Of a DNA stretch of 64,000 bases, positions 1 through 64,000 are shown piece by piece (the first letter of the stretch is position 1; each line of letters starts with the position of its first letter). Origin of the DNA: Brachionus manjavacas (taxonomy: Eukaryota; Rotifera; Eurotatoria; Ploima; Brachionidae). The translations under genes and the position numbers were made by a program. The stretch is from positions 2,542,001-2,606,000 of the forward strand of contig JAHQIY010000006.1 in the NCBI GenBank assembly GCA_019054805.1, read 5' to 3'. The notes below the pieces were generated by a model. That model searched no databases. It saw only the letters and a program-made list of their open reading frames with translations, and was not told where the DNA came from.

Positions 1-505
1 AATGTTAAATTAAATAATGCTTGAAATAATTGATTTTTTCACATTTTTAATTTTAAAATAATATTTGAGACACTTGAAATTATTTTGTTGTTACACTGGA
101 TATTGATGGAACAGAAAAAGAGGCTTTTAAAAAGTTTAATTTAAATTTAAATCATAGGTGACCATAAAATTCCAAAAAATTTTCACTTGATAAATATTAT
201 TAATATTCTAATATTTAAAGAAAAACGAAATTTTTTTTTATTTTTCTTCACAAAAAAGATGCGTGATAAGTGTAAATAGTGAGCACTCATATCGGACTTA
301 AAACTAAAAATTTGTCGAATTGTTTGATGATATAATTAAAGAGTAATAAACATGAAGAAAATTAACTTAAGTGTTTGTCTCTTTTCAGGATAAATAGATA
401 ATCTTTTTATTATTATTTTAAGCATTCAAAAATGGACTTATTTACTTAAGTCAAAGAACAAGATCAAAATTTATCTTTTGAAAAATAAAAATAATAAAAG
501 ATTAC
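1..505 (-). other. Intron sequence downstream of the last visible EGF exon
   Basis: The donor GT at 505-504 interrupts an EGF after the residues GVCIDL. The remaining 500 bases are AT-rich, and I found no convincing continuation of the EGF array in them. The next exon is probably to the left of the window. Confidence 0.5.
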
Positions 506-3500
506 CAAGTCAATGCAAACTCCATACAAGCATGGAAAACTAGAACATGCAAGCACTTTTATTTGACATATTTCACCTGTAAACCCGTTGGGACACAAAC
601 ATCTGAAACTCTCCATTTCATCGACACACGTGCCATTATTACGACAAGGCGAACTTTGACAAAAATTTAATTTGTTTTCGCATCTGGAACCATAATAATT
701 AAATGGACAATAGCAAGCATAGCTATTTGGCAAATTAATGCATGTTGCGTTATTTAAGCACGGCATTGACTCACAATTATCAATAGTTATCTCACAAAAA
801 ACTCCGGTAAAGCCCGAAGGACAAGTGCAGTAGACGCCGCTACCATCGGGTCTAGTTCGGCACAGACCATTATTTTTGCAAATTGTAGAATTGCACAGAT
901 CTATTTTTGAGTCGCATCTTGAACCAGTGAAACCATTAATGCACTCGCATCTAAAACCATCTGCCATATTGATACAAGTGCCTCCATTTAGACACAATAG
1001 TTGTCCTGGACTGGCATTACAGAAATCTACAAGCTTGTCACACAAATTTCCTGTATAGCCAACAGGACAATTACAATAATAAGAATTTACCAAATTTACA
1101 CATGTAGCATTGTTTTGACATTGGTTGGCCGCACACTGGTCAATTAGCTGGGAGCAATTTTTTGACGTGTAGCCTGGAGCACAATTACATGAAAAGTCAG
1201 TAACCAAGTTGACACAAGAACCACCATTTTGACAAGGCAGCAATTCGCATGCATCAATTTGAAGATCGCAATAAAAGCCTGTTTTGTCTATCGGACACAA
1301 GCATTTGTAAGCATTTTCAGTGGGCACACATGTCGACCCATGGGCACATCGATTCAATCTACAAAAATCGAATGCAGTTTCGCACAAAGTTCCTTGGTAG
1401 TTGGCAGGACACTGACAAAAAAACGAGTTGACCAAATCAGTGCATGTAGCGTTATTTCTGCATGGTGAGCTCTGACATTCATCAATGTTAATTTCACAAT
1501 TTTGGCCAGTGTAGCCAGGTCTACACGAGCACTTGTAGCTCGATCCGTTTGAGCTTGGTGACAAGTCAATGCACTGAAATGTTCCAATGGGATTACAAGG
1601 CCTTAGCGAACAAACATAGAAATATTCACAGTTGTTTCCATAATAATTTGGCAAACATTGACAAGCGTGGTAGCCGATCATGTTAGAGCAAGTGGCGTTG
1701 TTCTGGCACGGGTTTTGCCCGCAGTGGTCTACCAGCTGTTCGCAGTATTGACCTGTGTAGCCCGAGAAACAAAGACAATTATAGCTGCGAGTTCCATTGG
1801 GCAAAGTATTGGGCTGGCAAATACTTTGACCAAGCGTGCACTTGTTGTCCTCACACGGATCAAGAAGAATCTCACAAAATTGTCCGCTGAACTGAGGCGG
1901 ACACAGACACGTGAAGTTTGAGGAGCCAATCGGAGAGTTGACACAAGTTCCACTATTGCATAAATTGACTCCTTTTAGACAGGGATCTATTAAATTTTCA
2001 CAAAATGTTCCCGTATGAGTTTGTGGACAAATGCAGGTAAAGTTATTAGGTGCAATATCTATGCAAATGCCAGAGTTAAGACACGGCGAGTACATGGTGC
2101 ATATGGATTTTGTCTTGTCACAATTTTGCCCTTCATATCCTTGAATACACTGACAGTAGTAGCTCAAAGTGTTGTTTGGAAAATATTGCGGGTAACAGGT
2201 TCCGTAAGACCCGCAAATTGTAAAATTGGTAGTTTCATTTATAATGCATGGATTTGTGTTTGTGAGACACGTCTGACCAGTATATCCTGGTGGGCAAATG
2301 CATCTGAACGAATTTATCTGATCAATACATATGCCATTGTTGGCGCAAGGATTTGAAAGACACTCGTTGTCGTTTATCTCGCAATTGTGTCCGGAAAAGC
2401 CCGGCTTACAAACACAACTGTAAGTTGACTGATAATTTATACATCGATCATATTGATCTCTTATACAAGGCTCAGATGCACAATAGTCTATTGACGATTC
2501 ACAGAGTTGGCCAGTAAATCCTGGCTTGCAGATACAGGTAAATGTGTTGTGAGTTTGGTTGTTTTTGCACAGAGCAGTCTGTGACTGAATGCATGAATTG
2601 GACGAGCAATAGTCTATTCGGTTTTCACAATATTGCCCAGTAAATCCTGGCGGACACACGCAACCGAAGCTTCCCAACTCATTTATACAAGTACTGTTAT
2701 TTAAACACATACTTGGTAAGATTTGACACTCATCAATATCATCATTACATGTTTTAGAATTGGTCCAACCTGGATCACACTTAAAATGTTTAAATTTTAG
2801 TACTACTTATTTTTTCTCTATTTATTAATATCTTCAAATTTATTAAAATTTTAATTAAAAATTTTGACATAAAGACCCGAGAAGTTATTTAGACTTGTCA
2901 AAATTTTTGTGATGTTTTTAACTTTTTTTTGCCCTTAGATTCAGTTATTTTTAAAATTTTTAAATTTAATAAATAATTTTATATTCATAATAGCATATTA
3001 TTATAGAATAAAAATAACCAAAATAAAAATTTTCGTTAGCTTTTAATGCTATAGATAACTCTTTGGACTTTTCGAGTGTTAATGGTTAAAAAGATGAATC
3101 TTCTAGTGTGAAAATTATTTTTTTACAAAATTAGTTTTTGGCATATAAGAAAAAATATAACTATACGGTTTCATCTAGTTTTTATAACAAAGGTTTTTAT
3201 ATAAGTATTCAAAATCTATACCTTTTTTCTGTTTATTTTTTTAAAATAGTGATAGAAACCTCTTAAATATTAAAATTACAACTATTTTTGTTTAATATAT
3301 AAAAAATTAGGCTTTTAGCACTCATAAATAATTTAGAAATGAAATAATTGTTCGTTTTTAAAAAAATTTTCTATGATGATTTTAAACAGCAAATTGCAGT
3401 TTATATAAAAATTTAGATGATAATGCCCAAAAACATTACTATCAAAAGAAGGTAATTTTGTTGCAGAATCTAATTTTCCAAGAAATTTTATTTATGCATG

Positions 3501-6120
3501 CAGAACCATTCATAAAACTTAGGTATAAGATGGAAACTATTCATAAAAATATGTTTTTATATTTAATTTTTTAATTAAAAATGATTAAAAATATTTTTTT
3601 AAAGGGAATTTTTCAGCATGATGATGAAAATTTGATCGCAAAGTTCAATTTGTTTATTTAAATTTTCGAATCACTCATTTAACAGATTACTGTAAAATCT
3701 AAGAAAAATTAAATATCATTTTTCATTTTCTTTAATTTTTAAATTGAAATTTAAAAGAATAAAATTGTATGAATATTACTTGAAAAAATAGAAAAAAATA
3801 CTCAAAAATAGAAAAAATTGGTTTTAATTTCGAAATTGATTACTTAATTTTTAAAATTTTTAAATCAAATTTCATTTAGATATTGATATTTTGATTGAAA
3901 TTAACATTTTTTATATTAATTAAAATAATGAATACTCTTTAATGCCATTAATCAAACGAAATAATGAGACAAAAATAAATTATTTCTTACATTACAAAAG
4001 TAGTCGTTAATCAAATTATAGCACATTCCATGAACACAAGGTCTTGACTCACACAAATCCAAATGTTGCTCACAATTGATGCCACTGAACCCTTTTGATA
4101 AAATTTCAAATTAAATTTTTTATCAAATTAAATCGATTAAATAAATTATTACTCGGGGGACAGTTACAATAATAGCCTTTAAAAATAGAAACACAAGTAG
4201 CATTATTAACACAAGGCATTGATTGACAATAATCAATTTGCATCTCGCAGTATTTTCCTGTATACCCCTCGTAACATGAACAACTAAAATCAGTGTAATT
4301 CTCAAATGGTACACAAACGCCGGCATTTGAACATTGGGCAGTAGAATTTCTACACGGATTGATATAAGCCTGACAAAAAATACCAGAAAAAGACGGTGGA
4401 CAAACACAAGAAAATCCGCTAGAAGTTGATTTGCATGTACCTCCATTTAAGCACGGAGAAGACCGACATTGATCAACAGTTGACTCGCACCTTTGTCCTG
4501 TATACCCTGGCGAACAGCAACATGCTCCTTTCCAGCAACTACCACCATTTAAACAAGGAGGATAATTATTTTGATCTGATGTTGAGATCGCTGGACATTC
4601 TGGGTCTATACTCGGATTGATTAATCGTGTGTTACATTCTGGAAAACTTCCCCATCCATCCTTGCACTTCAATCGACCAAAGTAATCACACTCTTGATGG
4701 ATTTCGCATGTGTCAACTGCTTCACATCTTGTGTCACAATTATCTCCATAAAAATTCTCCGGACAGATTATTTTAACTTCACAGTATTTTCCCTTGAAGC
4801 CCAATTTGCATCGGCAATAGCCGTAACCAGTTTGTGGATCAATGAAGCATTCACCTCCATTTTGGCAAGTGGTTACCTCACAGGAAATTATTTCTGAGCA
4901 GTTGTTTCCTCCAAATCCCTTATTACAACAACATGTTGGAATTGTTTGATCTGAAGGGAGAAATGGACTGTCATAACAAAATCCTTTGCCAGAACAGTAT
5001 TCTTGGTCAGTTTTGTCGCAAAGTTGAACAGAAAAATTTCGCTTAACACAAGCAGTTTCGGGCTCATAAAAACCCGGATAGCAAATTTTAGCGCCAGTAT
5101 TTTCATCACAACTGTAATGTCCACCTTCACAACTGTCCTGCTGAACACATCTTACGTTACAAGTGGGCGTAAAAAAGTTAGTACGACACTTAATTGCTAC
5201 CCGAAGTGACAAACTTTAAGTTAAAAATAAAATAAATTCTTATTTTAAAAATTTTTTTTTTACTAAGTTTTAAAATTATTATTGCTTAATTGTCCAAGTT
5301 TATTTGAATAAGAAATCCAATCAATTGTGTTTGAAAGACCATTTGTAGGTATTGTATCTTGATCTTTATTAAAATCAATCAAATAAAAATCAATTAATTT
5401 GTCTTTTTCGTTGATATTAATGGCACGGCGATCTGAATTGTCATCAATTGCAAAAATTTTGATCAAATACCTTGGCTAAAAAGGGAGTTAATTGAAAATT
5501 TTTTTTATTTTTTAAAGCTCTACACTCACCAAAGACCGATAATTCCAATTTAGATTAAAAATAAAAGGTCTTGTAGCTTGTGGATTTTGACTAAAGTCAA
5601 AAGTGTTCAAATCACGAAGGCCATTTAAAAGATAGCTTCCATATTGGCAACTGTTAGCGTCTGAAGCATTTAGACTGAAAAAAAAATAGAAAAAAGTAAA
5701 TTTTAAAATAGTTTAATTTACATATAATCTGAGGAATCTAAACAAATTTTTATACCCACGTCACAACGTGGGGGAAGTGAAGTGCAATTTTGTTGGTTCA
5801 AATAACTGTCACAGCACTGACCATTGTATAGAGCTCCGCTCGGGTTTGTAAAATTTACTAAATCTATGAAAAGGACAACATCCGATTTTACTTGGCCAAC
5901 GCTGATACTCTAAAAAATATCAAATTAATCTCGGAAATATTTTATTAATTTTGAATATTCTAATTGTTTTACTAACAAAAAAAAGCAAAATAAAAACTTT
6001 TTTGTTTTTCACCAAATAACACGCTGATGAAAAACAAAGATTTATTTCTAAATAGTTTTAAAAAAATCTTACAAAAAGCCATGAATAGAAAATAATGTAG
6101 AAGAATTCGCGTTGTGTCAT
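506..6120 (-). CDS. Delta/Serrate-like Notch ligand with two DSL-like modules and at least 25 EGF repeats (3' end beyond window)
   Basis: Exons, read right to left: 6073-6120, 5722-5909, 5530-5674, 5264-5475, 4153-5213, 3991-4091, 506-2779 (partial protein of 1343 aa). The ATG at 6120 opens a hydrophobic signal peptide (FFYIIFYSWLF). Residues about 17-190 match the MNNL/C2-type N-domain of Notch ligands (NGQCCDS; PFIFNLNW; YLIKIFAIDD). A DSL domain spans about 207-253 (CRTNFF, GGHYSC), followed by two EGF repeats, a second DSL-like module (348-391; CPENFYGDNC, GRLKCKDGW), and then at least 23 EGF repeats, many with the IDxC...CPPGFTG pattern. All exon phases agree. The last exon here ends at a GT donor in the middle of an EGF, so further EGFs, the transmembrane segment and the tail lie left of the window. 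The role, signalling to Notch on neighbouring cells, is inferred from the MNNL-DSL-EGF order. Canonical ligands have one DSL and at most about 16 EGFs, so orthology to Delta or Serrate is not assigned. A secreted DSL-EGF protein remains possible. Confidence 0.85.
2780..3990 (-). other. Intron of the Notch-ligand-like gene, 1.2 kb
   Basis: This AT-rich intron separates the one-EGF exon 3991-4091 from the 2.27-kb EGF exon. It is the only long intron in the visible part of the gene. I see no ORF of interest or repeat in it. Confidence 0.7.
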
Positions 6121-9100
6121 TGAGTTGTAAATTTTGGGGATCAAAGATCCAATTTTAAGTTTTTGCGTTTTGGTCATTCTCTAATTTGCATATTACACTC
6201 AGAAGAATAAAATTAGCTCAAAATTTCCAATTAGGATATATCCTGATTGTATTTTTCGATTCGTTGTCAGTAAATAGATGTAGGGCTTACTTTTGATTAA
6301 ATAAAAATTATTCAAACATAAAAAATCAAAACAACAAAACAATTCTGAAAATTAAATTCATAGAAAATCTAAAAAAAAAGTTTTACTCAAATTTTTAAAG
6401 CTTATAATTGGAATAAAAATATATTCAGACAATTTTAAGCAATTTTAAAAAGGACAATTGAAATTGTTTAACACTTTAAATTTGTAGTTTAGTTGGTTTC
6501 AAGTAGAAATCAAGTTTTTTTTTCTTAGCCGTAAAAAATCAAAAGAAAAATTAAATTTTTTTCTTATGAAAACAATTTTTGGCTCTTTTGAATAAATAAA
6601 GCCCTATTTCAGGATCTTAGATTTGGAGGTAAAAAAAAAAGTAATGAGACAAACCTGGTCGATCTTTTTCAGGCGTTTTAAACGATTGTCTCTGTTAAAA
6701 CTTGAAAGAAAATTAAGAATTGCTTAAAAAATAAAATAACAATCTAAATGAAGATTCTTTATTTTAATAATTATTAAAAGCGTGCTTACAACAGCTTAAG
6801 GTACACAATTAGCTGATATTATAAATAAATAAAAGGTAAAATGAACAAATTTAATCTTTTCAGTGCTTTATCTTAAAAGAATACTTTTTTTTCAAGTGAA
6901 ATTTTAAAAGAAGTAGGCAGCAAGATGATTAAATGAGAAAATCTCAATGATTAATTTTTCTGCGGTCAATCCAAAATCAAATTTTTTAAATTAAATTAAA
7001 AAATTTCAAAATTTCATTTAACTTAAAATTGTCATCATGTCGAAAATATTTAAATCTTTTGAATATTTTAGGACTTTTTTCTAAATATTTTCTAAACCAA
7101 AATGATTATTATTGATATTTGAAATAGCGCAGTGTGTTCTTAAGTTTATTTAAAAGATTAAATTCTAAATTAGTATAGGATTAGATAATTTTCTAGTTGC
7201 TATTCGATTTGAAGTATGAGAATTTTGTTTTTTTACAAATTTAAAAAAATATTTAAATTTGCCTTCAATTACCACTTAATATCCACTTAATTAACAAGAA
7301 AAATGTTTTCTCCGATTTATATCATTGTGAATAATCTAAGCAAAGTCCAAATAAATAGATAAAAAAAGCATCCAATTTAGATCCCTCACTTTGAATTACC
7401 CTGTGTAAATATTACGAAACTTGATTTGATTTTCTCTGAAAAATAAATAATAAAATCATATTTGAGCAAAAGGTACTTGGATAAACTAAAAAATTTAATT
7501 GACTTTGCTCGTAATTTTTCCTAATACATGCTAACAAAAATTATTTCAACGAGATTTTTATGAATTCCCACAATTTCAGACTATTGGGCTTCAATGCTAG
7601 TTTTAGATAGATCTTCCAATAATTATAAAAACCAGTGGTGTCAATAAAAACCTTAATAGCTTGGAGATAAATGAATATAAAATTTTTAAATTCAATTGTT
7701 CTACTTCTTTGGAACACTTTCTATTGCCTTTTCTGGGTGATTTTTTTTATTAAATAAAAATTTTATTTTTTCGGAAAACTTATTATTTTTTCCAAATTGC
7801 TAGGTTACAGCAAATTACTCATGTCAAAAAAAAATTATTAATCCTTTATTTTTGCAAAAATTTAAAAAAAATAAAAGTTTGATCTCAAGTTCGTGACTGA
7901 AAATTTTCAATACCATTGCTGACACTTAGGAAAACCCTAATGCAGACTACTATGCATAATTTTGTTTGAAAAAAGTATTATTTACCATGGAAAAAACTTA
8001 TGTAATAGCTTTGAGAAAAAATAAAATTTTATTTAAAGAAAAAATTTAGTGCTGGACATTGATTTTTGACTTTAAAAGTCATAAATTTCACTACTTAATT
8101 GACTATTTCAATATTTAATATCGTTAAATATATCGCTAAAACAAAAGACAATAATACGAAAAGCTCAAATATTTGAACTATGTTTCTAATTTGATCCAAA
8201 CTATAACTGGTATTGTATAGAATTATGTTTAGTTTAAAATTCAATCGACTATCGCTGGTACCGTCTTGAAAAAAAATTTAATAAATCTGAAATTCAATAG
8301 TTTAATATTTTTTTGACAACAAAATTGTGTAATTTAAAATTTTTCTGCAAATATTTATTTTTCAATCGGATCTTTTTAGTGTCCAAAAATTAACATTATT
8401 AAATCTTTAATTTTTTTTCTTGACAAAATTGTTAAACCATTAAAACAATACCTAAATTTTCAAACTTCAATCTAAACAAATAGGTTAAATTTTCTTGGCA
8501 CTCTTTAAGCAGCAACTTAAAATAGGTCTTGAATTTTTTTTTATCTGATGAAGTAAATATAATTTGGACTGACTAGATTCTCGGTCTGAATAAAATAATT
8601 AAAAAACGCTAATTTTCTAAATTTCAAAAGAACTAAATTAATGCTAAGTTGGTTTAAAAATTTTGAGTAAAAATTATTTCTGCTTTTAAATCTCAATTTT
8701 TAAAAATAAAACATAGCAAACAAAATATATTGTTATATAATCGATCCTAATATTATAAATGAAAAAAATTAACGATTATTTAAAATTATTTAATTCTGAA
8801 AAAAAATTCAGGTATGTTGAAATTTTCGTTCATTTTAATCCTTCTTGCCATTTATTTTTGCATTTAAAGCACTCATTCAGCATATTTAACACATGTAAAA
8901 AAATTCAATATTTTAAAAAATAAATCGCTTTCCTTGAAATTGAAAATCAATTATGGTAGCACAATTGGCGTTTTTGTTTTGATTGAAATCGATATTTTGC
9001 AGCCACCGTTTTATCATGTAAGGAATTATATCAAAATTAACTCTTTTTTAGTGATTCGAGAAAAAAACCAAGACCAGTTAAAATTACCTTAATAAAATAA

Positions 9101-10388
9101 AAAAAAGAAAATAGATTGTTTTTACGTTACTGTAAAAACAAATAAATAATAAAAAATGTTATTTTTATTGAAAATTTCAAAAAATTATAAAAATTTTTGT
9201 CTTCAAAAAAAAAATTACGACAATAAAAAATTATTGAGTCTGATATTTAAACTATACTAAAGAATAAAAACTTTAAAAAAAAAAATTTTAAACTAATTTC
9301 TGGGTCAAGTCTTAATTGAATTCTCAAATCAATTTTTAAAATTTTTAATCCCGAAAATTGCATGCACTAAGAGATGACCAACACATTTTTAAAAGCAAAA
9401 ATTCCATTTAGCCGATTCCCAGGACAAAACAATTTCAAATGAAAAATTTCTTTAAACAATTCACCAGACTCAAAGTCATTTTTATCAAGTTATTTATTTG
9501 AAAAAAAAAATTAATTTGACGATCCACTTTTGGATGCTTTGTGATCAAGATTTAAGAAGAAAATATTGTTTTTATTCTCAAATTGACCGATATAACTAGA
9601 ATTCCTTTTTATTAATTAAAAGATAGTATTTTATAAACTGTTTGACAGGGTCAAATAAAAATCAAGTTCCGATCGTAGCTGTGCCAAGCCTATGCTTTTC
9701 TTAATACACTTAAATTTTTAATAAATATTTTAATAAATGACAATCAGCATCTTAAAAATAGATTCTTTTTCGATCTGTCACAATTTTAATTAAGATTATG
9801 GAGTAGAATATTTAGACAAAACGATTTAATAAATTTTAAAAACAAATAGTTTTTAATTATTTTATGTACAATCTCTTAAAAATCCTCATTAAATTTAAAA
9901 GGTGGTTTAATCTTTAAAAGTTTAGGACCAAGAATTTTTTTAAATGAATAAAAAATAATCATTCTAAAAAAGTTGATTGCTTTACAAATATAAATATTAT
10001 TCTAATTTTTTTGTTATTAAAAATTTTTCAATGTATAGATGATTCTTTTAAAATTTATCTTAATTATTTAATAATTGTGAAATTTCCACAAAAATCAAAT
10101 TTAATTTTAAATGACGCAAATTATTTAGACATTTATCTATTTTTAAAGAAAAATTAATTCTATGTAAAATTTTAATCCTTTAGTAAATCATTTAGACTTC
10201 AATTTGATCAAATTAACGCAATTTTCAATTTTAATATTCTGATGAATCAGGCGAGTATTCTTCTAATGAGCAAACATTGTGTAATATCATATTTCTTCTA
10301 ATTTGAATTAAAACTAAAAAGAAAAAAGAATATTAAATAATCAATTTAAAAAAACTGAATTATTAAAAATTTAAAAATATTAATTAAC
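6121..10388. other. Intergenic, 4.3 kb between the Notch-ligand gene and CHMP3
   Basis: Very AT-rich sequence rich in homopolymer A and T runs. It holds no ORF with family similarity, no recognisable RNA gene and no clear repeat. It must contain the promoter of the minus-strand Notch-ligand gene (start 6120), but I can identify no specific site. Confidence 0.5.
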
Positions 10389-10394
10389 TTTATT
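10389..10394 (-). other. AATAAA polyadenylation signal of CHMP3
   Basis: TTTATT on the plus strand reads AATAAA on the minus strand, 85 nt after the CHMP3 stop codon. It is assigned by position and consensus only. Confidence 0.5.
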
Positions 10395-10478
10395 AAATTA
10401 AGAAAAAATAGGCTTTTCTCAAGAAGCTCTTTACATAATTGATAAAAAATTTAAAAAAGCTGAATCTACAGCAAAATT

Positions 10479-11290
10479 TCATGATCTCAAAGCGTCCAAC
10501 CGTTTAGAAATTTCATCTTGTTCTTCCAGATCATCGTCCGAAATATCTGCTGCTGCCTCATGGACTGGAAGGCTTTTTTGGACGTCCGGCGCGTCCTTTA
10601 ACTTTCCTTGGGTGATTTCTAGAATTATTTTGTCAACTTCTTCATCGGCTACTCGATCAATATCATCATCGTCTAGAACACTATCAACAGTGTCATTAAT
10701 CAATTCGTCAATAATGCCCATTTTCATCATTTCTTTGCTCATTTCCTGCATTGTTTTTTGCATTTCGGGAAGTTTCATCAAATTTGACATGGCTGTCATT
10801 ACTTCAGTGCTTGATTTCATCGCTCCGGCTATTTTCATTTGTCCAAGTTGATTTTTCATTTGCATCATAACTGAATTCATTTGAGCTTTTGAAGCATAAA
10901 TTCTGGCCTTTTGTTTTTTAGAACTAAAAAATTAAGTAAATATAATTTTTAATTAAAATTTTTAAGGCTACATACTGAACAAGGGATTTGGCGGCAATTT
11001 TGCACACATCCATTTGGTTTTTTTTGGCTGCATTTTTAATCATGACAATCGTTTTTTGCTCTTCTCTTTCGATTTCTTTTAAAATTTAAATAATTCAGCC
11101 TGAAATTTGAATTTAAAAAAAATATACGCCTTATCTGTCTGTCTAAGATTCGACTCTCAGATCTTAATTTGCTGCTTATTTGATTTACCTGATTAAAAAT
11201 ACTTAAACAAATTAGATCCTTGTTTCACTTAAAAATTACTTTTTCCTTTGCTTTTTCGTATGGAGGGACATCGCTTCCAAATAGACCCAT
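10479..11290 (-). CDS. CHMP3: Charged multivesicular body protein 3 (ESCRT-III subunit VPS24)
   Basis: Exons 11240-11290, 11128-11188, 10976-11075 and 10479-10923 give 218 aa; human CHMP3 is 222. The protein begins MGLFG, which in the family supports N-myristoylation. It carries the basic first helices (RILDRQIRQIEREEQK, KNAAKKNQMDVCKIAAKSL), the segment YASKAQMNSVMMQMKNQL, the hallmark STEVMTAMSNLMKLPEMQ and EMSKEMMKMGIIDEL, an acidic autoinhibitory tail, and a C-terminal MIM-type motif (RLDALRS). This pattern fits CHMP3 better than CHMP2A or CHMP2B. The protein assembles with CHMP2 and CHMP4 into membrane-cutting filaments for multivesicular body sorting, cytokinesis and membrane repair. 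The introns are 51-52 nt and the phases close exactly. Nothing is broken, and it looks functional. Confidence 0.95.
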
Positions 11291-13186
11291 TTCAAAATTT
11301 TAATTAACTTTTGAAAAAAATATCAATAGTTCCTATTAAATTATTCTAAGTGCTTGAAGCTGTGGCCCTTTGCTTAGAAATTCTAAATTTTTAAACATAA
11401 ATTTTTAATTTTTTATTAAAATACTTTAATCCTAGTGTATTTTTTGTTGTCTTATTCAACTAATTTCAAAATTAATATTATTCAGAGAAAAATTAGTAAA
11501 TTTCTTTTATTATACGGAATATAAAAATTATTCAAATAGCTAACCAGCCTAAAAAATGATGATTAATCGATGAAAATTGATAGATGAATCATTAATGAGT
11601 TAGGAACCATTTCATCTAAATTCATCGATGAATTTTTTTTTTAATACATCATAATTTATTTAATTATTAAATAATAATTTTTTTAATTTTTCAAATAATT
11701 TTAAAAATAATAATAAGCAAAAATTTAATAAAAAAAGTTTTTTTTTAAACGATTTTAATTACAATCTCAATTCAAAATTGATTTAAGGCGAACATCAATT
11801 CACATTTTTCTCAATAGAATGACTTTAATTTTTGATTTTAAAAGTTGCTTTTAAGTTCGAGAATTACTTAATTGCTCTATAACAAGACAAAAAGTAGCTT
11901 GAGTGAATTTGAAATCAAAGAACATTGTAAGCAATTCAATTACAGTAGGTTCGCACTTAACTCGTATAACAGTTCAGATATTTCCCCGAATACTTTAAGT
12001 AAGTTTTTAGTTTTAGATATATCTCGTTTATCACTCTGGACAAACGGGATGATATATCGGCGAACCAACTGTATATAAATAACCTCTTTTGTTAAGAGCT
12101 GATACACTGAAAAAACAATTGAGCACGAATTAACTCTAAATATCGGCTTCCTGGAGTATATCAGCAGTATATGGATATATCAGCTTCATCTCTTTCTTCT
12201 ATTAGAGTAAGTAATTCTTCTTAGCTGGCTGATTTTATAATTTTCTTTATTTTTTTCTCATTATTTCGGTAATCTACGAATTTTTAGGCAATGTCTACAT
12301 AAATAAAATTTCAAATTATATTAATGGCTTTTCAAAAATAAAATTAATTAGCAATTTTTCTTCGTATCTTTTAAAGAAATTCTGCAACTGTTTACAAATA
12401 ATATTCGATGTCAACTAACTAAGTTTGTTTCGTTTAATTTCTGCTTGAAAAACTGAAAAACTTTTTATTATTCAAATTTAAAAATTTGTGATAGAAAAGA
12501 AAACATTAATTGTTATATTTTTAATCAATCAATCATTTTGATCCGAGTTAAGATTAAAATTAAAATCCAAAGCATAAACTCTAATTTTAAATTTTAAATT
12601 TTGAGTATTTCTTAATTTGGAAAAAGATCAGTTGGTTTAATTTTATAAATTTGTTTACTCATATTGCTTCAAATAAAAGTTAAATTTAATAAAATCAAGT
12701 TATCATTTCAGATCATGTTAATTTATAAAGTCAAATTTAAGACCCCTCTGATAAATTTATGCATGGAGTTTCTAAGATAGTAACAAAACGTTGACTTTAA
12801 CTATTGCCTTTAGTCAAAAAAATTTGTGATTTAGTTTTGTTTAGTTATTAAATGTAATTTCAGTCTATTTTTTGTAATTTAAGTTTTTAAAAAAATTAAA
12901 ATTTGGCATTATGAATTTTTAAACAAGCCTTCCAAAAGTTACCAAAAAAAATTATTTTTCATTAATTTAAATTGACAAAATTGAACTTTTTAAACTTTGA
13001 TGATGAAACAACATGAAATAAAATATGTTTCACTAAATTCAATTATTTTTAAGGAAAATACTAATGATAAAATCAGAAAGCAATTTTTTTTTTTTAAATT
13101 CTAAAATTCGGTCATTGCTACTTAAATAATTTTGAATTAGCTGTTTATATTTGTTTATATTTTTAATCCTGAGAAGACAATGTATA
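11291..13186. other. Intergenic, 1.9 kb, with one short MITE
   Basis: AT-rich sequence upstream of CHMP3, presumably including its promoter. Apart from the MITE at 11941-12073 I see no gene. ORFs here are short and without family similarity. Confidence 0.5.
11941..12073. mobile_element. Short pogo/Tigger-type MITE, about 130 bp
   Basis: A TA dinucleotide followed by CAGTAGGTTCG (11943-11953) is mirrored at the other end by CGAACCAACTG (12061-12071) followed by TA. That gives 11-bp terminal inverted repeats with one mismatch, starting CAGT and flanked by the TA duplication typical of pogo/Tigger elements. Inside, an arm beginning GATATATCTCGTTT is partly mirrored by AAACGGGATGATATATC. There is no coding capacity, so it would need a transposase supplied elsewhere. 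The boundaries come from these repeats only. Confidence 0.6.
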
Positions 13187-13423
13187 CAGTCAATTGGGGT
13201 AAATGTGATAATTCTTTACTTTGGGCCTAAATAAAATCAGAAGGGAAAGAGCTTATCAGGAGATTCTTTTTTTATAAATGAATTAACTATTTATTTCTTT
13301 GATTTAAAAAAAAATTTATTAAAAAAAAAATAAACGGTTCAAATTTTATAATGAAAAGAATACAAAACGGTTGATTTAATTAAGAATACAAAACGGTTAT
13401 TTTATCATATTTACCCCATTGTA
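13187..13423. mobile_element. Short non-autonomous element abutting the Tigger-like transposon
   Basis: The left end starts CAGTCAATTGGGGTAAATGTG at 13187, preceded by TA. The right end is the inverted version, ATATTTACCCCATTGTA, ending at 13423. Both ends resemble the termini of the neighbouring transposase-bearing element, so this is most simply a deletion derivative (MITE) of the same family inserted at or beside its end. Two copies of AAGAATACAAAACGGTT (13356-13372 and 13382-13398) form a 26-bp tandem duplication inside it. It has no coding capacity. Confidence 0.5.
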
Positions 13424-15104
13424 TGGGGTAAATATGATAAAATAGTTTAAAATGCAAAAAAGAAAAAAATAAGAAAAAAACAAGCAAACATACTATAAGA
13501 AAATCAAAAAGAAATTTATTTACATTTGTCAGAACAATAAAATTCTAAACTTGGTTCGAAGTCTGATGGTAGACATTTAAAGCAAGACCAGTTAGAACAC
13601 GTTTCGCATGAGATCCATTTGGCTTTTCGCATGAGATCCATCTAGTAGACGTATAATGTTGGTTCAACATATTCTTCCATTCTCTTTTAACATTGGCAAA
13701 AACTCCGACATCCAGAGGCTGTAAAATATGGGTTGAATTCGGAGGTAAGCAAATCAATTTAACGTTATTTTGGATAGCAAGCTTTATAAGCTCAATTGAA
13801 ATATGAGATGAATGTCCATCGAAAAAAAGAACTTTTTGTCCTGATAGTTTTGAGGTGTGAATAAGAAATACGCTTCTAAACCATTGAAGGAACTGTTTGG
13901 ATTCCATCCAACCTGATGGTGAAAAGGTAAAAACAGTATCAGTTGGTCCACCTAAACACCATTTGTCGTATAAATTAATGGACTTGTGAATGTTCAAATG
14001 GAGGTAAATGTTCTCCATCAGCATTGCAGCAACAAGCAACTGTGTAATTTGCTTTTTCATTGTTTCCAATTAATAGAACAGGATTCTTGTCTGTTTTACG
14101 GCAAATAACTTTTTTTCTACCAGGATCGCACGAGAAACCACTTTCGTATACTATCCAAAGGTTTTTTGGGCTAACCTCATTTAATTTGTGGCTGCTTAAC
14201 ATTTCGAAAAATCGCTCAATAGTTTCGGACGTACAGGAGCTTGCTCTTGCCGACGACATGTTTTTAGCATACCGGGTTCCAATTTTGTGTTTCCACCTGT
14301 TTAGAAAATGGTAAAACCAGTCTTTACCTGAAGTATTTTTTTTAAAACGATTAGGGATCTTATTTGTAATCAGGTAGTTGCTTACCAAATCTCTGATAAA
14401 AGGAAAATGAATTCCGTGAACCCAATCACACAAATAACATATGATGTCCGCTAATAAATTTTCAAATTCACCAGAGATCCAAGGACTAGAGCCTTTTCCG
14501 AAACCAGGCTTTAAGTATTTTTTATGCAATCTATTATGTAAAGTAGCATAAGGTATGTTGTACCTTACTGAAGCTTGATGTATATTAATTTTTTTTTCAT
14601 TAATTTGATTAAGGGCCTTTTTGAGGGTGTCCTCAGAGAATTTTGGAGGACTACAATTTGGTAATTTAAAGTTTTTTCGAGTCATTTTCAAAATTTATTT
14701 AGTTTTTCAAAATTTTGGTTTTTATCGCAATTTATATTCAATTATCGGTTCAACCCGAAAGTATAAGAAACATGTTTTTATTGAATTTCTCAAAAACCGT
14801 TATTTTTTTCTGAAATCTAAGTTCAGATTTGAACTCGTCATCAAAAATTACATATATTAGGGTCTTATGTTTAAAATAAACGATAATGGACAAAAAGTTT
14901 TATTTTCACAATCTCGGTTCTTTTGATATGGGATTGTTAATTGGCGGAAGATTAAAAAATAAATAAAAATTTTTTATAGAATATTTTTTTCAAATTTTGT
15001 AAAGGGATAGTTTTTTTATATATTTTTTTTTATTTCATTCAAAAATTATTATCCAATCAGAATTTATAGCGGTTGAAAAAAAGAATTATCATTATTACCC
15101 CATT
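13424..15104 (-). mobile_element. Tigger/pogo-like DNA transposon, about 1.7 kb, decayed
   Basis: A terminus TGGGGTAAATATGATAA begins at 13424 and its inverted counterpart, TTATCATTATTACCCCATT, ends at 15104. Between them lies one minus-strand transposase gene (13545-14685). The size and arrangement suit a Tigger-type element. Its left terminus forms a near-perfect palindrome with the right terminus of the short element before it. The right boundary is less sure because the sequence ATTATCGGTTCAACCCGAAA, just past it, also occurs internally at 14741-14760. Confidence 0.55.
13545..14685 (-). pseudogene. Tigger/pogo-like DDE transposase, frameshifted and with an altered catalytic aspartate
   Basis: From the ATG at 14685 the frame shows an HTH_psq-type DNA-binding start (FSEDTLKKALNQINEKK, ASVRYNIPYATLHNRL), a CENP-B-like middle region, and the first DDE motif in the form WIVYESGFSCDPGRKKV. 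That motif normally reads DE(T/S)GF, so the catalytic Asp is Tyr here. The frame breaks at about 13985-14000, shortly after CCNADGEHLPPF. The next frame carries on with LYDKWCLGGPT, SGWMESKQF, the second acidic site LFFDGHSSHIS, and LPPNSTHILQPLDVGVF. Near the C-terminus a 17-bp stretch is repeated with 23-bp spacing (13602 and 13625), which also disturbs the frame. The catalytic substitution and the frame break make it inactive as it stands. Confidence 0.8.
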
Positions 15105-15149
15105 ATCGGTTCAACCCGAAACGACGGTATGGTATTTAATTCAAAAATT

Positions 15150-16107
15150 TATTGAAGTGCTGATGAGAGACGGTGTGATCTTTGGCAAGATGACCTTCAA
15201 TTGTATAGAACATCAATTAAACAAATGAACTCCATGAAATATCTAGGCATCATACTCTCTGACGATGATAAAAACTCAGAACACATAAATAAAAGAAAAA
15301 AGGCAGTTTATGCATCTTTGGCCAAATTAAAGGTCCTTGGTATTGTTAGCAATATTGCACATCCAAACATGAAAGGGCAATTATATAAGACGTACTTACG
15401 ACCAATCTTATTTTATGGACTAGAGAACCACAATCTAGGTTCAACAGAAAAACTAAAAATTAAGCCAATAGAGTGTAACGTCATTAAAAGCATACTTGGG
15501 ATACCAAAAAGATGCAGGACAATTGAGTTACTTCTGGCGCTAAACTTAGAGCCAACCATTATTCGACTAAACACTTTAAAATGTAATTTCTATCAGAGAC
15601 TCATCTGAAATACCTACACCAGGGAAATATTAGGAATCTTCGAAACAATTAAAGTCAATCAAAGTTTTATTACTGAAATAGAAGAATTAAAAAACTTAGT
15701 AGGAGATGAAAGCTCTTTGGAACGGAGTGAAGTTTGTAGTGTCTACAAATACATAGTAAAGACTGACCTGAGGACTTCAAAAGAGGATCATATAGTCCTG
15801 AAAATTAGAGAGTCATTTAGCCACATGAATAGAGAGGAGATACCAAAAATGCTTTTTGAGCTCACCAGATTTGATCGACAGAACTAAAACTAAAACTGTA
15901 GAAAAAAAATTCAAAATTATATTCTTATATTTAATGTTTGTCCTCTTCTTTTTATCTTTAGAATTTAAAAAGAATATTCAGTTTTTTTGTACAAACTATT
16001 TATATGCTTTTTATTACTAATTTTTAACGACACGCTTTATTTTACAGCGTATCGATAGTGGCCCAACTGGTGGCCTCTGCTCAGTAAATAAATAAATAAA
16101 TAAATAT
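15150..16107 (+). mobile_element. 3' end of a non-LTR retrotransposon (LINE) with (TAAA)n tail
   Basis: A reading frame from about 15159 to the TAA at 15885-15887 matches the C-terminal region of LINE reverse transcriptases (MNSMKYLGIILSDD, then LYKTYLRPILFYGLE and LGIPKRCRTIELLLAL). One TGA at 15606-15608 interrupts it, and 92 further codons then stay open in the same frame. About 200 bp of 3' UTR follow, ending CTCAGTAAATAAATAAATAAA, a short TAAA tandem tail at about 16085-16105 typical of several LINE clades. The 5' part is missing, as expected of a truncated insertion. I do not assign a clade. Confidence 0.75.
15159..15887 (+). pseudogene. LINE reverse transcriptase C-terminal fragment with one internal stop
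   Basis: The fragment covers the post-catalytic connection region of a LINE ORF2 (SADERRCDLWQDDLQLYRTS..., KYLGIILSDD...). It lacks the YxDD catalytic box, which would lie upstream and is absent. The only in-frame lesion I see is the TGA at 15606. Codons after it (NTYTREILGIFETIKV to LTRFDRQN) remain open, so the copy is fairly young or lightly mutated. Confidence 0.7.
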
Positions 16108-16983
16108 TTGCAAACATTTTATTTTTAAATTTTAAATGATCTATAATTTTAATCATTAATTTAACTTCACAAATTTTCATATATCAATAAAAAAAATTAA
16201 TACGATTTTGCTAAAATAAAAATACTCTTTTTAAATATAATAAACTTTTTCAATGTAAAATAATTTTTTTTTTCATGGACAGACAATGAGATTTGACTAT
16301 CAAAAATATTTTGTGTCCCTTTTGTCCATTTTGTACCTTGTCTGAATTTTGATTTATTTGGACCAGTTCCTTATTGACATTTCTGTATTTTTTGTAATTT
16401 ATCGGTCAGCGGTGTAGCCCTGGTTTAAGAATTCGGGCATACTGTAGATTTGAGAACCTTAAGTAAAAATTAAGATAAAAAATGTAATTATTAATTCATG
16501 AACAATACAAAAATGTTAGAAATTTTTGATGAATTACAGAAAGTACAAAAAAGAATATGTCAAAATAAATTAAAATTCAGACCGAGTACAAAAAACACAA
16601 AAGGAAATTTCTTGATTGCTAAAGCTGATTGCCTTTGCATGAAAATTCAGGTGCTGTTTACCCTAACCCGTTTTTTTTCTCTGGGGATAATAAAATTGTC
16701 TATAAAATATTATTTTTTAATACATTATTTAAAAATGGGTTCCAAACTAGAAAAATATTAAATCATCCGCATCATAAAAAAAAATTCATCAACACCACAT
16801 ATACACATTTAAATAGACGGCACATCGAGTATATTAAAAATACACAAGAAAAAGGGTTGATTAAAACCAATACTTTAAAATTAAAAAAAAATTGATATCG
16901 TATCCGTTTAAACATAGCTCAAACAGTTCAGAACCAGCTTGCTCTATATGAGGACAGAACAAAGTCTAAAGACAATTCGGAAA

Positions 16984-17061
16984 ATCTCATTCTGTAAGAT
17001 ATAATTTTTTCAAAAAAAGAATGATACCGGTTTGGAACGAATTATCAGATATCATAAAAGC
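16984..17061 (+). pseudogene. LINE ORF2 C-terminal scrap
   Basis: 26 codons read SHSVRYNFFKKRMIPVWNEL and continue SDIIKA. This has the form of the conserved cysteine-poor tail of LINE reverse transcriptases (R-x-NFF-x-x-R-x-I-x-x-WN-x-L). Flanking frames are broken. It is too short to classify. Confidence 0.4.
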
Positions 17062-17211
17062 CACAATAATAGTAATAATATTTATGACTAGTTTTTTAAT
17101 CACTAATTCTAAATAAATCAGGAATTAATTCTCAAAAGAAATAAAAAGATGAGTAAATTCATGACAAAGGTTAGTTTTAAATTGGAAAATTATAATTGAT
17201 TAATTTAGAAT

Positions 17212-17300
17212 ACTCTCAAACCACCAGACATAAATCCTATTGAGAATGAGATAAAAAATTATTAGATCAAAAGATTCAAAAAGAGAAAATGATGTTATAA
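17212..17300 (+). pseudogene. Tc1/mariner-type transposase scrap (last DDE motif)
   Basis: The frame reads TLKPPDINPIENEIKNY, then a stop, then IKRFKKR. PPDINPIEN matches the conserved (S/P)PDLNPIEN box around the last acidic residue of Tc1-family transposases. The rest of the element is not recognisable, so this is an old fragment. Confidence 0.45.
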
Positions 17301-18037
17301 ATAAAATTTTTAATTACACCTGTTGATTAATCCTCAAAAATTAATATATGCAAGAAATTGTTTAAGAAAATTTTTAATGATATTAATAATATTTTCCTGA
17401 CCATATAAAACAATAAAAAAGATCGACTAGAGAGAAAATTTTCTTCAAAAAATTCTAAATATACAAAAATATTTAACATTTTTTAATTAAAAAATTTTTG
17501 TTAATTATTTCAGTGTGAATAAAAAATTTTAAAAGACAAATTTTTTAAAATTTTTGATTTCAAAAGATCATTCTATTTTTTAATTAAGTAATTCTTAATT
17601 AACTAAGATAATTTTTGCGAGAGCCTTGTCGCTTTAAAAATCATAAGAATCAGGTGTATGCTATAAAGTATTTAAGCAATATTGTGTTTATTTCAAAAGC
17701 ATCTTAAATTTGCAAATAAAGGAATATAAATTGATGCGGCTTATTTTTACTTAATTTATAAAGTTTCTTTTAAAATAAAATATGGCTTTAAAATTCAAAA
17801 ATCTTGTTTTTGGTTTCAATTATGATTCAAATTTTTTTTTGTTGAAATATACAAAACGAGACTCTTTTTAATAATCATTGAAGAAATTATTTCAAATAAA
17901 AATAAAATTCTAACTATTTATTTTTTAAAGCTTTCAAAAAACTTCACTAATTTTTTTCATTACCTTTGTATTTTTTTTAATTCTTTCTAAGGAAAATGAT
18001 TCATTTTTAACCAAATTAAAAGAAAATTTTGAGAGAA

Positions 18038-18043
18038 TTTATT
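18038..18043 (-). other. AATAAA polyadenylation signal of DNAI7
   Basis: AATAAA on the minus strand 47 nt past the DNAI7 stop codon at 18090. Assigned by consensus and spacing. Confidence 0.55.
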
Positions 18044-18089
18044 AAATTAAATTGTTTTCATCGAATAAAAATTATAAAATTACGGCATT

Positions 18090-21000
18090 TTAAGAAAATG
18101 TCAGAACCTTCAAAGACTCTAGAAAATTCAAACAAGTCTCGAAATACAATGGATCAATTTCGTTCACTCTACTATAAACTAATTCCTTATCATTCCTACA
18201 AATATCTTCCAGACACAGATGATACATATTTGAGTGCTCCTTTCGAAATAGATAAGATTAGAAAAATAACTTTAAAATGATTAAAAATTACTTCGGTGCC
18301 TTGAGCTTTAGTTTGATCTAAATCGTCAGAATTTTCAGTTGATTCACTTACATAAAAAACATCTGTTGTTGAAATTAAACATTTGTAAAGATCCTTAAAA
18401 ACGTAAATCAAAAATAGATGAATTATTAAGTTTTTTATTTTTTTAAAAACCTGTTTAGGCTCTTTGTCTGTTGTATGCTCCTGGTATAGCATGATTATCG
18501 TATCTTCTGCATCTACATCACCATTCCATTTAGAGTAGGCCATTGAAATCAAACAAGAACATAAGGCCATATTTCGGTAACTTATCCATTCCAATTTCTT
18601 ATTCTTGTTTGTTATGGTAACAAATTTTTCCGAATCTGGCTCCGGAAATATGTTCAAGCCTAATGATTTAAGAAGAGCTTTGAATTCCCTTAATTTGAAC
18701 CATTTATTCGCTATAGGCTCGATTGCTTTCATCAAAGTTGGATTCGGATTTTGGTTCTCATAATCTAGCCGTGTTGGCTTTTCTGACTTAGTTTGTTTGG
18801 TCAATGATTGCTTCGGCTTTTTTTGCTCTTTGGTCGTGCCTTCTTCAGCAGGTGGCCTTATCGGTACATAAACCCTCAATTGATCATACTTTGCAACAAA
18901 AAATAAATTAAGATTTAAATAATTTAATTTTATTAATAATTTTTGTTTAATCTCTAACTAATGCTGCAATTTTTGAAGCGAAAGAATGTATTCAAGTGAA
19001 AAAATGCTTTAGATTAAGGATGTCTCTTCAATCAAATTATGTTGGATTTTTTTCCAACTAACTGATCAAAGAAGTGTAAAAATTTGGTCAAACTCTTGCT
19101 TTGTTTTTCACCTAAATCTTTTCAGGTTATCAATCGTGATCCCCAGAACTCGGATAAGAAAAATTCTAATCTAAGCTTGGCATCCGCAGCGGAGATTGCC
19201 TGAACAAATTGTATGCAAAAATTAATTAAGATATTTAGCAATCGATTTTGTGAGAGAATAAATTTTGCTCATTTTTTCCAACAAAATATATTATTTCAGC
19301 AGTAAAAAGATATCACATATATCGTGAGATTAGTCAAAGCACAACAAGAATTTATTTTAATACGGCTAACACAGACACTCTCTCTCAATCTAAAATATAA
19401 ATAGATAATAACAAAAATTCCTCAAAAAAAGATAAATTACTTTAAGTAAATAAATGTTGGTACTCAAATTCAGCTTTTATTAAGTCAATATTTTAGGAAT
19501 CAAAATTGTGTAATTTCTCCTAAAATCAACAGTCAAATAATTGTTTTCTGGATTTAAAGCAAATTTAAGCAATATTTTTTCTATCAATGAAGGAGAAGTA
19601 AAAAATAGTGATTCATTTCGCTCTTGAAATTTCTAAGTTAAGCAAATCATGTAATTATTTACAATTACTTTCTATATCAATAATCAATCTGATTTAAAAA
19701 AAATATAATGAATTATGCAATGAGGAAATATTTTTTAAATTTAAAGTTGTTAAAATTCATATCTCAAAATTTAAAATAATACAAAGAATATGGCATTTAG
19801 TCTTTATTTAACTGGGATCCTTATGATTTTCTCTATTGGGCTTAATTTTAAATGAGGAAAACTTAAATATTTCAGTTTATTTTTTTTGTAGCTAATTACG
19901 AACGTGTAAGAGTGCTTTTCAATTACTCAGCATGAATCAAAAACTTCACCAAAAACATAAAAGATAAACGATTTTTCTTACTTACACAAATCAAAAATAT
20001 AATTAAGAAATAAGCGTTTTTAAAAATTGTCTATACTAGCTTGATAGAGATAAATTTATGCTACACAATTATATTGAGATTTATTTGCTCAATGATGTAG
20101 ACTAGTTTAATTTTTTAACATTAAATAAATTTAAACACTTTTGAAAATTGATCACTGTATTGACCAATTTTTGAAAGTTGGAAATATTAAATTTAGTTTT
20201 TTTTTGTTAATTGGCTTCAATAAGCCTTCGAGAAAAATTTGTTAGATGATTGATATTAAAAAATGTATTCCGGTCAATTCATATTTTTTTAATCTTTTTT
20301 CTGTTTTTGTTTTTTAGACAAATTAAATAAAAATTTTAAACCTCTGTGGCATTTATGAAAAAAAATGATTTTTTTTAAATTTTTTACAAAAGTTTAAAGA
20401 GACAAACGTTGCAAATTTTCTTTTCGATATTTAATTTTTTTATTTTGACATATGTTTCGAATGTGTCGTAATTTAAAAAATTAAATTAAATAAAAAAGTG
20501 CTTAATCGAAAATCAAGAATTTTTTTTGATTCTTTTTTAGCTAGGAAAAAATTAATTTAAACAAAATAATTTAGAATAAGAACTAAAAGCAAAAATCTGT
20601 CTTAGTATTGCTCCATTCTTTAAAACAATATTTAAAATGATGCCAGCTAAACATATTCGTAAACAAAATTAAATAAGAATATATTTAACTTACAGTTTAA
20701 TCAAAAAGTATAGACATTGAACATTAATTTTAATTTTAATTAATGGTTTATTTATTGCCTGATAGATAAAACTCAAGCTTATTTTATTTAAAAAAAAACT
20801 TTTTTTTTTTTGTATACCGTAAAAAATTAGAAGCCAATTTGTTTTACTTGAATAAAAGATAATATGTTCTTTTTAAAAAAATTTAATTATTAGCAAGTGT
20901 CTAGGATTAATTTTAACATTTAGCGCCAAGACAAAAAAAAATAAGGGAAGAAAACAGCTCGTGCAGCTTCCGACATCTAGGGAATCAGCCAAAATATTTG

Positions 21001-24000
21001 TTTTCTAAAATATTCAATTCTAAGATTTTAATTATTTAATTAATCAAAGCTATCATGCATTTTATGTCTATAAATCATTTAAAATTACTTCAAAAATGAT
21101 TTAGCCTATAGCGATATTTATCTTATTTAATATGCTAGTGGGCGATTAGAAAATTAGTTAATAAGCATCAGGCTATTATACTAGAAGCCAAAATTTTATG
21201 ATTCAAAATTAAATCTAACTTTTAGAATATTATATTCCTGATTTGTGTTATAAATTACGAAAAAACAATTTTTTATTTTTCCTAGCTGTTTTAATATCAA
21301 AAAAAAGTTAAATAAATTTATTCTTAAAATGTATGATTAGAATATTGATTTTATTGAGATTTTAATCGTTAGGTGATTTTAATTTTAGAGGTAATTACAA
21401 ATCAACCAAATTAAGAAAAAAATTATTGTTTTCATATTTCACCATCTATTTCATATTTCATCTACGAAGAAATGTGTCAAAATTCAAAAGAATAATTAAA
21501 ATGAAGCCATGGACCCATGTTAAATTAAACTGAGTTTTTGATAGTGGGATTTAATAAAGCTTCTAAAAAAATTTTTAATTTTTTACATGAGTTATTTGAT
21601 TTATTCGAATTCTCAATCATACTTTTAAATGAATAAAAAAATTTATTACAAATTAAAGATTTAGCGTCTGGTTAAAAGTCGGTTTTCAAAATTCTAATTT
21701 ATTTTTTTTTAAATTTAAAAAGGATATTTAAACTTTAGAGTTTTAAAGAAATGAATTATCCAAAAAGTCTATTATATTTAAGTTTTTTTTTAAAACAACG
21801 TATCAGCAAAACAAAAATTTTGTTTGTAAAAACAATTCGAAGAATATCCTAATTTAAAAATTATAAATAAAATTAAATTTTTTCTATATTAAATTTAAAC
21901 ACAATTAAAATTTCATTTGAAAATTTTATAAGCTTTTCAGACATAAATTTTTAGAATTAAAAAATTTTTGTTTTCAAACAAAACTAACAGAATAAATTTT
22001 CTATCTTTTCAAATTAAATTAAGAAGCATATTACTGCATAAAATTAATTAAAACATTTGATAAAAGAATAGAGGAAGAAGAAAATTGTAGGATTCATCGA
22101 ATGTAATAAAATTGAGAGTGGCAGGCAATTGCTATCCGGACTGGTGAAATACCCAATTCTTTGTTGCTCGAAAGCGGAAGATAATTAATTTTAATTAAGA
22201 AAATTTCATCATTTTAGAAAATCTTTTTTAATTTAAATCAAATAGATGTTTTGACTGGGAAAAATGTCTTAAACGCTTACAGGATTGTTTAAGCCTAATT
22301 AGAAAAATATTTTTTTCTCATTTTGAAATAAACAAAAATTTAAACGCAAATGCAAAAAGAATTACCAAGCTGAAATTTAACAAAGAAAAAAACTGGCTGT
22401 GCAAACATCATTTACAAGAGCTTGGCATCAAAATCAGGTGCATTTTTGTGTTTCTTACAAGTGTTTTTATAGATTTTAAATATTGTAATTTCTAATCGAT
22501 TAGAATAACAAACAAAAATATAAAGAATTTCTTATCGAACTGATTTCAATCTGATGGATTAATTCAATCGCTTTTAGGTCTACTATTGCGTAATGTGCTT
22601 CTATATCAATCTCATTTAAATCTAGCCAAAGTTGGCTTAATAAATGAAAATCTAATCTCAAGTAGCTAACTATCTCAATTTTTTCTCTGACATGTCTACT
22701 TCCTTGATTATTAAATTATTTTCTATTTTCAGAGCCACTCGCTGCCATTTCACCCAATGCATATTTTATGCTAAACTCTAATTAAAACAGCCCCGAAGAT
22801 ATTTCGAATATTCAAATAGAAATTTGTTTTTTGTAATTAAATAAAATCTCCTTAGAATAATGTTTATTTTATAAATATTGGCAACAAAAAATTCTTACAA
22901 TTCAATAGTAGAAAAAGAATAGCATTTGTCAGAGTGTGTGTTGTCTTAGAATGGACGTACTGGAGCTTCCGAGGCCCGTGATAAATTTTCTGCGCACCAT
23001 GTCCAAAGAAATGCACCGGTACTCACTATGCTGGGACATTTACGGCGGCAGCGAGAACGTTACCCTGACTCTCACGTGGAAGCTAAACTGTGATGACTCT
23101 AGCGATTCCGGCGAAACAAGGTCGGAGACCAAGAGCCCAAAAAGCCCTCGCAAAGTCAAAAAACAAGCCAAGCAGCTTCAGCATTCTCGGTTGGACACCT
23201 TGAAGACATGCTCTCGTTTTCTTACAGATAAACGCAACGCCCAGTCAGATTACAAGCAGCAGCAATGCGACGATCTTAATCCTTATTACTACACAAAAGA
23301 CAAGCTTTTAGATGCGTCCATTTCGTCCATCTACTCAGGTGCTTCTAATACACCGATCAAAAATTCGCACAAAATTTGCGACAAAAGGCGCCCAAGGGGC
23401 AAAAGTCTGGAAATCAATGAAAAAAAGGAGCTTAGCTGCGAAAATAGATTAGATTCCGTTAAAAGAGATACAATTCCGTTGTCCAAATATAGCCTCGAGA
23501 CTGATCCCTGGATAAGACGGGACAGTTTCGATAAAAATGTAAATAGATCAGATATTGACAAAGAAGTCAAACTAATGAGCCTAATTGAGACCATTACTGG
23601 CGAGGACAATACGCTCGAGCCAAAGCCTCAGTCAGTATCTGTGACAAATAATGTCGGTCCGTGTTTTAAAATCAACTCAGGTAATCATACAAATACCGGT
23701 GCCAATTTTAGTAGTAGCAGTAAAACGACCAATGGTGCATCTAACACTTCGGCTGGTAATTCTAAAGTAACTTTTGATCCGAATCTAGAATACATTTAGT
23801 TTTTTATTTTAATTTTATTTTTTGTTTGAATTTTTTTTTTCAATAAATTAATTCGAGTGATGAGCTTTTTTTTTTTGAAAGTAAATTTAAATTTTTTTTC
23901 TAGGAATTTGTTATTAAATCAAATTACAAAGAAAACAAGTTTTAGATTAGCTTCAAAATTAAAATACCAATATGTTGGGTTAAGTTTAAAGAAAACATGT

Positions 24001-27000
24001 TGAGATTAGTTTTTAACCTTTAAAACCAGATCGAACCACATAGCTCGTAACTTGATTCGAATAATTTAGCATTTTAAATAGCTTACCTTTATTTCGATGT
24101 TCAATTCAAAGTGAGAAGTTTCGATGGTGAACATGCAACTGTTCATGGCCTCTCTGGGCGCCATCCTCCACAGTTGGAACGGCATATGCACGTGGCGGTC
24201 TTGTAACAGACAGTAAGGTGTAAAATGATAAGTCTTGAAACTTATTTCTTTATGATCATCGTTATATTTAAAATCCAAAATTTCATCTGTGCGCCAATGC
24301 GTTTTTTCTTCGTCCCATCTGGCTAACAAAGGTGCCTCGGCAAAAAATACACTCGATGGCAATCTAGCAAAAAAAATATCAAATGAAAGATTTTATTTAT
24401 TAAATTAGATTTTGATTAGAAAAAATAATAAATTACTTGTAAGTTATCTCAAGGGGACTTTCATTTTTAATTGATTTGACAATTTGTTCATTCGATTTTG
24501 ATCCTAATCCTTTGACGAAATTTTTATCAGTGCTCATTGTTTCATCTGGTCCACCAAGGGTTGCTTGAATAAAAAGTTGAGGTCTAAAAATAATTATGGA
24601 TGTTTAGTTACATTCAAGTAAGTCATTTGACTTTGCCGTAGAATTCAAGTCCAATTTCTTACTTCCAATAGTATCCCCAAGTTCGTTCTGTTGTTATTAA
24701 AATTGAAGCAATATTAATAGGATTTAATGTTAATTTTTCATTAATTGAAAATATGATTTTAGAAATACTTCGAATCAAATTCTTTAATCTTTTTTATTAT
24801 TTTTCAGATTTTTTCTAATTATTAAATTGATTTTGTATAAAATTTAATAAATAAAAATAAAACTTATAAAAAATATATTTTTTTAAAATAACAAATTGAA
24901 ACAAAATTTTTTCTTATGAAACTTAAGTCTTCTTTTAAAATGATGACATAAAGATGGAAAAATATTTTAACTGAAATACTGTAGTTATTCTTTTTAAAAA
25001 TTTAATAATATAACTTAAATAAAACTTTAATTTTTTTTAAATTTTATCTAACTTGATAAAAACAAAAAAAAATATTTTTTTTTTCGGGTTACAACTTGAA
25101 CAAAAAATATCTTATTTTAGCTATTGATATGTTACAAGTTGAGCACAATTTATTTTAAACAAATGGAATACCATTTAAAGAATTTTTGCAGTGGCATTTG
25201 AAATTTTTTTCTTAACAAATTCATTAAGGTTTTTGAATATTAAGTTAATACCTGTCACCATTTTTTACTTATTTTTATTTTTATTTTATAAAATTTTCAT
25301 ATAGATGTACTAATAATTATTTTAGATGAGTTTCTAGTAATTAAAAAGCGGTATCTAAAAATTATAATATTTAATGTGGCAATTCTAAAATAAGTGATAA
25401 AATTTTAGGACATAAGTTTCTAAAAAATTGAAATTTATTAAAAAATATCTAATGCAATGGTCATACTTAGAAAATGAATTTAAAAAAGTAAAATGTTTAA
25501 TTGCAAAATTATAAATCATCAGTCCTCAAATATGGTAAAACTAAAATAGTTAACACAATCATTAGATTTTTTAAATAGATTAAATAATATTATTTAATTT
25601 TTATTTCAAAAAAGAGAACGCTTGAAATGAAGTGCTCACAAAATTTTTGATAAAGATAATTATAAATTAATTTTTAGAAATTCTCAATTTAATTTCCTTG
25701 ATTAAGCATCAATAACAGTCAAAAAAAAACAGTAAATCTTAAGTTCGGGCTAAAGCGAAGAAACTGTTGGCATATTTGATAGTTAAATCTGATTTTCTCA
25801 AAAATATGATGGAATTCGATACTAAAAATTTCGAATATAATTAGATAGTTAAATTCAAGTTACATTAACAATAAATTTCAATAAAAAAATAGAATTTTTA
25901 ATCTGAGCGTTTCAGATAAAATGAAGAACTTAAATTTCTTTTAATTCTTTCTTTGGTAAATCGCTCCTTTTTTCTTGCTAATGATTAAAATTTTCCTTTT
26001 CAATTTTTATGTCTATATGTTTTCTTTTTTAACTTAATTTTATTAATTATTTTATAAAGCTTAATATATCTAAGATATTGTTTTGCCACGAACCTTTAAA
26101 TGAAAACTTTGAATTCTTATTTTAAAATTATATTTTAAAATTATAAATTTATAATAAATATTTATTAATACTTGTTCTGTTTGATTTGAAGCTGATTGAT
26201 TATCCAATTCTTGCTTTTTTGTCCAATATTCTTGCCAACTCGATTTAGCAAGACTTGGATCAGTAGTTGGGTAAATAAAAGGTACAAGTGTTTCATTTGG
26301 ATCTTCTTTTTTTTTTAAATAAAGCATATTTTAATTTTGATTTCGATTCTTTTAAATAAATAAAAACCAACTCTGAGTGAGAACCAAGTGCTTGATTTTC
26401 TTTGGTTGTGGAGGAATGTCATACAAACCAATATGCAAAATTGGACCCGATGGTAAATAATTCCTTAAATCAACCACAAAACTGTCGGATAATTCTTGCA
26501 AAATAGCAAGTTCCTCAGACGAAATTGTGTCTTTAGACTCTTCGACTGGTTTTTCTTCTTCAATTTTTGGCATATGTTCAGCCTGTTCTTCACGTTTTTC
26601 CTCTTCGTTTTCATGAGTTGACGAATCTGTTTTTTCCATTAAAAGCTTTAACTCAGGAGGTAAATCATCGACATCTTCCAAATTTCCATTTTCACCCTCT
26701 TTTTCTTCATTTTCTTTTTTCTCTTCGATTTTAATTTCCGGCACAGGATCAAAATCATATTTATCTGGCTTAACTCTACATGGAAAAGTCTTGCTTCTAG
26801 GTGTGTAAAAGTCATATTTTGTGAAAAGACACCGTAAATTAAAATGAGCAAGAGTAAGGGGTCGTGGCAATTGAAACGAAAAATGTTGATCCGGAAAACT
26901 AAAGCTAGTTATCCGCTTGTTATGACTTAAATTTGCCCAAATACAAAAAAAAATATTTGAGTCACCATTTGAAAAGCTAAAATTCCAAGTTTCGGGATCA

Positions 27001-28054
27001 ACATCGTCCGATGCATTCATAAGAACTGCATGTGAGGCTTGGTCAATCTTAAATTTAGTCACTTCTTCCAAATCATGTATAGTTTTTTCATATTTTTCAA
27101 TTAATTTTTTCGATTCTTCACTTTCAGGCATTTCTTCAATCAAGAAATGTAGTTCATCAATTAGCTTTTTTGTTAAAAGATTAAATTTTAAATTTTTTAA
27201 AATATTTATTAAAAAAATTACTCTAAAAGCCAGATTGATATTATCCAAAGAGTTTTTAAAATCTTCACTTGTATCATCTTCTTTCCATAAAGTTAAAAAT
27301 GTGTTAATCTCGCCTGGTATAGCCGGATCAGGAGAACCATCACATCTCATGTATCGTTCCCACTTAAAATTAAATTAAAAATCTAAATCTACATGGAAGT
27401 GTTTTAATAATTCAAACTTTTAATTTTTCCTTTCGGATTTTGTGAAAATTTTCAAGTTTCAATTGAATTTCCGATATAATATCATAAAAAGTGTTCAATT
27501 CGCGACTTTTTATTTCAACGACTCTGATTTCACGATTTTTGCGTTCTTCTTCCAACTGTATCTCTCTCTCTTGACGTTCTTTTTCTTCTTGTTCTTGTCT
27601 CAATCTTGCTTCTAGAAAAATAAATTAAATTATTTAAAAAAAAGAGAAACTTAAACAATGGTCATAAAGGGATTCTTAAAGGGATCGATAATGTATGGCT
27701 AAGCTTATAGTAAAAAAGAAAAGCATTCTTTTTAAAATAAGCTGTATTTTTCAAGGATAGGGTTCTATTATATTAAGCAATATCAGTTCTTAATCGGTAA
27801 TTACTATTTATTTTTCGTCCTTTTGTTTTTTAAAATTTAAAAAGTTCAATTATATTTAAAGTTGTGGCTAAGATAAAAAAGTATATGTACCTTCTTCGAG
27901 TCGCTTTTCTTCTTCTTCTTTTTTTCCTTTTCGACCACGTCCACTTTTTACCCCACTTTTTGTGGTCGACGCCGATCCTGTCGACTTTATTAAAAATTAA
28001 AAAATTTCAGCAACAACAAAAATTTCGTGTTTCCTTTACCTTTTTAGAGTCCAT
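18090..28054 (-). CDS. DNAI7: Axonemal dynein-associated protein CASC1/DNAI7
   Basis: Twelve exons: 28040-28054, 27891-27984, 27418-27611, 27222-27362, 26372-27164, 26172-26305, 24663-24781, 24437-24583, 24087-24363, 18451-18888, 18292-18393, 18090-18239. They give 867 aa, somewhat longer than human CASC1 (about 716). Order of features: a Lys/Glu-rich helical N-terminus; the CASC1_N signature [13 protein letters not shown]...EINTFLTLW from residue 102; an acidic linker; the box [16 protein letters not shown] near 400; the strongly conserved [16 protein letters not shown] near 560; and the C-terminal LGLNIFPEP...YRNMALCSC...SKWNG. The family (Chlamydomonas IC97/FAP94) binds axonemal dynein and tubulin and acts in cilia. 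All phases close. The exon 24663-24781 and the weak donor GTTTGA at 27417 are the least certain parts. Intron 18889-24086 hosts an antisense gene. Confidence 0.9.
22951..23799 (+). CDS. Intronless gene of unknown function nested in DNAI7 intron
   Basis: An uninterrupted 282-codon frame starts at ATG 22951 ([10 protein letters not shown]). Its base composition is much less AT-rich than the surrounding intron, and an AATAAA follows 43 nt after the stop. I do not recognise the family. Residues 1-46 look folded ([20 protein letters not shown], then [12 protein letters not shown]: a helix followed by two strands). The remainder is Ser/Lys/Asn-rich and probably disordered, with basic clusters ([25 protein letters not shown]) that could act as nuclear signals. 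There is no signal peptide or membrane segment. It may be a lineage-specific or fast-evolving gene, or a retrogene. The good coding composition and clean frame argue that it is real. Confidence 0.75.
   Translation: MDVLELPRPVINFLRTMSKEMHRYSLCWDIYGGSENVTLTLTWKLNCDDSSDSGETRSETKSPKSPRKVKKQAKQLQHSRLDTLKTCSRFLTDKRNAQSDYKQQQCDDLNPYYYTKDKLLDASISSIYSGASNTPIKNSHKICDKRRPRGKSLEINEKKELSCENRLDSVKRDTIPLSKYSLETDPWIRRDSFDKNVNRSDIDKEVKLMSLIETITGEDNTLEPKPQSVSVTNNVGPCFKINSGNHTNTGANFSSSSKTTNGASNTSAGNSKVTFDPNLEYI
23842..23847 (+). other. AATAAA polyadenylation signal of the nested gene
   Basis: AATAAA 43 nt after the stop of the plus-strand nested gene, which supports independent transcription on that strand. 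Confidence 0.5.
24782..26171 (-). other. 1.4-kb intron of DNAI7
   Basis: AT-rich intron between exons 26172-26305 and 24663-24781. No ORF, RNA or repeat is evident. Confidence 0.6.
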
Positions 28055-30114
28055 TATTCATGCAATTTAAAACTTCAAAATTCGATACAAGGTTTACTAG
28101 TACTAGATTGTGTCGTAAAGAAGGGCCTGCATTGAGTATCAAATAATTTTATTTTTAAAACAAAAAGTGTGTTGCCTAGCAACATCTTCTTAATATTTAG
28201 TGAAGCATTAATTTTGACTTATAAATTAATTTAATAAATTTTAAAAATCTTTTTTTTTTAATCCTTGTTTGCTTATTTGAATATTCTTAATTAATAAAAA
28301 AAAATCTCTTGAAGTCGAATAAAATATCTCTAATAAAATGAGCTATCTTGCTGATTGAAAAAATAAAAAGTATTAATTTCATTAAATGTTTTAAATTTGA
28401 TCAGTCAATTTAGTCTTGACTTGATTAAATTAATTGAATTTTTATGAGTCAAAATTTGATTTTTTTGTTTAGTTTTTTTAATATGTAGAAAATAAAAACA
28501 AAAGATATAATTAAAATCAAATAAAATTCTTGCACTTGAATTCTACAGAAGCCATGAAGGATAAAATATTTATCTGCAGAAAACAGCTCATTCATCCCAA
28601 AAAGAGACAAAAAATCCGATTTGAAAATCATTCAAACTTTTGAAATTTCCAAAGATGCAAAAAAAGTGTAAGGAAAAAATGACCAAAATGCACCAAATAG
28701 AATCAAAAAACTAATAACATATAAAGGATCAAATCTGAAATGAATATCCTTATGCAAGTTCCTACAATCAGCATTTAATTTTGTTTATGGATTGTCGTTT
28801 GATCGCAGTCCATCTTATATATGGAATTATTCTTTCAAATATTTTTTTTAGCTGGTTCAATACCGTACTGGAATAAAACTTAGTTTATAAATTTTTTTAA
28901 TTAATAAAAGTCAAATATTATCAAGCAATTTTATTTCAATATTTATAATTAAGTGCTCTTTTCATTTACTTTATTATTCAATTTTTCAAAAAAAACTGAT
29001 ATTGTTTAAAATTATTTTATGAAGCAATTATCATTTGTTCTAAAATAAATTTAAAAAAATTTTAAAGCTTTTTTTTTAATTAATGTCTTTATTATGCTGT
29101 TATTTTTCTTTTTTTATCTGTGCCGAGTTAAGGCTCCCTCAGATTAATAAAAAATAATCGAGATAAAATAAAAAATTAAAGTCAAATCAACAAATCTTTA
29201 TTCAAAACCCGATTTGAGAACCCAAATGAGACAGAATGACGCAGTCGTCTCACTTTATATCTTCTCAATATAAAAAGTCGATTTGAGACAGTTGGGAGTT
29301 GAAGTTTATTAAGCGCCTCATGATGCACAATATTGGAAGAATCGATATTTTAGTTTGAGTATATGACGACTTTTCAAGACTTTTCAACAGATATTTTCAT
29401 CTTCCACTTAAAGAGCCATTTTTCTAATTCGTCTAAGTTTTTTTATCATATATTTTTGATCTCTTTTTTTCAATTTTATTCTTTTTAATTTTTAAAAAAA
29501 TTTTGTTTTATTTCAGTACAGATAAATAAAGAAATAAAATTGCTGAGAAAAATCGATGGATGGCTAAGAGATCAAATTTTTTGGACATTTTTCCAGCTTA
29601 TTTTGTGAAAATCTGAAATATCAATTACAAAATGATAATGATCCGCTTAATCAATCAAATATCTGATTTTCTTAGCTAATTATTGACGAATAAATTTATT
29701 AAATTAATTTAAACTAAAAGGCTTGAAATATCTATAAGACAGATCTACTTGTGATATGTAATTCATCTAAGCCAAAATATTTTAAAAAATTAAGATGTAA
29801 ACCATGTGAAAAGGAAGAAAGATAAATTCATGAGCGACCTAGCCAGAAATAGTATAAAGTTTTTTATTTTTTGAAGGCTTTTTTAGGTATTAGATTAGGA
29901 ATTGAAATATCTCTACATTTTCTTTAAAATAAGAAATAAAATAAAATTAAAAATCTCTTATAGTTAACTGAGTATCGCGTGTAGCATTTTAAAATATAAA
30001 TAATTGATTTCTTAATTTTAAATAAATTTAATGAAAAAATTTAATTTAAAACCGAAAAGTAATGATTATCTAAGAAAAAAATTTTTAACCTTGATAACTT
30101 TTTTCCTCACCGAG

Positions 30115-30163
30115 CTAACCGACCCATCCGGCCATTATTTTTTATGCCGGATGAGTCGGTTAG
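30115..30163. repeat. 18-bp inverted repeat (hairpin)
   Basis: CTAACCGACCCATCCGGC at 30115-30132 is mirrored at 30146-30163 (GCCGGATGAGTCGGTTAG) with one mismatch and a 13-base AT loop. The GC-rich arms stand out sharply from the AT-rich surroundings. It may be a solo terminus or a small foldback related to the larger one 200 bp to the right. Confidence 0.65.
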
Positions 30164-30354
30164 GTTGGCCGTGTAGATCTGATTAATGTAATGATAAAGT
30201 TGATTAAGAACTTAATCAAATGGCGTGCAAAATTGAGTTTTTTGTAGACTTATTTTACTTAGTTAGGTTCGGTAATTAAAATTTTCAATCGCTTCTGTAA
30301 ACATCATATAGCTATTGTTTTAATTTTTTTGCAAAATTTTTTTTAAGCGGGCAG

Positions 30355-30735
30355 TCATTTGGCTGGTAAGCTAGGCGGTCTATTTTTTGGACCGCCAAAA
30401 TAAGCGGTCTAAAATATACGGGCGGCCAAAAAACCGGCCAACTTTTTGGCGGGCGCTGATCAAATTTTTTGTAAAATTTTGAAAAAAAAAATCTAAAAAC
30501 TTTTTAAAGTAAATAAAGAAAATTTTTTTTATTTTTTTTTTATTATTTTAATTAGTTTTTTTTATAAAAATTAAAAACATTATTTCGAAAAAATTTCAAT
30601 TTAAGTGGCTAACCGCCAAAAATTTGGCCGTATTTTTGACCGTCCGTATTTTTTAGGCCGGTTTTTTTGGCCGCCCGGATCGTTTATTTTGTCGGTCCAA
30701 AAATTTGATCGCCTAGCTGACCGGCTAATTGAATG
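30355..30735. repeat. GC-rich foldback element, about 380 bp
   Basis: The left arm (about 30355-30455: GGTAAGCTAGGCGGTC, TTTTTGGACCGCC, GGGCGGCCAAAAAACCGGCC) is inverted in the right arm (about 30612-30735: GGCCGGTTTTTTTGGCCGCC, GTCGGTCCAAAAATTTGATC, GCCTAGCTGACCGGC), with indels. Each arm is itself built of short CGGNC/GGCCG sub-repeats. The centre is pure AT. It has no coding capacity and is probably a foldback-type DNA transposon or MITE. Confidence 0.7.
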
Positions 30736-31536
30736 GACCGATTTGGTCTGACCGCATCCAACATTAGTTCAGAAATTATTTCATATTTTTCAATTAATTA
30801 TTTTTTCTGATAGAAAGGATTTGTTCGAGGATATGATTTTTTTTTATTTTTTTTTATGTTCATCTCATCATGGAATGCATTAAAAAGTTTTTCTTAGATC
30901 TTTGAGTCAATGACATGAGGGATCAGCAGAGGCTTTAAGTGACTACACCCAAAAATTAATATTTTTTTAACTTTACCTGTACAGATATCAAAAGTTCATA
31001 AATAAAAATAATTTTTAAATCATCATACAATTTTGAGTATTTTGGTAAAATTTCAAGTGTCTAGCTTAAAAAATGACCAAAAAAAAACATTTCAAAGCAT
31101 TTGGCTCTTTGAAACCTTTAGGCGACATTTCCTGAACTAATTGCCATATAAATAAAACAATTATGTATTCTGAATCACCTTATTGAGATCTACAAAATAC
31201 CAAAATTTTAATTTTTTTATTAATCCGAATTCGGCTTTTAGCACTGTAATCAAATCAAAAATAATTTTCAAGTCATCGACTCGACCTGACTTGACTTTCT
31301 TAAGACTTGAGACCTAAAATTTTCTATAAAATAACAATTAAATGAGAAAAAAATATTAAATTTGATTTATGAACACATCTGTGATAAAAAATACTAAAAA
31401 AAAATAAATATTCTTTGAGATTGTCTAGATCATTCGGACTTTTTCTCGAAATTCAGCTTCAGATTTTCAATTTTTTAATAATATATTAAATTTATTTTTC
31501 TCTAAATAAAAAAGTTTGAAAACTGATAGTCAAAAA

Positions 31537-31542
31537 TTTATT
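31537..31542 (-). other. AATAAA polyadenylation signal of CIAO3
   Basis: AATAAA on the minus strand 30 nt past the CIAO3 stop codon. Confidence 0.5.
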
Positions 31543-31571
31543 TAGATAAAAAAATCCAAACTGATTCATTC

Positions 31572-33342
31572 CTACCATTTAATGACAAGACCGTTTGTAT
31601 TTTTTTCAATTTCATGATAGTTCGTGTATAAATTCTTTTTTAATTTTTCTTCATCTTTACCAAGCCACACTGAGTCGTACAAGTTTTTAACAAATCTATT
31701 CTCATCAGGTATCTGATTCTTTACCGAGTTGTAAGTTATTTCAACTTTTTGCAAGAGGTCTTTGGAAAGACTGTTGGTTTGTTCGTCCCTAATTTGACCC
31801 CCACCATTCAAACATCCTAAAACTCAAAATTTAGTTTAGCAAAAAATATAAACCCGAGTGATACCAGAAGGACACGCCATTATTTCTATATAATGATAAG
31901 GACAATTTTTCTTCTTTATTTTCTGAACAATATTTTGAATATTCCTAAATCCATATGCAATTGCAAACTTAAGCTTGACTTCACCATTTATTTCCAAATT
32001 AACCTCTTTGAAATCTGAATTTCTCAATTGCTTATAAACTATCTGCTCACGTTTTAGATCATAATCAAACAAGCTCTTGGCTGAATTGACCAACACATGC
32101 TCCAAGTAACCTCCAGATCCCCCACCTAGATGATTGTAGACCAATTCTTGTTTCTCAAGTTCTTGCTTGACACTTGTCTGATCTTTATTCAAAGTAAATG
32201 GCAAATCTAAAGTTCCATCTTGCATCGAGCCTAAATCGATATTTTCTTTTTGAAATAAATTCTCAATTTCAACTTAGAAATTTTTTCTTTAGATAAAAAT
32301 TAAACTTAATTAGAAAAATTTATCACTTGTAGACAAAACACAGTCTACATCTTTGGACTGGTGAAATTCGTTGAAAAAATCTTTGCGTGATGATTCAAGC
32401 TTTTTGTCAAAGCATGGCATAATTGTGACATGATAGATCTTGTCAGGTGTTATATCAAAAACATTTTTGCACAAATAGTCCTTAACTAACGAGCCCATAA
32501 TTTGTTGAGGCGATTTGACAGCGCTAATGAATGGCAAGATGAATGAGCCATGCGTTTTTTCCGCGTAGCAGATCCAACCAGGACAGGAACTTGTTAGAAT
32601 GGGTAATTTGGCATCCGAAGAACCTTGCTCATTTTTCCTAAACCTCTCGACAAATTCTCTCTCGCTTTCAATTAGACTGAATTCACGTGAAAATGTCGTA
32701 TCGAAGACAAATTCGGCGCTGAAATAATTCTTGAAAAAACCGCACAACTTTTTGGTGCATGTGTTCAAATCAAGGTTATATCTTGCCGCTAAGGATGCCC
32801 GACTTTGGGGCGAAATTGAAACAACTATTCTTTTAACATGACAGAATTTGTCATCCTTAAAAAATAAAATTTTGTATCTATACAAAATTATTTTTTTCTT
32901 TTTTAATTTTTCAAATACCTGAATAAATTTTTTATTATTTTCAATGACTTTAATTAGCTCATCTGCACTCTGTTGGTTGATCAAGACTGTTTCTGCCGAG
33001 GTCACACATCCACTGCAAGCCAAACAATCGTCAAGGCTAATTTTTGCTTTTTGCACAGGAGGCTTTTGTTTTTCCTTGAGAGAAAAAAAAGCTGGAAATG
33101 ATCCATAATCTATTTATAACCAAGGAAAATATTCTTAAAGTATACCACTGAACCAGATTCGTCCGCTAATTCTATAACTCCCGCCTTTTTGGTAGGTCTT
33201 TTTTCCAGTTTAACAGGTTTGACACATTCCTTATCCAGATTAAATAAGAATGATCTCAAGAAAATACCTAAATTACCTGTCCGGGTCCTATAAAATCATC
33301 AAGATCATTTATTTGGATGATACCAGAAAATTTTGAACTCAT
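31572..33342 (-). CDS. CIAO3: Cytosolic iron-sulfur assembly component 3 (NARFL/IOP1/Nar1)
   Basis: Exons 33277-33342, 33146-33229, 32919-33074, 32327-32855, 31865-32272 and 31572-31816 give 495 aa (human 476). The protein is an [FeFe]-hydrogenase-like scaffold. The N-terminal cluster ligands are Cys24 (ECVKPV) and Cys67/70/73 (DDCLACSGC). The second-cluster ligands are Cys193 (SSCPGW), Cys250 (IMPCFDKK), Cys412 and Cys416 ([13 protein letters not shown]). All eight are present, so it should be active. Other family blocks are [43 protein letters not shown] and a C-terminal W (GLVIKW), the targeting-complex-recognition type of end. In the CIA pathway it links the early scaffold to the CIAO1-CIAO2B-MMS19 targeting complex. 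It is divergent from PRMT5, with 159 bp between the two starts. Confidence 0.96.
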
Positions 33343-33501
33343 TTTTCTAAATCAAAAATTTAGTCTTATCTTTAAATTATACTAAATTTAAATTTCATAA
33401 GAGTTAGTTAATAAAGCAAAATTAAGTTAGTTTAAACACTAAAATCATGAGAAGTATTCACATTGAAAATTTTTGAAAATAAATTTAAAATTTTTCATCA
33501 A
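33343..33501. promoter_or_regulatory. Shared CIAO3/PRMT5 intergenic region, putative bidirectional promoter
   Basis: Only 159 bp separate the two divergent start codons, so both 5' UTRs and core promoters must fit here or overlap the first exons, unless there is an undetected upstream exon. The sequence is AT-rich, and I cannot point to a specific TATA or initiator site with confidence. Confidence 0.5.
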
Positions 33502-36068
33502 ATGAGTTCGAATAATAAAACTGTGCGTTGTGCTCTAAGTGTGTCCAGCGTTCCTGATATCACAGAAGCCATTAACAATGCCATTGATAATAAATTTACT
33601 TATTTAATATGTCCTTTGGTTAATCCAAGACTCAAAAGGGAATATGTTGCCGATAATTTAAGACATCAACAATTGCCATTGACCAGAAGTGATCTAGACC
33701 TTACAGCTGAATGTAATTTTTTGAAATATTGTGAAATTTTTTAAATTTCTACAAAAAGGTTGGCAAAATTACGTGGTAGGAGCTGCACATCAATTTTATG
33801 ATTGTGATTCTGAAGATGAAATCATAAGAAATAATGGCATTTGTGTAAATGATGAAAATTTTTTTTTTATTAAAAACTTTATAAAAATTTCAGGGCTTAT
33901 CGGAGGAATTGAACATTGTGGCTCATTTGAATCTAACAAATTATCTAATTCCATTGCGTAGCGACAAAATTGAAAATTTTTCTCGAATTATAAACAACAT
34001 TTTGCTAAATAAACTTACAATGTTTAATGTAAATTGATCAATTTTTATAAGTTAAATCAAGCATTTATTTTTTTTGAAGGTTATCATTAGAGTTCCACTG
34101 CATTTGAACAATTTAGATATCGAAATAGAAAATTTGATTTCAAGATCAAATGAGGATGCACCGTGGTACTGGTGGAAAAAATTGAGAACTCTGTGCGAGG
34201 AAAACACGCGTTTAGGACTTGCCTTAGAGATGACTGATGATTTACCAGAAGATGAAAATGAAATAGAAAGATGGTACTCAGAGCCCATTCGAATGATAAT
34301 TATTCCGACTTCGCTTTTTTTAACTAATAAAAGCGGATTTCCTGTATTATCTAAAGCACATCAAAAATTTATAAATCAATTTCTTAAAGTATTTAAATCC
34401 AAATTTTAAATTGAAAAATTTTAAATTGTTAATTTAAAAGCTAGACATTGACTTTGTTATCGAAGGAGCCAACCGGCATACTGAAAGAGGAATGTCAAAA
34501 TATCAGGAATATTTAAATTATTTATTTAAAGTAATTTTTGTAAAAAAATTTTTATATAAAATTTAAAACAAGCTTATTTGAAGCAATTTCAGTCGAATAG
34601 TGTGGACAAAAAGACTCAATTTACAAAAGGATACGAAGATTGTCTTCAGAATCCATTACAACCGCTAATGGACAATTTAGAATCTCAAGTGTATGAGGTG
34701 TTTGAAAAGGATCCTATCAAATATTCCCAGTACCAAAAAGCCATAGCTCAAGCTTTGATCGATCGAGTCAGTGAGGAGGATAAAAAAACAAAAGAAATGT
34801 AAGATAGGAAAATTATTATTAAAGGAAAAATTTTAATTGATTCTTTTCAGAGTTATCATGGTTGTTGGAGCAGGAAGAGGTCCATTGGTAAAAATGGCTA
34901 TTCAAGCCGCACAAGAAACTGAGCGAAAAGTTAAATTATATGCCATAGAAAAAAACAAAAATGCTATTAATACGTAAGAAAAATTTAATTTATTCAGCTA
35001 ATCATTATTATCAAATAAATTTTTTTGTTTAGATTATTAAATTTGAAAAATACAGATTGGGATGATCGGATAACAGTGATCGCTAAAGATATGAGAGAAT
35101 GGGAACCTACGGAGAAAGCTGATATTTTAGTGAGCGAATTACTGGGTTCAGTTGGAGATAATGAACTTTCACCTGAGTGTCTCGACGGAGCTCAGAGATT
35201 ATTAAAAGGTATTTTCCAGTCACAAAAAAGTTTAAATTTAAATTTATTTTGTAAAGATGATGGAATAAGTGTGCCTTATAGGTATAGATCTTTCATTGCA
35301 CCTGTTCAATCTTACAAAGTCTACTCAGAAGTAAAACGGTGTAAAGAATATGAACACCCATATGAGGCACCATATGTCATTTTATTGAACAATCACTGCA
35401 GAATAGCTGATGAACAATTTCTTTTTGAGTTTACTCATCCAAATAGAGCAAGTAGGCTTAAAAGTTTTATTTTAAAGATTTTTTTTAATTTATAAAAAAG
35501 AAAAAATTGATAATAATCGATATGGCAAGCTTGAATTCAAGGCTAATTTTGATGCCACTTTGCACGGTTTTGCTGGATATTTTGATAGTCATTTGTACAA
35601 AGATGTTGATATTAGTAAGCAATATTTTCTGCCTCAACTCATTAACAGTAGTGGGGCATATTAATTTCGAGTCTCATAACCTCGTCAAGCTACACAAATC
35701 TTAAATTTTTTTTTTATTAAAAAACTGAATATCTCAAAAACATTTTTTAAGTAAATTTTCTTTATCTGAGTTAAAATTAATATGTTCAATACTAAAGTTT
35801 GGGGCACTTTAAAAGACATAAAATATTTATCTTAATTTTTAAACAAGGCATTACTCCATCAACTCATTCTCCTGGAATGTTTAGCTGGTTTCCAATGTTT
35901 TTTCCACTGAAAAATCCAATTCAAGTAAAACAAAATGACTTAATAACTGTTCACTTTTGGCGATGTGTGTCAAGCAAGCAAGTACACTATGAATGGTGTG
36001 TATCTTCACCAACTAATTCTGTAATCCATAATCCTAATGGAAGAACATATTGGATCGGATTACATTAG
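33502..36068 (+). CDS. PRMT5: Protein arginine N-methyltransferase 5
   Basis: Eleven exons: 33502-33712, 33759-33844, 33894-34028, 34080-34388, 34441-34530, 34593-34798, 34851-34973, 35033-35208, 35257-35451, 35501-35614, 35848-36068. They give 621 aa (human 637). Blocks in order: an N-terminal TIM barrel ([45 protein letters not shown]); [16 protein letters not shown], with the Phe (314) that sets symmetric dimethylation; the SAM-binding VVGAGRGPL; the double-E loop [15 protein letters not shown] (Glu422 and Glu431); and the C-terminal barrel ([23 protein letters not shown]). It works with MEP50/WDR77 to symmetrically dimethylate arginines on histones, Sm proteins and others. All key residues are present. 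The start of exon 34593 could instead be 34584, adding three residues in frame. Confidence 0.96.
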
Positions 36069-36092
36069 AATTTTAGTATTTCTAGAATTTTT

Positions 36093-36098
36093 AATAAA
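36093..36098 (+). other. AATAAA polyadenylation signal of PRMT5
   Basis: AATAAA 25 nt after the PRMT5 stop codon. Confidence 0.55.
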
Positions 36099-37245
36099 TA
36101 ATTATCAAGAAAAAAAATTAAAAAAAAAGAAAACATTCCTTTATTATTTAACGCGGAATTGAAGCCCGAAAAATCAGTATTAGTTCTTTAATTGAATTAA
36201 TTTTTTAGTATATTCTATCTTTATGTCCCGGTAAAAACCTTGCAGAACAAAGACCTTTTATTTCTTTATTTGTTTTTTTGCCTCTCTCTCTCTCTTGGTC
36301 TTTACTCTAAAAAATTAAGTTTTGAGTTTAAATTTATTAAAATTTTAAGAAAATTTTAAAAAAAGCGCTATGCTAGACCCCTTTTGGAGAATAAGGTAAA
36401 AAATTTCAATGTCCCCTATCAAGTCGATCCTTTGCGATTCCCCTTACTAAATCATCTCACACCTTGGAACTATTATCCTAGTAAATTTTCAAGCCACCAC
36501 AGTCTTTCAATCTTGATGCAATGACTCATTGATTCGATGTTCATTCTTGTAATGTGTCATCAGTTTTGCTTTCACTACACTGCTGCGTATCTTAAGCTTG
36601 GTTTTCTTGCTTTAAAAAAAAATTCAAAAATTTAATTCAAATTTTAGTTTTTAACCACACACTTTATTTTTTTTAATAATAAACTATTTTTAATTATTTA
36701 AATTAATATTAATTATTTCCCAAAAACTTGAACTTTTTTGCCTCTAATTTGATTTTTAATTTGGTATTTGAGTTTTAAAGCCGCGTCTAAACATGAAAAA
36801 GCTCATTTTTTTGCATGCGTCTCAAAGGGGCCACTTTTAACGATGTTCGATGGTCGCTTATGCTTGCACTTGAACATGAGAATCAAAAGTTATCCGGCTT
36901 TGCGATCTTGCAAGGGTTCACTCTAATAACAACCATTTTTTTTATCATTTTATAAGTTCAAGTGTCAATAAAAAAAGACAAAAAATTTAAATAGATATTT
37001 TTAAGTATTAATTACAAAAGGTTTCAGAAATTTATTTATTTGTTGGTCTCTTTTATTTTTTCTGATTTTAGACTTCAAAAATAGTTTGTCAAATGTAAAA
37101 TCAACAATTTACGGGAAAGTGAACAGAAGTATTTTGTTTTAAGAGTAAAAAAGGTGAATTTAAATTGTTTATTCTCAAATTATCTAGTTAATAATAATAG
37201 GCTACGACAGGTTTTATCCTGTAGAGCAAAACACTAGAGTCTCAC
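36099..37245. other. Intergenic, 1.1 kb, partly less AT-rich
   Basis: The stretches at about 36360-36600 and 36770-36930 are clearly less AT-rich than the surroundings but have no long open frame. They may be an old repeat or a non-coding transcript. A CT-rich microsatellite-like run lies at about 36280-36300. Confidence 0.4.
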
Positions 37246-37420
37246 TATGGTAGCTAAAACTATCTTTATCTCTTTTTTGTTGTGAGGACACCAAGCTGCT
37301 ATTGCATATTCTAAATGCGGACTTACAAATGTAACATAAAGTGATTTAAACGACTTTTTAGACAAAAACTTGAAAGCCTTGCTCAGCTGCCAAATAATTG
37401 AAAATAGCCTGATCACAATT
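37246..37420 (-). pseudogene. LINE reverse transcriptase scrap
   Basis: The minus-strand frame contains FKSLYVTFVSPHLEYAIAAW followed by CPHNKKEI. This has the form LYxxxVxPHLEYAxxxWxP of the region after the catalytic domain in many LINE reverse transcriptases. The frame stops soon after and no 3' tail is recognisable, so it is an old fragment. Confidence 0.55.
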
Positions 37421-37937
37421 GAAAACTGATCAAAATTTTTTTTTAACTTATTCGTGATTTTTAAAAAAATCAAGCTTAAAATAAATATTTCCTTTGTTTT
37501 TTTAATTTTCATTCAAAAATTTAGGAAATAAATTTCATTTAACCAGAATTTCAACATGATTAATTTGTTGGGATTTTAGTTTTTTCGCAAAAAATTGCCA
37601 AAAGGTAAAATAAATAATTTATCATGAAATTCGTTATCAAACACCTTCATTTTTAAACCATTTCTAGCAATTTAAAGTAAGCTTTTTATCGAAAAAGCGA
37701 ATTTATTTTAAAATAAAAAAAAATAATTCGCATTTAGATAAAAGAGTAAAAAAAGACGTTTGATTTATTTATTTATTTTATTAACAGATAAATAGAAAAA
37801 TTAAATAAATCACAAATTGATTAATGATAATTTTCTCTTTAAAAAAAAGTATCCAAAGACATTGAAATAAAATACTAATAAACCATTTTGTAACATTTTT
37901 GAAATTTCCTAATTTTTGATCAAATTATTAAAAGTGT

Positions 37938-38423
37938 CTATTTGCCATATTGGATATCCCATTGTTGCTTGCGACCAAATGTCATTTTTGGATTGAAAAA
38001 CTTCAAGCTGCTACGTTTGCCATACAAAGCGTCCAGGAATGCGTTTGGTTTCATTCCGCCTCGTTTTCCATAGCCAATATCCCATCTGGCCGTCTGTCTT
38101 CGGTAATCTCTGAAAGGCGAATCTTTTTTGTATCTCATGTCAAAGTTCTCTTCACTCTCTGCTCCGTCATCTCCCAAATTCGCTTCAATATAAGCCTCGT
38201 ACAAGTAGGGTAACATGGCTTTGAATCGTTGATCTAGCTTTATTAAACGCTCCATTTCTTCATTATTTTCGTAATTCTCATTACTATTTTCAACCAGCTG
38301 AGGCTTTATTAAATGTTCATCGGCATTACTTGCCGGTTGATTGGAGGCTTCCAGACCCTTGGGTATCAGCGCTATTATTCCTAAAATGACCAAAAAATAT
38401 TTTGTTTTCACCATTGAAGTCAT
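37938..38423 (-). CDS. Neuropeptide precursor yielding W-D-I-x-Y-amide peptides
   Basis: An intronless 161-aa precursor. The first real ATG is at 38423; a second Met follows three codons on. The signal peptide is about residues 1-26 (KTKYFLVILGIIALIPKGLEA). An acidic spacer follows, then a C-terminal peptide array cut by dibasic sites: DSPFRDY (101-107); QTARWDIGY-G-KR (110-121); GGMKPNAFLDALY-G-KR (122-137); SSLKFFNPKMTF-G-RK (138-152); QQWDIQY-G-K then stop (153-161). Glycine before each dibasic or terminal basic residue predicts four C-terminally amidated peptides, and two start with Gln that could become pyroglutamate. It would be processed by prohormone convertase, carboxypeptidase and the PHM/PAL amidating enzymes in secretory granules. 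I cannot assign it to a named peptide family. Overlapping AATAAA signals lie about 160 nt downstream (37763-37781). Confidence 0.88.
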   Translation of the reverse strand: MTSMVKTKYFLVILGIIALIPKGLEASNQPASNADEHLIKPQLVENSNENYENNEEMERLIKLDQRFKAMLPYLYEAYIEANLGDDGAESEENFDMRYKKDSPFRDYRRQTARWDIGYGKRGGMKPNAFLDALYGKRSSLKFFNPKMTFGRKQQWDIQYGK

Positions 38424-41400
38424 TTTTTTCAACAAATTGATCGAATTTAATTTAAATGTCTAAAATGAAATTAAAAAAATATTTAAATTTATATCATAAT
38501 TTAAATGTATTTAAAAATAAAAATGCTTTACACTATTCCCTAAAGATGATGACATATCAATCGAAAATCAATCATTTTCGGAAAAAAACTTGTTTTAAGT
38601 TAACTTTTATGGGAAAAAAGACTGCAACTTTAAATTATTTATATTGTTCTATGATGAAATGAAATTGACTTTTGAAAAGAACGTCAACCAATCAGTTCCT
38701 AATGCATGGGCTTATCAAATATTTTGTAGATTAGGTTTTATCAAAATGCTTCCGTTTGAATCAATTTTTATTTTCTAAAATTTATTTTGAAATCAGATAC
38801 GTCAACTTTTCTTTTTTAAAATCTTGCCAGCAACAATGTTAATCTTATCTTCAAATTTACCTAAAATGATTTATCAACTACCTTCGATTAATTTATGTCT
38901 TCCTTAAAAACAGAAATCGTATCTTAATTAACCAAAACAAATAGAATTTTAATTTCCCTTTTTAGTTTAAAACTTGTTATTTCTGATTTTAAAATTTCGC
39001 TTTTATTAAAAAAAGAGTCTCCATTTAGCAAGATTTGAACCTAATTTTTTTTAATCTTCCTAAATCTTTGGATAAAAATTTTATTTTTTTTTATTACTAA
39101 AAATCCAAAATTTCCAAGACTTGATTAAATTAATTATTTTCTATTAGTCTCCACCTAATTAACTTCTGTGCGTCTAAAATAAAATGATTTTCACAGTATC
39201 TAGCTATTCGATCAAAAATATTTTCCTATTGGAATTTCGAATTCATTTAGTGGATTTTGTCTCAATTGCGGAAAATCCTCCAAAATACTTGAAAATTAAA
39301 TAATTGTTTACAAGATTTGAATGAATTGGTTAGAAACTAAATTTATTATTTTTTCAACAATTATGACAAAATCCAATCGAGTGAGGAAGTTCCGATCAAA
39401 AAATCTATACCCTTTAAAATTCTATTTCCCAGACCGTTGAAAATAAGTGTTAATTTTAATCAGTCTTGTTTCTTATGCCAAAAGAGTGGATGGTATCGCG
39501 CAATTAAGGTCTTTGTTGAAAAAAATTCCATCCTTTTTTTTTTAAATAAACCTATCTAATTAGCCTTAATAAAGTAGCATACGTGATCAAAAATAGTCTT
39601 TGATTTTGCAACAGGAAGAATTAATAACAAAAAAAAATTCGCTTTACACTATTTTTGGTATCAAAATTAAATATCTCTTATTTAATCTTAAAAAATCAAA
39701 TCGGATTCCGAAAATTCCGATTTAAAATCAAACTAATTAGACTATTAATCCAATTGTATTTCCCTTAAGTCCACGCTTGTATAAATTATTAATTATTATT
39801 AATTAAGACTAATACTTACCTTAAATAAAGTTAATGAGGTAGTTTTTCCCTGACGCCCATCATCAAAAATTTTTCGATTAAAATTTTTCGATTAATGGAA
39901 TTTAAGTAAAGTTTTAAATTAAGCTCTCAAACAAAATTATTTCTGAATTTATAAAGCTCTTAATTAAAAATTTATTTTGTAATAATAATTTTTATTAACT
40001 CTAGCGAAAATATATTTTTCATTTCTAATCATCTAGAAAATTGATTGAAATTACACTGATCTTGATACAGAATTAATTTCAAAGCCCAAATTTCGAAACT
40101 AATTAGTAATACCTCTTAAATACAAAAAATATCCTTTTATTTTAATTATTTTTTTTTTTTAAATGGAGAGATTATTAAAAGAAAAAATAGTTACCATCAA
40201 AATCTTGGCATTATAAACTAAAGTAAAAAAATTCCGACTTGTAAAATAAAATTGAGTTTAATTCTTTTTCTAGCCTTTTAATAAATCATTAAACCCTATT
40301 AGATGATAAACACAAAATTCAGCTTTTTAATTAATTAAATCAAAAATTTGTAGTTAATTAAAAACTAATACCACTGATTAAAAAAAATGATTATTGAAAA
40401 TTTTTTAGACTTCATAAATCCTATAAGAATAAAACAATTATTAAATTAATAATTAAATAAGATATTACTGAATTTTTGAATGAAATTTTAAGTAATTGAA
40501 GATTATATTAGGACAAATAAAAAGGTACAGCATTAATTTATTTGAAATTTTAATGAATTGAAAAATTGTCAAAATTTTAATAAGCCCAAAATTTTTTATA
40601 ACTGTTAAATTTAATCAAAATATATTCAATTTAGAATCTAAATTTTTAGAAATCTAAATGAAAATTAGTTTTATCTGAAAGACGAATATTAAATATAAAA
40701 AAGTTCTTTAAAATCTTTATTTTAAAAGATTAGATATTTAATTAAAAGTTCGAGCTAATTCAAATCTCAATGGCACATTGCTAAAAATTTTTTAATCTAT
40801 TGAAACTTTACTATTTTAAACGCCTCTTAGCTTTTATATTATCTCAAAATTATATTCTAATTGATTTTATTCAGCCAAATTAAATCTTAATTAAATAAAC
40901 TCAAAAATTAATCCATAATCGCAATTAAAAAAAGGAAATTAAAACTTTAAAGTCTTATTAGTTCTGAAGGATTGAAAAAAAATTGCGTAATTTGTGTCTT
41001 ATTAATTAAACCACTCCATTCGAAATCTTTATTTATTTCAAGAATTAATTCATTTATTTTAAATAAATTTGGTAGATTCCTGATTATTTTTTTTGGATAA
41101 ATATAATCATCGATGATTTTTTTAAAGATTCTTTACAGCCAATTTATACAACTAAAAAAAATATAATTTTTTGATTAACTCTTTACTTAATCTTACTCTT
41201 CATGATCAATATTACAAACGCTACTTCATAGAATTAGTTTACAATTAAATTTCATAAATTTCAAATTTAGAGCTGTGGAAGATATTATTTTGTTATTTAA
41301 AATAGGCTGACAGAAATAATTTTAAATTAAATTTAAATTATATAAAAAAAGTTATTCGAAGACAATTTTTGAACCCAAGAATAAATTAATGAGTAGCAAT

Positions 41401-44400
41401 AAATTTTTTTTTTATTAATTATTCAATAAAAAAAACATAAAATTGATTTCTTTAATAAATTTCAAAATTTTTTGGAACTAAAATTCAAACTGTTTAAGGT
41501 GAAATAAAACTTAAGTTCAGCCAGTGCAAATACTCTGCATTTTCTCAAATATGCATACCATCTTAATAGGTTAAAATGAAAATATGCAATTCTTGCTGAT
41601 TTAAAAAATTTTTTTTTCACATTAAATATTTTCAATTTCATTTTTAAAAGGGTTGTACTATTATTCTACAATTTTTCCCGTTCCGTTTATCTTAACTTAT
41701 TTTTAAAACTATTTTTGTTTTCATATCTTGACGCATAAATAAGTTTCAAAATTTTTTTTAATGACTAAAAAATTGTCATATTGTCAATTGTTAATTTAAG
41801 CCCACGTGCTTTGACTCATGTCAATCATTTCTTTTTGATGTTTAATGAGTCAAAATAAATTTTCTTAGCATACGAAAAAAAACATTTGTTAAGCTTAATT
41901 CCCATTGTTTTCTTTAACGTGATCTATAATGAAATTAAACTATGGTTGCTCATTAAAAAAGCAAATTTCATGGAACCCAAAAAAACCTAATTAAATATTT
42001 ACTTTTCAAAACTCAAAAATTCTCAGAATATAAAATTTTTTTTATAAAGTGGATTGTTAATCTTTTACTCCTTGAGTTAAATTGAAATAACTTTACACAA
42101 AAAAATAATTAGACAGAAAATATGAACTTAAAATAAAAAAAAATTAAATACAAATAAATTAATAAATTAAAGAAAATTTAAATTGACAAATTGAAAAAAG
42201 AAATTAAAGGTACTTCATGTTTGAATATTTTACGGTTCATGAGAGAAGAAGAAATGATTAGTTAACGATTACACAATGGACTCCGGTGATAAATAAATCT
42301 TGATTCAAAACATGCTTTTATCCTTCCACCAGCCTGACAAATAATGGAACAGAAAGATTTTGTCATACCATAAGAAATCTTTAAATTCAAAACGTCGATT
42401 TGAGTTTACGGTGTCTTGTGCAATTTTTTAAAGGCACTTTGATGTAAGATGTTGAAAAAAGTATTATTTTTTATTTTTGAAATAGACCGAACTGTTGTAT
42501 TTTGAATTACTTGAATTATTTTAATATTATTTTCTGTGAATGAATTTAGAAAGAATAATTTAAAAAATATTTAACTAAAAATTTATAAAGACTTCTAAAG
42601 TGTTATATTTTAATATTGTTTGAAAAAGTAATTTTAGCCTTGAATCAAAGTGTTCTTTAATTTCGTTTAACATTAAAGTTCAATTGACCCTTGGAATATT
42701 GTTTTTTATTTCTAATAAATTCCCAATGATCTAAATATAAATTTAAAGTAAAGAAAAAATTGAATCATTTGACACATAGATAATTCTTTTAGGACCATCT
42801 TAAAGGAAATTAAGAGTAACTGAAGAAGACATTCCAAAAATATACCTAAATAGTTTCGAGCTATTTTCCATCCAAGAACTAAAATGTTAGAAAAAAAATT
42901 ACCAAATTTTTCAACACAATAAAAGCTATCACTTATTAAAAAATTTCGAGAAAAAATTATTTACTCGAATGCCTAAATTTTACGCCGAAAGGCTGATGGA
43001 AGTCTTCTATTTTTGACATTTTTAACAGGTTTCAAAAATTACTAGTTTTATTAAAAAGCATAAAGAAACTTATTCTTCCTTACTGTTTTTTAATTTTTTT
43101 CCTTTCTCAGATCGAAAAGGGTTAAGTAAATAAAAGATAATTGGGAAATTAAAAATTAACTAAATTTTGAATTTTTATTCAAAAATGATTTTATTTATTC
43201 ATTTTGAATGAATATTTAAAAATTCAATAATTTATAAAAATTTTGATTACAAGGTCGTCATTTAGTCAAACTAATGGTTTTACTTTTCACAACTGGCAAA
43301 ATTATATATATTTACGGTGCATGTTTTGCGCATTCTGCTAATAGTAATGCCAGGATAATGGCAGGATAACAAAATATTTACCCACAAATTACATTTGACA
43401 AATTTTTCAAAGCTCATAGACTTAAATGTTGTTGATAGAGATTAAATGAAATTTTTTACAAGTTTTTTTACTTATATTGTTTTGAAAGATTTTTAATTTC
43501 CTTTTGTCTTTTGATTATATTTTCAAAGATCATTAGATCAATATCTATATTTTACTTTTTGTATGGTAACACAGCCTAAATGTATTTAATGTAAATTCGG
43601 TGACGTAATTTTAAAAACCGAAATATATCAGTCGTTTTATTTTTTTTTTAAACAAACCAAATATTCTTGTAGATCTTGGAGAGAGGAATCCAAATATATA
43701 TATGAAATATTTTTAAAAATTTTTAAACCTTTTTTTTTTAATTCAAAGTTTTTTTTCGTCTAATTCGGTAGAATTTTTCAAATTAGTAATTATATTTGAC
43801 AATTTTTGATCCGATGACGGAACAAGTTTGAACTGACCTTATTTGCTTATCGTTTTCAGCGGGTCTTAATTAGTAGAAAATAATTTTACTAGAATTTTAA
43901 GATAGCCGATGGGTCCGTTGTCTAATGTTGTTATTTTTTATGGGTTAAGAGGTTAATGAGGTATCACCTCAATACCCAAAAATCCCACCCATTTACCCCT
44001 AAAAATAAAATATTTAACATAATTAGACTGAAAGGACAAAAATGATCACAATGACGTCATTTTTTATGAAAAATTTAGAATTTTGTTTCTCCTTTTTTTA
44101 CAAAAATAATTTGATTTTATTTGATAAAAATTATCATTCTGTATCATCAAAAACCGTCAATATATTGTAAAAATGAATCAGAACAAACAAAAAGAAGTTT
44201 AAAAAAAAGTATTTGATGAGAGAACTTGATAACGCATAAAAAGATGTTTTTGAAAAAAAATTGAACACTACTCAAGCTTCAAATTTATACAACATTCCGA
44301 GACAGATCTTTTTAACTTATCTTTTTAACTAAAAAAAAATCAAACATAAAATTTATTTTGAATTCGTTAATAATTCGTTTAAATTTTATTTCTAAATAGT

Positions 44401-46340
44401 TATGTTGTAGCGTATATTTAAAAAAATAATAATAAAGAATATTTTAAATATTTATATTTTTAAAAATAACATTTAAAATCTTTTTTTTAATTCTTATTGA
44501 ATTTACATTTACAAAATCAGGGGTAACTAGGTTAGCCTAATTCACCCAATAAGGCCTCACCCAATTAACCGCAGGAGGTTAAGGGGTGACTAGAAAAAAC
44601 TGGTCTAATTCGGTGAACATTTTTGGAGTTTTTGAATAAAATGAGTGCGAAATATGCAATAAAAAAAAATAGGTCACCCGGTTAGGCTCATTTACCATAT
44701 TCTTTAACTTTTCGTATAACTTTTCAAATTATTTTTTCTTTTTTTCACTCGAAAATCCGTATTTCAACTTATTTTCAAGCTTCCCTTTCTTATTAGGCAT
44801 GAAAATTGTGACCAGGGTCATTCATTCTTGTTTAAGTTTTGTCTGAGAATTTCATTGATAAATATACTAAGCAGGAAGTGATTTGCAGTTATTTGGTATT
44901 CATTACTAGAATTGTTATTTAATCTTACCTTAAATGTCCTAGATGATTATCCAATTCTAAAGCTTTATTTAAATTAAAACTGAAAAATTTTGGTTCTGTT
45001 TAATGATTATTATTTATAGCACAAACCTGACAGTGAGAAAGGTATCAGAAAAGTTCAGTAAATTTAAAAGTTATGATACCAAATTTTAGAGGAATAATGG
45101 ATCTGGAAAATCAGTGAATTCTGTGAAAATGTCCTACGCAATACCAAGGAGATTAATTCCACTTTAAAAATAAAAGATTATCTAGTGACTTCAGCAAATT
45201 AAAGTAGGAAATTGTATGCCATAATTAATAAATTATTAATAAAAATAATAGACACTACACATTATTTGACACCTTTTGATACTTAACAAAATCTTTAGGA
45301 AATACTTATAAATTCCTTTTGTGAATAATTTGTTAAGCAGATTATTCTTTCTGATGATAGACGGATTTATTTTCGAAATTATAACAACAACTTTAATAGA
45401 TGATATCATGAAAATAATGGAATGTTGTGGGGCTGGTGAAATTTCACTTGGCCGCGCAATAAATTTAGTATAAGCAAAACTTAAAGAAAAAAATCTAAAT
45501 CAATAAAAAATTGGCAATTTTAGATTTTTATCAATTGAAATCAAACTTTCTATGTTTCCTGTATTCTTTTTTTTTCAAATTTTATCTCTCCTGATAGTTA
45601 TTTCATAAAGTAAAATGTTTTTATGACATATTCACTCAAAATTTTCTGAAAAACCTTTCTGTTTATGAAATTAATCTTACAAAAAAACAATAAATTTCCC
45701 CAAGAGTTGTTAAAAAATTTTATGAATTTTAAAGATTATTAAAAAATATTTTTTTCCTTTTGCTAAATAAATATCATAACTCTAAAATAAAAATTGGGAG
45801 ATTTAATTTAATTAAATATCAAACAAAATAATCAAGATTGTTTATTCAACTAAACAATGATAAACGATAGTTTATGGAGATTAGCCAATTTAATAATATG
45901 ATATGAGAGGCGAATCATCAAATCATTTAGATCAAGTCATTTAAAAGTAATAAAAAATAAGTTCAATGAATAGACACAAAAAATGGAAGATAGTGTAGGC
46001 AATTGCATGCTACAATGCTTGATTTTTAAGAACACGATAAATTTCAAGACACGAGTTAGTAAATGATGATTTGATTTGATCATTGTAGATAGTAAAAAAA
46101 TTTTAATTATATCAAAAATTAAATTAAAAAGTTCTTAAAATTTTATTAAAATCTTTCACTAAAAATTAAATTTTTTAACTTGGTTAATAATAAAAAAATC
46201 GAATCAGAGCCTAAATTTCGATTCGGCTTGATACAAATATTAAAATAATTTAAAAAATAATTTTCAAATCTTATGCGCTTCATAAAATGCAATTTAATGA
46301 GACCTAATATATATATATAACAAATTAAAAAAAAAATAAG
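38424..46340. other. Intergenic, 7.9 kb between the neuropeptide gene and KIF21
   Basis: Very AT-rich. I see no gene, RNA gene or CRISPR. Less AT-rich patches occur at about 42240-42460, 43850-44000 and 44515-44700 and look like old repeats. A possible Tc1-like remnant lies at about 45030-45480. The stretch also contains whatever upstream control the neuropeptide gene has. Confidence 0.45.
45030..45480 (+). pseudogene. Possible Tc1/pogo-like transposase remnant
   Basis: Broken frames read LTVRKVSEKFSK near the left, which is like an N-terminal HTH, and IILSDDRRIYFRN followed by ENNGMLWGW near the right. The latter resembles the LFSDESxF and VMVWG region of Tc1 transposases. Several stops and frame changes intervene. 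The call is weak. Confidence 0.25.
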
Positions 46341-46346
46341 TTTATT
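46341..46346 (-). other. AATAAA polyadenylation signal of KIF21
   Basis: AATAAA on the minus strand 68 nt past the KIF21 stop codon at 46414. Confidence 0.55.
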
Positions 46347-46413
46347 GCTATAAAATGCACTCTAAAAATTGGAATGAACAAAATGTTCCAGGCGAAAATT
46401 AAAAAAATACAAA

Positions 46414-49400
46414 TTATTTATCTCTTCTCCATATTCGTACCGTTGCGTCCCTAAAAAAATAAACATAAAATTCAAAATCTTTTTTTCTAAGCCAGTCTTA
46501 CTCAGATCCTGTGAATACTAAATTATTATTGACTTTTATTGATATAATTGGGCACAAATGTGCCTTGAAGTCGGCAACTTTTTCAAATGTGTTTACATTC
46601 CAAAATTTTAAGCATCCATCTCGGGAACCACTCAATAGCAAATCATGCTTATTAGCATAGTTTTTTATATAATCTAATGAATGTATCCAATCTTTGTGAG
46701 CATTGTTCATTGACTTAAAATAAACAAAAATTTAATTGCCAGAAACAATAAAGATAACAATATTCTTACTTGTTTGCATTGAAAATCGTCCATGCTCCAT
46801 TTTTTAATGCACATATCTCTGGAGCAGCTAAATAACCAATTATCTATTCGACACAAAGACTGCACACCATCGTAGTGGGGAGGCGTTAGATGGTACTTTG
46901 GTGAAATGACTTTACCAGTATTTATATCATTATTCCCCGTATAAAAGCTATTAATTTCAAATATTTTAATGTAGTGATCTTTTGAGCCTGTAATTAGCAA
47001 GTTGTCGTCAACAAGCATGGTGGTAATGGATGATGAATGTCCTCCTGAGAGCTTTCCAATTGGCAAAAATTGTCTTAAATCCCATATTTTGACAGAACTA
47101 CCTGAAGCAGTGAATAAATTATAGCCATATTTGTCCAAAGAAATGTCATTAATGAGCTTTTCGCCAAATGGCATTTCATTTTGTAAGACTCTTGTGTTGG
47201 TTTTTATTTGACCAGTGGCCACAATATAGTCACCATCATTAGCCAGACCAGAAGAGCTTTAAAAAATTTTATTAAATTAATTTTGTTTTTCGAATAGAAT
47301 TCTTTACCATAGTGTTTTGACGCAGCGTTTGTTTGACTCTCTTAGATCCCAAACTTTTGCATAATAATTTGAGACTGTGAAACAAAGTTTTGTGTAGGGA
47401 CAGTATTTTATTTTAATAACATTATTTGTATGGCCACCAAGAGAAGATGTTTCTTGGCCTGTGGTCAAATCCCATACTTTAGCCGTGCTATCTTTGCTAC
47501 TAGTAAAAAATCTGTATTCGTAAGAATCGATTGATAAAATTGCTTTAGAGTGCCCTTCAGCTACATGAGTAAGCAAAATGGGCGATGATCTAAAACGAGA
47601 TGTATTGCCTGAATACGGTTTTATAACACCCCTAAAATTTAAAATATTTTTTAGATGCTTTAATTTTTATTTTTGGAATATTTTTTAAAAATTTTAGAAT
47701 ATTATTTTAAAGTTAATTAAGTTTTTTATTCTATTTTTTCTTTAATTTAACTGACATTTTTAATTTAATTTTAAATTTTAAGCTGAAAATTAATCGAAAT
47801 TTAAATTTAACAAATTAAATACTTTTTAATTGTCTATTTGTTTATGTTCCAGAAAACCTCAGACAGCTTAGTTTTAAAATCAGTCTTTCTTTACTAAGCG
47901 ATTACTAGAAAGTTCGGATGAAATTAAACTCTTATAAGCTTATAGCTTAATACATTGTTAAGGGCTTGAATATTTGTTTAAAAGCTTTAATTTAAGTTAT
48001 TATTATTTTAAATATTTTTATGTTCAATTATCTTTTTTTGTTATTTTTATCAAAATAAAGAGAAATAACTTAAGGATTCATTACTGAATATTTTTATTTC
48101 CATACCAAGCTAATTTTTTGTTTTAATTTTTTTTTTAATAATTTAAAAAAAATATTATTCAAAAAATAAATTAATTGTTTAATTTTTTGTTAATTTTGTA
48201 CTAAGATAATTATTTTATAACAAATTTTCTAAAATTAAATTTTTTTTTTGAAACTGTTAATTTTGTATTAAGATAATTATTTTATAACAAATTTTCTAAA
48301 ATTAAATTTTTTTTTTGAAACTGTTAATTTTTGTTGAATTGAAAAAATTTAGTCTTCATTTAATTTATTTCATATATCACCAAACCTGGCGCAATCTTTG
48401 AATTAAATCAAATCACATTAAATGCAAGCCTTGGGCAATTCATAAATTTTTCAAAAATTTCTTATTAAAAAGAAAATGAAAAAGTATAAATTGAATATTT
48501 TGATTTATTATTAATTTTTTAAAATATGTGTCGAAATTTTTTATCTTTACCTCATAAATTATTCAATGCAAATAAAAAATACCAAACTCCGCTAAGGGGC
48601 CTTAGCAGCAAATACTGCGAGCTTGCCTCTTTTAGACGAAATTGTTATTATTGTTTTTTCAATATTTAATTTTGTTATCTTTCCAACAAAAAAATCGAAA
48701 GTCTAATCAAAAAATATTATTTTTTCAAAGAACTTTCCTCAATCGGAAGTAAAATTTATATTAAAAAAAATTTAAATTTTTTTTAATCTGATGAACTTTA
48801 AAAATTTATACTTTAGTTTTGTTCAAATGAAATAAAGATTTCCAAAATATTAAGTTTGAAATTAAATAATTTTTGCTTTTTAACTTAAAATAAAACAGCT
48901 TACTGTTCTGGTTTTGGAGATTGTTTGGTTTCACTTGTTAGTCTATTAAAAACATTATCATCACGAGAAGACATTCTTTTGTAATTTGGCGACCCTGGCG
49001 GTGACATGGACATGACACTATCTTTAGAATTGTGCCTCGAGATCGACGATCTAGTCATCCGAGAGCTATTACGGTCCACTGGCTGAACAATAACCGACTT
49101 GGACATTGGAATGCTAGAGCAGTCTGTGATAGATTTTTTAGAATCAACAAGCTCAGGTATTTTCGTATAAGATTTAGAGTCTATTCGACTAGATTGTTGA
49201 ATCAAACCAGGCACTGGTGACATAACTTTGATAGTTTGTGATGTTTTGATATTTATTTCGGTTGAAGCATTGGAAGTGGATGTGGACACAAATAAGAGGT
49301 CTTGTGGTCCGCTGGTAATCACCTGGCGAGCTTTGTAAGAACTGTCCAATTGACCACTTGAATTGTGATTGTTCGAAGATACTGGTGATATCAAGTTTTC

Positions 49401-52400
49401 GTAGGATTTGAGTTGATTTGTGTCCTGCTCTACCATTCGAGTTATTTCCTCATCTTCCTCGGACTCACTTGACGAATCGTCCATTATGGGTGCTAGTATA
49501 ATTTCATCTATTTCAAAGTTGTCATTGCACTCGTTCAACAAATTTAGGTTATTGTTTGTAGGCAACGGCTTGCAGCTTTCACTATTGGCCAAAATTTGCT
49601 TAGCCAGCTCTTCACTTATCTGGCCAGATTGAATTATTTGCTGGACTAAATTTTGCTGTACATTAAAATCCTTTTCCAACTGGTTCAGCTCATACTCTAG
49701 TTCATTATTTAGATATTCTTTCTGAGCCGCCAAAACTCCTTTATTTAAGGCTAAATTTAAAAATTTTCTAATCATAAACTTGGCTTCGTCAATTGAGCCG
49801 ATGGTCAAGACTAAATTTTCCAAAGAATAGTAGTCGGTGCCATCTTTAGCCTCGTCCAATTGAATAATATTGGTCTGGCATTCAGCTATTTGATCCTGGA
49901 GATACTCAATATTTGATTTCATTATGTCAATTTGTTCCTTTATTTCTTCCAGTTTGTTTGGCTCAATGCCCGACTTGGAGTTGATGGCATCGGTACTGGT
50001 CGTGCTAGAACCAGTACTATTAGTACTCAAACAGTTCAAATTAGTCATATTCGATTCCTGAATCAAAGCTTTTTCATAGCGCTTTAACAAGCGATTCAAT
50101 TTACGGCTAATTCGTTCACGTTGTTCTAAAAAGCGCTCCATTTCGCGTTCTATCAAACTTATGGTTTGTTTTTTCACAACAATTGCGTTTATCTATTTTA
50201 AAATAAAAAATTAAAAAAAAAGTTTTTTCTTTATTTGTGAAAAATAAGATATTTAATAAAAATTACAAAATCATTTATTTTGGTCCATTTTATTTGATAA
50301 GTAGCAGTTCTTTTGCTCATAAATGAGCTTTGAGTATGTTTTCGAGTAGTTGAGGTCTGGGACCGGGTTACTTCCGAGTCGACCGATTGACTTATTCTGG
50401 TACTTGGTGGCCTCTCGGACTGAATCCTGTTGGAGTTGAATTTTCTCAATGCTTGGATTTGTTCTTGTTTCCGCTTCAAAACAATGTCTCTGCACCGTTT
50501 CTCGGCCTCTAGTGATTTTATTTGATTGTCTTTTTTTAGATGGTCCCGTTTTAGAATGGCGATTTCTCTCATGCGCCGCTGCTCGTCCTGCTTGCTCTTC
50601 TGGGTCTCATCTCTCAATTGATTCATTAATTTAACCTTTAACTTTTTCATATCGACGATTTCTTTACGTAATTGTTGCAATTGTTTTTCGCTCTCTAGAG
50701 CATTTTTTATCATTTGTTGATTCTTAGACTTTATCTGTTCATACTTGTTCAAATCGGACTGAAGACTTTTTATTTTCAGCTCGTATTCAAGCTTAATTTT
50801 TTTTATTTGTTCATCGTTTCGGCTGTCAGCACTTTGCTTGGCTAAATAGAAAAATATTAGACAAGGTGGATGCTATTGATGCGTGAATAATAGAAACTAT
50901 TAAGGAACAATTAAAATTAATGTAGAATAAATAAATGTAGTCCAAGTAGTTTAAGCAAATGCTCTAGGCCACTGTCTTCAAACAAAATGCTAAACCAATT
51001 TGATGTTGGGTTAAAATTCGGACAAATTTACCGAGGACAAATTGATTAAATAACTTTCAAATATTTGGGTTAGCCGAGACTAGGCCACATTTAATTAAAT
51101 TTTAATTAAATTTCGAGCAAACTTTTAATATAGGACACAATTTGGAAGCTTCCGGTCAAAATTTAGTATAAAATCAAATCAAATAGTCTTAAGCTTATCT
51201 TTTTCTAAGAAAAATTTTAATTTTAGAGTAAATTTTATCTTTTTGAAGGATAAAAGTAATGATTAAATGTGACCGAAAATTAAAATCGCTATTGTGGACA
51301 TGTGGGTTATAATTTTTAGATAATTTTTAGATTCTTCCTGAAAAAGTATTTTCAAAATCAACTCTAACCTATAAACAAAAAAAACACCTAATGAATCGAT
51401 ATCATTTGAAAATTTAAAAAGCAAAATCCATAAAAAAAAGAAACCGTAATCAAAGGACATCTTTGGGCTGCTACATAAACTCTATTTTCATTAATCATAA
51501 ATATCTTAATTTCGCTTTTTAATGTGGAATTAAGTGTTCATAAAATAGAATCAACATAAAGTTTATTTTTTCGAAAATTTGTTTAATTCAAACTATTTTA
51601 TGAGTTCAAAAAAAATTCTCGTACTCGAAATTTTTGTTTATTTTACGAAAAACTGTTTTTTTTAAAGAATTAAAAAATATTCTTATTATGCATTTAAAAT
51701 TTAAAGAAAGAAAATTCAAGTTAGGCAAATAATTATTTTTCATTAAAAATTTAAAAAAAATAAAGAATACCTAAACATTTGAAATAAATTATTTTTAGAC
51801 TTTTCAAGAATCTAAATTTTTTCTCCGTACAAAAGCATTACCAATATTTTTTTTTACCAAGAAAATGTGAGATTTTGCTAAGAAATGCTTGAAAACTTAG
51901 AATTTTGAAAAAATCAACATTTTTGGAAAACAATTTTTTCTAAATGGAATTTATAATGTTGACTTAGCTAATATGCTTCGTCTAGAACGATTCAAGCAAA
52001 TAAGAGTCTTATATTCAGTCAGCACATAAAGCCGTGTGATGACTTTTAGTTGTTATAAAATTTCCAAATATTAAGTTTAATTTCGAAATTTTTTAAATAA
52101 TTAGAATATTTTTTGAACTCACGCGAAAACCTAAATGAGAAAAATTTAAATTTAAAACTAAAATGAAATATTGACATAAATAAAATTTTCATCTTCTGCT
52201 AAGTTTTATAAAAATCTTAAATAATCAAAAATTAAACATCTTTTGAACTTTTTTATAGATTGAAACAATAATTATAAAGAAAAGATTTTATTCCAAGACA
52301 TTTTCAAGCTTTTGATCTTTAATCAAATACTTGACCAGGAAATCAGAAAATAACATAGAAGTCTGTCAAAAACCAATTTCCGACCTCTATGATTTTAATT

Positions 52401-55400
52401 TAAAATTAATTTTATGTTAATTTTGTGATTAGTTCATTTACCTTATTAACAAAATCTATATTTTTCATTCATTTTTTCAATAAAATAATATATTTTATAA
52501 AATTTGATACAATTGACATTTGCTTATTATTTTTGGTTGAAAATGTGTTTAGAATATTCAAAGATATTTAAATCGTTACTTTAATTAAACTCAAAATGGT
52601 TTTAAAATTTACTTATCTAATTTAATTTAATTAAAATGGTTTTTATTCATTAGAGCAGAATCAAAAGAATAACTAAAAATTTTAAAATATTCAAAATAAT
52701 TCTGTCATAATTCATTTATCTTCATTATCCTTAGATTTTTTGATAATGAAGATAAATTATCGTCAGATGATAAAACAATTTTTTCCTCCAATGCCTTAAA
52801 TAAAGCTTCAAAGCAAATAAAAAATACTCAAAAAGTGTACCATGACATCATTAACTTCTATTTTATCATTTTTAGAGTTTGCAAAGCCATTTTTGCCGCT
52901 TTTAAAAAAGAAGACAGCGATATTATCATAAAGAATCTACTTGACTAACACACTATCAAAACTTTTTAACTTACCCATTTTTCATTCCAACATACTTTAC
53001 TTATTCAAACACTTTTTAATCCAAATAAATATTAATTTTAAGTTAATTTCAAGAAAATATTTAAAAGATCTAACTCATTTTTTTTTAAATAGACTCGATG
53101 AATTCAATCTTTTACAAATTTTTTTTTTTGACCACTACACTTGAGTTTGTTAACGAAATCAGTAGATTCTGGAAAGAATCTTATTTCCAACAAATGACCA
53201 CGCATTTTTAATTTAAAAGAAATATTTAAAATTGTAATGAGTAGCTTCAAGATCAATTTTAAACTCGTTTCTGACTTTAAAAAGGAAAGAATATTTATTC
53301 TCTTGTTTAAAAAATTCCTATTTCGAAAACTTTTTGGCAAATTGTTTGCACTTCTATCGGCTATCGAAAAAATTTTCAGAAGAAAGACTTTAATCAGAGA
53401 TTTTAATCAGATTTGAGTATGTTATTAAGGTAATTGGTATGCCAATAATGCAAATATGGTGGGATGAATGATGGGTATTGTGAAAAATTTTGATAGTTCA
53501 TTAAAAAGTTTTATCGGTGGAATAATTGAGTGAAGCGTCATTTCTTCATGTATAAAAACATGATCCGATTATTTTAAAATTATAAAAAATCTGAATAAAA
53601 TATCAGGTTGATTTTTTAAAAATTAAAAAAAAAACAATCTCACCTTAAATCAATTTTTTATTTTTATTTAATTATTTTAGTCTTTTCCGGAATCTTAATG
53701 TATTTATTTTCATCGGAATCAAGGAGTTGTTATATGAACATAATTTTTAATTGTAACACTATTTACAAGACAAAATGTATATTCTATGATTAAGTTAAAA
53801 AAAATTCAAAAAAGCATTAAATTTTTTAGATACTGCATCACAGCTTGGGTTAAATCATTAGCAAAATTTTTTGCATTGATATCCCATACCATTATTAAAT
53901 TCTGTCCACAATATATTACATATTTTGGTATGTTAAAAATATTTGGTAAATATTTTAGGCAGAAGAGTATTTTAATGATGCAGGAATAATGAAATTATTT
54001 TAGTATTCCAGCTAGTCAGACCCTTCAAAAAGGCAAAACATCAAGACAGAGAAAATTTCCTCGTCAACAGAAAAGCAAATTTATGGAAGCCTTGGCAAGA
54101 ATTATTTTTGAATGCAGTCAGAATTTTAAATAAAATTTTGACAGCTCACCTTATTTAGTCACTATTACCTCAAATTTATTTATTTTCTACAAAAAATAAA
54201 AACAATATACAACTTACTCATATTTGCTATGACACGATCTCTTTCGTCTTCAATTTGTTTAATTCGGTCATGTAAAAGGGACATTTTTTCCTCGTATTGA
54301 ACTCTAAGGACCTCTAGATTTTTAGAGTTATTTTCCAACTCGTCAATGAGTCGTTTTTTTATATCAATTTTAAGTATAATATTATTTAAATTTTTTTCTA
54401 TCAATTTGCACGGTTCACTTTTGTCGCTTGATTCCGGATCATCATTCTCATTCAAATCCGTATACAACTGAATCAAATCGTTCAGATTCTCGTCTTTTTC
54501 GTCCTCTTCGTCCTTGTTAACCTGAGCACTCGCAATATCCTGATCTGAATTCAGTGAATTTTCTAGTTTGAACTTGCTTTCTAATTGCTTAAGCCGCGCT
54601 AGATCAGACTCGATATCTTTTTTGGCTTCGTCTATCAATTTTTTGTTACTGACCGCAGTTAAGTCAATCGATTGAAAAAAATTATTTGAATATGTTTCTT
54701 AAAAAAAATAAAATTTTTAAATTTTTCATCAGCTTTAATATAAAATTTGAATCCCTTGTATGTGTTTAATCCACTTCTCATCAGCAGCTAAATGGCTATG
54801 AAAAAGGACTCTTTCTTTTTGATTACGTAAAGCAAAAATTGTGAATAGGAATCATAAATTTTTAAGTCTTTTTAATTGTAAAGACTTATTTAAGCTGAAA
54901 AAAAGATTTATTAGTGGCTCGCGTTTGAAGCTTTATACAACACGGTTCGCCCTTTCATAAGTCTCTATCTAGGAAGCCCCAAAATCAAAGGTAAATATTT
55001 AGGAAAAATCCCTAGGTGTGCAGATGTTTGAACACAGAGTTAGCCTCTAAGCTAATTTTTAAAAAGAGCCAAAATTAATTAAAGGTAGTTCACCCTTTGG
55101 ATGTGAAATTTATTAAGCAAGAAAAGCTTAAATTTTTTTTTCGTTAAAAATTCAATTAAAAATTCAAATTCGTTTCGTTAAAATTCGTTTCGTTAAAAGA
55201 TTTTTTGTTCCAAAAACGGGGGCCTGAGCGCTCGGAAACTTGGATCATTTTCATGCAATTTCCTTACGGCAATCTCTTAATTGACTTTCTTAAAAGCAAA
55301 CCCGAGATTTTCGTTGATAAAATAATTTTTTTTTCAAAATTTAAATTTATTTCTAATTTAGGAAAAAATTAAAAAAAAAAGGTTTACAATAAACATAGCT

Positions 55401-58400
55401 TGATTTGATTACACTTTATGTAATGGAATATTAAACGATTTGAATAGAAAACTAAACAATTTAAAGTAACATACAACCCAAATGAAAACAAATAAAAAAA
55501 ATGGAAATTTAAATTTAAAAATTGAGCTGAGAAACGTAATAACAAATTCTTGAAGTAAAGTATTTGTAAGAGCTTGATTTTCTCGTTGAAATTTAACTCT
55601 AAAATTGTCACTCGATTCTTTGATTTTAAAATACCAGATTACATGATCGATTCGGATCTTAAGGGTCAATTTTGTTGTAACTTGAGCTACCAACTTAGAA
55701 ATTCAAGTGCAATTTTTGCAGCAATAAAACAATTTTTTTTCCTAATTAAAGAAAAAAAACTCATTTGCGGAAAACTTTATGCCAAGACGCGGTCTAAATT
55801 ATTTGAGGTCAAGTGATGGTCATTTAAAAAATAAAAACGTCTTTAAAGCTTACTTTTTCTAAAGCAAAATTAAGCAAATAATCTATTCGTATTAAATTAA
55901 GTTAAACTAAAATCGATCAAGCTTGTCAATCTCAAGTGCATAAAATTATCTTTTCCAACAAAAATATAGATTTTCTGTGTTTTTAGAAGAATAAATTAAA
56001 CATGGTATATTTGCCACGATAAAAGATCTATCCTAGTTGACTAATGCCTCAATTATCAAGTTAATCTATTTCTATCATAAAAATTTGTATGATAAAATTG
56101 ATATTTCTTTACTTTGTCACGATTCAAACTCAACAGAGATTTAAAATTTGATTTAGCACTGAATCAAGTAAATTTGTAAATATTTTCCAAATTTGAAAAA
56201 AAATTTAAATTATTTTAGATGCTTGGCCGCTAAATAAAGAGTGAGCACTAATTTGACTTTGTATTGTGACTTGGATGAACTCTTTGGGTTTTTAAGTTCT
56301 ATCTTTTGTTGTTGTAAATAATTGACTCGATCTTTTAGAATAGTTAAAAGATTTTGCGTTTAAAACCACATTAAGTCATTATTTAAATCGTAGAATTTGT
56401 ATCTTGATTGCTTTGATTTAGATTGCATCTATTTATTTTAATTAAAATACAAATTTTTACTTTGAAATTTAAAATTAATGACTTAATTTTATTCAAAATA
56501 CAAAATCTTTTTACTATTCTATAAAAGATCGAGTCAATAATTTAAAACAAAAAAACAAGATAGAAAACATGAATCCTTAGAGTTCGTCCAAGTCACAAAA
56601 CAAAGTCAAATTAGTGCCCAAAGCACTAATTAAAACACTAGAATATTTGAGTTGTCTAGACTTTTTATTCAAATGCGGAAACAAAATTTCGTATTTTCCC
56701 GATTATCTTTTACTAGCACCATTTTAAATCTTATTTGTTTGACTTAATGGAAATTTAAATCGATTTACAATTTATATCAATTATTAATAGCTAAATTAAT
56801 TAAGGCTAGTTTTAATTTTTTACAAAAAAATTAATTCTTTTTTATTAAGTCTTTTTCTCGGAGGGTTGCTAAAAAAACAATTGCTCAATTTTTAATAAAA
56901 GAAAAATGAATTCATAAAAATTCTTGAAAGAACTGTGAAAATTATATAAACAAATTAAAAAATGTATTTTTAAATTTCCAATTTTTAAAAAATTTGAAGT
57001 TTAAAAATCTATTTTTTAAAAGACTCATTTTTGCAGGTCAATTAAAAAAAATATTAAACAGTTCTAAATTTTTTTTGAGTATATGAAGAAGTCATTGCTA
57101 AGGCTTTGGAAAGACCATAAAAAAACACGACTTTTAAACAATCTATTAGCTTTACAACAGAAAAACTTTATTTAAAATCCATATTCTGTTCTTGGTCAGG
57201 GATCAAAACCTTGGAATTTAATTAATGATACCCTTTTTGTTTTAATTGTAAGAAAAAGGGAAAAAATTGCTCAAAACAATCAAATAATGAACTTTTAATT
57301 AATTTTTTTAAGAAAATATTAAATAAGGTGCTTTAAGAGTGCGATTAAAAAAAAAATTCTGAATTTTTTCTCATCTGACTTATCTAGAAGAAAAAATGAT
57401 AAAATTTTAAAATCTTTGAAATTAGTTTGAATTCTATTTGTGATTTATAAGCGGCTTATAAATCATTCATACAAACAAAATGGCTTGTTTCTCACTAAAA
57501 TATTTGTTTAGTGGTAATTAATTCAAATTTTAAGCTTTTCATAAATTAATATTTGAAATTTATTTGACTAAAAATATGAAAAATGCTATTCGGGAATTTC
57601 CGATCAGACTAATTTGTGTCAGCCGAGGCATAAAGGTGTAGTCTGGCCGTTTATCGAAAATCAATTTATAAAATAGACTTTAGTTTGATTAAGAAATTTG
57701 TTTCTCGGTATCCATGGTTAATCCACAGGATAATGGGTGAACAACTTTGAAATTGATTTGTACTGAAACAAATTCTCAAGTTAAAGAGTTTTGAAGAAAA
57801 TATACTCTAAGAAAAAGCCATTTAAATATTCATAAATTTCAATGGAATCTAATGAAAAATTTTAAATTACCTTCTTCGTCTTGTTTTAGCTTAAGTGAGT
57901 ATGACGGGTTGGAATTGTGTTTGGACTGCTGCAGTTGTAATTGTTTACAAATCGATTCGGATTCTTGTAATTTACACCTTAAAAAAAATTAATTTTTTCA
58001 AAACTAAGATTTGTATAAGCTCTCTTGAAAAAGACTTGAATTCTTATGATATTTGCAAAAATGTGATTTAAAGGTTTTTTTGTTTTAATTAATTGGATTT
58101 CGCATCGCCGAGAACCCTTTAAAAAGTTCACTGGAAGTGACGTTAACAAAAAAAACCTTAATTATCATTTATCATTTTTGGTCAAAATAGTCTCTCCAAG
58201 TCAAATATTGACCAAAATTGTTTTGCTTAAAGAAAATTTTATAATCGATTTTTTTTACTAGGATTTCTTGACCACAACTAATCAACAAATCTAAATGACA
58301 CTAAGACGACCTAGCGGGAAATATTTTTAAAATTAATTAGAAAACAAACTTTATAAACATGAAAAATTTTTATTAAAATATCAAAATAAAACCTTTTGGA

Positions 58401-61400
58401 ATACTTCTTAATTTAAATTTGTAAAGGCTTTATTGACATAAATTAAAAAAAAAAAAAAGAGTTAAATTTTTATTCATTTTCTAAATCTGGTTTCAATATT
58501 TTGTTAATCTTTGTTCTATCTCATTCAAAATTCGGAAGAACTTTTTCTCACTGAAAAATCAGCAACAAAAAAATACTTTTTAATAACTATTTGTTTATTT
58601 TTTTATTATCAATTTCAGCTTAAAAATTAAAGGAGTTTTGTTATTTCTAATTTTAAAGCCAAATTTTCGAATACTAAACAAAACCAAGTTTTGACTATGC
58701 ATTCACAATTTTATTCGATTATGATACAAAAATAGTTTAAAATTGAAGATCGATAAAATGATAATAAACAAGTAATTTTAATTTGCCTTAAGTATTTAAC
58801 AATAAATAATTAAGAAAAATTCATTAGTTTGTATAAATTTTACTTTATGTTTTTTTTTTTTAAATTAAAATTAAAACTAATTAATCAAACAGTCAAAATA
58901 AGTTTAACTTTAATTAGAATTAAATGCCTTTAATTCCTTTTTAATTATGCATATTTTAGCTCAAATTAAATAACTTGTCAAAATTAATTTTTTCTTAGGT
59001 TCGGAGTAAGCTTTTTAAAAAATTTCTCTTTTTTTTTTAAACAAATTTAGATTAAAAAATTATTAGTGAATGTAAGAAAAAAGAAAAAAGAAATTCAAAG
59101 GAAAATTGATTAATTAAAAAATCACTAATTTTTTTGTGAAAACTTTGATTAATAAATACTAACAAGAATACTTGAGCAAATCTATCATTATTTTACTTTG
59201 ATTAATTATCAGCAGATTAATTATATTATTACTAGTTTTGTTTGTAATTCTACTAAATCAAGAATCAAGAGAATATCAATGTAGCATAATTATTGCTCTG
59301 GAGGTGCTTTAAAAAAAATTTATTTTTTTAAGTTGACAAAAAATTTGTTGAATCTAAACTTTCTTTGATGATTGCACGGCATAAAAAATTTTGAAAAATA
59401 AAATGTTGTTAGCTGCATAAATATTACAAAGGTTGGGTATACATTTTAAAAACATTTTTTCGGCTTTAAATTACAGAAAAATATTTTAATCATTTTGGAA
59501 ATTGCTTTTACTCAATTCCTCTAAACTTCACTCTTCCTCTAAAAAAATTTTCAAAAAATATTGAATAACAAAAATTTTTAAGTGACTTTTAAGATGAATA
59601 AAATTTTATTTTAATCAAAATTTATCATGATAATTAAAGCCAATCTTGTAAATTGAAATGTTTTGTCATTAAAACTTAAAAGCTTTGAACTGAAATTTTT
59701 TTTAAAAATTTTATGTATAAAATTCATAATCCAAATTTTTGTTTTTTCTTTATCGGAATTTCTTTAATTTTAACTTTTACTTCTCCTTAAATTAATTCAT
59801 CTTCTTTATCTCAATAAATGAATAAAATCAATGTAATCATCGAGAAAATTAATTTTTTAAAAATATTTTGAAATTTCCAAACTAATTTGGCTATTTTACA
59901 CATAATCCTAAATAATCACTAAACTGGATTAGATCCTTTGAGTCTAAAATTAAAATATAAAGTCATTTATCTTCTTTTAATTTGATTTCAAAAAAATTCG
60001 AAATCATGTATCTTTTTTTTTAAATATTTAATTTCTAGAGAAAATAATGATCAACTCAATAATTAAATTTAACGAATTTTTTTACGTAATCAAAGTCTGC
60101 TTAATTACTTTTTTACATAATCATAAAAAATTTACTAAAAAGAAAAATAATTAAGATTACTAGGTTAATCGGTGAGATATTTAATTAAGGGGCATCATTA
60201 AAAGAGGCAAAAATTAATAAATAATTACTTGAGCTCCTCAATTGTGGTTATATAATCTGAAATTTGCTTCCATTCAAAAAAGTTATCTTTTTCATCACGG
60301 TCATCATCATTATCATCATTATCGGCATATTTTTGTCTAAAACCATTTAATTTTTTAGCCAAACGTTGATTGTTGAACTCAAGGTCACTATTTTTATTCC
60401 GGGAAGTTTCTATAGTTTCATTCATAGCCTTAATCCTCATGCGCATCGACTGGTTCTCTTTTAGTAATAAACTATTCTCTTGCTTGAGCTCGTTAATTAC
60501 ATTGAGCAATTCTATGTCTTTTGAATCGGAATTAATTCCGAAACCGTTGGCAATGGAGGAACTACAAGACGCTATAGGAGTAATTGTGATGGTAGATGTG
60601 GTTCTAGACGAGGAAATTGAGTTGCTAGTCTCCGAATGCGGAAAAATCGGCTTGTTCATTGCTCTAGATTTATACTGCATCAGCTCATAATTTAAACGCT
60701 CTATTTCAGCTTTCAACTGAGCTATTTGCTTGCTGGTTTTGTCCTGATTGACAAAAACCTTATTTTTGATGTTACGGGCCCGATTGGCGTACCTCAAGGT
60801 GTTCAGAGTTTCCATAAAATCTCGATCTGAAGGCGAAATGCATGCTATCATCAGAGTGCGGCTATTTCCGCCTAAAGAGTCTTGAAGAAGACGGGTTAGC
60901 TTAGAATCTCTATATGGAACATGACAGCCTCTTTTTTCCCTATCACCTAAAGCACTTATCACATTTCCCAAAGCCAACTGATAATTTAAAAATTAAGCAA
61001 AAGTTTTTATTATTTAAACAAAAAAAATTGACTCACCAGTCCTCGGTTGATGCATATGCCTTCTTTAGCTCGATGTCCTGTTGCTCCTGTTCGCTTTAAG
61101 CGCTCCGAACCGGCCAAATCGACGAAATGAAATTTGGCATTTAGGGTTTCTAGCTCATTTTCAGCAGAGTCTGTTTTCATAAAGCGGTACTGTTTTAGGT
61201 GAATTGTAAATATTGCATGAGACCGACTTGACTGAAGGTTCATGTTAGTCGCTCCAGTAGTACGAATTCTAGCTCCTGTTTTTAGCATTTCTAAAGTTTC
61301 CTGAGTAGACCGAACTTCTCGGTTCGAACAACCATGTACATTTATGCCACCATACTGATCCTCATGTATTTCTATTTTTGATTTAATGCTCTTGTTTAAA

Positions 61401-61931
61401 AGATAAGCTTCACTGGTCATGATTTGACCATCTGTAGCGATGATGTTCGAGCTGTAGGAAACACTTGGAACATTCGCAAATAAGTCTATGATTTCTTCGT
61501 TATACAATTCCATAAATTGAGCCAAAACTTGGATTTCAAGGTTATTAAACGGAAGGTCATTTTCTTCTTTGGAACATTCGTTTTTTAATGTTTCAACTTT
61601 TTCGAACATATACTCAATAGCTCTGGGGATAATGCCTACTTCTTCACTTTGAGTGCCCGGATCAAATGAAGTACCCATGGTGTAGGTTTTACCTGAACCG
61701 GTCTGACCGTAAGCCAATACTGTGGCATTATAGCCATCAAAACATCCGTCTATTAAAGTTTTGACACTTTTTTCGAAAACATTCTCCTGATCTTGCCCAA
61801 TATCGAACACATAATCATATGTAAATGTTTTGTCGTCTTTGTGACCAAGAGTTACTTGTGGCTCACCTGGTGTAACACTTGTACAAATTTTACATAGCTC
61901 TATTCGTTCTCGAATCGATTGAGGACGGATA
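46414..61931 (-). CDS. KIF21: Kinesin-4 family motor with C-terminal WD40 repeats (KIF21-like), first coding exon outside window
   Basis: Ten exons: 61037-61931, 60229-60977, 57871-57977, 54218-54697, 50267-50841, 48904-50192, 47308-47631, 46770-47256, 46502-46713, 46414-46450. They encode 1717 aa; human KIF21A and KIF21B are about 1640-1670. The motor begins [12 protein letters not shown] and holds the P-loop [14 protein letters not shown], switch I ([11 protein letters not shown]), switch II ([13 protein letters not shown]) and the neck region ([20 protein letters not shown]). Coiled coils follow, with KIF21 blocks such as [25 protein letters not shown] and [15 protein letters not shown], then a Ser-rich linker ending NVFNRLT, then WD40 repeats ([61 protein letters not shown]). 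The family walks to microtubule plus ends and restrains their growth, mainly in neurons. The first base of the motor exon completes an Arg codon, so an upstream exon ending ...VAV(R) is expected right of the window. Confidence 0.95.
47632..48903 (-). other. 1.3-kb KIF21 intron containing a tandem repeat
   Basis: AT-rich intron between the Ser-rich linker exon and the first WD40 exon. It contains a 67-bp tandem duplication (48189-48322) and no supported gene. Confidence 0.6.
48189..48322. repeat. Tandem duplication, 67-bp unit, two copies
   Basis: The unit beginning GTTAATTTTGTACTAAGATA at 48189 is repeated at 48256 with one base difference that I can see (ACTAAG against ATTAAG). A third partial start is at 48323. 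The near identity in a drifting intron means the duplication is recent. Confidence 0.9.
50842..54217 (-). other. 3.4-kb KIF21 intron
   Basis: AT-rich intron within the coiled-coil coding region. A few short Leu/Lys-rich open frames occur, but none resembles a known protein or matches a splice pattern. No repeat is evident. Confidence 0.5.
54698..57870 (-). other. 3.2-kb KIF21 intron containing an inverted-repeat element
   Basis: AT-rich intron. It includes the long inverted repeat at 56244-56618 and two less AT-rich patches (about 54920-55045 and 55200-55310) that I cannot identify. No gene is supported. Confidence 0.5.
56244..56618. mobile_element. MITE or foldback with arms of about 140 bp
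   Basis: The left arm, 56244-56384, starts GAGCACTAATTTGACTTTGT. The right arm, 56473-56618, reads in reverse complement GGCACTAATTTGACTTTGTT and then follows the left arm closely (GTGACTTGGA, GAACTCT, TTGACTCGATCTTTTA, AAAGATTTTG, AAGTCATTA) with small indels. About 90 bp of AT-rich spacer lies between. It has no coding capacity. The length and divergence of the arms suggest an old non-autonomous DNA element in the KIF21 intron. Confidence 0.75.
57978..60228 (-). other. 2.25-kb KIF21 intron
   Basis: AT-rich intron between the motor/neck exon and the small coiled-coil exon 57871-57977. I see nothing in it beyond homopolymer runs. Confidence 0.5.
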
Positions 61932-64000
61932 CTTTAGTTGAAATAGATTATTCGATTTTTTAAATAGATAATTAAAAAAATTGCAATAAATTAATTCTTT
62001 TGTGGGAATCAAATATCAAACAGAATTCAAATAAATGCTTATTTGAAGAATTAAAAAAGAAAATTGTATTTTAGAAAAATTAAGGTTTGATTGAAAATTA
62101 AAGTTAAAATTAATTAAAATAAAAATTGTTTTTTTAAAAAAATTTATTTGAATTCTGCTTGAAAAAATTTTATTTATTTTTTAAATTTAAATAAAATTTA
62201 AATTCAAACGGCAATTTAAATATGGCAAGATATTTTTTTCTATTTTATATTTTTCAATAAATCTTCAATTTAAAAAAGCTCAAAAACGAATTGGTTTTAT
62301 TAATTAAAAATAAAGCAAGATTTTATATCTTTTTTAATAAAATTTAATCATTTGTTCAAATTTTATCAATAAAAAACATTAAAAACAGTCCTTATTCTTA
62401 AAAATGGCACTTAATTAATTAAACTTTTAAGAAAAAATTTTTTTATTTTAGCAAAAAATTTATAAAAAAAATATTTTTAGAACAAAAAAGCTAAATATTT
62501 TATTTTTAAGAAACTGAAACTCAATTTAATCATTAATTTCAAAAAAATAATCATGATGATTTCGATTTCATTAAAATTATTTATTTAATTTCCCTATTTA
62601 ATTTTTTTTCGCTTGACATTTTATTATTTAAATTCTTTAAACAAAAAATGTGGTCTCACTCAGATGAACCAAACTGTTTATTTAAATTTAAAATAAAATA
62701 TGTAATATTAATTTTTATGTAAAATAAACAAGGATTGTTGCTGCAAATTTAAAATAAAATAAAAATCTTTAATGTACGAATTAGTGATTGAATTCATTAA
62801 TCTATTCTTTAGTGCATGATAATCTGGTTGATAATTCTCTAAAAAATAAAAAATTGTATTAGAAATTTTCCGATTTAAAAAAAAGACAATCTGAAAAATC
62901 ATCAAATGATAAAATTTTATTAAAATATGTTTGGTTTTATATAATATTATCTTGTTTGATTTTTTATTTTCTACTTAAAAAATATATTGAAAAAGATCAA
63001 ACGGATAAAAAATCTTGCTATATCATTCAAATGCGAATTCGATTTCATCACCAAAAATTCAATATAAATTTTTTTCTGAAATTTCTTTTTTAATATAATC
63101 TTGATAGATTAAGTCAATAATTGTAAATTTGAATTTATTTTTCTTCACAGGTTAAAAACGTTATTTTAGAAATAATGAAGATATGGAATTTAATTTTGAA
63201 AAAGAAAAGACTCTAATGAACAATTAGGACTCTTAGAAAAAGAAAAGCGCTTTTTTTTTAATTCTTTGGACTGCTCTAAAGTTCACAATGCATCAGAAAT
63301 TCAATTTTCAAATTTGATCAAATTAAAAAAAAAAATTAAAATTGAAATTATTTTTCATCAGTTTATAAAGAGTTTTATCGCTTTATTTTAGTCATGTGAG
63401 AGACTCTGATAATTAAATACCATCAAAATCAATAGTAAAATTAGTCAAAATAAAAGCGAATAAATTGGTCCCTTTTAATAGAAAATTCTGGACTCATGTA
63501 TCATGTAAATGTGTTTGTATCTTGTTTGAGAGAAAAAATGGATCAATTTCTTTTTTTGAGTCACTTTTAAAGAATGAATAATTTTCGAATGGAAGAAGTT
63601 CTTTGATGATCACGAACTTTCTTTAATTTTAATAAATACGGTAAATCGTAAAATAAAACAAAATTTCTTATTAAATTTTTTTGGTACAAGTTTTAGACTT
63701 GAAACGAAAAAAATATATTTAAATTTCCTTTCTCTCAATTGTTCTAATATTGACAATACCTCAGAAATCTACTAATCCATTTTTTTCAACTAAAACAAAA
63801 TATTTAGTTTATTTTAAAATATTCTGTAAAATTTAAATAAAAAAGACTTTGTAGACAATGCTTTAAATGCAAGAAATTTTAATAAATATTGAGTTTTAAG
63901 TTCAAACTAAAATAATTAGGAAAAAATGAAAAACGCTTGTAAAGACATCGTTGGTCGTCATTTGAATCAAAGTATTTTAGTATTATAACTTTTTTTTACA
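61932..64000 (-). other. KIF21 first intron (partial), right edge of window
   Basis: The acceptor AG lies directly upstream of the motor exon at 61931. I searched the remaining 2.07 kb on the minus strand for an exon ending in a VAVR-type sequence with a GT donor and found none. The sequence is AT-rich and looks like intron continuing past the edge. Confidence 0.5.

What the first reader, a model, noticed from the sequence alone, without database searches (positions are those of the whole stretch)
37938..38423. Unassigned precursor for four amidated peptides, two ending WDIxY-amide
The array (QTARWDIGY, GGMKPNAFLDALY, SSLKFFNPKMTF, QQWDIQY, each followed by Gly and basic residues) has all the marks of a real neuropeptide gene, yet the ending W-D-I-x-Y-amide does not match the families I can name (FMRFamide, MIP/allatostatin-B, RYamide, NPLP1, kinins). 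The last peptide ends on Gly-Lys directly before the stop. The gene is intronless, compact and flanked by long non-coding DNA.
Basis: partly seen in the sequence, partly recalled or inferred. Interest (0 to 1): 0.7.

Follow-up and report, generated by a model that had tools for sequence, protein, structure and literature searches.

The report
Unassigned rotifer neuropeptide precursor gene
A small rotifer gene looks like the precursor of four short signalling peptides of nerve or gland cells, two of them sharing an ending (W-D-I-x-Y-amide) that I could not place in a known peptide family.

Summary
On the minus strand (38423 to 37938) lies a single-copy 161-residue frame: signal peptide, acidic spacer, then QTARWDIGY-GKR, GGMKPNAFLDALY-GKR, SSLKFFNPKMTF-GRK and QQWDIQY-GK-stop. 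Its GC is 40%; flanks are 18-26%. A WDIxYG-basic pattern hits the 114 Mb assembly twice, both times here. The organism is a Brachionus rotifer, most likely B. manjavacas: its published mate-recognition genes with three and five 87-residue repeats are found. The genome has an amidating-enzyme (PHM) domain, 7B2, convertase domains and peptide-type GPCRs. Best reading: a neuropeptide precursor giving four peptides with amidated aromatic ends, two probably pyroglutamylated, acting on GPCRs. The peptides fit none of the families tested, and eight text searches (listings partly capped) showed no report. Relatives in other rotifers, expression, peptides and receptor were not testable. A new member of a known kind, of moderate interest. 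Two points to amend: the gene is on the minus strand, which the finding does not say, and 'intronless' is shown only for the coding part.

The parts
37938..38423 (-). Coding sequence of the precursor, 161 aa plus TAG stop, one exon
   Evidence: open frame, GC contrast, one match in the assembly
38346..38423 (-). Signal peptide, residues 1-26, likely cut LEA|SNQ
   Evidence: hydropathy peak 3.44 over the 11 residues from residue 10; cut site read by eye with the -3/-1 rule; no signal-peptide program was run; coordinates
38130..38345 (-). Acidic spacer, residues 27-98, ending at Lys-Lys
   Evidence: read directly
38103..38123 (-). DSPFRDY between KK and RR, no amide donor, possible linker peptide
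38070..38096 (-). Peptide 1 QTARWDIGY-amide, N-terminal Gln (pyroglutamate possible); Gly-Lys-Arg follows at 38061-38069
38022..38060 (-). Peptide 2 GGMKPNAFLDALY-amide; Gly-Lys-Arg follows at 38013-38021
37977..38012 (-). Peptide 3 SSLKFFNPKMTF-amide; Gly-Arg-Lys follows at 37968-37976
37947..37967 (-). Peptide 4 QQWDIQY-amide, N-terminal Gln; Gly-Lys-stop at 37938-37946
38460..38470 (-). 3' splice-site-like TTTCATTTTAG, 36 bases before the ATG: possible 5'-UTR intron end or trans-splice acceptor
   Evidence: sequence and place; function inferred
37764..37782 (-). Cluster of four AATAAA, the first 155 bases after the stop, possible poly(A) signal
   Evidence: places; function inferred, in AT-rich background

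Best explanation
The gene encodes a preproneuropeptide of a monogonont rotifer (Brachionus plicatilis complex, probably B. manjavacas). Shown: the frame, a hydrophobic N-terminus, ordered dibasic and Gly-basic sites, one copy, and domains of processing enzymes in the same genome. Inferred: the protein enters the secretory pathway; a furin/PC-type convertase (PC2, given its chaperone 7B2) cuts at RR, KR, KR and RK; a carboxypeptidase trims the basic residues; PHM/PAM turns the exposed Gly into a C-terminal amide; and glutaminyl cyclase closes the N-terminal Gln of peptides 1 and 4. The products are pQTARWDIGYa, GGMKPNAFLDALYa, SSLKFFNPKMTFa and pQQWDIQYa. All four end in an amidated aromatic residue, so the likeliest receptors are rhodopsin-type GPCRs of the protostome group activated mostly by peptides with amidated aromatic ends. 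Peptides 1 and 4 would share one receptor through W-D-I-x-Y-amide.
For: Sequence and anatomy. GC contrast and chance control. Motif confined to this gene, one copy. PHM domain whose 13 PDB matches at E <= 1e-5 are all PAM (L006). 7B2. Seven convertase P-domain matches, the best nearest to furin. Rhodopsin-type GPCRs: 29 matches, two examined, best PDB matches the orexin and TRH receptors; GPR139 is among the lower matches of the second. Receptor group activated by amidated aromatic C-termini: PMC8557429, section 7. The two WDIxY copies differ only silently at their shared residues.
Against: No transcript, peptide or receptor pairing. No relative in another species could be looked for in a eukaryote collection; the viral and prokaryote collections gave none. 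Peptides 2 and 3 do not share the motif, so only two of four show internal repetition. 2 of 200 Markov windows had a frame this long. The PHM match was compared for one exon; PAL, carboxypeptidase and glutaminyl cyclase were not searched for. Receptor choice is by analogy: neither receptor examined is nearest to GPR139.
Confidence: 0.82

Rival explanations
1. It is a strongly diverged rotifer orthologue of a known spiralian family (luqin/RYamide, MIP/allatostatin B, FMRFamide-like, NKY or FCAP) whose motif has changed beyond recognition.
For: FMRFamide, RYamide and FCAP-related precursors are reported from rotifers (PMC6425005, passages). C-terminal Tyr-amide is shared with RYamide and NKY, and Trp plus an aromatic amide with MIP in a loose sense.
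Against: 0 of 4 peptides has an RY- or RF-amide, an N-terminal Trp with a Trp-amide, or Lys and Tyr at its two ends, and none is 11 residues long as rotifer FCAP-related peptides are. No Pfam match.
Confidence: 0.2
2. A secreted multi-peptide precursor that is not neuronal: gland, mucus or defence peptides processed by the same enzymes.
For: Signal peptide and dibasic sites are not specific to neurons; expression is unknown.
Against: Short, cysteine-free, amidated, aromatic-ended peptides in tandem are the neuropeptide layout (established knowledge).
Confidence: 0.1
3. A chance open frame or decayed gene.
For: 2 of 200 Markov windows had a frame at least this long.
Against: GC contrast, hydrophobic N-terminus and four ordered amidation sites together; intact frame.
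Confidence: 0.03

Closest known systems
Multi-peptide amidated preproneuropeptides (general kind)
   Same: Signal peptide, spacer, tandem short peptides split by dibasic sites, Gly amide donors, last peptide ending Gly-Lys-stop
   Different: Peptide endings WDIxY-amide, ALY-amide and MTF-amide match no family tested
MIP / allatostatin B
   Same: Trp inside short amidated peptides with an aromatic end
   Different: MIP has an N-terminal Trp and a C-terminal Trp-amide (PMC6425005); here the ending is Tyr-amide and Trp is fifth from the end
Luqin / RYamide
   Same: C-terminal Tyr-amide in three of four peptides
   Different: No Arg before the Tyr in any of the four
NKY
   Same: C-terminal Tyr
   Different: NKY has Lys at the N-terminal end and family-specific central blocks (PMC6425005); not seen here
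Rotifer FCAP-related peptides
   Same: Multi-copy precursor reported from rotifers (Rotaria)
   Different: FCAP-related: eight or nine copies of 11 residues (PMC6425005); here four peptides of 9, 13, 12 and 7 residues

Membership tests
Amidated neuropeptide precursor | N-terminal signal peptide | tested here: met
   hydropathy; no dedicated predictor
Amidated neuropeptide precursor | Tandem short peptides bounded by dibasic sites with a Gly amide donor | tested here: met
   rare in Markov windows
Amidated neuropeptide precursor | Processing enzymes in the genome | tested here: met
   (7B2, PHM domain, convertase P-domain); PAL, carboxypeptidase and glutaminyl cyclase not searched for
Amidated neuropeptide precursor | Expression in neurons or neuroendocrine cells; mature amidated peptides | not testable with these tools
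   no transcript or peptide data
MIP / allatostatin B | N-terminal Trp and C-terminal Trp-amide | tested here: not met
   0 of 4 peptides; definition
Luqin / RYamide / RFamide | C-terminal R-Y/F-amide | tested here: not met
   0 of 4 peptides; group described
Tachykinin (protostome) | F-X-G-X-R-amide | tested here: not met
   0 of 4 peptides; definition from the start of the PMC6880623 abstract in the listing
NKY | Lys at the N-terminal end, Tyr at the C-terminal end, family core | tested here: not met
   0 of 4 peptides; definition
Rotifer FCAP-related | Many copies of 11 residues | tested here: not met
   the sequence motif itself is in a supplement that was not read
W/Y/Famide-activated GPCR ligands | Activates a receptor of the MIP / RGWamide / myosuppressin / FMRFamide-1 group | not testable with these tools
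   only aromatic amide ends seen; no assay, no receptor tree

The most novel reading that the evidence does not exclude
WDIxY-amides are a neuropeptide family of their own, restricted to rotifers or gnathiferans, signalling through a dedicated member of the protostome W/Y/Famide receptor expansion; it would be one of few peptide systems defined in this phylum.
Probability: 0.45. Interest if true: 0.5.

Novelty: new member of a known kind. Interest (0 to 1): 0.38.

Why it matters
A 2018 review lists Rotifera among phyla whose neuropeptide signalling had yet to be explored (PMC5818035, passage). Brachionus is a small, culturable model in which RNAi by dsRNA transfection has been used (PMC2746195, passages). 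A defined amidated peptide set gives masses, synthetic ligands and a knock-down target, and helps to place lineage-specific peptides in spiralian neuropeptide evolution.

Tried and rejected
Bdelloid spliced-leader sequence, recalled from memory, as a taxon test: 0 hits in the assembly; not informative, since I could not check the letters or whether monogononts carry it.

COX1 search for a mitochondrial barcode: the single match lies in an uninterrupted 667-aa frame under the bacterial/standard code on contig C21, which looks bacterial, so it was not used.

Assembly size and contig count looked for in papers (passages and listings): none named this assembly. One gives 24.95-31.14% GC for monogonont assemblies (PMC11954553), which fits the window's 27%.

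Relatives in the viral and prokaryote collections: 1 and 21 pattern stretches, none confirmed, as expected for an animal gene.

Looser fixed pattern, W-D-[I/V]-x-[Y/F]-G followed by two codons that include Lys and Arg: 4 hits in the assembly, control 0. One is this gene's first copy. The other three (L054, L055, L057) are WDIIFG-KN, WDV-stop-FG and WDILFG-RN in stop-to-stop frames of 83, 7 and 86 residues without an amidation array. Rejected as paralogues. The last copy here (GK-stop) cannot match that pattern.

Pfam PF10324 as a marker for the W/Y/Famide receptor group: 29 matches, at least two of them in one gene and one with stops. Of the two examined, one is nearest to the orexin and one to the TRH receptor, with GPR139 lower in the second list. 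The model is not specific, and no receptor was assigned.

Letter hits in papers: one search gave 2 papers, both unrelated by title; one search gave 3, of which one passage was read (FMTFamide, apparently a misprint of FMRFamide, in PMC6465311) and two are unrelated by title.

Full report
WHAT IS THERE. The stretch 37938-38423 is a 161-codon open frame on the minus strand, ATG at 38423 and TAG ending at 37938; the stretch read forward is broken by stops. The protein is MTSMVKTKYFLVILGIIALIPKGLEA | SNQ... followed by an acidic spacer to KK, a heptapeptide DSPFRDY to RR, then QTARWDIGY-GKR, GGMKPNAFLDALY-GKR, SSLKFFNPKMTF-GRK, QQWDIQY-GK-stop.

IS IT MORE THAN CHANCE. GC is 40% in the frame against 22% and 18% in the 300 bases upstream and downstream, and 23% and 26% in the 2 kb upstream and downstream. 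Of 200 Markov windows with the same dinucleotide make-up, 2 had an ATG frame of 161 aa or more, and one frame of 80 aa or more in all 200 carried two or more amidation sites; in the real window this is the only ATG frame of 40 aa or more with at least two, and it has four. The precursor is found once in the 114 Mb assembly, its C-terminal part once even at E up to 10 (only the best candidates are scored). The fixed pattern for W-D-I-x-Y-G plus Lys, Arg or a few other codons gives two hits, both in this gene, with 1 hit for the backwards control. A looser fixed pattern gives 4 hits; 3 are elsewhere, in short frames without an array. The two WDIxY copies share W, D, I, Y, G and K; two of those six codons differ, both silently. 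This is weak but consistent evidence that the peptide, not the DNA, is held constant.

ORGANISM. The window lies in a 114 Mb, 61-contig assembly with no named record; window GC is 27%, within the 24.95-31.14% of monogonont assemblies (PMC11954553, passages). The published primer MMRBF for the mate-recognition genes MMR-B of Brachionus manjavacas (PMC2746195, Table 1, section 7 read) has three hits with up to 2 mismatches, one exact and two with one mismatch, on contig C7, and none for the backwards control. The exact site lies in a 283-aa frame with three repeats 87 residues apart starting at residue 27; the reverse primer matches beside it with one mismatch. The paper gives MMR-B3 as a 16-codon signal, 10 codons, two motifs of 87 and one of 83 (passages), which sums to 283. 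The second site lies in a 457-aa frame with five such repeats, as described for MMR-B5. So this is a rotifer of the Brachionus plicatilis complex, most likely B. manjavacas; a sister species cannot be excluded.

SURROUNDINGS. Downstream lie PRMT5 exons on the plus strand (34056-36065) and an Fe-hydrogenase-like gene on the minus strand (32313-33113). A short frame at 37237-37512 resembles, from recall, the end of a retrotransposon reverse transcriptase, but has no Pfam match. Upstream, 12 of 12 frames of 55 codons or more between 38456 and 46657 have no Pfam match (listed; scanned). Then come minus-strand WD40 frames, other long frames and a kinesin motor (46501-61678), probably one KIF21-like gene (the gene name is my inference). 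A 3' splice-site-like TTTCATTTTAG ends 36 bases before the ATG, exactly where the stop-to-stop frame begins. The coding part has no intron, but the transcript may.

MACHINERY. The assembly holds a PHM domain whose 13 PDB matches at E <= 1e-5 are all PAM (L006, best 1.3e-24). Of 13 copper-monooxygenase matches four were compared with the PDB: L006 as said, L005 and L009 nearest to dopamine beta-hydroxylase, L011 no match. There is one match to 7B2, the PC2 chaperone (E 9.6e-29), and seven proprotein-convertase P-domain matches, of which the best was compared and is nearest to furin. A rhodopsin-type GPCR model has 29 matches, of which two were examined: one nearest to the orexin receptor, one to the TRH receptor. 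PAL, carboxypeptidase and glutaminyl cyclase were not searched for.

HOW IT MOST LIKELY WORKS. Secretion, dibasic cleavage, trimming, amidation and, for peptides 1 and 4, N-terminal pyroglutamate would give four amidated peptides with aromatic ends. [quoted passage not shown] myomodulins and proctolin are the stated exceptions (PMC8557429, section 7 read). I place the receptor there by analogy, at about even odds. Peptides 2 and 3 may have separate receptors. No step after the sequence itself is shown.

COMPARISON WITH THE KNOWN. No Pfam or NCBIfam match at E <= 1; in the PDB two FliS chains at E 0.22 and 0.24, judged chance. None of the four peptides meets the ending of MIP, RYamide/luqin/RFamide, protostome tachykinin or NKY, and none has the 11-residue length of the rotifer FCAP-related peptides (definitions and the listing). 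Other families (allatostatin A, kinins, allatotropin, NPLP1 and more) were weighed only from recall. Letter searches of 5.39 million open papers for the endings found no paper on such a peptide. Six phrases of the type 'rotifer neuropeptide' found none. Broader searches, whose listings I saw in full for (13 of 13) and in part for (30 of 99; 20 of 474; 25 of 8,882; 20 of 76), listed a rotifer APGW/AKH precursor paper (PMC10730642, passages) and a mollusc survey that includes three Rotaria species (PMC6425005, passages), but none that by its listing reports these peptides. Supplementary lists and most subscription papers were not readable, so 'unreported' is only as wide as these searches.

VERDICT. 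An intact, well-formed gene for an unassigned set of amidated peptides in a rotifer: a new member of a known kind. It is not categorically new, since other phyla have lineage-specific peptide families (examples in PMC8557429, passages). Interest 0.38.

Noticed in passing
L014, L015, L016 (G000:C7:5017989-5124088): MMR-B mate-recognition genes: frames with three repeats (283 aa) and five repeats (457 aa), as published, and a third frame with at least six repeats that runs off the locus; the 2009 paper reports two MMR-B genes.
   Followed up: partly
L004 (G000:C21:120555-121901): The only COX1 match lies in an uninterrupted 667-aa frame under the bacterial/standard code, suggesting that contig C21 (1.2 Mb) is bacterial and that the mitochondrial genome is not in the assembly.
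   Followed up: no
window 37237-37512, minus strand: Short frame resembling (recalled) the end of a LINE-type reverse transcriptase, about 430 bases from the precursor's stop; no Pfam match.
   Followed up: partly
window 13545-14685, minus strand: Two overlapping frames with a DDE_1 domain and a Psq helix-turn-helix domain: a pogo/jerky-like transposase broken across frames.
   Followed up: partly
L005 (G000:C17:1828402) and L009: Copper-monooxygenase domains nearest to dopamine beta-hydroxylase, a hint of catecholamine or tyramine hydroxylase-like enzymes.
   Followed up: partly
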